DNA of 64,000 nucleotides from Aphanomyces cochlioides. Taxonomy: Eukaryota > Oomycota > Saprolegniomycetes > Saprolegniales > Verrucalvaceae. How positions within the stretch are numbered: the first letter of the stretch is position 1; the number at the start of each line of letters is the position of its first letter. Positions 1 to 64,000 of the stretch are shown piece after piece. Location of the stretch: NCBI GenBank assembly GCA_019828595.1, contig JAHQRK010000024.1:930001-994000 (forward strand), in the 5' to 3' direction. The position numbers and the translations under genes were made by a program. The notes below the pieces were generated by a model. That model was not told the DNA's origin, did not search any database, and was given only the letters and a program-made list of their open reading frames with translations.

Positions 1-1960
1 CGACGGGGCGTTTTGATGCCAGATCGCCGATAGTTTTTCAGCCATCCGCTCATGTCGGGGTTCTACAGCGTTCAATCAATCCATCAGGCCAAAGAAAACA
101 TTCTCATACCGCAAAGAGATTGCCATTGTCATCACGGTCGCGCACAGTGACAAGAGGTTGCTTCTATGGCCAAGTACGAAACATCAAAGATGAAATCACG
201 GTTGTCATGTACCTTGATATTGTCGAAAATAGCGTGAAGAATCGATGGCGCGATGTCTGTCTTGTCCTTGTCAATACCACGATTGTTGCGAACAAATTCT
301 TCCTTGGTCATGCGTTTGCGGTTATTCATGGACGGGTTATGTAAATCTGTGTTGAGCATAATCGTGGAAAATGCCTACAAACGCCACGTTGCAGTCACGA
401 CACTATCCACGAAGTCGAACCAAGATGTAGACAACGTCATGATTGGTGAACATGGTTGGGTTTTTGGCATGGAAGGCTTTGGCAAACGCTTCCATGACAC
501 GGTCAATCTTTTGGCTTTCTCCAGGCAGCCGAAACTTTGACAAGAATTCGCGCAAGCACAGTTCAAAGGGCTTGTTGCCAAATTCAAAGCCTAGCAGAAG
601 TCAATTGAAGAGCAATCGAAACGACTTCGTACTCTGAGCGAATGCTGCAAGCACTTGTAATCCAAATGAGTCATCACCACCAAGATATTCACCAATTTTG
701 TCTTTGTCAAGTCCCTTGGTTTGTCGAAGAAAGTCAGCGACGGCGGCTTGATCATCGTCAATCACGCCTTGGTCAATACCAAAGGCAATGCCTCGTTTGG
801 GGTTCATGTTGAACGATCGAATGACGGCGTCCAATTGACTACTTCCATCAAGCGACGTGACGGATCTCGAAGATGCATCGCTTGTTCTTTCCAATCGTGG
901 TGGCGACACGGTCAATCGACGCAGCATTTGTTGCTTTGGACTATACTGAACATTCTTGAGGATATGAGAAAGCCCAAACACCAGGCGACTTCGCATGTCT
1001 GTTGTATGAGTCTGGAAGGTTTCTATGACGGACTCATCGTCGACGACATGCGTGAGGTTGAACCGTGTGAGCCTTTGTGTTGCGTCTACACAAATTCACG
1101 TCCTTATTGACTTGGTCAAGTATTTTCAAATCTCACCGCCGCTTGAAACACAATCTGCCACACCAAGAACTCGTCTCAGTGGAATCCGTCGCTCAGGCGT
1201 GTGATCGTCCAGAGGCAAGAGCAAGATGTCCGTTGCCGGATCATCGATGCGAAAAAGATAGAGGAGGCCTTGGGCAGGTGGCTCCACAACTTCTGTGACT
1301 TCTACTCCTTTGGCGATAAGAGCTTGGAAACGTGACCACAAGTCGCCATGGATTGACCGCTTCCGCAGTGTTTTCCACATACTATCATCTAGTCGGAGTG
1401 AGCCATGCTCCGACACTTGTCGATTTGCATATGTCATCAACTGTTTTGTGATGTCTTCTCCATATCGTTCGAGTGCCTACACGCAAATGGGTCATCAAGT
1501 CGACGCGTTGCCAGCTTGTACATTATCACATAGCAAGGCAGTTTGAAGCGCTTGGATCCATTGCGTACGCTCGCCACGTTTGATTTGGTCTGGCTCAAGT
1601 TTGAATGTCTTCTTCGTCCCTCGTGGAATAATCACTTGAGAGATATTAGGACGATTGAATTTAGAGATGTCACGCACCGTCAAATTGATCCGAGGCGCGG
1701 TAATCAGCGTGGAATTGCTCGACGACAAGGATTCGACTGGGATTCTCCTTGGGTTTCGTAGTCGTTCCAGTTGTGATGACGCGGTACAATTCCATGTTGC
1801 GACCCCTCAAGATACAATAGTGCTTTCTCCATCCAAACAGCATGCGCTTGTGGAGATAGCCTTCATAGATGAGCTGCGGCGTCTGTGCCACCAAGTTCAT
1901 TTGGTCAAATAAATCTTGGTCTACGAGCAATGCGTTGGAGAAATGCTGGCCGTTACGATC
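1..1960 (-). CDS. PH-Sec7 domain Arf guanine-nucleotide exchange factor (partial)
   Basis: Six exons are visible on the minus strand: from about 1960 to 1788, 1747-1522, 1476-1137, 1085-633, 590-421, and 374 to the window edge. Introns of 40-51 nt have GT-AG ends and restore one frame. The first exons give a PH domain (YEGYLHKR near its start, TQWIQALQTAL near its end). Exons 4-6 give a Sec7 domain: a block NPKRGIAFG, IGEYLG with the catalytic 'glutamic finger' Glu, FRLPGESQKIDR, and MLNTDLHNP. Sec7 proteins load GTP on Arf GTPases, and the PH domain places them on phosphoinositide membranes; cytohesin-type proteins carry the reverse order, Sec7-PH. Here PH comes first. The 5' end above about 1930 is unresolved, because a stop lies just upstream in frame and a further intron is likely. 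The 3' end is outside the window. Confidence 0.85.
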
Positions 1961-2452
1961 TTAGCCCGTCGTAAGTAATACCAGTGGAACGGTTGACCTG
2001 CTCGTTGTGCTGCCTTCGTCCTCGATCTGCAATTTCAATTTCGTCCAGAAGCTTCGTTCCATGTATGCACTAGCATTTGGAATGCTTTGGAACGCGATGA
2101 ACCACGCCAAATATGCAAGTCGGCATGGATATCCACCTTCAATGATCTATGGTCATGAACAAAGTGCAGTATGATGCACCTCCTGCTCCTAGTTCTTCAG
2201 CTGTTGCCCTTGAATTGCAAGAAGAACGTTAGCTGCATGTATTTTGTAGCTCTCAGAATGCCGGTAATGGATGCTGGATCTTGTCGAGGATGCAAGAGGA
2301 CGTGGTTTTCACCTGCGAAGGATATTCACAAACTTTGTTGAAAACATGCAGTATGATGCGGCTCACTTCAGTGTGAAATTTTCAACCAAATGCACATCAA
2401 AGAATGAACGCCGCTTGGACGTGAAACTGACCGCCCGTGGCAGACGTTTCGA
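1961..2452. other. Intergenic region or unresolved 5' exons
   Basis: No complete gene was recognised. Two short plus-strand open stretches could be 5' exons of the coiled-coil gene that follows. One starts at about 2155; the other, at about 2260-2340, contains two CxxC-spaced cysteines, but I could not find splice joins for either. The phrase GCAGTATGATGC occurs twice (about 2165 and 2347). Promoters of both divergent genes must lie here. Confidence 0.3.
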
Positions 2453-4472
2453 ATGAGTCGCCCGACTACGACGAGTGCAGCGGACGTAGCGTCTCTCGAG
2501 CACAAATTTGTCAAAATCAACGATGAATTTGGCCAAGTCAAGGTTCGTGGGACAGATGATGCGGTCAAGCTCCAGAGCAAGATGAATGAGTGGCGGGATG
2601 ACGTTGGTACGCTGGCGACGCATATTGCATCGCAGTTGCAATTGTGCAAGGATCTACGTACTAGTAAAGCCATGGCCCTCCTACCCAACGTCGGCTCTAC
2701 TCCTGATAACAACCCCAAGGTTACTTGATCGACGAGTTTTATCTTGAACTCCATGATGTGTTTAGGAGGACCAGGACGTGTATCGTCGACTGCGATCCGA
2801 CATTCGAACGTTGTACTCCTATCGCTTGACGTACACGGATACATCCATTGAGTTCGAGGATCCTGATGCGGTACCCTGATCGTGCATTCAGCTCCATGTT
2901 TACGCGTCCCGTGGCATATAGCTTCATTTGAAAGAGATTCTCAACGCGCCTCTGGTTGACAAAGATTCTGACACGGCGTACAAGACCCTGTTGCGCTATA
3001 TCCATGCAAAAACCGAGCTCATGGCGCAAATCGCGCAAGATTTTACCGCTCGAAAGAAGCAGATGGATCTCGATCGCGGCGTTGAAGAGGAAATGTGCAT
3101 CTTTGATGATTCAGCTGCCCTTTTGTTATCACGAGATACAAAACACTTAACCAAACTTGTCGATGCTTGCGAGTCCCTCTTGAAGGAAGTTAAAGCAAAA
3201 TCGGCACCGACAGAATACGAAGCAGCCTTTGTATCGGTTGAAAATGACGTCTGTTCTCGTCGAAAGAATGAACAATGAGGCTGATAAGTCGATTAGGCAG
3301 CGACAAAGAGCGGCTCAGCAGCGGGACGCATGGACGAAGCAAACTTTTCCATTCAGAAGGCACGCAGTTCCAATTGTAAAAAGTTTTAATGTGTGATGTA
3401 GCTTCAAAGGGAAATAAATGAGCTCAAGGTGCAAAAAGCAAAGCTTGTAGCAACGAATTCACAACTCGAAGACAATTTCGCGCATATCCAAGCACAATAC
3501 GACCTGGAGAAGAAAACACATCAAGCGAACGTCAAGTGGTATGAGCCACGCATACATAAAGTACTTCTGCAAGACACATCTCGCATGATTTTGACTTAAT
3601 TTTAGTTAGAAGAAGCACTGCGCGTGTCGGACAAGTCACTCACGGAACTTCGACTTAATGTCGACTTGATCACCAACATGTACAAAGTACCGCACAGAGA
3701 GAACCTGAACTTTATCACTCACGCAAAGATCTTTTAGAAAACTTGCGACGATGTGATCGAAGTCGAGCATCAACACAGTGCTGTTGCTGAGGAAAGAACG
3801 CTTCTTGGTCAAAAGCTGCACGACGAGATCAAAAAGCAGAGCATTCTCAACTTGGTTTGCACAAAGAAACAGTTCTGTGACTCACTTTTTGCAAATAGGA
3901 GCTTGAAAGGAAAGATAAACTGGTCATGTATGCCATGGGAGCTCGCCATGAAGTGATCAAGTGCTGGAAAGAAACTCAGGCAGCTCTCGCGGAGGTCTGA
4001 CGACGACGTATTATGACAAGGATTGAAGTTTAACAGATGACTGCGCAAAAGGACGCTCTTGTGGAAGCTCTCAAGCGGGCTCAAGAAGAACGAACTCTTG
4101 TAGAGCTTAAATTGGATGAATCAAATGAAGTCTGTCAATACCGAAGATATGATCATCATTGATTTTCGTAGGCACGAAGACGACATGAAGAAGATTTGCG
4201 TGTCCAGCTAAATGTCGTTGAAACCCTCCGTGCAAATATTAACAAGATGAGCGATACTCATCACAAACAAGTGGCTGAATTAAACAGGCAACACGAAGCA
4301 GGTACTAGAAGCACGAAGATAAAAATTCCTCATGAAAATGGTAGAGTTGGAAGCGGTCCAGGCGAAGTTTGACAAGACCAAAAAAGAACTGGTGGAAACT
4401 GTGCAAGACAACATCATCCTCGACGGCAAGCTGCGAGCAGCACACGATCGTATTGCTCGCTTCATGTCCTAA
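2453..4472 (+). CDS. Coiled-coil protein, about ten short introns
   Basis: The ORF opens at ATG 2453 and is rebuilt from many small exons joined by GT-AG introns of about 40-60 nt. Examples are NPK|EDQD across 2720-2775, DA|LHLKEIL across 2870-2930, SILNL|ELERK across 3855-3900, and HEA|ELEAVQ across 4300-4345. It stops at 4470-4472. The product is almost wholly charged, heptad-like helix (blocks such as LQREINELKVQKAKL, ALVEALKRAQEERTL and VAELNRQHEA), so it is predicted to be a long coiled coil. There is no signal peptide or membrane segment. I do not recognise the family. Several neighbours are cilium genes, so an axonemal or basal-body role is possible but unproven. In-frame codons upstream of 2453 leave the true start open. 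Confidence 0.7.
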
Positions 4473-4607
4473 GAGAACGCCATGCCATTGTTGCTCACAG
4501 TCAACATTGAGCTTTTTGTGATATTTCATTGTGCATGAAAAGTAAAAGAATGTATCCAATTGATGGTCTGCATGGAGTACAAAGAATCTATTCAACTTTT
4601 GTTACAC

Positions 4608-5461
4608 TTATTGTGATTCCAGCAGCCCAATTTGAAGTGACGCATCAACTTGAGCATGCTTGGTCTTGCTGCGAGAGTAATACGCGACGAGATTGCTCGT
4701 ATCTCTTTTGAGGAAGCTGTCTTGAACCCAAAATTGGACCACATTGAGGAAGCTTGGGATAATGATCATCACAACAACGAGCTCTGACAAGGGATGACCA
4801 GCTAGTGGACTAAAGAGTGCATTTCCGATCCGACTGAGAGGAGTTGCAGTGGCAATAAGCACAGACGTGACGATCCCCTTGGAAAAAATGATGATACTCA
4901 GCCATGCTATGAGCTGAATGCCCCATATCCTGTCGAAAACGATGAGCAAAATGGAATACTTGGACAACCTACCTGTAGGATGGTGGATTGCCATAATCAC
5001 CGCTGTCAAAGAGGGATGGGCAACCGAGCCACAATGCAAGCTCTTGCTGTAGCCGAAGTAAAGAGAGCGAAATGACCATGCCAAGCGTGATGTCAATGAC
5101 AAAGTTGAGGAAGTACCAAACGCACTAGACCCCCGGAGTGAGCAAATGGTTGAAATATCGAATACAACCTGATCTGTGACTGGAGGCAGAGCGATCGAGA
5201 TAATAATATTGGTGAAGTGACCCACCACTGCCTATTAAGAGGTCTGATACAGTTGCGCATAGATGGAGGTACCCCGATGCCTTGCTTGCCGACATCCATC
5301 GCCCATATTTCGAGTGATCTTTTCGGTCGTTCAACGTGCCGCTTGTACCAAAGTGACAAGAGCGCTACGAGGAAGAGGAACATCTGAACCAGATACGACT
5401 GCCATCCAGACAAAAGCTGGCATTGCTCTGGGAAATCCTCGCGGCCAGCCGTGAGCGCCAT
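4608..5461 (-). CDS. STIMATE/TMEM110-like multi-pass membrane protein
   Basis: Start ATG is at 5461-5459 and stop at 4608. Three introns of 41-45 nt restore one frame: GIG|AVVGHF, TDQ|CVWYFLN, and a join before IWGIQL. Family marks are an N-terminal hydrophobic segment ending at KRHVERPKR, then MDVGKQGIG, HFTNIIIS, WYFLNFVIDITLGM, and a late hydrophobic segment ending near SFLNVVQFW. At least four membrane segments are predicted. In animals STIMATE sits in the ER and promotes STIM1 and store-operated calcium entry at ER-plasma membrane contacts; fungal and plant relatives are vacuolar or ER proteins of unclear role. The assignment rests on motif order, not on an alignment. A TATCCGGATA palindrome lies 47 bp upstream of the ATG. 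Confidence 0.7.
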
Positions 5462-5507
5462 ATCCAGCGGCAAAGATTTCGATCTTTAGCAGGTGTGCTT
5501 GGTCACT

Positions 5508-5517
5508 TATCCGGATA
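5508..5517. promoter_or_regulatory. TATCCGGATA palindrome upstream of the STIMATE-like gene
   Basis: A perfect 10-bp palindrome lies 47-56 bp before the ATG of the minus-strand gene. Near-identical elements occur close to three other start regions in this window (12099, 16201, 24740), which suggests a shared binding site or core-promoter element. Confidence 0.5.
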
Positions 5518-5845
5518 CATGGAGATTTGAACGAAAACATTCCATCATAGTAAACATCTATCTAAGTCAGGTATGAGATCAAATATAAGGATAATTTCAT
5601 TCATATCTTCAAAGAGACATACATTTTTCTATATTATTTGCAAAGACGCTTAATGAGAACTAATAAACGGAAATATGATTCTATACGTCTTATGTCTTTT
5701 TAAAGAGACATACAAATAATAAGATTTAATAGTTAGGCGAGAAATAGAACACGTAGATACGATTTGTCTTGGGGGAAAGTTCCATTTTTGAATTCTTCCC
5801 GGAAAGGACACGAGGAAGCGTATCCAAGAATTTACCGTACGGGCG
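5518..5845. other. AT-rich intergenic region between divergent genes
   Basis: About 330 bp, AT-rich around 5560-5740. The phrase AAAGAGACATACA occurs twice (5610 and 5702), each time near 'TCTTTTT' or 'TCTTCA'. No coding signal or RNA gene is seen. Confidence 0.4.
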
Positions 5846-6586
5846 ATGGACTATTCCTTCCCTCAGAGCACTGACGAGGACGCAAATTACCTCGAGCAAG
5901 ATGAAATTACGCTTTGCCTTGGACTGGACAAGCGTAGCGAGAGTGGGAAACGGCCAGATGAACTCGACACGGCGTTTGAGAACCATGAGGGAGACCATCA
6001 ACCAGTGGAAACTTTGACAGCACAAAAATGCGCTACTCTGCTGACGAGGATACGAGAAAAGATCATTGCTCGACTTGCAAGTGGTGACGACACAACGTCC
6101 TTCAATGACAAGGACTATTTACAACCCGACGAAGATGCCTTGGACAATGATAATGATGATACGACGTCGTTAGAAGACAGCTCGATGCGAAAACTTGAGA
6201 GGCCAGAATATCAAAATGTGCTCAATAGTCGGCCACTCGACTTTGACCCTCTCACTTTGTTGCCACCTCCATCACAAGACCGCATCGAGATCTTGACGTC
6301 CACACCTCCACCACCTCTCCCAACATTTGCAATGCCATTTATGTGCTTGCCTATGAAAGCGCTTCCAAAATGTGTCCTTCCTTCCGTTCCACATCCTGCC
6401 GTGAAAAAATACAATCACCGGTCAATTTACAACTGTGTGCGGTGCGGCCAAATGAAGAAATGCCATGTGTGTCCATTTCCTGAAAATGTTCGATCTGTCG
6501 GCACGTCCATGTCCGTGTCAACTACACCTCGCGACAACGTGTCAAGGTATTACAAGTGCGGACGCGTCCTTGTTTGCAAAAAATAA
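5846..6586 (+). CDS. Unknown 246-aa acidic protein with a C-terminal Cys cluster
   Basis: A single open frame runs from ATG 5846 to a stop at 6584-6586. The first 130 residues are acidic and Asp/Glu/Asn-rich and look disordered. Residues 150-185 are proline-rich. The last 45 residues contain paired cysteines (CVRCGQMKKCHVC, then YKCGRVLVC) that could bind zinc. No signal peptide or membrane segment is seen, and I do not recognise the family. The Cys-rich end might contain an unrecognised intron, because spacing between the pairs is irregular. It is convergent with the coiled-coil gene that ends at 6614, only 27 bp away. Confidence 0.6.
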   Translation: MDYSFPQSTDEDANYLEQDEITLCLGLDKRSESGKRPDELDTAFENHEGDHQPVETLTAQKCATLLTRIREKIIARLASGDDTTSFNDKDYLQPDEDALDNDNDDTTSLEDSSMRKLERPEYQNVLNSRPLDFDPLTLLPPPSQDRIEILTSTPPPPLPTFAMPFMCLPMKALPKCVLPSVPHPAVKKYNHRSIYNCVRCGQMKKCHVCPFPENVRSVGTSMSVSTTPRDNVSRYYKCGRVLVCKK

Positions 6587-6613
6587 CGTTCGTCTTTTCT
6601 TATCCAGAGAAAC

Positions 6614-7575
6614 CTATCTCGTAGAGATGGACATGGATCCACTGAGCGCATTCTCGAGCTCTTCGTATGCTTGCTTCTGAAGGTGCTGTGTATTGCGCAG
6701 TCTTTGAATGAGCTCCATCTCGAGTCGCTCCATTTCTTGCACTTCCATCTCTTTCTCGTGGTACGCTTGTTCTTCTCGTCGAATGATGCTTTCGGCACGC
6801 TCTTTGTTTGCGCGTTCGACTTCCATCTACACTACCCGTCATCAATTTTCCAGCCGATTGCTCTGACTTGTTTGGCCTGTCGGGCTCGTTTGAGCTGATT
6901 TTCTTGCTTGAGCACGTCTTCACGTCGGCGCACGGCTTCCTCCAATTCAAGGCGCTTCTTGTGCTCTGTGAATTGACGCCATTTTTGTTTATCTTCCTTC
7001 AGCTGCTGTGCCTCGAGTCGTTTTTGTTCAAGGATCTGCTGGTCGATTTCTTTCTACTCTCAGCCATGATATCTTTACTCTTTGAATCAACAACACCTTT
7101 TCCGACGCAAGCACCATCTCTCGCTTGGACTGTTGCTGCGCTTGAAGCTCTCTCTCAGCAAGTGTCATGAGGGCATTGCGTTCCCTTGCGTATGCTTCCT
7201 TTTCTTGACGCAGCTTGACAAGCTCCATCGCTCGCTTCTTGGTTTGTTCAATCTTTTTCCATGCACGAGCTTCTTCAGCCTACGAGGTTGCCATCAAGAT
7301 GAATCTCCAACGCCGTGACTGCCGTACTTTGAGCAATGCAATGCGGTTTTGCAGCAAGGTCGCGTCACTCGAAACATCTTTTCGCCTCTACATCTTTCGT
7401 TAGCACGATGACCATGCATCATCTACTGCACCTGCTTGGCTTCAAGAAGCTTGCTCTTGGAGCTGTCCATGTCCTGTTGCCAAATGCCGTTTCTGTGATA
7501 AATTTAGCTCGCGTGTTTGGTAACGTTGAATGCTTTGCTCAAATTAGGGACATTGTTCCCCTCACGATATCTCAT
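6614..7575 (-). CDS. Coiled-coil protein with short introns
   Basis: The clear part is the 3' half. It comprises a block rich in Lys/Glu (MELVKLRQEKEAYARE, then ERELQAQQQSKREM) at 7228-7028, a middle exon at about 7025-6880, and a last exon at 6826-6614 ending in RLRNTQHLQKQAYEELENAL and a short Ser-rich tail. Upstream, small exons at about 7575-7290 include DSSKSKLLEAKQ and LLQNRIALLKVRQSRRWR. The exact joins, and the start (ATG 7575 is one option), are unsure. The product is predicted to be helical and coiled-coil throughout. The NTQxLQxxAYxxLExAL ending resembles ciliary coiled-coil proteins, but I cannot name one. Confidence 0.5.
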
Positions 7576-8441
7576 GTTCAGAGCTGAATGGCCCCTGCCT
7601 CGCGTTTCCTACAACTACAGCTGTACTATAGCCCCTTCCTGCTCAGCTTATGGCCTAATTTGATCATTTGTGGATCATGACAATTGACACTCATATCAAA
7701 CCATTCCATGGTAGCAAAAGAGATTTCATTCAGACACTTGCTTGAACGCTTCCACTTGGGGTCCCATCTCCCTGCACAGCACAAGCTTCATGACGTGGCA
7801 TGCCATGTAAATTTATTGACTGCGAGGACTAGAATACAAAATAAATAATTGAAGGAATTTCCATATTTCTCGTTTTTTGAACTTGGAAAACAGTGAACTA
7901 CCATTGCAGAATCATTGCTCGCAGGAAGTCTACTTCATTCCTCGCCTTGAGACGTGGCTTTCAGCTCACACAAGCATTTCATATCAACCTTATTGTCCAT
8001 GACAAACAAGAGTCTTTTAAGCGTCCATGGGTTGCAAGATTGGCTTCTGAAAGTATCGAGACAACAGCCCTAGCAGCCTGGATTGCTAATGGGCATTTTG
8101 ACGACAAATCTTAGTCCTCTCCATATCGAATTGACCTTCCGAAGACACCACACAGCTTCGAGCAATGCCGAATAGAAGGAAGAGCTTGCTGGGAAATATA
8201 GCGACATCCTATACATATGGACACAGTTCCGAGCCACTTATCCCGTTAAGACTGCCCCTTGACACATCAATATCTTGGCGAAGAGTCAGGCAACAGACAA
8301 CTATTTATACATTTTCAAAAACGTCATCAAAAATGTAGATCCGCTAGCCAATGGTCTTGCTTGAATTTGCGATATATTTTTTGAGGAAACAAAAAGAATT
8401 CATCATTTCAAATGATTTGCTGAAAACAAATTCGAGTCACC

Positions 8442-8459
8442 TTATCCGTATACGGATAA
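8442..8459. repeat. 18-bp perfect palindrome TTATCCGTATACGGATAA
   Basis: The two 9-nt arms are exact reverse complements with no loop. It contains the same TATCCG/CGGATA half-sites as the promoter elements at 5508, 12099, 16201 and 24740, but here the half-sites are further apart. Confidence 0.8.
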
Positions 8460-8615
8460 AGATATTCACAACTCAACGATTTCGGATAATTCCTCTTTAC
8501 TTTGATTTTATTGGTGTAAACATTTTAATTTAGCCAATCAAGTTGTGGCTCGAAACTGTGCCTGGCTCGGAACCGTGCCTATTACGTATATATGTCAGTA
8601 GTAATTTGAAACACA

Positions 8616-8654
8616 TTACAATAAGAACTTAATAATATTAAGATCTTATTGTAA
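8616..8654. repeat. Inverted repeat, 19-nt arms, 1-nt centre
   Basis: The left arm begins TTACAATAAG and the right arm ends CTTATTGTAA. The arms match at 18 of 19 positions. It is followed after one base by a second palindrome. Confidence 0.75.
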
Positions 8655-8655
8655 A

Positions 8656-8684
8656 TGAAAAAGACAATATTATTGTCTTTTTCA
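8656..8684. repeat. Perfect inverted repeat, 14-nt arms, 1-nt centre
   Basis: The arms TGAAAAAGACAATA and TATTGTCTTTTTCA are exact reverse complements. The pair with 8616-8654 could form two adjacent hairpins. It might be a foldback-element end, a matrix element or a bidirectional terminator. Confidence 0.8.
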
Positions 8685-9087
8685 ATGAAATTTGTATTTT
8701 TGACTACAAATTGAGATATTAGAGAGTTTTCGGGTTAACCCAATATTGACTTTGACTTAAGCAAAGTCCTATTTAGAAAATGTCAATTTTCGGACAATCT
8801 TGTCTTGAGATTAGGAAAGTTCCTAGTTGTACTAAGTCAATACAGAGTTCGACTTAAAGGCCCGCTAAGTCAATCTGATCACGACTTAAGATCCGAATCT
8901 CGACTTATGTATTTCCACAGGATAATTAGTTTTTAGAGGAAAATGTCTATCTAAAGTCAACTTTTGGGTCTCCGAAAACTCTATTCTCAAATACTATTCA
9001 GGTATAGTGAGTTCAAGTGTAATATGAAAGTACATTCAATAAAGTAAAGTTTTGAATGTGTGTTTTGCGTGTGTTTTTGTGAAGAAG

Positions 9088-9175
9088 GCAAATACTCGAT
9101 TCTAATTGGCTATAGATTTCAAGTAGATTTGGAATAATAGATACATTTTTCACCCCAGTCACAATTTAGAGTGTA
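9088..9175 (+). repeat. Diverged direct repeat, copy 1
   Basis: The core AAATACTCGATTCTAATTGG at about 9090-9109 matches copy 2 at 21 of 22 positions once extended. Similarity then continues with gaps through GATTTGGAA, GATACATTT and AATTTAGAGTG. It includes an inverted CCAAT box (ATTGG). Confidence 0.6.
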
Positions 9176-9638
9176 CTTCGAAGTACAGTGCTCTCCCAAG
9201 ATTTGCAACTCGCAATTTTGATAAGTTATGTAAGGGTATCGAATTTCAAAAGAACAAAATATATTGGATTATACAGGTATCCTTTGCTTTCCTCCAATTG
9301 AGTAGTAATGAGATTGAAAGACACTGAGATGGAGCAACACGGTTTTTTTTGCTGGAGAGTGGAGTGCTTGGACATGTGTGTCAATCTTTGGCTTAACCGC
9401 TATTGAATTTGAATTTTCAAACTCCATTTACAACCTTTAAATTTAATATGTTGAGAGTATTTATTTTTAGAGTATCTCACGTTCATATTGTCAATTTCAG
9501 TCTAATTTGTATTTTTGACCAAAAATCAAATGCATTTCCAAATCGATTTGACCATACTGAAGCCAAGTTCAACAGAATATTGGCCAAATTAATTGTATGT
9601 GAGTTAGGGTGTGTTTGGGTGTGTTTTGCGTGAAATAG

Positions 9639-9712
9639 TTAAATACTCGATTCTGATTGGCTGCGAGATTTGGAAATCGATACATTTCCAGCCCATCTCA
9701 CTATTTAGAATG
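9639..9712 (+). repeat. Diverged direct repeat, copy 2 (Beclin promoter region)
   Basis: This partner of the repeat at 9088 ends about 80 bp before the Beclin ATG. The best-kept segment spans about 9641-9662 and again includes ATTGG. Both copies are preceded by GTGTTTTGCGTG. Confidence 0.6.
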
Positions 9713-9793
9713 AATCTCACAATACGACAATAAATAAGAATTTTTTCTTGATTTTTCCAAAATTCTCAAATCATTTTCTCATCTGCATTGAGC

Positions 9794-11010
9794 ATGAGCC
9801 AGCACTGCATGCGATGTAGGAAGACGGGCAGTCTGGAAGAATCCTACGTCAATATCAATGCAACGAGTGTGCTACTGCCGACTACTTCGTTCTCTATTAT
9901 GCGAGAGAAAGAAGCTTCACACAGTCATGCAGACGTGAGCTCCCACGTGAAAAAGATCCAACGTCTGCATTCGATCAGTGAGAGTATCACAGCCACATCG
10001 ACCATTCCAATTCCATCCATGTGCCCTGAGTGCTTGCAGCTGTTGACACAAATGCTTGAGAAGAGTGACGCTCGTGCTCGGCAAGAGAAAAAATCACTCA
10101 CTTCCTTTCTCACCTCGATGCCGAAAGCAAAAGCTAAAGATGTCGACGACTCAGCACCTCGAGACTTGGTTGAAAGCTACGAGCGCGTTGTACTCGCCAT
10201 GCAGCAAGAACGTCGTGCTATTCATCTTGAAATGGAATCACTGGGCGATCAGCTTGCTGCACTCGAGCTGGAAGAAGCGAATGTTTGGCAAGATATCAAC
10301 AATCGCTTGTGGGCAATGGGGAACCTGAACGATGCCAGGGATTCCAATGTAGCACGTGTTCTCGAAATGGAGCAGCGTGTGCATACGATTCGACGGATGA
10401 ATGTGCTTAATGACGCCTTCTACATTTGGCATAAAGGTCCTTTTGGCACAATCAATGGCTTTTGTCTTGGGCGATTGGCCCGCCATCACATTGATTGGAA
10501 TGAAATCAATGCAGCATGGGGCGAAGTCGCACTACTCCTCGTGCTCTTGTCCGAAGCTCTGGACATTGCATTCAACAACTATCAAATCGTGCCCCTCGGA
10601 AGCTTCTCCAAAGTCATTCGACTTCAATCACCCACGATGGAATATGCTCTGTACGCCACTCAGCTATTCGTCTTCTTATCACTATTTTTATGCATAGGCA
10701 TGGCTCAGACAAGGACAATTTTGCAGAGAGTCTATTTAATCTTGGACTCACAGCTCTTTTACAATGCGTGGCACAGCTAGGTGAGGTCGCTGAAGCGTGC
10801 GATGTCTCGTTTCGCATGCCGTACAAAATTTCTGGCAAAATCGTTGGTGGAATGTCGATTTTATTCCTCCGAGACGAAGAAACATGGACCAAAGCGTCGA
10901 AATGCGTTTTGACAAATCTGAAATGGCTCTTGGCGTGGTGTTCAAAGTTGCCTCAAGGATACAACAGTAGCGCACGAGATAGTTTGGATGGATTCCTCAA
11001 AACAACATGA
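9794..11010 (+). CDS. BECN1: Beclin-1 / ATG6 (Vps30), autophagy PI3K complex subunit
   Basis: Two exons, 9794-10650 and 10698-11010, are separated by a 47-nt GT-AG intron. They give 389 aa, shorter than human Beclin-1. The N terminus keeps paired CxxC motifs (C5/C8 and C77/C80). Residues of about 118-203 form the coiled coil. The BARA/evolutionarily conserved domain starts near 207 with FYIWHKGPFGTINGF, then WNEINAAWG, VPLGSFSK, and in exon 2 FRMPYKISG and WTKASK with LTNLKWLLAW close to the end. The protein is a core subunit of the Vps34 class III PI 3-kinase complexes, which make PI3P for autophagosome formation and endosomal sorting. ATG 9794 is chosen because it lies just before the first CxxC. 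No clear BH3 segment was identified. Confidence 0.95.
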
Positions 11011-11351
11011 CACGACATTTGTACCTTCGTCATGGAGTTTCCGGATCAAATACCTACAGAACGCTCCTTTTGGATTGGGCTTCATCTGCACCTTTATCTA
11101 GCACACAAACATGACAACCCTCATTATCCTTGACCTCAAACAAGAGATAGGCTACAGGGGAGTCGATGGAGGCAGGGGTACTAAAGCTTTTGTTTCGGTA
11201 ACTACTCTAAGTCGCCTCAGTATGTCAAAATTTCGACCCAAGAAATAGTGACAATGGGATCTCTACTAACATGTGAGGGTTAAGGGGTTCCTCTAGAGGT
11301 GTTTGAGGGTTTGGACAAAATCTTGACACCATCGAAGCCCAAGACCCCGTC
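11011..11351. other. Intergenic, convergent 3' flanks
   Basis: This 341-bp stretch lies between the 3' ends of Beclin and the WTxEEE-domain gene. No coding or RNA gene signal is seen. A G/T-rich patch (TGAGGGTTAAGGGGTT) lies at about 11274-11289. Confidence 0.4.
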
Positions 11352-11999
11352 CTAGATACTGCTGCTATCTGTACTCGGATCGTCCAATTTCCTCTTTTCG
11401 CCTCGATGGGCTGTGAGGGAGAAATGGAGAAGCAATTCGGCTTGATCTCGATCACTCAAGCCAAGCGTTTGCATTTCTTTGGCCGGTGTGGTTGGAGTCG
11501 AAGTTGTGGTACTTGACTTCACAGTGGGGGGCGGTTTGACTGATAAGGACGCAACAAATGCATCCTCCAAGAGTTGTAATTCTTGTTCTGCTTTTTGGAT
11601 TGATTTGGTGGTTTCAGGCGTCGGATCAAGTGCGCGAAAGATTTGTTTGCCAATGGAGTGGTTGCCTTTGAGCTTTTTCGTCACGCGCATTGCTTCACAG
11701 TTGAGTTTCTTGGCGAGATACCATCGCAACGACGTGCCGTCTTCAATATCGAGCAATCCCAGTCGAAAAAAGTAGATCATCTTGTTGGTAAACACTTCCT
11801 CTTCTACAGTCCACTTGCCACTACGTAATCCAGGCGGACATTTCGACTTTGTCGAACGTTTCGTGTGGTGGTGGCGCGGACTTGTGCTTCCTTCTGACGA
11901 ATTGTCACTATGCACCGGCGGCGATGTTTCGTCCAGCCCAGCCGCGACGTGGAGGAATCCCAGCGAAGACGACGACTCAGACTGCATGCTGCTCAGCAT
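11352..11999 (-). CDS. Nuclear protein with stramenopile-type WTxEEE domain
   Basis: This intronless 215-aa frame starts at ATG 11999. Residues 60-121 form the recognisable part: SGKWTVEEE, then FRLGLLDI, DGTSLRWYLAKKLNC, MRVTKKLKG and IGKQIF. I associate this arrangement (WT-x-EEE followed by a TLRxYLxxKLxCxxMRxxKK block) with a domain common in diatom and oomycete proteins. It looks Myb/SANT-like, and a DNA-binding role is plausible but inferred. The flanks are Ser/Thr-rich and disordered, with a basic HHHTKRSTKSK patch before the domain that could act in nuclear import. A TATCCGGATA palindrome lies 100 bp upstream. Confidence 0.7.
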   Translation of the reverse strand: MLSSMQSESSSSLGFLHVAAGLDETSPPVHSDNSSEGSTSPRHHHTKRSTKSKCPPGLRSGKWTVEEEVFTNKMIYFFRLGLLDIEDGTSLRWYLAKKLNCEAMRVTKKLKGNHSIGKQIFRALDPTPETTKSIQKAEQELQLLEDAFVASLSVKPPPTVKSSTTTSTPTTPAKEMQTLGLSDRDQAELLLHFSLTAHRGEKRKLDDPSTDSSSI

Positions 12000-12098
12000 T
12001 CAGCAGATCCTTGCGCCACAGAGATCGAGAGAGATGGACACGCTGCTTGTCGGTCGCCAAGTGCGACTTCCACTTCAACAATTAAAATGCTACAGGCT

Positions 12099-12108
12099 TA
12101 TCCGGATA
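12099..12108. promoter_or_regulatory. TATCCGGATA palindrome plus half-site
   Basis: A perfect 10-bp palindrome lies about 100 bp before the ATG at 11999, followed at 12117 by GATTATCCGAATCC. It is the same element as at 5508, 16201 and 24740. Confidence 0.5.
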
Positions 12109-12960
12109 TTTCATCGATTATCCGAATCCACAGTATACAAACTACAAGTATAAATTTATATGGTTTTCAATTTGAAGTTGTGGAACCTCTCAAATGTTAT
12201 ACTATAATCTCGGATTGGCGAAAAAATTCACCATGCCAACTTCAAGTCCATCCAGCGGTGGAAGAAAGAAAATGAATCAAAGCCGTGGCGAATGGAGCTT
12301 CACAGGGGAGAAACACGCAGAGCAAAGAGCTACGATTGCCTTAAGGAAAGTGTCGATAAATGGGGCATCTGGTGGTGTGACAGTGTCGACATTTTTAAAT
12401 ATGGATGGGAGGTGGTTGAACAAATAAAAAAAGGTCGAGCTTGTTAGCAAGTGCTATAAACATGACTGCTATGTGGGAGATGCATTTACCTGCGGGTTTG
12501 GAAAATAGCCACGCTGGGCTGAAAATTCCCAGCGTCGTTGTTCCAGCTCAAGACACTGTGGATTGAATTGTGTATCAAAAAATGAATGCACCCATTTTCA
12601 CCGATGACCACGCAAGGAGCTATAAACAAGGCCAGCCAACTCTTAATTCGGAATAGCTTCTGATGTACGTGGTGCAATTCACCGGTGGCCATAGAGAGAA
12701 GTCTAGATAACTTGATATTCTCCCCTCATCAGAGCTATAATATATTGGCGAGGGATCCGCAGGGGGCTCTCTATCATAGCCCTTGAAATATATAGTCCAG
12801 AGACCCTAGACCAATGAGGAAGGAGTCCATCGAGGAAAACGAAATGGCCACAGCCCTCGAGTTGAACTCGTGATAAAAAGTAAGTTGAGAGTAAAAGCGT
12901 GTTTGCGTTCTTTATAGGTTGAAGGGTTGAAGGGGTTTAGGGGTTTGAGGTCATGTATGG
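12109..12960. other. Intergenic region, no supported gene
   Basis: This is 850 bp between divergent genes. A 65-codon plus-strand frame (12233-12427) and a 68-codon minus-strand frame (12692-12486) are open but show no family features or splice support. A G-rich run with repeated GGGTTTAGG/GGGTTGAAG phrases lies at 12917-12951, directly upstream of the LRR gene. Confidence 0.4.
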
Positions 12961-14565
12961 ATGTCACTGATCCAATTAAGCGCGCGCCGAGTCGGTGAGG
13001 CATGTTCAATCGATGAGATCTTGGCGTATGCAGAAATGTTCCCAAGTCATGTGACGAGGCTAATATGGAGCCACATGTCTCCGGTACGTCTGCGGACTCT
13101 CGAGATGAAGCTTATGCAAGAAGCGCCAGACGTTGAACTCCTTGACGAAATAGAGCGGCAGTGGCAAATCTGGGCAGCACCATTCGATGAGTCAAGTCGA
13201 TTTGTGGGGAATACGTCTGAGAGTATGTTCATCCGAAGCTCCAGTCTCGTCTTGCCTCGGCCCTTTCGAAGTCTTTATTGGGAACGTAAGTTCCGCACAA
13301 TGTTGGGTCAACCACTGGCCTCTCGATTGACGATGCCAATCAATCTCTTTCACGGTGTTGTCTTTGAAGTGAAACTCCGTGGAAAGGAACTTTCAGACGA
13401 AAATGTTGACTGCATTATCTCGATTCCAAGTATCCATCGTGTCGAAATTCACCATATTGATGCAACTGACCAAACGTTTTGGCCTCGTCTTGGACGGCTT
13501 ATAGTCCAAGCACCCAAGCTCATGGAGCTTTGTCTCCTCCACAGCAAGCTCTTGACATTATCACCACTCGTTGATGCTCTCAGCGATCGTTCGGAACGTC
13601 CTCTTGATATGCTCGAGTTTGTCTCGATTAAAATGCGTTCGTCAGTCTTTGTCGAATTGGTTCACCTCGTGTCCTCATCAAAACTCATTCGAAGTTTGCG
13701 CATGACTAACTCAATCAACGACCTTGATGCCAGCTTGCTTGTCCCAGCTATCGCCTCTCTCGACACAGTTTTACTCCCGTTCAATGACCTCGAAGATGAT
13801 GTCCTGGCAACTATTTCAACTTCGATGACAATCCAACGATTGTGTGTCTCCAATAACTGCTTCACCAATGTTTCGGCACTTGCTCGATGCGCAAATCTCG
13901 TCCAGTTGGATTTGTCCCACAATGAACTCGGAAATGCTGGAATTGCGACCGTCGCTTCTGTTTGCCTTCCGGCCATGTCCCGCCTCACCCATCTCTACGT
14001 CTACAATTGTGCTTTTTCGGCTACTGGTGCAGCCACACTCTTTGCCACGGCTGTCTCATCTTCCACACTTCTTGTCCTAAACGCTGGACGCAATTTTCTT
14101 GGTGTCGAAGCTGATGACGTCCTTGTGTCTTTCCTGACTCATAACGCTTCGGTCACTCATCTCCATCTCAATTACATTGGCCTGGGTCATGACATCTCAG
14201 ATTCTCTTGCTGCAGCTTTCAGCCAAAATTCCCATCTCAAACAAATCTCTCTGGGAGAAAACCGTCTCAAGGACACTGGAGCAGCGAAACTCTTCGCCGC
14301 GCTGCCATTTCCACTCGAAGCGCTTGATTTCAGTGGAAACCTCATCTCAAATGATGGGCTCGACTCAATTGTGGCTCATATTTCCGAGTTGCGTCAACAA
14401 CCAAAACGACAGCGAAGTGCTCACATTATCCAAGAACTCAATTTGCGCGACAATGTCTTCGACGTGGAACATCTGCATCGACACGCCACGGCACTGGCGA
14501 CCTCAGTCTCGAATATCTACAGCAACGAATACCGACCGAAAACATACGATGACAACCTTTGTTAA
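12961..14565 (+). CDS. Leucine-rich-repeat protein (RNase-inhibitor type), 534 aa
   Basis: A single open frame starts at ATG 12961. From about residue 190 to 510 it holds repeats with the LxxLxLxxNxL pattern, for example LVQLDLSHNELGNAG, LHLNYIGLGHD and LKQISLGENRLKDTG. The longer repeats, of about 28 residues, point to the RNase-inhibitor/NLR-type class. Residues 15-60 (FPSHVTRLIWSHMSPVRLRTLE, read in two pieces) look like a short helical box of the F-box or elongin-A kind, so a substrate-adaptor role in a ubiquitin ligase is possible but weakly supported. No signal peptide or membrane segment is seen, so it is likely intracellular. It is convergent with the docking-complex gene, whose stop lies 20 bp away. 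Confidence 0.75.
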   Translation: MSLIQLSARRVGEACSIDEILAYAEMFPSHVTRLIWSHMSPVRLRTLEMKLMQEAPDVELLDEIERQWQIWAAPFDESSRFVGNTSESMFIRSSSLVLPRPFRSLYWERKFRTMLGQPLASRLTMPINLFHGVVFEVKLRGKELSDENVDCIISIPSIHRVEIHHIDATDQTFWPRLGRLIVQAPKLMELCLLHSKLLTLSPLVDALSDRSERPLDMLEFVSIKMRSSVFVELVHLVSSSKLIRSLRMTNSINDLDASLLVPAIASLDTVLLPFNDLEDDVLATISTSMTIQRLCVSNNCFTNVSALARCANLVQLDLSHNELGNAGIATVASVCLPAMSRLTHLYVYNCAFSATGAATLFATAVSSSTLLVLNAGRNFLGVEADDVLVSFLTHNASVTHLHLNYIGLGHDISDSLAAAFSQNSHLKQISLGENRLKDTGAAKLFAALPFPLEALDFSGNLISNDGLDSIVAHISELRQQPKRQRSAHIIQELNLRDNVFDVEHLHRHATALATSVSNIYSNEYRPKTYDDNLC

Positions 14566-14584
14566 TGCAACTCTTCCTCTCAGT

Positions 14585-16188
14585 CTATCTCTTCTTGGGC
14601 TTGTCCTTTCTTCGCCCCATTGCCGCTGCAGCACGCTCCTGAATTTCAGCAATTGTACAAGGTTTGACGTCATCTTCGTCAATGTCTTCTCCATCATCAT
14701 CCAAGAAGTCTTCAGCTCCTGGTGGTTGGGGGTGGAGATCGTGAGATGCGTTGGCTTTCTTCCCAGCTGTCGACTTGGTTGCCTCAACTATTTCGAGTTT
14801 GCTTCCACCCGATTGCGTATAAACGATGTTGTGCATCTGTACAATTTCACCGATGCGTTTTTCGATGATACCGAGGAATTTGAGCAAGTTGATGTCGGTG
14901 AGACCAGTCGAATTGAGTTGCTGAACGAGCACTTCATCGTTGTAGCCAATTTTGTGGAAAATGTTCATGGCACCGGTCTTGATCGAATCAATCACTGCCA
15001 TGCTTTCAGCCACGCGAACTTCAAAATGCGCGGCCTTTTGTTTGGATTTTTCAATTTGTTCCTCCAGGCTTGCTTTGATCCGTGCTCGATGGAGGTCACT
15101 GCCAGAATCTTGACAAGCATGTATCATCTCTTGGAAACGGTTATTTTCAATCTCAACAGCCTCCATTTCTGTGTTGAGCTCATTAATCATGTTGAAAAGC
15201 GAAAAATTCTTTTCTTCTGCTGCCACAAGTGCGTTAGCAAGCTCACCAATGTCTTTGATTCCAGTCTTCTTGCGGATCTTGGCTAATCCATCTTCATATG
15301 CTTTCAGGCGTTCTGTCTGCTTGCGCAAGTCTGCTTCTTTTGCACTGATGAGCCACGATTGCTTGAGAGTTTCCTCTCGTAGCTTCGCGTCTGGTGTTGA
15401 AGTCTCCCTTTCGTCTTCGTCATCAACATAGACCGATCCTCCGTGATGAAGTGAAGCACGAAGATGCGCTCGGTCGACTTCAATCATTTCTTTCAGATCA
15501 TTCCATTCAGCTTCAAATCGTGCGGTCTCGTCTGCAGTCTGAAGTCTTAGTGCTTCTATTTGCCTCTGGGCACGATCTCTCGCATCGTAGATGCTCTGTG
15601 TCATCTGCCCAGTTTTGGTCACTTCCAGTTGTTTTGCATGTAGTTCACGATCCAGCTTTTCATGAATTTGTTGCTGTTGGACTTTTTCTCGACGTAAGTT
15701 TTGGATCTGCTCACGTAGTCTCTTGTTTGCATTGCACTATCCATAATTTATTAAGCAAATTGTGCGTCATGGTTTCAACATACTGCTTCATTCAATCGGA
15801 TCAGTACTTTCTCGAGTCGATTTTCGAGAGTACGAATCGACCGTGGATCAGCTTCTGCTGTCGTAGGTTTTGCGGGGGTGCTAGTACCAAGTCCACCAGT
15901 TGGACTCATCAACTTTTTCGTCTCGTTGTGCGTCTCGCGGAAGCGCTAGATAAATCACGTTTGGCGCGAAACTCATCGAGTTCATACCTTTAGTTGTTCA
16001 TCAAGTTCGTCGCTCCGGCGCTTTTCAATCTCAACCTTTCGAGCATAATAATCTCCTTGGATCTGAAGTGTTCGGATTTGCTCCTGAACGTACGTCGTCT
16101 CGTTTCGGCCTGCCATAGCCATAGCCGATCTCGCTTGTTCAGCGACGCTTGACTCCTTGAATGCACTTTTGAAACTGAAAATGGACAT
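14585..16188 (-). CDS. ODAD1: Outer dynein arm docking complex subunit (ODAD1/CCDC63/DC2-like)
   Basis: Three exons, 16188-15988, 15945-15784 and 15736-14585, are joined by introns of 42 and 47 nt, both in phase 0, to give 504 aa. The protein is coiled-coil over most of its length. Family marks are IRTLENRLEKVLIRLNEA, NKRLREQIQNLRREKV in the N-terminal half and EEKNFSLFNMINELNTEME in the middle. The tail is acidic, then basic (GRRKDKPKKR). ODAD1/DC2 proteins form the coiled-coil base that fixes outer dynein arms to axonemal doublets, so the gene implies motile flagella, as on zoospores. It is divergent from the MRH-EDEM gene with 80 bp between the ATGs. Confidence 0.85.
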
Positions 16189-16200
16189 TCGGTTTCACAT

Positions 16201-16231
16201 AATCCGGATAATAATGTATCCGGAATTATCC
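16201..16231. promoter_or_regulatory. Double TCCGGA element in a divergent promoter
   Basis: AATCCGGATAA and GTATCCGGAATTATCC lie side by side in the 80 bp between the ATGs of the docking-complex gene (-) and the MRH-EDEM gene (+). It is the same element as at 5508, 12099 and 24740. Confidence 0.55.
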
Positions 16232-16268
16232 AGAGGGCCAATCAAATGACGCCATTTTGCAATTTATC

Positions 16269-19200
16269 ATGCGGCGCGCGGTGCCGATAGTTGCCGCCGT
16301 CCTTTCCGTCCACTCGACGCTTTCTTCAACACCTTCGAGTAATTTGGCCACAGAATTGGATAATCAAGATGCTTTCAAAGGTCTTATCGACACAAGTAGC
16401 TTGAAAGACATCTGTCGAACGCATTATGTTCGAGGAGATTGGTGGCACTACGAGTGGTGCCATGAAAAACACGTCCGGCAGTACGCGTTGGATCGCGTGG
16501 GTGGAGCAGAAACCGACAGTATTTCTCTCGGTACTTTCAGCCGCAAGTTTCAATCTGTCTACGAAGCAAATGGTGATGAAAGAGCGTACACATCACATCT
16601 ATTTCTGCAAGGAGACATGTGCCACAGTGGTCAACCCACAAGCCAAGTTGCGCGAAATCGAAGCACAGAAGTACGCTTTACATGCTGTACTTTTCGCCCT
16701 TCAGAAACATATATTGAATCCGTGACAGAACCAAGGTTATGCGATTATCTTGTGACGGTTTGCACACCAGACGCCTGTCATAATCCACCTCCAACTTCGG
16801 TGTCTGATTTCAATGCCACAAATCAAGAGCTTGCTGATACTGTCAAGCGCATGTTCTATCATGCTTACGATAGCTACATGACGCATGCGTTCCCACTCGA
16901 TAACCTCAAACCCATGAGTTGCAGCGGTGAGAATTTCGAGTTGGGCAAGATCCCCATGCTTACGCTCATCGACACCCTCGACACCCTGGTTGTGTTTGGA
17001 GACCATGCAGAATTCCGCCGGGCCGTTGAACTTGTGACTTCTCATGCTAGTTTTGATTTGGATACTGAAGTGAGTGTCTTTGAAACAACAATTCGCGTAA
17101 CATTTGCTCTTGATTCTTTCTCTCATCAAAATTTTAGGTTCTCGGTGGTCTGCTATCAGCACATCTATTTGCCATTGATCCAACACTCAATATTTATGCA
17201 AATGAGACCTATTCGGGAGGGCTTCTTAAGCTAGCTGTTGACTTGGGCGATCGACTATTACCAGCGTTTCTCACGAAGACGGGTACCATTCCTCAAGAAT
17301 GAATCTCGATTCACCTGGAAAGAACAGGAATTCCCTACGGCACTGTGAACCTTAGACGAGGGGTTCCGAACGGCGAAACTCCTATCGCATCCACGGCAGG
17401 CGCCGGCTCACTTACAATGGAATTTACTATGCTCAGTGTTCTCACAAAAAACCCTATCTATGCTAATGCAGCCCGAACTGCTGTTCGAGGTCTCTTCGTG
17501 CGTCGCTCGGCTCTTGGACTGCTTGGAAAGCACATTCATGCTCACACTGGCGAATGGACAGAAACACTCAGCGGCCCTGGGTCCAATTCAGACAGCTTCT
17601 ACGAATACCTCATCAAGATGTATACCTTGTACGGGGATACGGAATCGCTATCTATGTTTGATGCTGTGTATTCTGCTGTCATGGAGCACAACAAGCACGG
17701 AGATTGGTACGGGGATGTGAACATGTGGGATGGTTGCAGCACGACTCAATCATTTACATTTGACAATTTGGTTGCCTTTTGGCCAGGCATGCAGTCTCTC
17801 CTTGGTGAATTCAAATTATGCTCCAGATCTCTCAATGCATTCTATCAAGTATGGCAAAAGTATTCGTTTCTGCCTGAACAATTTGACGTTGTCCGATGGC
17901 GTCCCAAGAAAGCTCAGCTGAATGGCTATCCACTCCGCCCCGAATTGGTCGAGTCGACGTACTACATGTACAGATCTACTCGTGATCCCTCGTGGCTCCA
18001 AGCTGGAGCTATCGCTGTCGAATCTCTCGAACGCTACTCAAAAACAACTTGTGGATATGCGTCTATTGCTGACGTGGAAACAAAGACACAAGAAGATACA
18101 ATGCCCTCATTCTTCCTCTCGGAAACGTGCAAATATCTCTACCTCCTCTTTGACGACAAGAACTTTATCCACCGACGAAATTACGTATTCACTACCGAGG
18201 CTCATCCGTTTCCAGTTCTTCCCACGGATCAAGTAGAACCAATCCTTCAAGCGTCTCCTGCTCTACAAAGCTCTGTCCTATCTGATGAACGACGTATGTG
18301 CCCTGTATTACCATCGCCATTCTTTTTGGATTTGCGATTCCGTCGACAATTTGCCGATGGATTTGAATTGGTTAGACCGCGCTGCCGGCCGCCTACCTCG
18401 TCGCCGTCAACTAAGAGGCCTGTCGCCCCGTCAACTTCAAGTGTTTTACATGGTGGAAAGGAGCTGGGTGAATTCAAAGTGGAACAGCTCGTTGGTGGCT
18501 TTCGTGCTCGCCGTCTGTCGAAAAATTCGCAATGGATGAAAGTGTCCAATCTTGGAGACCCTAAAATCGTCGTCGAATACCAAAGCGAAGGTTCCACTAC
18601 GTCCGAGTTCCGCGTGTATGATTTCCCAGAGAAGTTGACCAGACGGTGCCGTCTTATTTTGGCAGATGGTACAACGATTAGTTGCTCAGCGGCACTTTTC
18701 GGGCTCACGCGTGACGACTCGATATCGATTTCAATTGAAAACGCGCCAGCCATTTATGGCTCTCCTGAAAATGGCTGCTCGCCCCTGGCAGAAGATAATT
18801 CACATAACCGCATCATTATTCTCATGCGCGGCCAATGCTACTTTGAAGCTAAAGCAAAGACGGCGAGAAAAGCTGGTGCTGTTGCTGTCGTCGTTATCAA
18901 CACAGATACAAAAGAAGAAATGATTATCATGGAGCGAAGCTCTGACGTTGGCGTTGATGACTTGGATATTCCAGCAGTCATGGTACCTATAGCTGCTGAA
19001 GCTAAATTGCGTGAAGTTGTCGCAAACAACGAGCCGATTTCACTTGAATATGGCATTGTCACGGCCAAGGAGTTTCCGAGTGTCGAAGGATCGCAAGATG
19101 ACATGACTGTTTGGGGTCCAGATGGATGGGGTCTACGTCTCGCTGTAAAGAACAAAGGGCACGCCAATAAAGCACCACTTTGGACTATCTCGATCGCCGA

Positions 19201-19528
19201 CGCTCATCAAGATAATGATACAAGTGAAGATGGGGGTGATGATGATGGAATCAATGATCAACTCCTTGAGAAGCTCAAGTTTCTTGGGTTTTCTGACGAA
19301 CAGATTGCCCTCGTCAATAGCGATGATGGGAATGTTCGAATGGAAGCCCTTGTTGATGGATTGCGTGCCATAGGTCTCGATAGTCTGGCTGATCGAATAC
19401 AATCGACGGATTCAGAGCAAGATAGCGATATCGAAGACACACAATTCGATGACCAAGAGAGCACTGACACACAAGAAGACGACTTCATTGAGGACGTGCT
19501 CACAGATGTGCTGGCTGACGAGTCGTAA
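16269..19528 (+). CDS. EDEM-type GH47 protein fused to an N-terminal MRH lectin domain, with PA domain
   Basis: Exons 16269-17096, 17138-17282 and 17328-19528 (introns 41 and 45 nt) give 1,057 aa. ATG 16269 gives a signal peptide (about 1-20). Residues 45-170 are an MRH (OS-9/Yos9-type) domain: WWHYEWC, and by pattern match to OS-9 the mannose-binding residues Q71, R136, E154 and Y160 are present. Residues of about 185-640 are a GH47 alpha-mannosidase domain of the EDEM kind (MFYHAYDSYMTHAFPLD, TLIDTLDTL, TGIPYGTVNLRRGV, SETCKYLYLLFD, FTTEAHPF). A protease-associated domain follows at about 805-885. The acidic C terminus ends without KDEL. EDEMs trim mannose from misfolded glycoproteins and MRH lectins read the trimmed glycan for ERAD. 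Here writer and reader are in one chain. Confidence 0.9.
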
Positions 19529-19795
19529 GATGACTAATTAGCAAAAGAACCGAATACGACGTTCACGATACCTGTCGCTAAATAGTGAAGAAGAAATGTT
19601 CTGTCAGTGCGTGCTGCAATATCTCGTCGATCAATTAGCTTTTACTACTTCGTGAATTAACGTATTCACCATTACAATTGGCAACGAGAGGATTCTAGTG
19701 AGAGCGGATGCTTCAGCAAAACAGTCGCATATCCCAATAACCACTCAAAATGTTGTCTCAGTCAACTTCCATTATTGTAGCGAGTTTAAACATTC

Positions 19796-22255
19796 TCACT
19801 TTCGACGAAATAAGTAAATGTAGCCAGCGCCAAATGGAGGGGTGTCCGACACGGCGACTTTGGAATCATTGAAAAAGATCCACTGGTGATGTTTCTTGAC
19901 GTGAGCAACGTAATGTCCGCTGTGCGTGTTGCTGCCCATGTGGCTGACGAATCCAACGAGTTCGTACTCCCCACCATCTCGACTTTCAAGAGGATTTTCT
20001 TGACTTGAAGACGACGATGCTGCTACTTTAGCTGCCTCTTTACGTTCAAATTCACGCACCAAAGCTTCGAGCGTGTCCATATTAGAGAAGAGCCATTCAG
20101 CAGCCAAATCTGGGTTTTGGTTGGTATGGTCCAACGCGCATTTGACTTGAGTTTCATTGAAGCCCATCATTGTCAAATTCGCCATGACTTCTGGTGGACA
20201 AGTCGTCGGAGAGGGAGCAGCATTCGTCGCATTGGGAGGAGGAATGGGGCTATTGAAGTCGGCATCTTCCATATGGGAAAAAATCCACTCCATTGCCACT
20301 GCGGCTGGGGCATTTGAAGTTGCCAGGGCGGCACGTTTGCACCCGTTTTCGGAAAAACCCATCGCCATGAGCTCGGCCACCAAGTTAGCATCTGGCTCAA
20401 GGGCGTTGGTCGAAGCTGTACCCTGAGAGCCACTCTTGTCGTCATCAGGTAGCAACACTTCGTGGTCCTGTTTGCCGGTGCTTTTATACATGCCAAGGTG
20501 AAGTGTCTGGGGAACTGTCACACATACGTCCATCTTTTTGGGAGTCCAGTCTTCTGACACGTAATATCGACGCATCTGCACAAGCAAATACTTCGGGTAG
20601 GTCTGAAATCTTATTGTTTTTGACGCAGGACCCTTACGTCCAAGAGCCGTCGAGTAGAATCCATCTATAAGCTCTGTCGAGAATGCTTCTTGCAAACAAG
20701 CTTCAAACGGAACATCAGCCACAACAGGTTTACGCTGCGAGGTGTCGCTATTTTCCAACTTTTGGCGCTTAAATTCTTGCACTTCTTGAGCATTGATTGC
20801 AGCCTCAAGTGGAATATTGAGCTGCAGCACATTGTCTTCACGCGAGACGTACTTCACCTAAGTTCATACCTGCATCAGAAGAGAAAGACGAAGATGTTTT
20901 ACCTTTTGCGACGTCACACATTCGAGGCGGTCTTCAAACGAAAAAGAAAACAATTTCGAAGAAGGAAGAGAGCTAATAGGTCCTGCATTCAAGACTGCAG
21001 GGGATGATGTTTCTGCCCGAGTGAGCAAATCAAGGAAATGTTGGAAATATTCCATAGCATCTTGCTGGCGGTTTGATGAGAAGTCAACGTGATCCTTTCC
21101 AACCAACGAGCGAAACATGAGCGGACGAAGCTCTTCGTGGACATATCGATCTGAATAAATAGCACGAAATAATTTGACCATTTGCGTTGGTAAATCCTTT
21201 GCAGGGGAAACAGACGAAGGAGGGGCTAGGTCAGACATGTAGCGTTCCTTCAGTTCTGGAATTGCAAGGAGTAGCTGCAAGATGGAATTCATGTAACAAC
21301 TGTTACCCAGATTCACAAATCCCATATATCCTGCGCCACTGATCGGTTGCAAGTTCTTCCCTTCTTCCATGATTGAGTCAAAATCCCAGTTTTTGTTCAA
21401 TTCAACCTCGAGCTCATTCATCGTCTTCTCAGTTTTAGTCAGCTCGTCGATCTTGATGCCAAAGTGACGTAAATGCGCAGCGAGATTTGGATCATGCACC
21501 ATGTCATCTTCCCCATAGCTGTATACATCTCCACCGCCAGATGGAGTAATAGTGCCCAATTTAACAGCAAGGGGAAAGTTTTTGCCAGTAGCTTCGTAAT
21601 GGCGCAAAGCTTCACCACATCCACCTGAACCATCGAAATTGCGGCGTCCACAACCGACATATCCGTCGGACATATTCATCCACAAGTTTTCCTTTTTGTC
21701 ACACGTCTCACTGCTGCAAATCCAAGTCGATGGATCTCCTGAAATTGGGGCACAATCTTCACGAGGGAGTTGAATCAAATCAAATGCGTATTGAGAAGTT
21801 TGGATTTCTTCTTGCCAGCTTTTCACTTGCTCCGCAACGTAGTGTCCTTGATGGTTTAGCACTGAGTTGGCAGATTGTCTGATGATTTCAGGGAGTGCAG
21901 GATCAGCAAGTTCATAGACTTGCTTGTCCTTCCCATTAAACACAACTATTGAGAGAATTTTGTCCACTTGCTCTTCATCTTCTTGAAAACCACCTTCAAC
22001 ACCAATCGCTAGCTTTTTGACATCTTCTAGTGCGTGCTTCTTCACACCCATGCGGACAAACTTTTGATGGAGATACACCTTTTGATTCGTCTTGACTGCG
22101 TCGGCATGAACATACGGCTCCCCAAACGATTCAAACGTGCTCAAATTCGTGTATATGCCCGTTTCCGTGAAAGGAGTATCGAATGAGAGGACACACTCTT
22201 CCTTGTACACCACACTTCTCTCATTCGCAATCTTCACGGCTCCAAACTTGTCCAT
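19796..22255 (-). CDS. USP5: Ubiquitin carboxyl-terminal hydrolase 5 (isopeptidase T)
   Basis: Two exons, 22255-20903 and 20857-19796, are split by a 45-nt phase-0 intron and give 804 aa, near the family's usual length. Domains in order are a Zn-finger UBP (about 165-250), the catalytic Cys box NLGNSCYMNS with Cys320, two UBA domains inserted in the catalytic region (about 606-645 and 671-712, each with a MGF core), and the His box THSGHYVAHV with His766 followed by FFND at 779-782. USP5 disassembles unanchored polyubiquitin chains from the free C-terminal end, and the ZnF-UBP binds that end. All catalytic positions look intact. An extra N-terminal cryptic UBP-like region (1-160) is also kept. 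Confidence 0.95.
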
Positions 22256-22669
22256 CTGTCTTCCAACTTCTTGACAACAACAAAAATGAGCGTCGCAAAA
22301 GAATCCTTGAGATGGTCCAAAGTTTTAACCGGATTAACCGGCGCAAAAAGTCATTTCTGGAATTGATTTGAAGTTTTCCCTATGAGAAAAGTATCAATAA
22401 ACTGATATTTTCGAAGTTGCTGAAAAAATAATATTTTTTCGGTAGAAAATTCATCAAAATCACCTGAATTTTTTTTCGCACACTATTTATTTGTGTTGGC
22501 TGAGGCGTCAAAAGCTCACAGCACCGAAATGTCCTTTTGGATTCCGAAGTGCGAAGGCACGCTAAACGAACAACATGGACTTCTCGAAAGCGAGCAAGAT
22601 TTACTCCTTGTTTTAAGACGTACTCAATAATGGTATTGCATGTATTGTTATAAAGTTAAAAGCATTGAG
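22256..22669. other. Intergenic region upstream of USP5
   Basis: This is 414 bp between the USP5 start and the 3' end of the WD40 gene. AACCGGATTAACCGG at 22327-22341 is a weaker relative of the TCCGGA promoter element. The rest is AT-rich with no coding signal. Confidence 0.4.
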
Positions 22670-24695
22670 TTAGTTCGCTCGGAGATCTGAGAGTTGTCCG
22701 AGAAGACTGAGTTCGTCGGATTGGATGTTGGAGAGATTCCAGCTGAGCTTCCAAACTTGAGCAAAGCCTTGCGAGTTACCGCACGCGACGAAATTGCGCT
22801 GGCGGGGGTTGAAATCCAAAGCATAAACAGCTGCTGCTGTACTTGTTCGTTGTTGTTTCACGTCGACTTGGAGGGTTGCGACAGGATGAAGCCGACTCTG
22901 CTTGAGGTCATATACGTAGGCATTGCCATCTTCAGAAGCAACAGCAAAAACAAGGGGACGGCTTTTAGACCATGCGAGACTATATAGATAGTTGATACCG
23001 ACTTCAAAGCAGATTATAGGAGTTTTCTAGAGTCAGCAATTAGAGTTGTTCAGATTGAACGAAAAGACCTGGAGATAATTGTACAGCCGTACTGTGCCAT
23101 CAGTGGAAGCGGTAAGAAAAAGACTTGGGTGAAATGGAGAGTATTGAATATCGTAAACAGGTCCACCATGAGGTTCAAATGAGAAGTCAAGCGCACTGCT
23201 GTACAGCGAAAAGACATCAGGCTTAGCATCAAAAACAGTTGCAACGCGAACTTCTCTTAACTTTTTGTCCTTGCAATACGCTTCGACATGTCGACGAACA
23301 TCTGATGGGGTTGGAGACGAACTAACAAGCCTCAGGGCATTGTTCGACCATTTGATCTCTATAGTTGGCTAAATGAAAACATACCGATTGTTCTTCTCGT
23401 ACCTCCTTTAAAAGAAGCTTTCGGTGCCTGACTGGAAAAGCATCGACTGGTTGCTCCACCTTCAGATCCTGCAATAAAGCTACGGTTTGTCCTGTCATTT
23501 GGGCGGAATGCCAAAGCGACCCCTACGAACATTTACGATTACTCCAGTCAACTATTGATTTACCCCCAATGATGATTCCTTTGCCACCTTTCACTTTGGT
23601 TGGCTTGGACTTAGAGCTCAGCAAAAAGCCCTCGACAGGATACGAGAGCTTGTCTTTGAGTTGCCATACCAAAATCTTTCCATCACCGCTCACACTGGCT
23701 ATCTATATATGAAACAAATAAGACAGAGCAAATGAATCGACGTACATGGTACTCTCGACTTGGGGCGTCGTACACCCACGAAAGCTAGAAATTATGGATA
23801 TTTAGAGTACTGACGCTGTACGTGTACTTTTGTTATGGGCTCGCGATGAAAGTAGTCACCGATTCCAGATGTAGCCACGAGACTCTCTTCAAGAGCTGTG
23901 TTCCACACGAGCAACTCACCGTTAAATGATCCTGCAGCTACCATAGCTGGGTTTGTTGGGTGATGTGCAACGCACATAAGACCACTCTAAAGATTGTGAG
24001 TTTCGCGAGCATGTAGCACTTACCGATGTTTCAAGGACCATGTTGGGTTTGCTTGCATTAAAGTCCGAGCTGAAGATATTCCAGAGGCACAAGGCGGAGC
24101 GGTAATTGCACCAGCCACTGTGATCAAAACGGCCATACGAGACTGCAAGAACTGAGCCAGTAGCGTTCCATGAGACGCCTGTGCATTGCAACTTGAGGCC
24201 AGATTGCACACCTTGCTTGGCTACATTGAGCAATTGCAGTCGTGAATGAAACAACGTGTACTTACCGTCGTGTGCCTGATTGAAATGCGAGAAGAAGTCG
24301 AACACAAGGGTGTGCACTTTGTTCACACCCTTTTCGTCGTTCTCTTGTTCTTGTTCAAACTCTAACCATAAGTCGAGTCTTCTGATTCTAATGAAGACGC
24401 ACGTACCATGGAACGCTGAATCTTGGTGTGGCTTGTGCATTTCACTCAACATTCTCCTGCCCGCTTTTGCCAGAAATGTCAGAATCTCTTCATTTATGTC
24501 CCCAGTCTGGTTGTTGATCGGTTCTCGCTCGATATACTCAGTTTGGGTATAGTTGTCGACAGCCACCGAAGTTTGAGTTGTTGCATATTCAAACTCAACC
24601 TCGACTGCATCAGTACTTGCATCATGTGTCGTCTTCTTTGCGTTCGCTTTGCTCCGGAAAGAGCAACTTCCTCCATGGCAGTCCTGGAAACGCAT
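22670..24695 (-). CDS. DYNC2I2: WD40 protein, dynein-2 intermediate chain (WDR34-like)
   Basis: This is a minus-strand gene of about ten exons with short introns. ATG 24695 is the likely start and the stop is at 22670. The N terminus carries two TQT tripeptides (TTQTS, NYTQTE), the kind of motif bound by dynein light chain LC8. It is followed by a helical segment ([15 protein letters not shown]). WD40 blades follow: [58 protein letters not shown], and a last blade with [17 protein letters not shown] and [12 protein letters not shown]34 is one of two intermediate chains of the retrograde intraflagellar transport dynein. Other dynein intermediate chains are possible; the assignment rests on N-terminal layout and blade motifs. 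Exon borders in 23000-23800 are not all settled. Confidence 0.65.
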
Positions 24696-24739
24696 TCGCG
24701 CCCTTTCGAAAATGACAAAAGGACAAATCCTCGCTCGAT

Positions 24740-24776
24740 GTCCGGATAAATATCCGAATGAACTCGTAATCCGGAC
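24740..24776. promoter_or_regulatory. TCCGGA elements in a divergent promoter
   Basis: GTCCGGATAAATATCCGAAT followed by TAATCCGGAC lies between the ATGs of the WDR34-like gene (24695, -) and the MED1-like gene (24814, +). Confidence 0.55.
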
Positions 24777-24813
24777 AAGGTTCATTTTCAAAAAGACCAC
24801 AAATCAAAGTACC

Positions 24814-26996
24814 ATGGCAGGAACTGAGAGCAAACCGTCATTGCGCACGATGGCGTCCAACTTGCAGACTTGTCTTGATGAGATGCTTCCCGACCAGCTT
24901 CGAAATGCGCCACCTGCAAGCTTCCAGCAACATCGTACAGATCACGTTGTATGTTGCTGAGTCCTCATGCGCTGTTAGTGATGGCTCAGAAAGAAAAAGT
25001 GCCAGCAGAAAAGGCGACATGGAAAGGTGGGCTCAATTACCTCTTTGAGGCGCTTAAAATGGTGCGTATAATTGTCATCATTTGCTCTTGATGACAATAA
25101 TAGCATCGGGAATGGTATGGTCGTAACCAGCAATACGTGCAATTGAAGAAGGATGAAAAGCGCCTGGAAGGGCATGTTGCCACGCTGCGGAGCATGTACG
25201 TAGGTGGTATCAAGCACTTTATTGTACGAAAATCTGCAGAATTTCGTCGTCACTTAGTACATTGGAACTCGAAGTTGGTCTCCGGGAAGCAGAATTGAAA
25301 GGCCGTGTCGGGGCGTACAAAGTGATGTTTGAAGTGTCCCGAATTGCTGCCGCGTTGAGCCGACCGACTGTCAAGCTACAGGTCGCCTCCTCTCCTTGGT
25401 TTATCTTAATGTTGTGGATATATTGTAGATTTTGAAGCCAAATGATTCGTCCATCTCTGTATTTTGTGATACATTTGTCCTGGACATCCTGCTCACCGGT
25501 GGCGCCGTATGAGCTAAGGCTACGAAGTTTTCTTACATTTAACTATAGGGTGAAGTTGAGTCTGCTTCACTCATGACCGTTGTGAATGAAGTTACCAAGC
25601 AGTATCCAGAGCGCGATGCTGACCTACTGCAATGCTTGAAAGAACTCATCTCTGGCAGTAGCGAGCGCTTTACTGTACATTCGTCGTTTTCTTCATCTTC
25701 ACAACGGCTGATAGGAAAAACTTCGTCGACTTGTCAATCGTGCCGAATTGGCCGTAAAGTTTCCCAATAGTCCGTGATATTTTCCAGCAATATTTAATGA
25801 AAGGACCTTGTAGCCAATTTCGACGAGATGGAAGATGAGCTTCAAGGAAAGCTTCAGCTCGTCTGCGCCAAACAAGTAAGTTAGCTCGACAAATTTCTCA
25901 GATTTAATGGTGGTAGACACTGTGGAGCGTTCGGCGCGGGGTTGACGGTGTTCTACTTTCTTTTCGAGATGGCTTGCAATGTTTTCCTCTTGAAAGCACC
26001 GAGCGTCCTGTGAAACGTCTCAAATCCGACTCAGAACCTGTTCCAGAGCACAACATTTGGAAATCTTGGCACGGCTGTATCACGTTCACAGAATGGAAAG
26101 GCGCTGTCGCCTTGCATTTCCTCTGCGACACCCCACTTGTCATGTCTGGCATTCAATCTCGCCGCCTCGCAGCAATTGTCCTTGGATATGATGATCCTGA
26201 AGTTGCCTTTCATGAGCTCGTTAACAGCTCATCGTCAGATGTCGTGAGCTTTCAGCCACAGCTTCGTTTTGTGCGAGACACAAGTACCAACGTCATCCTG
26301 CAACGCACCCCAGTTTCGATGGACTGCCATCTCGTTACAAAGGAAATTGTCGGAGGCATCAAGTTCAATGCATTTCCCATTCCTGTAAGGTTTTTAAGTA
26401 TGAGGATAATTCTGATGGCCATGTAGCACTTGCGGGGTTCAGGCGAAAACTTCATGCGTATCTTGGCAGTTTGTGGCCACAGTCTCTTCTTTCATTCCGT
26501 TCTGGCCAGCTCTTTCGCAGGTCAGAATAATTCGTTTGGACATGCCGAAACAACTGTGGACATTGACAATGCACCAAAAGGTAATTACATAGACGTATTG
26601 AAATATATATTCACAGTTGTTGTAGTGGCAATCCAAGTGGAAGTTTCAGCACCAACATCCATCACTTTGAAAATGACAGGCGATTTCCTCGATGCTGAAT
26701 CTCTCGTTGACGTGGAAATCAAAGAAGATTGCACTATGCATGCCAACGTTCGCAATGGCGTAATTGCCGATGAAAGTGTCGCTCAGCTCGCTGAAGCAAC
26801 TCATTCCCTCCCACTTTTGGCCTACTTCCTATGCCAGCCTCACTTGATGCACACAGCACCAGCCATAGATGCCCAGCGATCGAACCCAGCTGACGTTGTA
26901 ACAATTGATGACGAGCCGAACGAAGAAGATGACGATATGGGTGGCATGACTCTTGACGGCGACGAGATTGTTCTCGATGACGATTCATTCTTTTGA
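24814..26996 (+). CDS. Mediator subunit 1 (MED1)-like protein
   Basis: This is a multi-exon plus-strand gene from ATG 24814 to stop 26994-26996. Pieces in order are an N-terminal helix (24814-24950), LNYLFEALKM (about 25030), a coiled-coil piece (about 25140-25200), and a block reading ILKPNDSSISVFCD, TFVLDILLTGG and GEVESASL (25430-25570). These are followed by NEVTKQYPERDADLLQCLKEL, then a long exon 25970-26400 and a last exon with an acidic end (DMGGMTLDGDEIVLDDDS). The FxLDIxLxxxGxVxxVxL block followed by a counted-residue helix is what I recall of the Med1 domain, which links transcription factors to RNA polymerase II. Without an alignment this stays tentative. It is convergent with the next gene, whose end is 23 bp away. 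Confidence 0.5.
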
Positions 26997-27018
26997 TTTA
27001 TAAGGGCAACAATAACTT

Positions 27019-28830
27019 CTAGTGACCTCCACTCGACCGCGGCCGCTCCCTTGCCAGGCCGTGAAATTAAAATGCACAGTCAGCATACCTGTCTGCCTGG
27101 TTGGATGGCTTGGACTTTTCACCGTGATCACCGTGGTAGACGTGACCGTCCATTCCGAGTAAGTAACTATCAAACTGAAGGCTCGGCAAGGACTGTTGCA
27201 CGGCGGGCTTGGTCTTGGACAGAGGCTTTTCATAGCCGGCAGTTTGAAAGCCACCTCCAAATGTAGTCCCAAGTGGAGCAGGATGTGAGTGGGATCCAGA
27301 GAGCACTGAATTGCATGCAAGACATCGTTCCTTCTCGAGGCTAAGAATATGGTCAAACTGCAAGAGGAAGCCAACCAAATGCAATACCTTGGCAGTGAAC
27401 CGGGGCGTTTATGGATGGAATTCTTCGTGAGGAATGCCGAGTCTGGTTCTTGAGCAAGTGCTGATGACTTGGACACTGCAGCAAACAAGCTATGCTCATG
27501 TGAGTTGCAGGTGCTCATGGGTTTTGGACCTGTCAGACAGAGTTTTGAGAAGAAGTTGCATCTCCTCCTTATCGGCTTTACTCTTGAGTGCAGCAAACAC
27601 GTCTTCTCGGTTCATCTTGAGATCAATGAATGCTCGAAGATTTTCAACCTAACCGACTAACAACGTCTATGTAGAACAATTGCGTACTTGTTGCCGCACA
27701 CGCGAGTCATACAGGACTTGCTCTTTGACTTCGAGGAGATCCCTATCGACAGCTTAGCTTTGGCAATTTTACTAGCTCTCGCACTTTTTGTCTGCTTTAC
27801 TGGCTGAAAGATTTTGAACAAGATCTTGCAGATCACGGCAATTGCGTTTAAATTCATCCTAGCCGATCGAAATGAAAGGGATCTTGACCGTAGACTCACC
27901 TCATCGTCACTGATGGCTGTCATGGCCTTTTGAAGCTGCTCAATAATTTCTTCATATTTGCTCTCAATAATCAAATCCACTTTAACCCGATCAGCTTTGT
28001 CAATGAGCGCCCGCTGAACTTCCTCCACCGCGCTGGTATTGTCATCCAATGCTTTCCTTGCTTCGTTCATCATCTCTGCGATGCCACGGCTTTGCTTTGT
28101 GAACTTCTCACTGGCGTCTTTTATAATATCATCTCGCCGTCTGTTGTCTTCAATGTACTGATCAAACCATGCCGTGAGTGGCGTTTGTCCAAGCAAGACG
28201 TCGTCCGTGGTAATCACCTGATCTTCGGCAGCATGGTCTACTTTCACCTCCAGTGCCACCAGCCCCTCCTTCGTCGCTTCTATCTGTTTCTTGATCCCTC
28301 CAATGTCGTTCTCGACTTTAGCTGCAAACATGGATAGCTCGTTCCGTTGAGCTTCGACTTCTTTATCCATTGCCTTTAAATCGTCGCGCATGCTCTACAA
28401 AAAAGTTGTTGATCTTATTCATCCACGATGGCTTTACCTTAACATGAGTTTCAAGTTGTCCGAATTGGTCTATGCGTTTTGATTCCTTGGCCAAGTCATC
28501 CTCAACTTCTATGATGCGTTTGTTGGCGACGTCGAGTGCTGCCTCGAGAGCGAGGACTTTGGTATTGGCCTTCTCTAGCTGTTTCTGACTGTGCTTAGCT
28601 TCTTTCTCGACGGCCTCAATTCGATCACGAAGCTGGTCAAATTCTCCAGCCATACATCGCATCGCAATCGTTTGCATGCGAATTGCTTTCACAAGTACTT
28701 TCTTTTGGACGCGCGGATGCTCTAGGATTTTAACACCTTGTAGTTCTTCGCTCAGGTTGTGCCATAGCTCTGGTGTGCCTAGCCCATTGAAGAGCAGGTC
28801 GTCGACGTCGTTGCGCTGCAGATGCATCAT
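27019..28830 (-). CDS. Coiled-coil protein with C-terminal CxxC and 'LGMDGHVYHG' motif
   Basis: Start is ATG 28830 (a second ATG follows directly). Exons are joined by introns of about 40-45 nt, for example at 28440-28398, 27898-27855 and 27700-27660. The last intron (about 27090-27050) moves the stop from 27067 to 27019. The first part holds GLGTPELWHNLSEEL and a basic helix. Coiled coil then covers most of the chain (KAKHSQKQLEKANTKVLALEA in two blocks, VENLRAFIDLKMNREDVFAAL). The C-terminal exon has ERCLACNS and SYLLGMDGHVYHGD. That tail resembles what I recall of the DUF4795/QRICH2 ciliary proteins, so a flagellar role is plausible. The family call is inference. Confidence 0.6.
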
Positions 28831-28894
28831 CGTGGAGAGACGAAAGCGCTAAATTTAGATTGAACGATTGAGTGAAGCACTAAGAATAGCAAAA

Positions 28895-30678
28895 ATGCGC
28901 CGCAAGTCTATCTTCGACGCGGGTAAGCTGATCCTCCACCACGAAAACCAAGTGTAATGATGACGATTCTTGAAGGCATTTCGAGCAAATTCTCAAGTTT
29001 GTATAAAACGCCTTACCAAGATACGACTTTGGATGCCGCGACTGCTGCGAAACAACGTGCCGAGCGAAAGCTCAAATTGCAGGAACAAGCTATTCAGCGG
29101 CAGCAGGAAAAAATTCAACACGAAGTGAGTGATCCAACGCTGAGCTTGCAAAAATGTTGACTTTGATGTTGTAGCTGGAGAAAATAGAGGAGGCAAAAAG
29201 AGCAGTCGCAAGGCGCAAGGCAAGGGAAGCTAAGCGAATCCTAGCTGAATGCAACACAGCTGCCACAATTTTGCAGACTCTAGTGCGTCAATTCATCATG
29301 CGAAGACGCCGCATTGCGGCATCACAAACTATTTATCGAGCATGGCGTCGGCATTCCAAGTGGACCGAGGAGGTTCGGACTCATAGGGCAGCAGAATGCA
29401 TTGCCGGGAATTTACGGCTACATTTTCGCCGAACGCAGAGGCATCACAGCGCCGTGACTATCCAATGTGCTGCTCGTGTCTTCATGGCTAAACAGTTAGT
29501 GATGCTTGAGCGTCGAAGAAAACTCGAATGGAACAGCGCCACTGCGATACAACGAGCGTATCAATGCCACCTAGTTCGCGATATGTTTCTGGATATCCGA
29601 GCTCGTGTGATTCAGCTTCAAGCCGTCATTCGAGGATTTCTTGTTGGTCGACGTGGTCTACCAGAAGTGGATGAAGTTACACCGGCAGTGGATGAAGAAG
29701 TGGACAAAGAAGTTGTCGTTGTGGTAACTGACGAGGAAGAACCAGTTGAACATCCTCTTCTGTCACCTGCTTTCCAGCTCGGTTCTGTCGAAGAGATGCT
29801 TCTTCTTCTACCACCAACTCTGCCTTCGCCCCCTCGAAGAAATACTTCCCAGCTTCCGAAGCTTGTATCGCCACCCAAAGTGGATTTGAATAAACAACCA
29901 ACGCCAGCACATGCTGCGAAACAACGACAGCGACGGAAAACGATTGCAGTGTCCTTGAGCCCGATGCCATACAAAACAGTTCTGGTTCAGCAGAGTGAAT
30001 CAGGAGACATTTCGATGAACCAAAAGCATCACGACGATCTACGACGAAGACTACTAGAGAGAAAAGTACAAGAGCGGCAAAAAGAGCGCGACCGACAAAA
30101 GAAACAAGAAGTGATTGAGGTATTCCTGATTCACGGTCTGAATGTCTAATGTGACACAGAGTGAAGAAGCTGAACGACTGGCCATGGAAAAAGAAGAGCG
30201 CCGCGTTTGCTTGATAATCAAGTTGGCGCGAAAACGGAAGCTCAGTTTGGCCAAAAAGAAAAACGTGGACGAGGTACTTACATGTCCAAACGAGCAGATA
30301 GTGCAACGCCATACATTGTAGCGGCAGGCAAAAGAAATGGCCGCAATGGAGCGAGAAGAACGCGTGAGTCGAATTGCTTGGAAAATTCTGGCTCGTCGCG
30401 AGGCCGAAAAACGTGCGAAGAAACAACAGCGCAGCGTTGCTGAAATCGTGCCACCCAAGAAATTATACATTCGACAATCCAAGCCCAAAAATCTGTCAGA
30501 CATTCAGCGGGCTGACGGGACCAAGAAGATCCAGTCGAGAAAGACCAACAATCAGTGCGAAGAAACAAGCCAAGCGACACAATTCCTTGTCGCAAATTCA
30601 AGAGATGAAGACGACTGGGGCTACGAGTTTGACGAACTTGTTGAGGAAAACGAACTATCAGGGTTGATTGTGACATAA
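28895..30678 (+). CDS. IQ-motif and coiled-coil protein
   Basis: ATG 28895 opens a nine-codon first exon (MRRKSIFDA), followed by a GTAAG intron that joins in frame to GISSKFSSLYK at about 28978. Further short introns lie near 29125-29174, 30119-30160 and 30272-30330. The stop is at 30676-30678. At least four IQ-like calmodulin-binding motifs occur in the central part: ILQTLVRQFIMRRRR, TIQCAARVFMAKQ, AIQRAYQCHLVRD and LQAVIRGFLVGRRG. They are followed by an acidic patch, a Pro-rich stretch and a charged coiled coil rich in Arg/Glu/Lys. The expected role is a calmodulin-regulated scaffold, perhaps ciliary given its neighbours. It is divergent from the coiled-coil gene at 28830 with 64 bp between ATGs. 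Confidence 0.75.
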
Positions 30679-30729
30679 AAGAGGTCATATCACCCCATGA
30701 CGCTTCAGACGAGGGAATAATCCACACGC

Positions 30730-30979
30730 ATGAGTTTTCCGAGTTTCAGGCGCTGCCGATTAGCAGCTTCCAATGTGAACAGGGGAAGAAAACAAACGCC
30801 GTACATTTTACCTGGCACAGCAGCCACGAATATCGGACGTAGTAAAAATCCGTAGATCCTGCATTATTCCATCTGTCCCTGGCAATTTAAGACTTTCTCG
30901 CATGGGTGTATTAGATGTATCGCTATGTGTAGGCAGCAAGTGGAATATGAAAACAAACGCTACTTCTCGCAGATTATAA
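30730..30979 (+). CDS. Possible small two-exon gene, about 67 aa, unknown
   Basis: Exon 30730-30774 and exon 30821-30979 join over a 46-nt GT-AG intron to give MSFPSFRRCRLAASN followed by QPRISDVVKIRRS and SVPGNLRLSRMGVLDVSL. Codon use looks like coding sequence and three alternative frames of the same stretch are also open, so the frame is not certain. It starts 51 bp after the IQ-protein stop and could instead be 3' exons of that gene. I do not recognise it. Confidence 0.3.
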
Positions 30980-31438
30980 TTGGACGTGAAGGATACGGCC
31001 ATATTGCAGAGTCACAAGACGGATAGTTTGTTGTAACATGATGCCTCCGTGATGCCTTCTCAATTTGCATCCACAAGAGGGAGATTACCAGCACACTCGC
31101 ACGTATCTCAGTAGCCTCGTTGACTAGAGCAGAATCTTTCACGGCGTAACGACTCGGACATAAGACTTGAAATCGTTTATCTTACGACCTTCTTCGTGAC
31201 GGCGATATTTTTCGCGTTGACGTCAGTCCAGTCGCAAGTCAAGATTAAAATACTTCCTCCTCGTCGGCGCTCTTTTATCTTCTTCCAAAAGAGTAGTTTC
31301 TGTGCTGGTTTGCCTGATAGGGTGCCTTTCCAATGTTATCGTGTCTTCCATTTTTCGCCCTCAAAGTCGATTTCACAACAACGTTCGCGCCATTTTCAAA
31401 ATTGACTTCAAAATTTTGAATTTGCGCTGGTGTTCCAC
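30980..31438. other. Intergenic region
   Basis: No gene could be supported. A 60-codon minus-strand frame (31142-30960) is open but has no start context, splice signal or family motif. Confidence 0.35.
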
Positions 31439-32422
31439 ATGACCGTCATTCCTGAATCGTTGTCCTTTCCATCAAGCATGTCGCCCATTAACTCAGCGCA
31501 ACGGAAGGCGGTCGGGAAAGGCTTTGGTCCTGACATCTTCCATGAATCAACTGCAGATTTTCATCCTCCAGCCGACCCAGAAACTTGCTTTTCTGACGAA
31601 GAAGAGCAGACGTACGACGAATTTGTCGACATGGGCAAGAGGCGACCGAATGCTCAAGGAACGGGTCGGTGGAAGAAGACGCGAGCACGGACAAAGATTG
31701 GTCTCATAGCATTGACTTCAGCCAAAGGAATGACTGCTGAAATGAGAAAGCATGTCAAATCCTCCAACGCTTCCTTTCATCGTATTTGTGCATGGATGTT
31801 GAATATGTGCCCAATGACGTTTCGTGGATTCCTAACCATCAAGCGATTCGAATAGGAGAGTTTGAGTACGCTTGCCGTATGGGTCATCCAAATTCATCAG
31901 TCAAGGGAAGCAGTAAGCGGAAGCGAACTCCCGGCTATATGGATGTCTTTTCCCTCTTTGATGCATTTAAGTCCGCGAAGTTTGTCCAGTCACCGTTTTT
32001 CAGCGTCCTTGTTGTTACATCAGTCGGTCTTGTTGAAGAAGTTGATGGCGAATTCAGTGAAGTGCTCGGACGCTCGTACCCTGATAGGGTTGCATGCGTA
32101 GCGCTGCACAAACCTCTCAAATCTCTTCTGGTAACAGCAGCCCGCGAACTTTTGCACTCCATGGGACTGGATCATTGCTCTTCTTTTTCCTGTGTGATGA
32201 ATGCTGTCGCTGGAAGCGAAAATTGGCTTTTCCTATCCCCACCCAATTTACGAAAATTGAAATGCTTTCATGGTATACCAGACTCGGGATCGATACGATG
32301 CACTCCGCATGGTCCTCAAATCAATTCCGGGACTCTCATCCGATGTTGTGTACCTGGATAAGAAAATACAAGCGTTGCGTAGCTTGATTGTACAAGGAAA
32401 GGGCATGAGTACTGAAAATTAA
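31439..32422 (+). pseudogene. AMZ: Decayed archaemetzincin-like metalloprotease
   Basis: The relic spans ATG 31439 to TAA 32420-32422 in at least three frames. The N-terminal frame (31439 to about 31760) gives way to a second frame reading QILQRFLSSYLCMDVEYVP. A third frame takes over after about 32255 (RYDALRMVLKSIPGL). No intron of normal size explains the shifts. Archaemetzincins need HExxHxxGxxHCx4CxM plus a later CxxC. Here the signature reads RELLHSMGLDHCSSFSCVM, so the first zinc-binding His is Arg (codon 32143-32145), and the CxxC is replaced by Ser and Asn (32236-32247). Both the frame breaks and the lost ligands argue for a non-functional copy. Sequencing error could explain a frame break but not all changes together. 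Confidence 0.75.
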
Positions 32423-33388
32423 AACGACCAGGGTGCCCTCGATCAAAACAATAGCAAGAAATACAACATCCTCACGATCCACATTGACCACTTTTCGAAG
32501 AATCAATCGACATATCATTGCCACTCGTCCTGCATTACATGCCGAACTCTAAGGGTATCATTCGCAAGAAAAATTCTTGAGGGACATTATTGTTCATTTG
32601 ACACGAATTTTCTCAGTTTGGGACAATTTGCTTGCCATGCTTCAAGAAAAATGTAGCGGGATTTTTATTATGATCTGGACCCAGGGTTTCATGCAATTAT
32701 TGAGAACTCCTGAAGCCATAAATTTCAAGCTGGTTATGTATTTCACATGTAGAGTGCCTCGTGAACTTTCATTGGTCTCTTGTATTTTTGTCACTGCATC
32801 CCACATCTCGTTGTCATCACTTTCTTTTGACTCGACTGCGTTGAGAGTGGCATATCTTTACTCTAGTTGTGAGTACGTATTCGTGAAATGAATTCTGCGA
32901 TTCCCTGAAAATGTTGCCTGTTCACAAACACGATATCTAGAATCTGGTGGAACTTTCTCGGCAATAATTGCCATGTATTGCGTGGACATAGACAGTGATG
33001 AGAAACCCCAAGAGGGCGCGTAAACACCCAGTATCAAGTTCTAGCTGACCTTTATCTAAGCCCAGCATGCCACCACAGGTGACTTTGGTAGGAGAACATT
33101 CCTAGATCTTTCGAGCCTGACATTGAATCCTTTGGTGAAGGACTCACTCAGGTCAGAATTCGCTGAGATTATTTGTCTTGCTTGCTAAAACAAGTGTGAC
33201 TTCTGCGTACTTCGGTAGTTTAAATTTAGCAAGGTTGTCGACGAATGGACAGTAGATTTGACACAAGCAAAACGGAAACTGTTGTAATGGCATTATGTCG
33301 GCGCAAATGATACGTCAGTTCTTGAAATAGATTCAGCATTGTATTAATAGAGGCAAAATGCGTACCGAGGTGCCAGTTTTCATTTACA
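32423..33388. other. Gene-poor region upstream of the elicitin cluster
   Basis: This is 966 bp with only short, unconvincing open frames. It holds the promoter region of the first elicitin-repeat pseudogene. No repeat or RNA gene was recognised. Confidence 0.4.
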
Positions 33389-36300
33389 ATGAAAGCCTTG
33401 TCTGTCTTGGCGCCGACATGCGCTGTTGTCTCTGCAGCCAACTGCACAAGTGCAGGCCTCTCATCGATGCTAACGTACTTCAAGAATGCCCCTCTTTCGC
33501 GAAATTGTTTATCAGCTGGCCCATGGAATTCCACTACAATGCCCATTGATTTTCTTACCTCCCTTTGAGACTACGTCCTTCTGCTCCCATAGTGCCTGTC
33601 GAGATGATTTTGAATTGGCTGCCTCAAATTTTCAAAACATTTATTGTGATGAAGCTCAAGCAATTGGTTTTGCGTTCGATGGCATTCGCAAGATGTGTCT
33701 CGTCTTCAATGTAGTGTCTGATACATCCACGCGATGCTCCATTGCGGATTCTTTTGATTTGGGAGCAATCACCTCTCACTGTTATGGCCTGATTCCGAAC
33801 GTAACAAGTCGCACTGACTACGTCAAGCCTTCCGATTTGTCATTATTCTCTCAAAGTTGCAGCGATTCATGCGTGTTATCCATGTTGAATGGTATTAGCA
33901 AATCGTCTGATTGCGTGACTGACTGGTCTTTCTACGGTGGAGCTCCAGTGTCTACAAAAGCGATTTTCCAAACATACGTAAATGCCATGTGCGGCAAGAC
34001 GATATGCAATTACTACGGGAGTTCGACTTTGTGTAACTGGTATCAACCGAACTACGACTACACATCGTGCTCGGCCCAATTGACAAGATTCTATACAACT
34101 CCTTTCTCGTCGAGCTGTAGGAATGCAGTCTTCAATGGGTCTATGGCATATATTATCCAGTCGACCACTCAAGGAAATTATCTTCTTCAGAGTCACCGCC
34201 TTGGAATGGAGCCATCGTGCCGTTCAGATGTTGCCGCTTTACAATCCCAATGCAACAACTCTTGTACAATTTCTCTTGCTAATGGCTTACAGATCATGCA
34301 AACCGTGTGGCAAAACAATGCTTCAATGACTAACCTCTCAATTTGCAATGCCTCTATGACAGCTTTGATTAATGCATCACTGGCATTGCCACCTTCGACA
34401 TCATGCGCCAATTTGGGTCTAAATGTCTCGAGTTGGTCGGATGTCTTGTTTCCTGCTCGCTCTTCGGTCTTGTTAAAGATTGTGTTGTCGTCTGTATGTG
34501 TTTCTGCTGCGTTAAACTTTACAAAGACGCTCCCTCCTTGTGAGTGGCTTGATGCCACAGGACTACCTATGGGCGTCAATGTATCCATTCGTTTTTCCAG
34601 TTTTCTTGTAGCAGCAATGTCTACGTCGGCTTCCCCACCGGCTATTCCAATTACAATTTCACCCACAAGCTGCAACCAACCAGGCACACGTACTCAAGCA
34701 ATCTTCTCGTACTACCAGACCAGACTCTCTCAACAGCGTGCCAAAAGTTTGGGCCATGGAATACGTCAACACGACCAATCGACTTCCTATCAAGTTCAAT
34801 CATACATTCCACTTGCATGTTCGCAAAGAGCCTGTCGCTCTGACTTCGAAACTAGCGCCAACAACTTAGGAAGTCTCACTTGTGACGAGTCATATTCGTT
34901 ATCTCGTGGTATGTACAGAATTGTGGACGTTTGCCAGTCGTTGCAAATCGCTACGGGTTCTCGCATGTGCTCCAATAATGAAACATTTAGTTTGGGAACT
35001 CTTCCAACGGAGTGTGCTTCTGATTTTTCCGCTACCGTGAAGCCGACAATGTTGGATATCATTTTCCCTCCCAATTTGACGGCACTCAATGGTAGTGGGT
35101 CCACATCTTGCATCATGGCTCTTCTCAACCGAGCCATTTCACTTCCAGAATGTCAAGTGGAATGGCCATATCTAGCTAGCGCTCCAATGTCTCCAAGGAT
35201 GCTCTACAAAACGTTTCTCAATGTGTTGTACAAATATGATATCTGTACTCAGGTGAGTCGATACTCGTATTACCTGTATTATACCTTGTCGACATATCTG
35301 TGTGGCTGGAGCGCTCCAACCACTGATTTTTCTTCATGCTCAGCTGTGATGGCATCTCTCTATTCAACGCCATTTTCATCGACCTGTTATCAAGCCTACA
35401 TGGACAGATTTGGCAATCAAACAAGTACAACTGCTGGAAAGTATATTATCGAGACAGCGTTGACAGGAAATTACCTTGTGAAAAGTAGATTCCTCGCAGA
35501 GAGATCGTACTGTACGCAAGATGTTGTAACTCTTGCCTCAAGAATTAACTGCTCGTCGCCAGTTAGTACGGCGTTCAAAATCCTACAAACAGTTTGGAAC
35601 ACTTCCTACACAAAGACACCTGGTCTAACCAAATGCGACCCAAAATCTCTTGTCGAATCTCCTCAACGCTTCACTACCAAGCGCTTGTTCCTCTCAGAAC
35701 CTAACGACGTGGTCTCAAGTTTTTCTGCCGTCTAACCTGACCACATTGCTCCTCATCTCTCAAAATTGTGTTAATGCTTCACTTACTTATGTCAACACAT
35801 GGCCAGCATGTGAATGGATCGATGACAGTTCCGGAGAGTCAATGGTTGGTATGAACATTTCAACTCGAGTTTCGCGCTTCCTGGTTGCAGCACAAACTTT
35901 ACCCGGTAGTACAAGATACCCTTTAACATCATCTCCCCCCTATTACTGGACACCCTCAACCTCTTCGTACTATTATCCCACACCGACACCATCGTACTCG
36001 CCGCCGCAGCCCACATCGCTCTATTTCCCTGCCTCAACAGCAAACTGGCCGACAGCTGATCCGTGGTCGAGTTCGTGCTATTCCTACTATAGTGATTACA
36101 AAGACCCGACTCTCTCATATGACTGTCAAGCATCTATTACTCCGAATCTGTCGGGGAAGTATCAGATCTCCTCAAGTTAAGAGAAGCTATTCCGCTTGCT
36201 TGTTTCCAATCTTCCTGCCGAGCTGACATCAAAAACGCTATCTCGTATAATCGCCAGTTTACGTGCTACCAAGCAGTAGATATCGCCAATGCCTTGACTG

Positions 36301-37346
36301 CTCTAAACTTGACATGCCAGAGACTTCAATTGTCGTTCAATCGACCCAATTGCAATAACCTACCCATGATTGGTGTACTACCAGACGAATGCAGCGGCTC
36401 AACATATTATATTGCAGATTATCTTGAATCGTACGACGTCATGGCGTACAAGAGCAATTGTAAAAATCCATCTTGTGTTGACAAAATTACGACTAGCATC
36501 TTGGGTCTTTCAGATTGTCAGATTAATTGGCCAGCTGCAGGTGGTGCGCCTATTTCTCCCAAAACTCTCTACTTAAGCTACTTTACTGGCATGTGCAACC
36601 TGTCTAGCACTCTAATCACCTCAGTGGACTTCAGCTCATGGTCCGCAAACTTGTCAGCCCTCTACACTGCAACATTCTCATATAGCTGCAATGTAAATCT
36701 CAGTACTTCCACTGCGTACATTCTCCAGACTGCATTCCAAGGCGATTATTTACATAAGTCCCAAAAAATCGCATTGAATGCGTATTGCAAGGAAGACATA
36801 TCAATCATGAAAGGTCTTCTTGCCGCTATCGGCAGCTGTGCCGCTGATTTGGTATATGCTTCCAATGTGCTCGAAAAAGTAATGAACACACCATACACGG
36901 CCAATCTAACTCTTTCAGTCTGTACCCAATCCCAGATTTCAACATTGAATGTACTTTTGGCTGGAGAAGCATCAGCATTTTGCTTCGTCAACTCTTACAG
37001 TGTTACTTGGAGCGAACTTCTCTTACCCAACCGTATTTCCGACATCGCGCCGTTTGCGAATAATACTAATTGTGTGAATGCAGCGGTAGCCTTCGCGAAA
37101 ACACTGCCTTCTTGTGAATGGGCCGAATTATCGAAAGGACACATTCTCACTGGAGTTGACGCCGCAACCCGAGTGACAAGCTTTCTACTTGCAGCGCGGT
37201 CGTCCACCCAAGCCACAAACACAACGACATCTTCCTCATGTCACTACACTGTTGCAAGTTCATTGCTGATTGCTGAAGTTGTCTTTTTCTTTACGTTGCT
37301 TGCATATATTCTAATTAATGCAATCTCTAAGTTCAAAAGATTTTAA
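33389..37346 (+). pseudogene. Elicitin-repeat gene copy 1, broken by a stop and frameshifts
   Basis: ATG 33389 starts a signal peptide and first elicitin-like module like those of the intact paralogues, but codon 60 is TGA (33566-33568) and the frame changes by about 33590. Paired compensating shifts scramble about 34725-34800. Further shifts occur near 35650 and 36165. Three repeat units, a Tyr/Pro/Ser-rich linker (about 35910-36100) and a hydrophobic C-terminal segment (LLIAEVVFFFTLLAYILI) can all be followed. Long frames remain open (33570-35735, 36186-37346), so decay is recent. It may be a pseudogene or an allele misread by sequencing. Confidence 0.85.
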
Positions 37347-37603
37347 GCACCAATTGGCACTGCCCAATATCGTGGATGAAGCTGTGCGCCGGTGTAAGCT
37401 GCCCAGTCGACGACAAATAGAACATTTCCCTCGTCAAGTAGACACCTCTATCCATCACAGTTTGGTATGTGAATTACAGCTAACTTGTTCCATATATATA
37501 TGTACTACGAATCAAGTTTCAAGTCCGATCGGGTATTTGCTGTGGTGGATGTACACACCATGGTAACTTCTCCAATACTAGTACAGCTGTACATCGGCCC
37601 CAA

Positions 37604-37867
37604 GCATGAAATGCCTTGAAAATTTGTGGCAGCGAAAGCAATGTCGTTCCGACAGGCGCTCTGTGTACATGCAAGGGGGATATAGTCTCGAAGCGACGTG
37701 AGGAAATCAATGGGTTTAGTACTGGTGTTCCACGGACCAACTGACAAGCATGCCGCGGACAAAGTAACATTCTTGAAGTAGTTCAGAGTGGACAAGAGCC
37801 CGGCACTGGAGCAATTGGCAGCAGAGGTGATCACACCATACACGACCAATGCAACGAGAGTCTTCAT
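37604..37867 (-). pseudogene. 5' fragment of an elicitin-repeat gene, cut at the arm edge
   Basis: Codons 1-88 of the gene at 51826 are repeated here (start ATG 37867) with one visible residue difference. The match ends exactly at 37604, in the middle of the first elicitin module, after which the frame runs into unrelated sequence. The whole 5' flank (37868-38717) is also duplicated, so the fragment may still have a promoter. Confidence 0.9.
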
Positions 37868-38717
37868 GGTAAAGTGAAGAGTGAGACTTCACACGAGTTC
37901 GCCCATGAGTTGCGATGTGCCTATTTTAAGAACTCACACATCATATCCGCGCGGCCGTAGTTGCTCAAATGATTTTTTTGCTACGAGCTTACTGTTAGTG
38001 AGCTGATACTACACCGTCGTGCATTCTTTGAGCCATGTGGATGGATGGCTCTTGATCAAGTCAACATTCCTTGACAGAAATATCTAGACGAGAATTGTAA
38101 AGCACTCCTCTCAGGATAATTAATACCCGATCTAAATAGAAAAGTTCACAAGACAAGCAGGCGAACATGTCTCGCATGTGATTTCAATTTTAATGAGTCA
38201 AAGGAATTCAAAGTATATCATAGCGCATACAATCGATCAACACAGAGCGAGAGAATTTCGAGTTCTGCCTGAGGAGGTCAGTGCTGAAACTTATGTGGAC
38301 AAGATGCAGCGATGAGTAGACATCAAACTGGTTCGAGATAAGCAGAGCCTTCCTCGCCAGGGTAAATCATTCCAAAATTAAACTCGAGGAAAGTTGAGAA
38401 TCTTGGGCGATCAAAAAGCTTTACTGAACACGACTAAGAAAGTTTTTCCAAGAGAATGTGTATTCCCTGTTTGCAACACTGGAAGTGAATCGCGGCTTTG
38501 CATCAACCAATCGCTAAAAGCAATGAGAAAGCTATATTTGGCGACCGTTCCAACGACAGGATAACGGATTCAGGTGCGAACTGCGGCGAGTTGTCATGTG
38601 CACGATAAACACGCCATTGACTCTAGAGCTCGCAATGGGATGAACTGCTTTCGTTGCAAACACATATTTGTCGTGCTTTGACACGTTGCACTTGCTTGAA
38701 TCATTTCGTGGCTGCAT

Positions 38718-39359
38718 CAATATCTCCGTGAAAAAATCACAAGGGCAAGTGCAAACACGTGACAGATCAACGGAGATCTCGAGTTTTTCCTCCAGGCTGG
38801 TAAAGTTGACGTTGTGGCATGTTTGAATGAATGCGCTGCTAGCAGAAAATTTGACAGTCTATTTCTTGCATCAACGCCACTAGATTAGCCCATTCACACA
38901 ACGGAAAGTTCTTGGTCATGGTCAATGCGACTTCCAGGCAATCTGTCTTGTTGGCGACGGAGCTAAGCCAGTCAAGTAGCTGGGCAAGAGCACATCACCA
39001 AAAAAAAAAAACTTCAGTATGATTGGTGCTACATGAAGAATTTACACTTGAGATTGACGCAGATTCTCGGCTGCACGTTCCAGACTGATAACTTGATTAG
39101 AGGATGCTTGAACGTTGACCTTGATTCAAAACCTAATGGAGTCTTTAACACAAGAAACGGAGGCATCGAATAGCATCTCCAATTGCATTAGCTTCGCCAT
39201 ATCCCATCCTACATACTGAAGCGTATAGCTCTGGCTTCAGCTCGTCACAATTGTTGAAGTCGTGCGAAAATAAGTAGGTTTGACTGTTTGGCTTCACTGA
39301 CCAAGAGAAAGGCACGATGCCGAGAGAGTGCTCTGGTAATACGCAAATATGGCTGACAT
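38718..39359 (-). pseudogene. Collapsed relic of an elicitin-repeat unit (left-arm copy)
   Basis: Mirror of the relic at 50335-50975. Start-of-unit and end-of-unit pieces can be read in broken frames, but the middle of the unit is lost. It lies 314 bp downstream of the intact gene. Confidence 0.75.
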
Positions 39360-39673
39360 ATGAACTCGTCGACATAGACAGTGTAAACCAGCAATCAAAT
39401 CGTATTTGGTCGTAGCAGACTCAAGGGTGCAAGAAGGACTTCGCATCCTGAATCATCACACATTAACAAAACTTTGACTCAATAGCAGCACTATTATTCA
39501 CGGCGATATGAGGTTGACAAAAATTCACATAATCTACGAAGAAGCCAAGCTATACCTATCCAGTGATAGGAAGGGCTATGCACCAAATGACACCTGAGAT
39601 GACTTGACGCTGTTTGCCCTAACTTTACGACAAATACAATGCATTCAGATGCGGAATGTGCATTGAGAAGAAT

Positions 39674-42600
39674 CTATTCAAGAGCATGGGAAAAGAAAAG
39701 CGCCATGAAGAGCAATGGAGATGATGCCACGATCTTCCAAGCTGTTGACGTTGATGTAGTAGACTGGGCAACAGATTTAGTAGCCACCAGAAAACTGGAC
39801 ACTCTTGTCGTTGCATCCACGCCAGTGACAATGTCTCCTCTCGTTGGATCGGCCCATTCACATGGTGGTAAGTTTTTTGCTACGGCTAGAGCTGCTTCGA
39901 TACAATCTGTCTTGTTGACGAATGAAACCAAGTCAGCCAAGTGGCTGGGCAAGAGCACGTCACTCCATGATACAACTTTCGTCGTGTTTGTGTAGCAAGA
40001 TGCTGATGCTGGACTTGCAAGGAGTGTAGTTCCAGCGGCAAATTGTGTTTTGGTACAGAGTGGAATACTTGTGTTTGCAGAATGCGATGTAGCTAACACT
40101 TTTTGCAACACTTCCGATGCAAAGACAAGGCCAGAGGCACAGCCATTGAGGGTAGCAAGACGAGCTTTCATGACTGCTATGTCTCCCATGCAAGCAGCAT
40201 TCAGTGCAATCTTTTGGATTTGATGTACGTAATCGCCCATGAAAGCAGTCTCAAGTACGTATTGTTTTGCGCCGAGAGCTGCGATGCAAGCCGAAGAAAA
40301 TGGTGTCGTGTACAGTGCTGCCAACTGACCAGGACATATGCCATAATCGACTGTCGTGCTTACTGGAAGGCTGCACATTCCAGACAAGAAGCTCGAATAT
40401 AGCATTTTCGGTGAAATTGGTGCGCTCCCAGCAGTGGGCCAGTCAACTTGACAATCGGAGAGTCCACCGATACGAGTTGCAATTGAAGCGACGCAATCCG
40501 AGGAGTTACATATTGAGTTGTACGTCAACAATGAAGACGGCTCGATCAAATCCAACAATGAAGTTGTGCCTGGGACGATATCAAAGCATTGGACTGTCAT
40601 TGATCCTATGTCAGGTGGAACTGTGCATGTGGATAGAGAAAAAGACAAAGGGAGTCGTTGACAAAGCGATACGAGACCATCCATGGCTGCGCCAATCATT
40701 TGGGCTTCGTCACAAGACATCTTCTTAAAGTTTGTTGCGCTGGCCGCAATGTCAGCACGGCATGAGGATTGAAAACAGGCAAATGGAATAAAAGGCTGAA
40801 GTGTTGTGAGAAAATCTGTAGGTTTTGCAGTTTGGTTCCATGGACCAAAAGAAAGACAAGTTGACGAGAGAGGAAGGGTCTGGAAGTAGGCAAACATGGC
40901 TGACTGATCGGATGACAAACACGAAGTTGATGCTGGTGAGGTTGATGACGGCGGTGGTGATTGAGGAGGTGACGAAGATGGCGACGACGGTGGTGATTGA
41001 GAAGTCGTGGTGGGGGGACTCGTTGAGCTATTAGTTGACGAACTATTTGATGGAGTTGGTGTCCTGTATGATGCTGTAGTTGAGGGAGGACTGTAAGTTG
41101 ATGGTGTGTAATAGGTGTATGGTGGTGGGTAATAGTAATACGGGGAAGGTGTTGGATAGTAGTAAGTAGTTGATGGGGTATAGTTTGAGGGTGTTGTTGT
41201 CAGGTTGGATGAATTTCGGAAGACAGATTGAGCGGCCACAAGGAAGCTGGATACACGGGTTGACACATTTATGCCCACAAGAGACTCTCCACCACTTAAG
41301 TCGATCCATTCACAGGCAGGAAATGTCTTGGCATACTCGAGCGCAGCAGTAACACAGGCTTGGGAGAGAGAGGACAAGTCAGACATGTGAGATGGAAGAA
41401 ACACTTGAGACCATGACGTTAGGCCTAGAGAGATACATGAGTACGGTGGAGCTGCGTTCAAAAGTGTTGTAATGTTGGATTGGTTGCATCTTGGAAGATT
41501 AGCTGTCGATGTGTAAATTGTCGACCACACCACTTGCAACGTCTGAAGAGCAAAACTGACTGTTGATGAGCAATTGGCTTTGTACGCGAGAGCCACGACA
41601 TCCAGAATACACGCTGGAACACTTGCAAGAAATCGGCTCATCACCAAGTAATTTCCAGTGAGTGCTGTCTCGACAATATACATGCCAGCGGTCACATTCG
41701 TTTGATTGACAAATGTGTTTCTGTAGGCTTGATTGCAAGTCTTGGAGAACGGAGTGGAGTACAGCGAAGCTGTTACAGCCGAACACGAAGAAAAGTCATT
41801 GTATGGAGCACTCCATCCACACAAGTATGGAGAATAGCCGTACCACCAATAATTCGTGCACATATCGTAGCCACACAAGGCATTGAGGTACGTCTTGTAG
41901 AGCGATTTTGGCGACACTGGTGCACCAGCGAACGCTGGCCACTCCACTTGACAATCGGGCAGTGTGGAAATGCGGTTGAATAAAGCTGTTGCGCAGTCTG
42001 TGTAACACGTTCCATTGATTGCTGTCATGTTGGAGGGAAAGAAAAGATCTAGGATGGTAGGTGTCCTTGGTGCCACAATTGACGCAAAGCATTGGGCTGG
42101 AAGAGATCCCAAATCCAATGAGTCGCTGTCGGTGCACATGCGAGTGGTAGTGGCGACTGTCAAAGCTTTGCAAATACTCACAATTCTGTTCATACCATCC
42201 GTTAAGCTTCTCGATTCATCGCAGTAGATGCTTCCCAAATTGGATGCGCTCGTTTGAAAGTCTGCACGACAAGCGCTTTGCGAGCATGCCAGTGGAATGT
42301 ATGACTGGAGGCTTGTTAGGAAGTCGATGGGTCGTGTTGTTGCATTCCATGGACCAAATTTTAAACAAGCCGATGAGAGAGTAACATTTCGGTAATAAGA
42401 GAAGGTAGCTTGCATGCTCTGGCGACTGCAGCTCGTTGGTGATATTGTTGTTGGTAGCGTTGGTGGCACTGCTATTGTAGACGCCGCAGCGACAAGAAAG
42501 CTTGAAAAACGTGAAGATGCATTGATGCCCATAGAAAGTCCGGAATCATCAATCCATTCACAGGATGGAAACGTTTTGACAAAAGACAAAGCAGCGGAGA

Positions 42601-43726
42601 CGCATGTTGATGACGCCGCAATCGTTAGCAGGTTCAGCAGCCGACTGGGCAGAAGCACGTCCAACCAAGTCGAAACTGCAACTCCTAAATTCATACAAGA
42701 CGATGAAGGAGGCGAATTCAACAGAGCTGTCAAAGTGGAAGTCGCTGAAGCATTGCAAACCGTGATATTTGGTGACGAGACCGAGTTTTGCCATACTGAC
42801 TGTAGAATCTGAAGGGCACTGAGGAGTGATAGACTACAGCCGTTTGTCATTCGAGCTTGAAGCGTCGCAACATCAGCCATGCACGACAGATCAGTGCTGA
42901 GGAGATGGCTCTGAAGAAGGTAGTTACCCTGCGTTGTCGTCTGGAGAATATAAGCCATAGATCTATTTAAGACTGCATTGCTGCACGTCGTTGAAAATGG
43001 AGTTGCATATAATGATGCCAATTGAGCCGAGCAGGACGTGAAATCATTGTATGGAGCGCCCCAAGAGCATATGTATGACACGTTTCCATTCCACCAGTAG
43101 TAGCACAAGTCGTAGCCACACATTGCATTGACAAAAGTCTTGTAAACAGCTTTCGTCGACATGGGAGCTCCACCAAAGTACTGCCAATCCGTCGCACAAT
43201 CTGGCAAAGTGTTGATGCGATTCAACATCGAGGTCACGCAAGATGAATTGCATGTCATCGTGTAGGTTGACAAGTCGGCCGGCATGACTAAATCAAGAAG
43301 GCCGGCGGCAGTTGGAACGAGTCCATAACATTGAGAAGTAAGAGCTCCCAAGTCGAGATAATCGTTAGGTTCACATCTTGCTGCAGTTGGCGATGTCACC
43401 GACAGAGAGAGACAAATCTTGCGGACACCATCGAGTGCAATACTTAGAGCTTGAGCTTCATCGCAGCGAATATTTTGAAAATTCGATACCGCAGTATCAA
43501 AGTCAGAGCGGCAAGCACTCTGGGAGCAAGCAAGGGGAATATAATCTCGCTGAGAGGAGAGGAAATCGATTGGTTTGGCAGTGGAATTCCACGGTCCTGC
43601 TTGCAAGCATGGCCTTGACATAGGTACGTTCTTGAAGTAGTTCAACATGGACGTGAGGCCTGAACTGCTGCAGTTCGCAGCAAAGACAGTCGCCCCCGCG
43701 ATCCCAAGTGCGAAGAGTGCCTTCAT
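39674..43726 (-). CDS. Elicitin-repeat surface protein, 1,350 aa (left-arm copy)
   Basis: An uninterrupted frame starts at ATG 43726 and has a signal peptide (about 1-17, cut before NCSSSG). There are three units of about 400 residues. Each opens with a six-Cys elicitin-like module (C-x4-C as CSQSAC or CFQSSC). Units 1 and 2 also hold a second C-x4-C block (CGYDLC, CGYDMC), and all units hold further Cys-rich stretches ending in LPPCEW/FPSCEW and SSFLVAA. A linker of about 90 residues between units 2 and 3 is rich in Tyr, Pro, Ser and Thr. Many Asn-x-Ser/Thr sites occur. The C terminus ends in a short hydrophobic stretch with no cytoplasmic tail, which fits a GPI signal. Elicitins bind sterols; that this protein does so is inference. 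It is nearly identical to the copy at 45965. Confidence 0.9.
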   Translation of the reverse strand: MKALFALGIAGATVFAANCSSSGLTSMLNYFKNVPMSRPCLQAGPWNSTAKPIDFLSSQRDYIPLACSQSACRSDFDTAVSNFQNIRCDEAQALSIALDGVRKICLSLSVTSPTAARCEPNDYLDLGALTSQCYGLVPTAAGLLDLVMPADLSTYTMTCNSSCVTSMLNRINTLPDCATDWQYFGGAPMSTKAVYKTFVNAMCGYDLCYYWWNGNVSYICSWGAPYNDFTSCSAQLASLYATPFSTTCSNAVLNRSMAYILQTTTQGNYLLQSHLLSTDLSCMADVATLQARMTNGCSLSLLSALQILQSVWQNSVSSPNITVCNASATSTLTALLNSPPSSSCMNLGVAVSTWLDVLLPSRLLNLLTIAASSTCVSAALSFVKTFPSCEWIDDSGLSMGINASSRFSSFLVAAASTIAVPPTLPTTISPTSCSRQSMQATFSYYRNVTLSSACLKFGPWNATTRPIDFLTSLQSYIPLACSQSACRADFQTSASNLGSIYCDESRSLTDGMNRIVSICKALTVATTTRMCTDSDSLDLGSLPAQCFASIVAPRTPTILDLFFPSNMTAINGTCYTDCATALFNRISTLPDCQVEWPAFAGAPVSPKSLYKTYLNALCGYDMCTNYWWYGYSPYLCGWSAPYNDFSSCSAVTASLYSTPFSKTCNQAYRNTFVNQTNVTAGMYIVETALTGNYLVMSRFLASVPACILDVVALAYKANCSSTVSFALQTLQVVWSTIYTSTANLPRCNQSNITTLLNAAPPYSCISLGLTSWSQVFLPSHMSDLSSLSQACVTAALEYAKTFPACEWIDLSGGESLVGINVSTRVSSFLVAAQSVFRNSSNLTTTPSNYTPSTTYYYPTPSPYYYYPPPYTYYTPSTYSPPSTTASYRTPTPSNSSSTNSSTSPPTTTSQSPPSSPSSSPPQSPPPSSTSPASTSCLSSDQSAMFAYFQTLPLSSTCLSFGPWNQTAKPTDFLTTLQPFIPFACFQSSCRADIAASATNFKKMSCDEAQMIGAAMDGLVSLCQRLPLSFSLSTCTVPPDIGSMTVQCFDIVPGTTSLLDLIEPSSLLTYNSICNSSDCVASIATRIGGLSDCQVDWPTAGSAPISPKMLYSSFLSGMCSLPVSTTVDYGICPGQLAALYTTPFSSACIAALGAKQYVLETAFMGDYVHQIQKIALNAACMGDIAVMKARLATLNGCASGLVFASEVLQKVLATSHSANTSIPLCTKTQFAAGTTLLASPASASCYTNTTKVVSWSDVLLPSHLADLVSFVNKTDCIEAALAVAKNLPPCEWADPTRGDIVTGVDATTRVSSFLVATKSVAQSTTSTSTAWKIVASSPLLFMALFFSHALE

Positions 43727-44184
43727 GGCGAAATGCACAGTGAACCAGCCATTGCAGTGTTCGTTTTCATCATGAATTGGTCTATTTCTGGACTCGTCGT
43801 TTTGCTTAAGCCGCCATCATCTGCTTCCATGATGAAACGCATGTCGGACTGCATGTCGCCGTCTTATCGGACTGCTTGGTGGTTTTTAGTGGTGTGCCAA
43901 AGCAAGCGCAAGAGTGCAGAGTCGTCGGAAAGCGCTGTGGAATGATAGACATCACTCCATGACGCCAAAACCAACGTGAAACGTAATACGTACCTCTCTA
44001 CGCTTGACAAAAGACGTCGGGATCGTATCGACGAGGGGTTTGACAGCTAGACGCGATGACCATGTTCTTGAGATTCCTCTTGGAGTTATCTCCAAGCAAT
44101 TGTGCTTTGGACATGTCCAACTTGTTTGTGTGAGATCTGGGGTGCCATCTGCTTATTGGCCCAATAGCGTGACTGGTGACCGAT
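43727..44184. promoter_or_regulatory. Divergent promoter between elicitin-repeat gene and methyltransferase
   Basis: A 458-bp region separates the two ATGs. The same region, reversed, is at 45507-45964 in the right arm, where it faces only a stub of the methyltransferase. A 75-codon plus frame (44004-44228) is open, but it overlaps the methyltransferase start in another frame and has no family features. Confidence 0.5.
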
Positions 44185-44880
44185 ATGGAGCAAGGCCACA
44201 TAGCGTGCTATCGGACGGCGACGATTGAGATTCGCGTTACTCAAGACACAAGACGAGTGGATGGTATGGGCGGAGAAGTATGGCCAGGGGCACATGTCCT
44301 CTGTGCGCACTTGGAAACGAACGCTGGAGCTTTGAAGCTCAAACATGCTCGCGTTTTGGAACTCGGTGCTGGCTGTGGTCTCTGCGGTCTGGTTGCATCT
44401 GCCTTGGGAGCACCTGCCGTCGTATTGAGTGATGAATTCCCCGACATGCTCGAGAGGAATATCGAGCTGAACGCAGCCTGGCTGACAGAGTCTGTTGCAG
44501 TGAAGACGATCGAATGGGGAGAACAAAGCCATGCAGATGAAACATTTGACATCGTTCTGGGCAGTGAAATTACTCAAGTGGGTCGAAAGGCACACCAGCC
44601 GCTTGTTGAAACGATTGCGTGGTCTCTCAAGACGGGATGCGTTGCGTTACTCTCGATGGACGCATGCAATGAGGATTGCCAAGGTGTGTGCGATATTACA
44701 AAGTGCACAGCGTCCCATTTCATCAACATTGCGCGAATCAACGGATTTACCGTCATGAAGCATCCCTCTGTCAAGCTGACATCTTTGAAATCTGTCACAC
44801 GGTGCGTTGGTGCTCTTGGTCGACCGTGGCCGTTGGATGGAACAGAGTACAGCGCCGTCTTCGAGCTGCGGAAAGCGTAG
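44185..44880 (+). CDS. METTL21/EEF2KMT-type protein methyltransferase, 231 aa
   Basis: A single exon starts at ATG 44185 (a GTG in frame lies at 44176). The Methyltransf_16 pattern is clear: GGEVWPGAHVLC (29-40), SAM-binding motif VLELGAGCGLCG (57-68), the acidic residue in VVLSDE (79-84), and DIVLGSEI in the post-motif position. Most members are SAM-dependent protein lysine methyltransferases acting on chaperones or elongation factors; the substrate here is unknown. The first 77 bp lie in the left palindrome arm and the rest in the spacer, so the gene crosses the arm edge undamaged. No second complete copy exists. Confidence 0.85.
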   Translation: MEQGHIACYRTATIEIRVTQDTRRVDGMGGEVWPGAHVLCAHLETNAGALKLKHARVLELGAGCGLCGLVASALGAPAVVLSDEFPDMLERNIELNAAWLTESVAVKTIEWGEQSHADETFDIVLGSEITQVGRKAHQPLVETIAWSLKTGCVALLSMDACNEDCQGVCDITKCTASHFINIARINGFTVMKHPSVKLTSLKSVTRCVGALGRPWPLDGTEYSAVFELRKA

Positions 44881-45086
44881 AAACTCAAACCTAACGAAGA
44901 GACACATGCTGCAACATATACTTTATCAATCTCAACGTCGTAGATGTTAGATTGCACTGCAATCCACGAAGACAAAGGGCCGTACGATTGCTCATCTGCT
45001 TGCTGCTTCTTGTCATGAGCCTCCAGGCTAAACAACCTCACTGCAGTATCGCCACGGAGTTCAAAGGTGGCCAAGGGATATATGAA
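44881..45086 (-). other. Possible gene fragment, about 65 codons
   Basis: The minus frame reads PLATFELRGDTAVRLFSLE, then SYGPLSSWIAVQSNIYDVE and KVYVAACVSSL, which looks protein-like. The frame stays open into the antisense of the methyltransferase, but no start or splice site was found. It may be a broken piece of an unrelated gene left in the spacer, or chance. Confidence 0.25.
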
Positions 45087-45129
45087 TTACCTCATCTTGA
45101 CTCTATACAACCCCAAAGATGAAAGCTAC

Positions 45130-45429
45130 CCTCCGACGACGAAGAATGCAAAGACAAAATTGCAATCCCACGTCGGGGAACGGCGAAGATTTCATGAGCG
45201 ACTGCGTTGCAAGCAGAAAACGAGTCATTCGGGGAGTTGCATCGACGCGATTTGCAACGTGTCCTCTCGATACATCAGTCCATTCAATTCTTTGGCAAAG
45301 GCTATCGCAGCGTCGACACAGCCTGGCAAACTAGCAAAAGAGACCAGGCCGGAGATTGGCCTGGCAAGAGCACGTCACCCCAAGCGACAGTTTTCGAGTT
45401 GACGACGCACGGGACGCGGATGCTTGGCT
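45130..45429 (-). pseudogene. Relic of the 3' part of an elicitin-repeat gene in the spacer
   Basis: In three shifting frames the minus strand gives NSKTVAWGDVLLPG, then LVSFASLPGCVDAAIAFAKE, then DVSRGHVANRVDATPRM and RFLLATQS. These match in order the closing block of the last repeat unit of the intact proteins (VVSWSDVLLPS, CIEAALAVAKN, DIVTGVDATTR, SFLVATKS). The block begins at the right-arm inner edge, so its upstream part was lost or moved. Confidence 0.75.
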
Positions 45430-45506
45430 TCCACTCGTCTTGTGTCTTGAGTAACGCGAATCTCAATCGTCGCCGTCCGATAGCACGCTATGTGGCCTTG
45501 CTCCAT
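45430..45506 (-). pseudogene. 5' stub of the methyltransferase gene (25 codons)
   Basis: Codons 1-25 are identical to 44185-44261. The match stops at the right-arm inner edge and runs into the elicitin relic. Together with its duplicated promoter region it could still be transcribed, but it can give no enzyme. Confidence 0.9.
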
Positions 45507-45964
45507 ATCGGTCACCAGTCACGCTATTGGGCCAATAAGCAGATGGCACCCCAGATCTCACACAAACAAGTTGGACATGTCCAAAGCACAATTGCTTGGA
45601 GATAACTCCAAGAGGAATCTCAAGAACATGGTCATCGCGTCTAGCTGTCAAACCCCTCGTCGATACGATCCCGACGTCTTTTGTCAAGCGTAGAGAGGTA
45701 CGTATTACGTTTCACGTTGGTTTTGGCGTCATGGAGTGATGTCTATCATTCCACAGCGCTTTCCGACGACTCTGCACTCTTGCGCTTGCTTTGGCACACC
45801 ACTAAAAACCACCAAGCAGTCCGATAAGACGGCGACATGCAGTCCGACATGCGTTTCATCATGGAAGCAGATGATGGCGGCTTAAGCAAAACGACGAGTC
45901 CAGAAATAGACCAATTCATGATGAAAACGAACACTGCAATGGCTGGTTCACTGTGCATTTCGCC

Positions 45965-48900
45965 ATGAAGGCACTCTTCGCACTTGGGATCGCGGGGGCG
46001 ACTGTCTTTGCTGCGAACTGCAGCAGTTCAGGCCTCACGTCCATGTTGAACTACTTCAAGAACGTACCTATGTCAAGGCCATGCTTGCAAGCAGGACCGT
46101 GGAATTCCACTGCCAAACCAATCGATTTCCTCTCCTCTCAGCGAGATTATATTCCCCTTGCTTGCTCCCAGAGTGCTTGCCGCTCTGACTTTGATACTGC
46201 GGTATCGAATTTTCAAAATATTCGCTGCGATGAAGCTCAAGCTCTAAGTATTGCACTCGATGGTGTCCGCAAGATTTGTCTCTCTCTGTCGGTGACATCG
46301 CCAACTGCAGCAAGATGTGAACCTAACGATTATCTCGACTTGGGAGCTCTTACTTCTCAATGTTATGGACTCGTTCCAACTGCCGCCGGCCTTCTTGATT
46401 TAGTCATGCCGGCCGACTTGTCAACCTACACGATGACATGCAATTCATCTTGCGTGACCTCGATGTTGAATCGCATCAACACTTTGCCAGATTGTGCGAC
46501 GGATTGGCAGTACTTTGGTGGAGCTCCCATGTCGACGAAAGCTGTTTACAAGACTTTTGTCAATGCAATGTGTGGCTACGACTTGTGCTACTACTGGTGG
46601 AATGGAAACGTGTCATACATATGCTCTTGGGGCGCTCCATACAATGATTTCACGTCCTGCTCGGCTCAATTGGCATCATTATATGCAACTCCATTTTCAA
46701 CGACGTGCAGCAATGCAGTCTTAAATAGATCTATGGCTTATATTCTCCAGACGACAACGCAGGGTAACTACCTTCTTCAGAGCCATCTCCTCAGCACTGA
46801 TCTGTCGTGCATGGCTGATGTTGCGACGCTTCAAGCTCGAATGACAAACGGCTGTAGTCTATCACTCCTCAGTGCCCTTCAGATTCTACAGTCAGTATGG
46901 CAAAACTCGGTCTCGTCACCAAATATCACGGTTTGCAATGCTTCAGCGACTTCCACTTTGACAGCTCTGTTGAATTCGCCTCCTTCATCGTCTTGTATGA
47001 ATTTAGGAGTTGCAGTTTCGACTTGGTTGGACGTGCTTCTGCCCAGTCGGCTGCTGAACCTGCTAACGATTGCGGCGTCATCAACATGCGTCTCCGCTGC
47101 TTTGTCTTTTGTCAAAACGTTTCCATCCTGTGAATGGATTGATGATTCCGGACTTTCTATGGGCATCAATGCATCTTCACGTTTTTCAAGCTTTCTTGTC
47201 GCTGCGGCGTCTACAATAGCAGTGCCACCAACGCTACCAACAACAATATCACCAACGAGCTGCAGTCGCCAGAGCATGCAAGCTACCTTCTCTTATTACC
47301 GAAATGTTACTCTCTCATCGGCTTGTTTAAAATTTGGTCCATGGAATGCAACAACACGACCCATCGACTTCCTAACAAGCCTCCAGTCATACATTCCACT
47401 GGCATGCTCGCAAAGCGCTTGTCGTGCAGACTTTCAAACGAGCGCATCCAATTTGGGAAGCATCTACTGCGATGAATCGAGAAGCTTAACGGATGGTATG
47501 AACAGAATTGTGAGTATTTGCAAAGCTTTGACAGTCGCCACTACCACTCGCATGTGCACCGACAGCGACGACTCATTGGATTTGGGATCTCTTCCAGCCC
47601 AATGCTTTGCGTCAATTGTGGCACCAAGGACACCTACCATCCTAGATCTTTTCTTTCCCTCCAACATGACAGCAATCAATGGAACGTGTTACACAGACTG
47701 CGCAACAGCTTTATTCAACCGCATTTCCACACTGCCCGATTGTCAAGTGGAGTGGCCAGCGTTCGCTGGTGCACCAGTGTCGCCAAAATCGCTCTACAAG
47801 ACGTACCTCAATGCCTTGTGTGGCTACGATATGTGCACGAATTATTGGTGGTACGGCTATTCTCCATACTTGTGTGGATGGAGTGCTCCATACAATGACT
47901 TTTCTTCGTGTTCGGCTGTAACAGCTTCGCTGTACTCCACTCCGTTCTCCAAGACTTGCAATCAAGCCTACAGAAACACATTTGTCAATCAAACGAATGT
48001 GACCGCTGGCATGTATATTGTCGAGACAGCACTCACTGGAAATTACTTGGTGATGAGCCGATTTCTTGCAAGTGTTCCAGCGTGTATTCTGGATGTCGTG
48101 GCTCTCGCGTACAAAGCCAATTGCTCATCAACAGTCAGTTTTGCTCTTCAGACGTTGCAAGTGGTGTGGTCGACAATTTACACATCGACAGCTAATCTTC
48201 CAAGATGCAACCAATCCAACATTACAACACTTTTGAACGCAGCTCCACCGTACTCATGTATCTCTCTAGGCCTAACGTCATGGTCTCAAGTGTTTCTTCC
48301 ATCTCACATGTCTGACTTGTCCTCTCTCTCCCAAGCCTGTGTTACTGCTGCGCTCGAGTATGCCAAGACATTTCCTGCCTGTGAATGGATCGACTTAAGT
48401 GGTGGAGAGTCTCTTGTGGGCATAAATGTGTCAACCCGTGTATCCAGCTTCCTTGTGGCCGCTCAATCTGTCTTCCGAAATTCATCCAACCTGACAACAA
48501 CACCCTCAAACTATACCCCATCAACTACTTACTACTATCCAACACCTTCCCCGTATTACTATTACCCACCACCATACACCTATTACACACCATCAACTTA
48601 CAGTCCTCCCTCAACTACAGCATCATACAGGACACCAACTCCATCAAATAGTTCGTCAACTAATAGCTCAACGAGTCCCCCCACCACGACTTCTCAATCA
48701 CCACCGTCGTCGCCATCTTCGTCACCTCCTCAATCACCACCGCCGTCATCAACCTCACCAGCATCAACTTCGTGTTTGTCATCCGATCAGTCAGCCATGT
48801 TTGCCTACTTCCAGACCCTTCCTCTCTCGTCAACTTGTCTTTCTTTTGGTCCATGGAACCAAACTGCAAAACCTACAGATTTTCTCACAACACTTCAGCC

Positions 48901-50020
48901 TTTTATTCCATTTGCCTGTTTTCAATCCTCATGCCGTGCTGACATTGCGGCCAGCGCAACAAACTTTAAGAAGATGTCTTGTGACGAAGCCCAAATGATT
49001 GGCGCAGCCATGGATGGTCTCGTATCGCTTTGTCAACGACTCCCTTTGTCTTTTTCTCTATCCACATGCACAGTTCCACCTGACATAGGATCAATGACAG
49101 TCCAATGCTTTGATATCGTCCCAGGCACAACTTCATTGTTGGATTTGATCGAGCCGTCTTCATTGTTGACGTACAACTCAATATGTAACTCCTCGGATTG
49201 CGTCGCTTCAATTGCAACTCGTATCGGTGGACTCTCCGATTGTCAAGTTAACTGGCCCACTGCTGGGAGCGCACCAATTTCACCGAAAATGCTATATTCG
49301 AGCTTCTTGTCTGGAATGTGCAGCCTTCCAGTAAGCACGACAGTCGATTATGGCATATGTCCTGGTCAGTTGGCAGCACTGTACACGACACCATTTTCTT
49401 CGGCTTGCATCGCAGCTCTCGGCGCAAAACAATACGTACTTGAGACTGCTTTCATGGGCGATTACGTACATCAAATCCAAAAGATTGCACTGAATGCTGC
49501 TTGCATGGGAGACATAGCAGTCATGAAAGCTCGTCTTGCTACCCTCAATGGCTGTGCCTCTGGCCTTGTCTTTGCATCGGAAGTGTTGCAAAAAGTGTTA
49601 GCTACATCGCATTCTGCAAACACAAGTATTCCACTCTGTACCAAAACACAATTTGCCGCTGGAACTACACTCCTTGCAAGTCCAGCATCAGCATCTTGCT
49701 ACACAAACACGACGAAAGTTGTATCATGGAGTGACGTGCTCTTGCCCAGCCACTTGGCTGACTTGGTTTCATTCGTCAACAAGACAGATTGTATCGAAGC
49801 AGCTCTAGCCGTAGCAAAAAACTTACCACCATGTGAATGGGCCGATCCAACGAGAGGAGACATTGTCACTGGCGTGGATGCAACGACAAGAGTGTCCAGT
49901 TTTCTGGTGGCTACTAAATCTGTTGCCCAGTCTACTACATCAACGTCAACAGCTTGGAAGATCGTGGCATCATCTCCATTGCTCTTCATGGCGCTTTTCT
50001 TTTCCCATGCTCTTGAATAG
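45965..50020 (+). CDS. Elicitin-repeat surface protein, 1,351 aa (right-arm copy)
   Basis: This is a mirror copy of the gene at 39674-43726 with one extra Asp codon (near 47570) and one Asn for Asp (about 49249). Layout is signal peptide 1-17, units at about 18-440, 445-845 and 935-1325, Tyr/Pro/Ser-rich linker at about 845-935 (48480-48775), and a hydrophobic C terminus ending in HALE. ATG 45965 is chosen over a GTG 12 bases upstream because it begins the signal peptide. Both copies have complete frames, so both may be expressed. No introns are seen, unlike most housekeeping genes around. Confidence 0.9.
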   Translation: MKALFALGIAGATVFAANCSSSGLTSMLNYFKNVPMSRPCLQAGPWNSTAKPIDFLSSQRDYIPLACSQSACRSDFDTAVSNFQNIRCDEAQALSIALDGVRKICLSLSVTSPTAARCEPNDYLDLGALTSQCYGLVPTAAGLLDLVMPADLSTYTMTCNSSCVTSMLNRINTLPDCATDWQYFGGAPMSTKAVYKTFVNAMCGYDLCYYWWNGNVSYICSWGAPYNDFTSCSAQLASLYATPFSTTCSNAVLNRSMAYILQTTTQGNYLLQSHLLSTDLSCMADVATLQARMTNGCSLSLLSALQILQSVWQNSVSSPNITVCNASATSTLTALLNSPPSSSCMNLGVAVSTWLDVLLPSRLLNLLTIAASSTCVSAALSFVKTFPSCEWIDDSGLSMGINASSRFSSFLVAAASTIAVPPTLPTTISPTSCSRQSMQATFSYYRNVTLSSACLKFGPWNATTRPIDFLTSLQSYIPLACSQSACRADFQTSASNLGSIYCDESRSLTDGMNRIVSICKALTVATTTRMCTDSDDSLDLGSLPAQCFASIVAPRTPTILDLFFPSNMTAINGTCYTDCATALFNRISTLPDCQVEWPAFAGAPVSPKSLYKTYLNALCGYDMCTNYWWYGYSPYLCGWSAPYNDFSSCSAVTASLYSTPFSKTCNQAYRNTFVNQTNVTAGMYIVETALTGNYLVMSRFLASVPACILDVVALAYKANCSSTVSFALQTLQVVWSTIYTSTANLPRCNQSNITTLLNAAPPYSCISLGLTSWSQVFLPSHMSDLSSLSQACVTAALEYAKTFPACEWIDLSGGESLVGINVSTRVSSFLVAAQSVFRNSSNLTTTPSNYTPSTTYYYPTPSPYYYYPPPYTYYTPSTYSPPSTTASYRTPTPSNSSSTNSSTSPPTTTSQSPPSSPSSSPPQSPPPSSTSPASTSCLSSDQSAMFAYFQTLPLSSTCLSFGPWNQTAKPTDFLTTLQPFIPFACFQSSCRADIAASATNFKKMSCDEAQMIGAAMDGLVSLCQRLPLSFSLSTCTVPPDIGSMTVQCFDIVPGTTSLLDLIEPSSLLTYNSICNSSDCVASIATRIGGLSDCQVNWPTAGSAPISPKMLYSSFLSGMCSLPVSTTVDYGICPGQLAALYTTPFSSACIAALGAKQYVLETAFMGDYVHQIQKIALNAACMGDIAVMKARLATLNGCASGLVFASEVLQKVLATSHSANTSIPLCTKTQFAAGTTLLASPASASCYTNTTKVVSWSDVLLPSHLADLVSFVNKTDCIEAALAVAKNLPPCEWADPTRGDIVTGVDATTRVSSFLVATKSVAQSTTSTSTAWKIVASSPLLFMALFFSHALE

Positions 50021-50334
50021 ATTCTTCTCAATGCACATTCCGCATCTGAATGCATTGTATTTGTCGTAAAGTTAGGGCAAACAGCGTCAAGTCATCTCAG
50101 GTGTCATTTGGTGCATAGCCCTTCCTATCACTGGATAGGTATAGCTTGGCTTCTTCGTAGATTATGTGAATTTTTGTCAACCTCATATCGCCGTGAATAA
50201 TAGTGCTGCTATTGAGTCAAAGTTTTGTTAATGTGTGATGATTCAGGATGCGAAGTCCTTCTTGCACCCTTGAGTCTGCTACGACCAAATACGATTTGAT
50301 TGCTGGTTTACACTGTCTATGTCGACGAGTTCAT

Positions 50335-50975
50335 ATGTCAGCCATATTTGCGTATTACCAGAGCACTCTCTCGGCATCGTGCCTTTCTCTTGGTCAGTGA
50401 AGCCAAACAGTCAAACCTACTTATTTTCGCACGACTTCAACAATTGTGACGAGCTGAAGCCAGAGCTATACGCTTCAGTATGTAGGATGGGATATGGCGA
50501 AGCTAATGCAATTGGAGATGCTATTCGATGCCTCCGTTTCTTGTGTTAAAGACTCCATTAGGTTTTGAATCAAGGTCAACGTTCAAGCATCCTCTAATCA
50601 AGTTATCAGTCTGGAACGTGCAGCCGAGAATCTGCGTCAATCTCAAGTGTAAATTCTTCATGTAGCACCAATCATACTGAAGTTTTTTTTTTTGGTGATG
50701 TGCTCTTGCCCAGCTACTTGACTGGCTTAGCTCCGTCGCCAACAAGACAGATTGCCTGGAAGTCGCATTGACCATGACCAAGAACTTTCCGTTGTGTGAA
50801 TGGGCTAATCTAGTGGCGTTGATGCAAGAAATAGACTGTCAAATTTTCTGCTAGCAGCGCATTCATTCAAACATGCCACAACGTCAACTTTACCAGCCTG
50901 GAGGAAAAACTCGAGATCTCCGTTGATCTGTCACGTGTTTGCACTTGCCCTTGTGATTTTTTCACGGAGATATTG
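50335..50975 (+). pseudogene. Collapsed relic of an elicitin-repeat unit (right-arm copy)
   Basis: At about 50337-50430 the frame reads MSAIFAYYQSTLSASCLSLG, a stop, then SQTVKPTYF, matching the opening of unit 3 of the intact protein (SAMFAYFQT...CLSFGPWNQTAKPTDF). At 50690-50960 shifting frames give GDVLLPSYLTGLA, NKTDCLEVALTMTKN, LCEWAN, VDARNRLSNFLLAAHS and a hydrophobic tail, matching the end of unit 3. About 250 residues between them are missing. Confidence 0.8.
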
Positions 50976-51825
50976 ATGCAGCCACGAAATGATTCAAGCA
51001 AGTGCAACGTGTCAAAGCACGACAAATATGTGTTTGCAACGAAAGCAGTTCATCCCATTGCGAGCTCTAGAGTCAATGGCGTGTTTATCGTGCACATGAC
51101 AACTCGCCGCAGTTCGCACCTGAATCCGTTATCCTGTCGTTGGAACGGTCGCCAAATATAGCTTTCTCATTGCTTTTAGCGATTGGTTGATGCAAAGCCG
51201 CGATTCACTTCCAGTGTTGCAAACAGGGAATACACATTCTCTTGGAAAAACTTTCTTAGTCGTGTTCAGTAAAGCTTTTTGATCGCCCAAGATTCTCAAC
51301 TTTCCTCGAGTTTAATTTTGGAATGATTTACCCTGGCGAGGAAGGCTCTGCTTATCTCGAACCAGTTTGATGTCTACTCATCGCTGCATCTTGTCCACAT
51401 AAGTTTCAGCACTGACCTCCTCAGGCAGAACTCGAAATTCTCTCGCTCTGTGTTGATCGATTGTATGCGCTATGATATACTTTGAATTCCTTTGACTCAT
51501 TAAAATTGAAATCACATGCGAGACATGTTCGCCTGCTTGTCTTGTGAACTTTTCTATTTAGATCGGGTATTAATTATCCTGAGAGGAGTGCTTTACAATT
51601 CTCGTCTAGATATTTCTGTCAAGGAATGTTGACTTGATCAAGAGCCATCCATCCACATGGCTCAAAGAATGCACGACGGTGTAGTATCAGCTCACTAACA
51701 GTAAGCTCGTAGCAAAAAAATCATTTGAGCAACTACGGCCGCGCGGATATGATGTGTGAGTTCTTAAAATAGGCACATCGCAACTCATGGGCGAACTCGT
51801 GTGAAGTCTCACTCTTCACTTTACC
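50976..51825. other. Upstream region of elicitin-repeat gene copy 3 (within the arm)
   Basis: This 850-bp stretch has no supported gene. A 62-codon open frame (50973-51161) has no family features. It is mirrored at 37868-38717. Confidence 0.4.
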
Positions 51826-54800
51826 ATGAAGACTCTCGTTGCATTGGTCGTGTATGGTGTGATCACCTCTGCTGCCAATTGCTCCAGTGCCGGGCTCTTG
51901 TCCACTCTGAACTACTTCAAGAATGTTACTTTGTCCGCGGCATGCTTGTCAGTTGGTCCGTGGAACACCAGTACTAAACCCATTGATTTCCTCACGTCGC
52001 TTCGAGACTATATCCCCCTTGCATGTACACAGAGCGCCTGTCGGAACGACATTGCTTTCGCTGCCACAATTTTTCAAGGCATTTCATGCGATGAAGCTCA
52101 AGCAATTGGTCTCGCTCTGAATGGTATTGGTAATATATGTCCATCATTGACGTTGGCGAATTCGACGGCAACAAGATGCTCCACTTCAGATTCAATGGAT
52201 TTAGGAACTATCACCGCTCAATGTTATGGCCTCATTCCGAATGCAACCATTTTTTCCGATGTTATCATGCCGACTGATTTGTCGTCTTTCTATAATACCT
52301 GCAGTGATTCTTGCTTGACCTCCATGCTCAATCGCATCGCCAAATTGCCAACTTGTGTAACCTACTGCCAGCCTTTGGTGGAGCTCCAATATCGATGCAG
52401 ACCGTTTATCAGACTTATATCTATTCAATGTGTCGCAAGAATTTGTGCTATGACTATTGGGGCAGTGCGTATTTGTGTTCTTGGTATGCGCCAAACAATG
52501 ACTATACGTCATGCTCATCTCAATTGGCAACAATATATACAACACGATTTTCTACGTCGTGTAGGAATGCAGTCTTTAACGGCTCGATGGCTTATATTCT
52601 CCAGACGAGCACGCAAGGCAACTATCTACTCCAGAGTCACCGCCTTGGAATCGAACCATTGTGCCGGGCTGACGTCGCTGCATTGCCCTCACAACTTACC
52701 AATAATTGCACGTCACCACTCGCGAGTGGCCTGCAAATTTTGCAAACAGTATGGCAAAACAATATATCATACCCCAATATCTCGATCTGCAATGCCTCGT
52801 TGACTGTTGCTTTGAACGCACTCTTGGCCTCTCCACCCCCACCAGTATGTGCAAATTTGGGTGTGAACGTTGCCACTTGGTTAGTTGTGTTGCTACCTGC
52901 TCGCTCGACTGACTTACTAAATATTTCCTCGTCGTCGGCTTGTTTCTCTGCCGCAATGAATTTTGTCAAGTCTTTTCCATCTTGAGAGTGGCTTGACGCT
53001 TCAGGATTGCCTATGGGTATGAATGCATCCACGCGATTTTCAAGTTTCCTTGTCGCCGCGAATAATACCTTGCCGCCACCAGTACCAACAACAATGTCCC
53101 CTTCAAGTTGCAATCAACCAAGTACGCAAGCACTTTTTTTCGTACTACCAAAACCAGACGCTCTCGTCAGTATGCTCACAATATTTACCGTGGAGTACGA
53201 CAGTAAGATCTATCGACTTTTTGTCAACCCTTCAATCGTTTATCCCCCTTGCATGCTCGCAAAGCACTTGCCGGGCTGACTTGAAGCTAGCACTAACAAC
53301 GTAGCAAGCCTCAACTGTGACGAAGCTAAAATTTTATCGGTTGGCATGAGCAAAATTGTTAGCATATGCAAGACGTTGACAGTTGCAACGAATTCGAGCA
53401 TGTGCTCCGATTCAGAATCATTTGATATGGGACCCCTTCCATTGGCGTGCGCTAACTCCATTGCAACTACGACTATACCTAAAGTACTTGATATCATTTT
53501 TACTCCCAATTTGACTGCAATCGATGGAATCTGTACGCATGATTGCTTGAAAGCGCTCATTAGCCGCATCAATACTACCCTCCCAAACTGTCAAGTAGAA
53601 TGGCCCTACCTTGCTCGTGCGCCAGTGTCGCCAAAAATGCTCTACAAGACATATCTCAATGCAGTATACGGCTACGACATTTGCTTTGGCTACATTTATT
53701 GGTATGGATCTTGGTCAGAACTGTGTGCTTGGAACGCGACTTCAAATAATTTTTCATTGTGTTCGGCTCAGCTGGCGTCACTCTACTCAGTTCCATTTTC
53801 CTCGACGTGCTACCAAGCATATAAGAACACTTTCGGCAATCAGACAATCCTACTGGGAAGAATGAACATAATTGAGACGGTACTAACAGGTCTTGATTTT
53901 GTGAAGAGTCGATTCCTCGCTGCAAGAATTAACTGCCCGTCGTCAATCAGTGTTGGCTTCAAAACACTACGAACCATTTGGTCAACTAATTACACCCCAA
54001 CGCCAGGGTTGAACAAATGCAACCAAAGCACGCTGGCAACCCTGTTGAGTGCCCCACTGCCATATGCCTGCTACTCTAATGGCTTTTCATCGTGGACTCA
54101 AGTGTTTTTACCGTACAATTTATCAAGTTTATCATCCATTCCTCGAGCTTGTGCCATTGCTGCACTTGCTTATACCGATACATTCCCGGCATGCGAATGG
54201 ATCGACGAGGACGTTGGTGAGACACTAGTTGGAATCAATATTTCGACACGAGTCTCGAGCTTTCTGGTCGCAGCACAAAACTTGCCTCGCCCAAGCTTAA
54301 CTATTTCGCTTCCTACTTCTAGCCCACTATTATATTACTACCCCACTCCAGCACCTACAAACTACTACCCCTCTTCATCGCCTTCTACGCTCCCGTCATG
54401 TTACTGGGCAACAAACAGCGAGTCTGCTCTGTTCAAAAATTACCAGAGTGTTAATCTATCCTCGGTATGCCTTGCGTTTGGCCCATGGGATCAAGGCACT
54501 CGGGCTATCGATTTTATCTGGCGCTACCCAGATTACATTCCATTGGCATGTTTCCAACCTGCGTGCCGAGCAGATATTGAGGCAAGTGCAGCAAACTTTG
54601 GTAGCCTGTCGTGCGCTGAATCATTGGAAATGACACTTGAACTGAGTGGCCTTCTTTCTCTCTGCCAGAGGCTTTCTCTTGCCCTTGACGAACCACTTTG
54701 TGACGACTGGCCCAATTTGGGTTCGATACCTTCTGAATGCGTTGGTGTTGCAACTTCCGGCTCGACTACTTTTTTAGAGCTGATCCGCTCTGATAACCTT

Positions 54801-55664
54801 GCAGCCATGGACCGAATCACGTGTTACTCGATGAGCTGCACAGCTACGATATCTGACAGTATTAACTCACTCCCTGACTGTAAAATGGAGCTTCAACTTG
54901 CTGGTGGAGCACCCATTTCTCCGAAAATGCTCTACTCAAGCACCTTCACAGCATTTTGCAACAGCAGCGCTCTGGCAAAAGTAGATTACAACTCATGTTC
55001 ATCTCAACTTGCAGCTCTCTACACGATACCATTTTCTAAAACTTGCAATATGGTGTTATCTAGTATTCCCATGAAATTGTACGTCCTCCAGACTGCATTT
55101 ACGGGTGATTATATCCATCAGGCTCAGAAGATTGCCGCGACGCCTGCTTGTATGCAAGACGTTGCTGTTATGAGAGAACGCCTGGCAAATGTCTCTAGCT
55201 GTGCACCAGATCTTGTGTTTGCATCAAACGAACTCCAGAAAGTTCTTACCACGACGTACATCAGTGACCGAAATCTTCCACTTTGCTCAGAATCACAGAT
55301 TTCCTCTGGAATTAGTCTCCTGAAAACTTCGGCGGCGGCGTCATGCACATTCAACTCGAAAAGACCTACATGGACAAATATTCTTTTGCCAGACCATTTG
55401 TCCGACTTGGCGAAATTCGTGAACAATACTGATTGCGTAGATGCTGCATTAGCGATTGCAAAGTCCTTGCCCAATTGCGAATGGGCCAGTGTTACCAACG
55501 GGGATATCATCACCGGTGTTAATGTGGCAACTCGAACATCAAGTTTTCTATTAGCAGCGCAGTCTGTGAATGAGACTACGTCGACATCTTTGGCTGTACG
55601 ACGTGGATTGACGTCCTCATTGTCGATTGCCGTTCTAGCAACACTTGTGTTGCGGTGGTTGTAG
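51826..55664 (+). pseudogene. Elicitin-repeat gene copy 3, broken in its first half
   Basis: ATG 51826 starts a signal peptide and unit 1. The frame shifts near 52365 (just before the GGAP block), an in-frame TGA replaces a conserved Cys codon at about 52984, a T-run near 53130 shifts the frame again, and another shift follows at about 53290. From 53346 to 55664 the frame is open for 772 codons and covers the rest of unit 2, a Tyr/Pro linker (about 54300-54400) and unit 3 with a hydrophobic C terminus. The first 264 bp belong to the palindrome arm. The clean 3' half suggests recent loss, or gene conversion with paralogues. Confidence 0.85.
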
Positions 55665-56395
55665 ATAACGTTGTGATAACATATTTTACATCTTTCAAAT
55701 AACGTGTCCACGTCAAGAACGGTCTGAAACAGCAGTTTGACTATACAAAATGGCCGTAGAGCGACCAATCTGCAATGTAATTGGAACCTCACGAGAGAGA
55801 TTTCACTTTCAGTTTGCGATTTCCAATTGCCAAACCATTTGCATCTGAAATGTGGTACCTTTCAGTTGACTATCTTTTCAACACCACCGACCCCGCATAA
55901 ACTATGTGAGCTTTTTGTTGCCACCATGGACGAATATGAGGAAGACTAGGATGCTTTCTTATCGAGCAGACTTGTGCTCAATCAGATCATATAAAGCGTG
56001 AAGAACCGTAAAAACATGCAATCGTCGGGCTCCAAGTGAACTAAGGGGGCCTGGGGCCTGACAGGCTCGCCTTGTCGGGCAATACGATGTAAACGGTCCC
56101 GTTTGCACAGACTACTCACCTGTATTCATAGCATAGAACTAAGTCTTCATCGCCTGAGTAATTTGACCCGTGTCGACCAGTTGACATTGCTATTTTGCTT
56201 GCTTTCAATCTTTTCGTCCTGGCAGCTATTTTAAAGTCACATTTCTTGAAGATCCAACACAAAACTGGCAGGTTCAAATGCACTGAAGCAAGCAAGGAAA
56301 AATCCCCAGCCCGAGCACTGCATCTGCCAAGGTAACAAATTCATTGGCTCTTGAAAAGTTACCAGGGAGAGATATTTTGGGAAGAAATATTCGAT
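55665..56395. other. Intergenic region upstream of the largest elicitin-repeat gene
   Basis: No gene is supported. A 70-codon frame (55737-55949) lacks family features. GGGGCCTGGGGCCTGACAGG at about 56046-56065 is a short GC-rich repeat in otherwise AT-rich flank. Confidence 0.4.
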
Positions 56396-59300
56396 ATGAA
56401 ACGACCTCCGAGAATGACAAGGTCACTCATCAATTTGTCAATGAGGCTCCTCACTTCAGTAGGGATGGGTGGTCCCGTCCTCTTGGCAGGTGACTGCTCC
56501 ACGGCTGGTGTATCGAGTATGTTAACGTACTTCAAGAACATTCCTTTGTCAAGATCATGCTTGTCTGCTGGTCCTTGGAGCTCCAGTGCACGACCTATTG
56601 ACTTTCTTTCCACGCTTAAACACTACATTCCTCTTGCTTGTTCTCAAAAAGCTTGTCGAGCGGATTTCGAAATCGCTGCCTCGAATTTTCAAAACATCCA
56701 CTGTGATGAAGCTCTCGCGATTGGATTTGCATTCGACGGCATCCAAAAGTTTTGTCGCTCCTTGTCTCTGGCACCCGCAAGCATGCCGAAATGCTCTGAA
56801 AATGATTACTTGGACTTGGGACCTCTCACTTCGCAATGCTTCGGAATTGTGCCAAGCGCAAATCGAATGGAAGATGTTGTCGTACCACAGGACTTATCAA
56901 GTTACTCATTGATTTGCAATTCGACCTGCGTGACATCGATGCTCAATCGAATTGGCTCACTATCGGATTGTGCGGTGGACTCACCATACTTCGGCGGCGC
57001 TCCATTGTCCATCAAGTCCATTTACAAAACAACCGTCAATTCCATGTGTGGTTATGATATGTGCACATATTACAGGAGTGGAAATGCTAAATACTTGTGC
57101 AATTGGAACCCTCCAAACAACGACTTCACTTCATGTTCGTCACAATTGGGTGCAATATATGCGACTCCATTCTCTACGACATGCAGAAATGCTGTTTTCA
57201 ATAGCTCGATGGCGTATATTTTTGAGAAAACAACTCAGGGCAACTATATCGTCCAGAGTCACCAACTGGGCGCTGAGCCATCTTGCGTAGCTGATGTCAT
57301 GGCTATGCAATCTCGGCTTACTGGTACTTGTAATTTTTCCCACTTGAAGAGTCTTCAACTTGTACAAGCGGTATGGCGAACGAATGCTTACACACCAAAT
57401 GTAACAGTCTGCGATGCCCAGTCAACATCATTTATCAATGGTCTGTTGAAATCTCGGCCTACGTCGTCATGTACAACAACCGGCGTGCCTGTTTCCACTT
57501 GGACGGATGTATTTCTACCTTCAAACTTGATGGACATTTATACGATAGCTTCCTCGAGTTTGTGCGTCTCAGCTGCCATGGATTTTGTCTCTGCATTCCC
57601 ATCTTGTGAGTGGCTTGATGATTCAGGATATTCCATGGGAATAAATGCCTCGACACGAATATCAAGTTTTCTTTCTGCTGCAACTGCTGAATTAGCGCCA
57701 CCACCCCCGCTGCCAGCTACAATATCCCCCTCAAGCTGCTATCAGCCAAACATGCAGGTTGCCTTCTCATACTATCAAAACCAAGCACTCTCGTCGGCAT
57801 GTTTAAAAGTTGGTCCGTGGAACTCGACTGCGAAGCCAATCGACTTCCTGAGTACACTTCAGTCTGATATTCCACTTGCATGTTCGGTGAGAGCTTGCCG
57901 GGCCGACATACAAACAAGTGCTTCAAACTTTGGAGGCATCAATTGCGATGAATCCAAGATTTTGGCAAAAAGCCTAAACACGCTTGTCAACATTTGCAAA
58001 GCTATGACCGTTGAACCCAATTCTCGCAGGTGCACAGAAAGTGATTCACTGGACTTGGGATCTCTTCCATCTCAATGTTTTCCTTCAGTCTCTACTTTGA
58101 CAACACCTACGATACTTGATCTGATATTTCCTCCCAACTTAACTGCCCACAATAGCACTTGCAAAACAGATTGTGTGATGGCACTACTTAACCGCATTTC
58201 AGCGCTTCCAGATTGTTATTTGGATTGGCCATTTCTTGCTGGTGCACCAATGTCACCTAAGTCCCTTTACAAAACTTTTATTAATGCTATGTGTGGCACG
58301 GATCTCTGCTACTACGGTTGGAATACAAACCAGGTATATCTGTGTGGCTGGAATCCTCCTTACAACGATTTCACATCTTGCTCATCCCAATTGGCAACAC
58401 TACACGCAACACCATTTTCGTCTCCTTGTAGACATTCAGTCTTTAATGGATCCATGGTTTACATTTTAAACTCAACCATGTTGGGCAATTACCTCTCTCT
58501 GAGTCACCGCCTTGGAGCTGAACAGTCCTGCATAGATGATCTCGAGTCGATGCAATTTCAACTAAAAAATCTTTGCAATTCCTCCTGGTTTTTCGGCCTT
58601 CAGATCTTTCAATCTGTGTTGCGAATGACCTACAAATTGCCAAATATATCAGCATGCAATGCTTCGACTTTCTCATCTGTGAAGTCTTTGCTGAATGCCC
58701 GACCCTCACAGGCTTGCATGAGATTGGGTGTTGCTGTTTCCACATGGTCGGATGTCTTATTGCCAACTCACTTGATGGACTTGCTCACAATAACTTCATC
58801 ATCAGCATGTGTCTCCGCAGCGATGAGGTTTGCTAATACTCTCCCATCCTGCGAGTGGATTGATGAGTATGGACAACCTACAGGAATGAATGCATCAGCG
58901 CGATTATCAAGTTTTCTCGTCGCCGCGACGACTAGGTTTAAATCCCTACCAGCCCCCTTGTCCCCTACAAGCTGCTATCAACCTAGCATGCAAGCTACAT
59001 TTTCTTACTATCAAAACCAAACGCTCTCTCCCGCGTGCTCCAAGGTTGGTCCATGGAATGCGACCACAAGACCAATGGACTTTATTTCGAGCTTGCAATC
59101 TTACATTCCTCTTGCTTGTTCACAAAGCGCCTGCCGCTTGGACATTCAAACCAGCGCGTCCAACTTTGACAGTATCAATTGTGATGAATCTCGGGCATTC
59201 GCGAAAGGTCTGAACAACATTGTGAAGATTTGCAAAACCTTGTCTGTTGTTACAAATAGTCGAAGATGCACTGACAGTGATGTAATGGAATTGGGATCAC

Positions 59301-61672
59301 TTCCTGCTCAATGCTATTCATCAATTTCTTCTCAAGTACCACCCACAGTCCTTGATCTAATCTTTCCTCCTAACCTGACAGCTCTGAATGGAACGTGCAC
59401 TACGGGCTGCTTGATTTCTTTGCTCAACCGCTTATCAACACTCCCAGATTGCTATATTGACTGGCCATACCTCGCTGGTGCACCAATGCTGCCGAAGTCT
59501 ATTTACAAAACATTTCTGAATGTCTTGTGTGGCAATGACCTTTGCAATTATTGGTACGGAAGCAACCAGTATTTGTGTGGTTGGAACCCTCCGTACAACG
59601 ACTTTACGTCATGCTCATCTCAATTGGCATCAGTCTACTCGACTCCGTACTCCAAAGTATGCCTGCAAGATTGGAAGAATAAAGTCAGCATCAGTGAACG
59701 AAACTCCAGCGCTCTCCTACTTCCTCCAGATAGTCCCTACATTGTCCAAGTTGCAACGACAGGAAATTATTTGGTGAAAAGTCGACGCCTCAGTAGTATA
59801 CCATCATGCATTCTAGACACACTAGCACTAATTACGAAAGCAACATGCTCATCAAATGTCAAGTCTGCGCTTCAAGCCCTTCAAGTTGTGTGGTCTACGT
59901 CGTACGTATCAACTCCTGGTCTTGCCATATGCGACGAAAGCATCTTGCCAACCCTTTTAGACGTAACTCCATCGTTTGCTTGTATCTCGTTTGGTTTTCA
60001 ATCGTGGTCAGACGTCTTTTTGCCGTTCCACTTGTCAGATTTGGCTTTCGTTTCTCGAGAATGTGTTTTTGCTGCGCTGAGATACTCCCAGACGTTCCCT
60101 TCATGTGAGTCGATTGATACCAGTGCAGGAGAAACACCGATAGGTATCTCAGTTGCGACTCGAGTCACGAGCTTTCTAGTTGCTACGCAACCAGATATTG
60201 CAAGTCAGTACTATCAGCAATTTCCATCTCCTACCATTTCTATTCGTGGGGGATCTTTCAATATCTCTTCTCGCTCTGAAAACAGCAGCCTTTTCGTAGC
60301 GCTACCCTCTTGTCTGAAATCCTCCCAGGCAGAAATGTTTGATTACCTGCAGAGCCTGTCTCTGTCGCCATCTTGTCTTGCCTTTGGTACATGGAATCCA
60401 ACCGCCAAACCGACGGATTTTCTCACATCGCTTCAACCATTTATTCCCCTTGCTTGTTTTCAGCCATCATGTCGGGCAGATATTGAAGCTAGTGCTGCAA
60501 ACTTTCGCAAGCTACCTTGCAGCGAAGCTCAGACTATCGGAGGTGATCTAAGCAAGCTCAACTCAATATGCCAAAGGTTGTCAATAGCTTGGGACTTACC
60601 TACTTGTACCAATCAAACAAACGTTATCCCCATGCCTTCCAAGTGCTCTCGGATTGTTTCAAACGTGCCATTTCTTTCGGATATGATCCAACCGTCTCTT
60701 TTCACCTTATCTAGTGCAATTTGCACCGATCCTGAGTGCTTTAATTCGATATCTCACAGTATTGACAGTCTTCCTGACTGTCAAGTTGGCTGGCCGTCTG
60801 CTGGAAGTGCACCATTATTGCCCAAAATGTTATATTCAACCTACTTGTCTACAATTTGCAGTATGTATGACACCCAAATTGGAGCTGTTGACTTCAATGC
60901 TTGCCCGGCTCAACTAGCTACGTTGTACACAACGCCATTTTCGTCGGCTTGTAGTTCAACGCTGGGTCGCGACAAAACGTACATACTTCAGACTATGCTT
61001 ATGGGAGATTACGTCCACCAAATCGTAAAGATTGCCAAGAATGCTGCTTGCACTTCTGATGTAGCAGTGATGAGAGCCCGCCTTGCTTCTCTTTCGGATT
61101 GTGCATCGAATCTTACCTTTGCATTGCATGTTGTGCATGAAGTCATCACAGCATCTTACAATACCAGTTTAGATCTTCCAATCTGTATAGAAACACAAGC
61201 ATCGTCAATAAATACACTTCTAACTGGCCAAGCGACTGCTGCGTGCTTTATTGACGGTACAAGCTCAGTTTCTTGGGGCGATGTGCTTGTCCCTAATCAC
61301 ATGGCTGACTTGACCTCAATCATCAAGAATACCGACTGTGTGGAAGCCGCGCTAGCTGCGGCCAAGTCACTACCGTCTTGTGAGTGGATTGATCCAACAA
61401 ACGGAGATATCGTCACTGGTATTGACGTATCAACACGGGTATCCAGTTTTCTTTTGGCTGCTCGGTCCATCGCAATTTCTACACAATCTGCATCAACCAC
61501 TCAAAGCATTATGGTATCCCTGTGGCCTCTAGGAGCATTTATTGTGTTCGCCGCATCATTCGGTTGCGGATATTTTGCAAAGCTACAACGAAAACCACGT
61601 GGATATTCGTCATTTGAGGACGATATATCGAACGTACAAGCATGCGTGACGCCAATTTCTGCGAGGAACTAA
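56396..61672 (+). CDS. Elicitin-repeat membrane protein, four units, 1,758 aa
   Basis: The frame is uninterrupted; ATG 56396 is the first in-frame ATG (ATG 56414 is another option) and gives a hydrophobic leader before GDCSTAG. Four units open with six-Cys elicitin-like modules, marked by CSQKAC, CSVRAC, CSQSAC and CFQPSC. Units 1-3 also have a second C-x4-C block (CGYDMC, CGTDLC, CGNDLC). The Tyr/Pro-rich linker of the paralogues is absent. The C terminus differs from the others: a transmembrane segment (LWPLGAFIVFAASFGCGYF) is followed by a basic stop-transfer KLQRKPR and a cytoplasmic tail of about 35 residues. It is therefore a type I membrane protein rather than GPI-anchored. No introns are seen. 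Function is unknown; a surface, sterol-binding or adhesion role is inferred. Confidence 0.9.
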   Translation: MKRPPRMTRSLINLSMRLLTSVGMGGPVLLAGDCSTAGVSSMLTYFKNIPLSRSCLSAGPWSSSARPIDFLSTLKHYIPLACSQKACRADFEIAASNFQNIHCDEALAIGFAFDGIQKFCRSLSLAPASMPKCSENDYLDLGPLTSQCFGIVPSANRMEDVVVPQDLSSYSLICNSTCVTSMLNRIGSLSDCAVDSPYFGGAPLSIKSIYKTTVNSMCGYDMCTYYRSGNAKYLCNWNPPNNDFTSCSSQLGAIYATPFSTTCRNAVFNSSMAYIFEKTTQGNYIVQSHQLGAEPSCVADVMAMQSRLTGTCNFSHLKSLQLVQAVWRTNAYTPNVTVCDAQSTSFINGLLKSRPTSSCTTTGVPVSTWTDVFLPSNLMDIYTIASSSLCVSAAMDFVSAFPSCEWLDDSGYSMGINASTRISSFLSAATAELAPPPPLPATISPSSCYQPNMQVAFSYYQNQALSSACLKVGPWNSTAKPIDFLSTLQSDIPLACSVRACRADIQTSASNFGGINCDESKILAKSLNTLVNICKAMTVEPNSRRCTESDSLDLGSLPSQCFPSVSTLTTPTILDLIFPPNLTAHNSTCKTDCVMALLNRISALPDCYLDWPFLAGAPMSPKSLYKTFINAMCGTDLCYYGWNTNQVYLCGWNPPYNDFTSCSSQLATLHATPFSSPCRHSVFNGSMVYILNSTMLGNYLSLSHRLGAEQSCIDDLESMQFQLKNLCNSSWFFGLQIFQSVLRMTYKLPNISACNASTFSSVKSLLNARPSQACMRLGVAVSTWSDVLLPTHLMDLLTITSSSACVSAAMRFANTLPSCEWIDEYGQPTGMNASARLSSFLVAATTRFKSLPAPLSPTSCYQPSMQATFSYYQNQTLSPACSKVGPWNATTRPMDFISSLQSYIPLACSQSACRLDIQTSASNFDSINCDESRAFAKGLNNIVKICKTLSVVTNSRRCTDSDVMELGSLPAQCYSSISSQVPPTVLDLIFPPNLTALNGTCTTGCLISLLNRLSTLPDCYIDWPYLAGAPMLPKSIYKTFLNVLCGNDLCNYWYGSNQYLCGWNPPYNDFTSCSSQLASVYSTPYSKVCLQDWKNKVSISERNSSALLLPPDSPYIVQVATTGNYLVKSRRLSSIPSCILDTLALITKATCSSNVKSALQALQVVWSTSYVSTPGLAICDESILPTLLDVTPSFACISFGFQSWSDVFLPFHLSDLAFVSRECVFAALRYSQTFPSCESIDTSAGETPIGISVATRVTSFLVATQPDIASQYYQQFPSPTISIRGGSFNISSRSENSSLFVALPSCLKSSQAEMFDYLQSLSLSPSCLAFGTWNPTAKPTDFLTSLQPFIPLACFQPSCRADIEASAANFRKLPCSEAQTIGGDLSKLNSICQRLSIAWDLPTCTNQTNVIPMPSKCSRIVSNVPFLSDMIQPSLFTLSSAICTDPECFNSISHSIDSLPDCQVGWPSAGSAPLLPKMLYSTYLSTICSMYDTQIGAVDFNACPAQLATLYTTPFSSACSSTLGRDKTYILQTMLMGDYVHQIVKIAKNAACTSDVAVMRARLASLSDCASNLTFALHVVHEVITASYNTSLDLPICIETQASSINTLLTGQATAACFIDGTSSVSWGDVLVPNHMADLTSIIKNTDCVEAALAAAKSLPSCEWIDPTNGDIVTGIDVSTRVSSFLLAARSIAISTQSASTTQSIMVSLWPLGAFIVFAASFGCGYFAKLQRKPRGYSSFEDDISNVQACVTPISARN

Positions 61673-61815
61673 GCCATATCTTTCATTAACATAATTCATA
61701 CAGTATTGCATTGCGGTAGTGTATTTATCCATTCGGAACAACAGCAATTTCACACTTTCTTGAATGTGGTGTAACTGAAACACTGAAACTGTCAACTCAA
61801 TCGGAGTCGCGCGGC

Positions 61816-64000
61816 ATGATAAAGAAGAAGAAGAAACGGCCCAAGAACGAAGCAGAATTTTATGATGCAATACGTCGAAGAGATCTACAGAGGTTAGTGT
61901 GGATGATAGATAGTGGAAAAGTTGGAGTCGATGATGAAACCCCTGAGGGAGAAACGCCAGTCCTTGCGGCCATTGCATCAAATAATGCTGTTGCTTTGGA
62001 CTTGCTTCTCAAAAGGTCTTTCCCTCTTTGTAGTTCAGATTTGTCTGACAAGTGTTAGAGGTGCACAAGTCAATCGTGTTAGCTGCCACGGTTACACTCC
62101 ACTCATGAAAGCAGCTGCTGCGAAGTCAGAGGCCTCTGTTTTGACTCTTTTGCGTCATGGAGCTGATCTCTTTGTTAAAGACCCACACAACAAGATAGCA
62201 CTGGATTGGGCTCGCTTGGCTAACCATGAAGGCGTTGTGCAGCAGCTCGAATTGGCTATCCACCAACACAACTGTACAAGACGAATCGACCAGGCAAAAG
62301 ATGAAACCCAACGACGAAGTGCCGATCTTCTTGAGAGGAATGCACAGCTTTGCGCATCCATGGCGGATGCCCTAAGCCGGGGAAACGACGAGGTATTTGC
62401 TGGTACTCTCGAGAATGAGGAATAGTAAGGCGAAATTGTCGTAGATTCGGCAGCTCATTCGTGTCAACGACGATTTGACTGCTGATCTCTTTACGCAAGC
62501 GCGAGGGGAGTCCGACAGTCCATTTTTTCTAGATTATGAAACAAAATTGGGCTGGACGGCACTAACAAAAGCTGCAGCACATGACGATTTTCCGATTGTC
62601 GAACTTCTCGTTCGACACGGCGCAGACGTCAATTTGGAGACTAGATTGCGCCACACACCATTGACATGGTACATTTTCTTGTCCACTTTTTCCAATTTGA
62701 TATCGCATGAACAGGGCGGCATATTCAGGGCATAAAGAAATCGTTCAATTTTTACTCCAGTGTGGCGCCGATGTTCTCAAAAAGACTCGAGAAGGCAAAA
62801 CCGCTTTGATTCATGCATGCCGGAACAATCAAACAGTCATCGTGAGCATTTTGATATCAAAATACCATCATGTTTGCATTGGTCCGACTACCAAGAAGGA
62901 TTATGTGGACGAAAAAACTCCCGAATGGCATAATGTCTTTTTGGACGCCTTGCTTTCCGCGTAAATAAGACTGCAAATTTGACTTGTTAACTGATGATTT
63001 CTTAGTGACATTGAAAACAAATGTGCCCTTGCTCATGCTGAGGAACAAGGCCACGATGCAGTCATTGCATTATTGCAACAGGCAATCGATCGAGCCAAGG
63101 AGCATCACGACCATGTGGAGCATCTTAAGACGAAAACCATGACGGTTGCATGCTCTTTGGGATGTGGTTTCGAGCATGCCAAAGATCTCATGAAGTACCA
63201 CGAAGAAACGCAATGCCCACATCGATCGATTGAATGTGACGAGTGCAAAATGACCCTTCGAAGCATGGAATTGGATCTTCACAAGGTAAATCCCCGTGAA
63301 AAGAGTCATGTTGTGACTGTTAATTAGCGCCGCGACTGTCCACGTCGTCAAGTTACTTGTATTAATCTACAATATGGGTGATTCTCTAAAGTTTGATGAA
63401 TATTTATTCTCTTCATGTAGATGCTCAGTTTCGTTGCCATGGAATGACATGCAAGTGCATGAAACTGAGCATTGCCATTACCGGGATGCATTTTGTCGAC
63501 TTGACTGCGGAATGCGGCTTCGATGGAATGCTCGCGATGCGCATGAGGTTGTAAAATCATGAAAAAATGAACTTATTGGGATTACTAGGCTCATGATTGC
63601 CCACTTCGCCCAGTAGAATGTCATCAGTGCTGTTCGACTTTATTGGGTAGAGATTTACGATGTCATCTTCGGCGGCACTGCGTCAAGCGGTCGATGGAGT
63701 GTCAGCTATACGGTGGCTGTGGTCAATATCATCCATTCGATCAAACGGCATTCCACAGAGGATTTCTCTGTGTGTTGCGATCTCTACCCTGTCGATGGGC
63801 TCATCATGGTTGTCCAGAGATACTTGGACCTCCTGAAATTCGACACGCTCATGAGTCAAATACCTGTGACTTTCGTGAAATCACCTGCAGAAACGGCTGC
63901 AACGTGACCGATCTTGTCAGTTGCGTTTCACTCGGCTCTTGGCTAATATTGTGACATAGATTTATTGTTTTAGCGATGAGCACTATGCTTGGGATTGTCC
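61816..64000 (+). CDS. Ankyrin-repeat and TRAF-type zinc-finger protein (partial)
   Basis: The gene starts at ATG 61816 with a basic leader (IKKKKKRPK) and continues past the window. Short introns join the pieces, for example LLLKR|GAQVNR over about 62014-62059. At least five ankyrin repeats are seen, including TPEGETPVLAAIASNN, HGYTPLMKAAAAKSEA, GWTALTKAAAHDDFPIVELL and GHKEIVQFLLQCGADVLK. From about 63145 come Cys/His clusters of the TRAF-type kind: CSLGCGFEHAKDLMKYHEE with CPHRSIECDEC, CHYRDAFCRLDCGMRL, and CPLRPVECHQCCS. The layout fits a cytoplasmic signalling scaffold or ubiquitin-linked adaptor. No RING or kinase domain is seen within the window. Confidence 0.8.

What the first reader, a model, noticed from the sequence alone, without database searches (positions are those of the whole stretch)
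37604..52089. Near-perfect 14.5-kb palindrome: 6.66-kb inverted arms around a 1.17-kb spacer
The arms carry the same genes, intergenic sequence and relics in mirror order. Coordinates of matched features sum to a constant within 3 bases, and only four differences were noticed. Arms this long and this alike imply either very recent duplication or ongoing arm-to-arm gene conversion, as in primate Y palindromes. Such structures are rarely described in oomycetes, and this one centres on a secreted-protein family.
Basis: seen in the sequence. Interest (0 to 1): 0.9.

Follow-up and report, generated by a model that had tools for sequence, protein, structure and literature searches.

The report
Gene palindrome from a staggered inversion
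A 14.5-kb stretch of a water-mould genome (likely a species of Aphanomyces) consists of two mirror-image halves that differ at only four places, each carrying a copy of a predicted secreted-protein gene, around one methyltransferase gene; it is likely the scar of one small inversion whose ragged break was copied twice during repair, which would be a one-step way to double a gene.

Summary
A whole-assembly search finds the full arm only here. Of the four junctions, two are native. At J2 the methyltransferase gene crosses the join inside a conserved motif, and its A. euteiches orthologue is 95% identical over the full length. At J4 paralogues stay homologous straight through. J1 and J3 are new. 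This polarity gives an ancestral order [left flank]-[spacer reversed]-[arm]-[right flank], with all family genes in one orientation; the left-flank adjacency is inferred. Today's order is that segment inverted with the arm kept twice, the footprint described for inversions with a staggered break; the joins show 0-1 bp of microhomology. Replicative template switching gives the same layout and is the main rival. Youth or conversion of the arms is undecided. Two further single-copy palindromes lie within 117 kb, with higher arm divergence. The arm gene has a predicted elicitin-like fold. The spacer gene now sits between two inward-facing copies of its own upstream region, which predicts antisense RNA. 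No reads were available, so an assembly error is unlikely but not excluded.

The parts
37604..44261 (+). left arm (6,658 bp)
   Evidence: 99.91% identical to the reverse complement of 45430-52089
45430..52089 (-). right arm (6,660 bp)
44262..45429 (+). single-copy spacer
   Evidence: one match in the assembly
37603..37604 (.). J1, outer left junction: new join
   Evidence: paralogue homology starts only inside the arm, none in the 300 bp outside
44261..44262 (.). J2, inner left junction: native
   Evidence: methyltransferase gene crosses it inside a conserved motif
45429..45430 (.). J3, inner right junction: new join
   Evidence: the right-arm copy of the methyltransferase start runs into antisense spacer and soon a stop
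52089..52090 (.). J4, outer right junction: native
   Evidence: homology to paralogues runs continuously across it
39674..43726 (-). left copy of the arm gene (1,350 aa, three ~410-aa Cys-rich repeats; signal-like start and hydrophobic C-terminal tail judged by eye)
45965..50020 (+). right copy of the arm gene (1,351 aa)
44185..44880 (+). methyltransferase gene (Methyltransf_16), first 77 bases in the left arm, rest in the spacer
   Evidence: (PF10294, 1.5e-21)
45430..45506 (-). truncated start of the methyltransferase gene in the right arm
43727..44184 (.). shared upstream region of arm gene and methyltransferase (left copy)
   Evidence: promoter role inferred
45507..45964 (.). second copy of that upstream region, facing into the spacer from the right
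   Evidence: mirror of the left copy
45184..45409 (-). C-terminal relic of the family at the outer end of the spacer, frameshifted
   Evidence: 6e-11 to the arm gene
38765..39057 (-). C-terminal family relic inside the left arm
50643..50928 (+). C-terminal family relic inside the right arm
   Evidence: 4e-18
37604..37867 (-). copied 5' end of the right-flank family gene, cut at J1
51826..55664 (+). right-flank family gene, frame interrupted, native across J4
33380..37346 (+). left-flank family gene, frame interrupted
56396..61672 (+). intact family gene with four repeats (1,758 aa)

Best explanation
The palindrome is likely the footprint of one small inversion in a tandem array of predicted secreted-protein genes, in which one break was likely staggered by 6.66 kb, so that this stretch was filled in twice and now lies in mirror image on both sides of the inverted 1.17-kb methyltransferase segment. 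Shown: J2 and J4 are native, J1 and J3 are not; reversed spacer, arm and right flank therefore belong together in that order. Inferred: the free end of the spacer once joined the left flank, and the ends were rejoined with little or no microhomology. Consequences, from sequence: two open copies of the arm gene, each with the same upstream region; one intact methyltransferase; two cut gene starts as scars. Predicted: the second upstream copy drives antisense RNA through the methyltransferase, and exchange between the arms can flip the spacer without breaking that gene, because either arm supplies its start.
For: J2: the methyltransferase reads across it; 25 of 25 arm-encoded and 194 of 206 spacer-encoded residues equal the A. 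euteiches protein, and the motif that spans the join is present in 9 of the 10 relatives aligned, the tenth lacking that N-terminus in its model (10 of the 47 hits). J4: homology to the left-flank gene, to both copies of the arm gene and, more briefly, to the 1,758-aa gene runs unbroken through it, while at J1 it begins only inside the arm. In the inferred ancestral order all family genes and the relics point the same way. No multi-copy element at the junctions within 264 kb; arms and spacer are not repetitive in the assembly. Microhomology 0 bp at J1, 0-1 bp at J3, counted against the inferred ancestral order. Staggers of this size have been inferred elsewhere: a 7.1-kb duplicated segment at D. 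mojavensis inversion 2h (PMC3355041, passages).
Against: Adjacency of left flank and spacer end is not shown: the last 257 bp of the left flank match nothing else in 264 kb by DNA and no family protein at E 0.01. No uninverted relative could be read at DNA level. A 6.66-kb single-stranded overhang is long; PMC7584159 (passages) says the two-chromatid version has been favoured for that reason. The duplicated part is nearly six times longer than the inverted unique part, unlike large inversions with small duplications.
Confidence: 0.5

Rival explanations
1. Replicative template switching: a fork leaves the left flank, copies arm and spacer backwards from the other strand, then switches back to the forward strand at the start of the arm. 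No staggered break is needed.
For: Gives the identical layout and junction polarity; template-switch and fold-back routes to inverted duplications are on record (PMC10766183 abstract; PMC3907307 and PMC2621351 seen only as listing).
Against: Two switches are needed, and the joins show 0-1 bp of microhomology, where such models expect short homologies (established knowledge).
Confidence: 0.25
2. Two steps: an inverted copy of the arm was inserted between left flank and reversed spacer, and a later crossover between the arms flipped the spacer.
For: Same end state; arms this long and alike should recombine (established knowledge, no call).
Against: Needs two events; the inserted copy would have to land exactly at the edge of a single-copy segment next to its source.
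Confidence: 0.12
3. Older palindrome whose arms are kept alike by gene conversion (not exclusive of the above).
For: One of the two substitutions lies 20 bp from the outer edge, where conversion is least effective (chance about 1.2% for two random sites, post hoc).
Against: Two substitutions are too few for a test; youth alone explains them. Arm divergence differs between neighbouring palindromes (2/6658 against 9/3976, p = 0.0035), which does not suggest one common equilibrium.
Confidence: 0.25
4. Assembly artefact: chimeric or hairpin reads made one arm look like two.
For: No reads could be checked.
Against: Flanks on the two sides differ; the arms differ internally, with the right-arm state derived in the 3 of 4 differences that could be polarised; and J3 is a join that a clean inversion polymorphism of two haplotypes would not contain (inference).
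Confidence: 0.08

Closest known systems
Drosophila inversions by staggered breaks (PMC3355041, PMC5080602, PMC7584159; passages read)
   Same: originally single-copy DNA duplicated in inverted orientation at the two ends of an inverted segment; no transposon needed; duplicated gene content
   Different: there chromosomal inversions with duplications of up to some kb; here the inverted unique part is 1.17 kb and the duplication 6.66 kb, so the product is a palindrome; an oomycete, not a fly
Primate Y palindromes (as cited in PMC5490193 and PMC3681731, passages)
   Same: near-identical gene-carrying arms around a short spacer
   Different: arm-to-arm conversion and shared presence across species are not shown here; no sex chromosome involved
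Palindromes of the parthenogenetic springtail Folsomia candida (PMC5490193, passages)
   Same: gene-carrying palindromes formed by inverted duplication, 11 in that genome
   Different: the Dscam2 palindrome there has a synonymous rate of 0.2; here 0.03% substitutions overall
Palindrome on chromosome 14 of Zymoseptoria tritici (PMC3681731, passages)
   Same: large palindrome in a filamentous plant pathogen
   Different: it is flanked by transposon remnants; none found at these junctions within the 264 kb compared

Membership tests
staggered-break inversion | single-copy DNA duplicated in inverted orientation on both sides of an inverted segment | tested here: met
   that the middle is inverted is inferred from junction polarity
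staggered-break inversion | two native and two new junctions | tested here: met
staggered-break inversion | uninverted relatives have one copy only | tested here: inconclusive
   A. euteiches neighbours known only by consecutive tags and contig length; no DNA held
transposon-mediated inversion or transposon with long inverted ends | multi-copy element at the junctions | tested here: not met
   (264 kb for the junction flanks, whole assembly for arms and spacer)
Y-type palindrome under conversion | large arms above 99.9% identity, short spacer | tested here: met
   (99.91%)
Y-type palindrome under conversion | conversion shown between strains or species | not testable with these tools
   no second assembly with DNA
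ODIRA | inverted triplication | tested here: not met
   two full copies
ODIRA | short interrupted inverted repeats at the inverted joins | tested here: inconclusive
   one search scanned stems of 6 or more with loops up to 12 only; one near J1, none at J2-J4
elicitin family | match to the Pfam elicitin profile | tested here: not met
   searches list no elicitin profile at E up to 1 and 10
elicitin family | elicitin fold | tested here: inconclusive
Methyltransf_16 (PF10294) | profile match above the curated cut-off | tested here: met
   77.4 bits, cut-off 21

The most novel reading that the evidence does not exclude
This contig arm is a palindrome factory: single-copy genes are repeatedly turned into mirror pairs by inversions with long staggered breaks (arm substitutions 0.03%, 0.23% and 0.46% in three neighbours within 117 kb). 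Each event doubles a gene with its promoter in one step and can leave the gene in the middle between two inward-facing copies of its own promoter, making a flip-tolerant, antisense-regulated switch.
Probability: 0.2. Interest if true: 0.8.

Novelty: new member of a known kind. Interest (0 to 1): 0.5.

Why it matters
Gene families of secreted proteins in oomycetes grow fast, and the steps are seldom caught. Here the four junctions are sharp enough to tell old from new, so one event can be reconstructed. If right, an inversion alone doubled a large gene with its upstream region and left its neighbour intact. The cluster of palindromes makes two open questions directly testable by long reads from a few strains: whether arms are kept alike by conversion outside sex chromosomes, and whether convergent promoters silence the gene in the middle.

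Tried and rejected
Transposon origin: arms and spacer are not repetitive and no multi-copy element lies at the junctions within 264 kb. Short inverted repeats at the joins: one perfect 12-bp palindrome near J1, none with stem 6 or more and loop up to 12 at J2-J4; by my own rough estimate, from no call, about that many are expected by chance. A recalled oomycete initiator-like consensus gave only a 4-mismatch hit upstream of the arm gene: no weight. Telomere repeats: the recalled unit, four times in a row, was not found anywhere in the assembly, so 'subtelomeric' is not claimed. tRNA genes: none in the window. Pfam gave no family above its cut-off for the arm gene, a profile search of solved structures by sequence gave 0, and Foldseek gave no match at E <= 0.001 (for the module its first hit is cryptogein at E 1.2). 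A protein search with the left-flank open frame found one A. astaci protein only. An ancestral link of left flank and spacer end by sequence: no support.

Within the 264 kb read, other near-identical inverted pairs at 1038-1094 kb belong to a repeat-rich zone (one of them tested, 62 matches) and were not counted as single-copy palindromes.

Full report
Observation. The arm is found in full at these two places; the other 8 of 10 matches in the 76.2-Mb, 94-contig assembly are 65-70% paralogues on the same contig (counts are lower bounds by the tool's note). The spacer matches once. The window is C17:930001-994000 of a 1,164,830-bp contig.

Organism. The nearest proteins are A. euteiches (96% over the first 450 residues of the arm gene, where only the 7,991 best candidates were scored; 95% for the methyltransferase). 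The genus is therefore likely Aphanomyces; no call names the species. From memory, the A. cochlioides reference assembly has about this size.

Junction polarity. J2 cuts the methyltransferase gene 77 bases after its start. The protein reads through: 25 of 25 residues encoded in the arm and 194 of 206 in the spacer equal the A. euteiches protein, and the motif across the join is shared in 9 of 10 relatives aligned (the tenth model lacks this N-terminus; 10 of the 47 hits were used). So J2 is old. In the right arm the same start runs into antisense spacer after J3. At J4 a 600-bp probe centred on the join matches the left-flank gene (530 columns) and both copies of the arm gene (584 columns each) straight through the join, and the 1,758-aa gene over a shorter stretch that just crosses it; at J1 the corresponding probe matches them only inside the arm. 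So J4 is old and J1 new. An A. astaci gene model joins an IQ-motif gene like that of window 28957-30014 to a family protein, so the left end of the array is likely also old.

Reconstruction. J2 and J4 native give: reversed spacer, arm, right flank. The remaining ends, J1 and J3, must have met the rest; the simplest order is left flank, reversed spacer, arm, right flank. In that order the family genes and the relics run the same way. The relic at the spacer's outer end starts within about 20 bp of J3. The left flank's last 257 bp match nothing else in 264 kb, so this one adjacency is inferred. Today's order is the segment [reversed spacer + arm] inverted with the arm also kept in place. [quoted passage not shown] PMC5080602; PMC7584159; passages seen). 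PMC3355041 gives 7.1 kb for one such segment. The new joins have 0-1 bp microhomology, counted against the inferred order.

Age. Arms: 2 substitutions in 6,658 bp (3.0e-4, 95% interval 3.6e-5 to 1.1e-3). The two gene copies differ at 2 residue positions, against 63 of 1,350 between the left copy and A. euteiches. Three of the four differences can be polarised and all three are derived in the right arm: D to N and the extra D against P0001, N to I against a residue that is invariant in nine repeats. The homopolymer was not polarised. Youth explains this; conversion is not excluded. One substitution lies 20 bp from the outer edge, as conversion would leave it, but with two sites this is weak.

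Neighbourhood. A scan of 264 kb (C17:830001-1094000) listed 82 repeat pairs of 200 bp or more, of which the longest 60 were printed. Two more single-copy palindromes appear: 893987-898381, arms about 2.2 kb around a centre of roughly 60 bp, 10 mismatches plus 34 gap bases over the 2,197-bp halves; and 992157-996132 with 1006732-1010707, 9 mismatches in 3,976 bp, whose left arm begins inside the window at 62157. Divergence differs (2/6658 against 9/3976, p = 0.0035), so these are unlikely to be one event. Their junctions were only looked at for open frames and were not polarised. Whether this density is special is unknown, because a control region could not be fetched.

Consequence. Arm gene and methyltransferase share a 458-bp upstream stretch (43727-44184), present again at 45507-45964 facing the other way; the A. 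euteiches gene model starts earlier than the ATG used here, so part of it may be coding. The spacer therefore lies between two inward-facing copies. Antisense transcription and flipping of the spacer are predictions; nothing here measures them.

Print. In four searches I saw no paper, by title or start of abstract, that reports such a palindrome in an oomycete nuclear genome; only the top 20 of 47, 20 of 545, 15 of 6,241 and 15 of 137 papers were listed, and the library lacks most subscription journals. A large palindrome is on record for a fungal plant pathogen, Zymoseptoria tritici (PMC3681731, passages).

Noticed in passing
C17:893987-898381 (L030:3987-8381): A 4.4-kb single-copy palindrome with a centre of about 60 bp and two divergent stop-to-stop frames of 578 and 583 aa; the 583-aa frame has no Pfam match at E 0.01.
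   Followed up: partly
window 62157-64000, continuing to C17:996132, with C17:1006732-1010707 (L015:2732-6707): A third single-copy inverted pair, 3,976 bp, 99.77%, with an ankyrin-repeat gene (TRAF-finger match below its cut-off); the right copy is interrupted by about 1 kb that holds a 411-bp self-complementary element.
   Followed up: partly
C17:1038343-1094000 (L018-L023): Dense near-identical direct and inverted repeats, including tandem copies of about 5 kb; parts recur at 1.12-1.165 Mb of C17 and at low coordinates of C35.
   Followed up: partly
window 28957-30014: IQ-motif gene; in an A. astaci gene model a similar gene is joined to a member of the arm-gene family, so the two are likely neighbours there too.
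   Followed up: partly
window 45430-45506 and spacer: The right-arm copy of the methyltransferase start opens a 43-aa chimeric frame into the antisense strand of the spacer.
   Followed up: no
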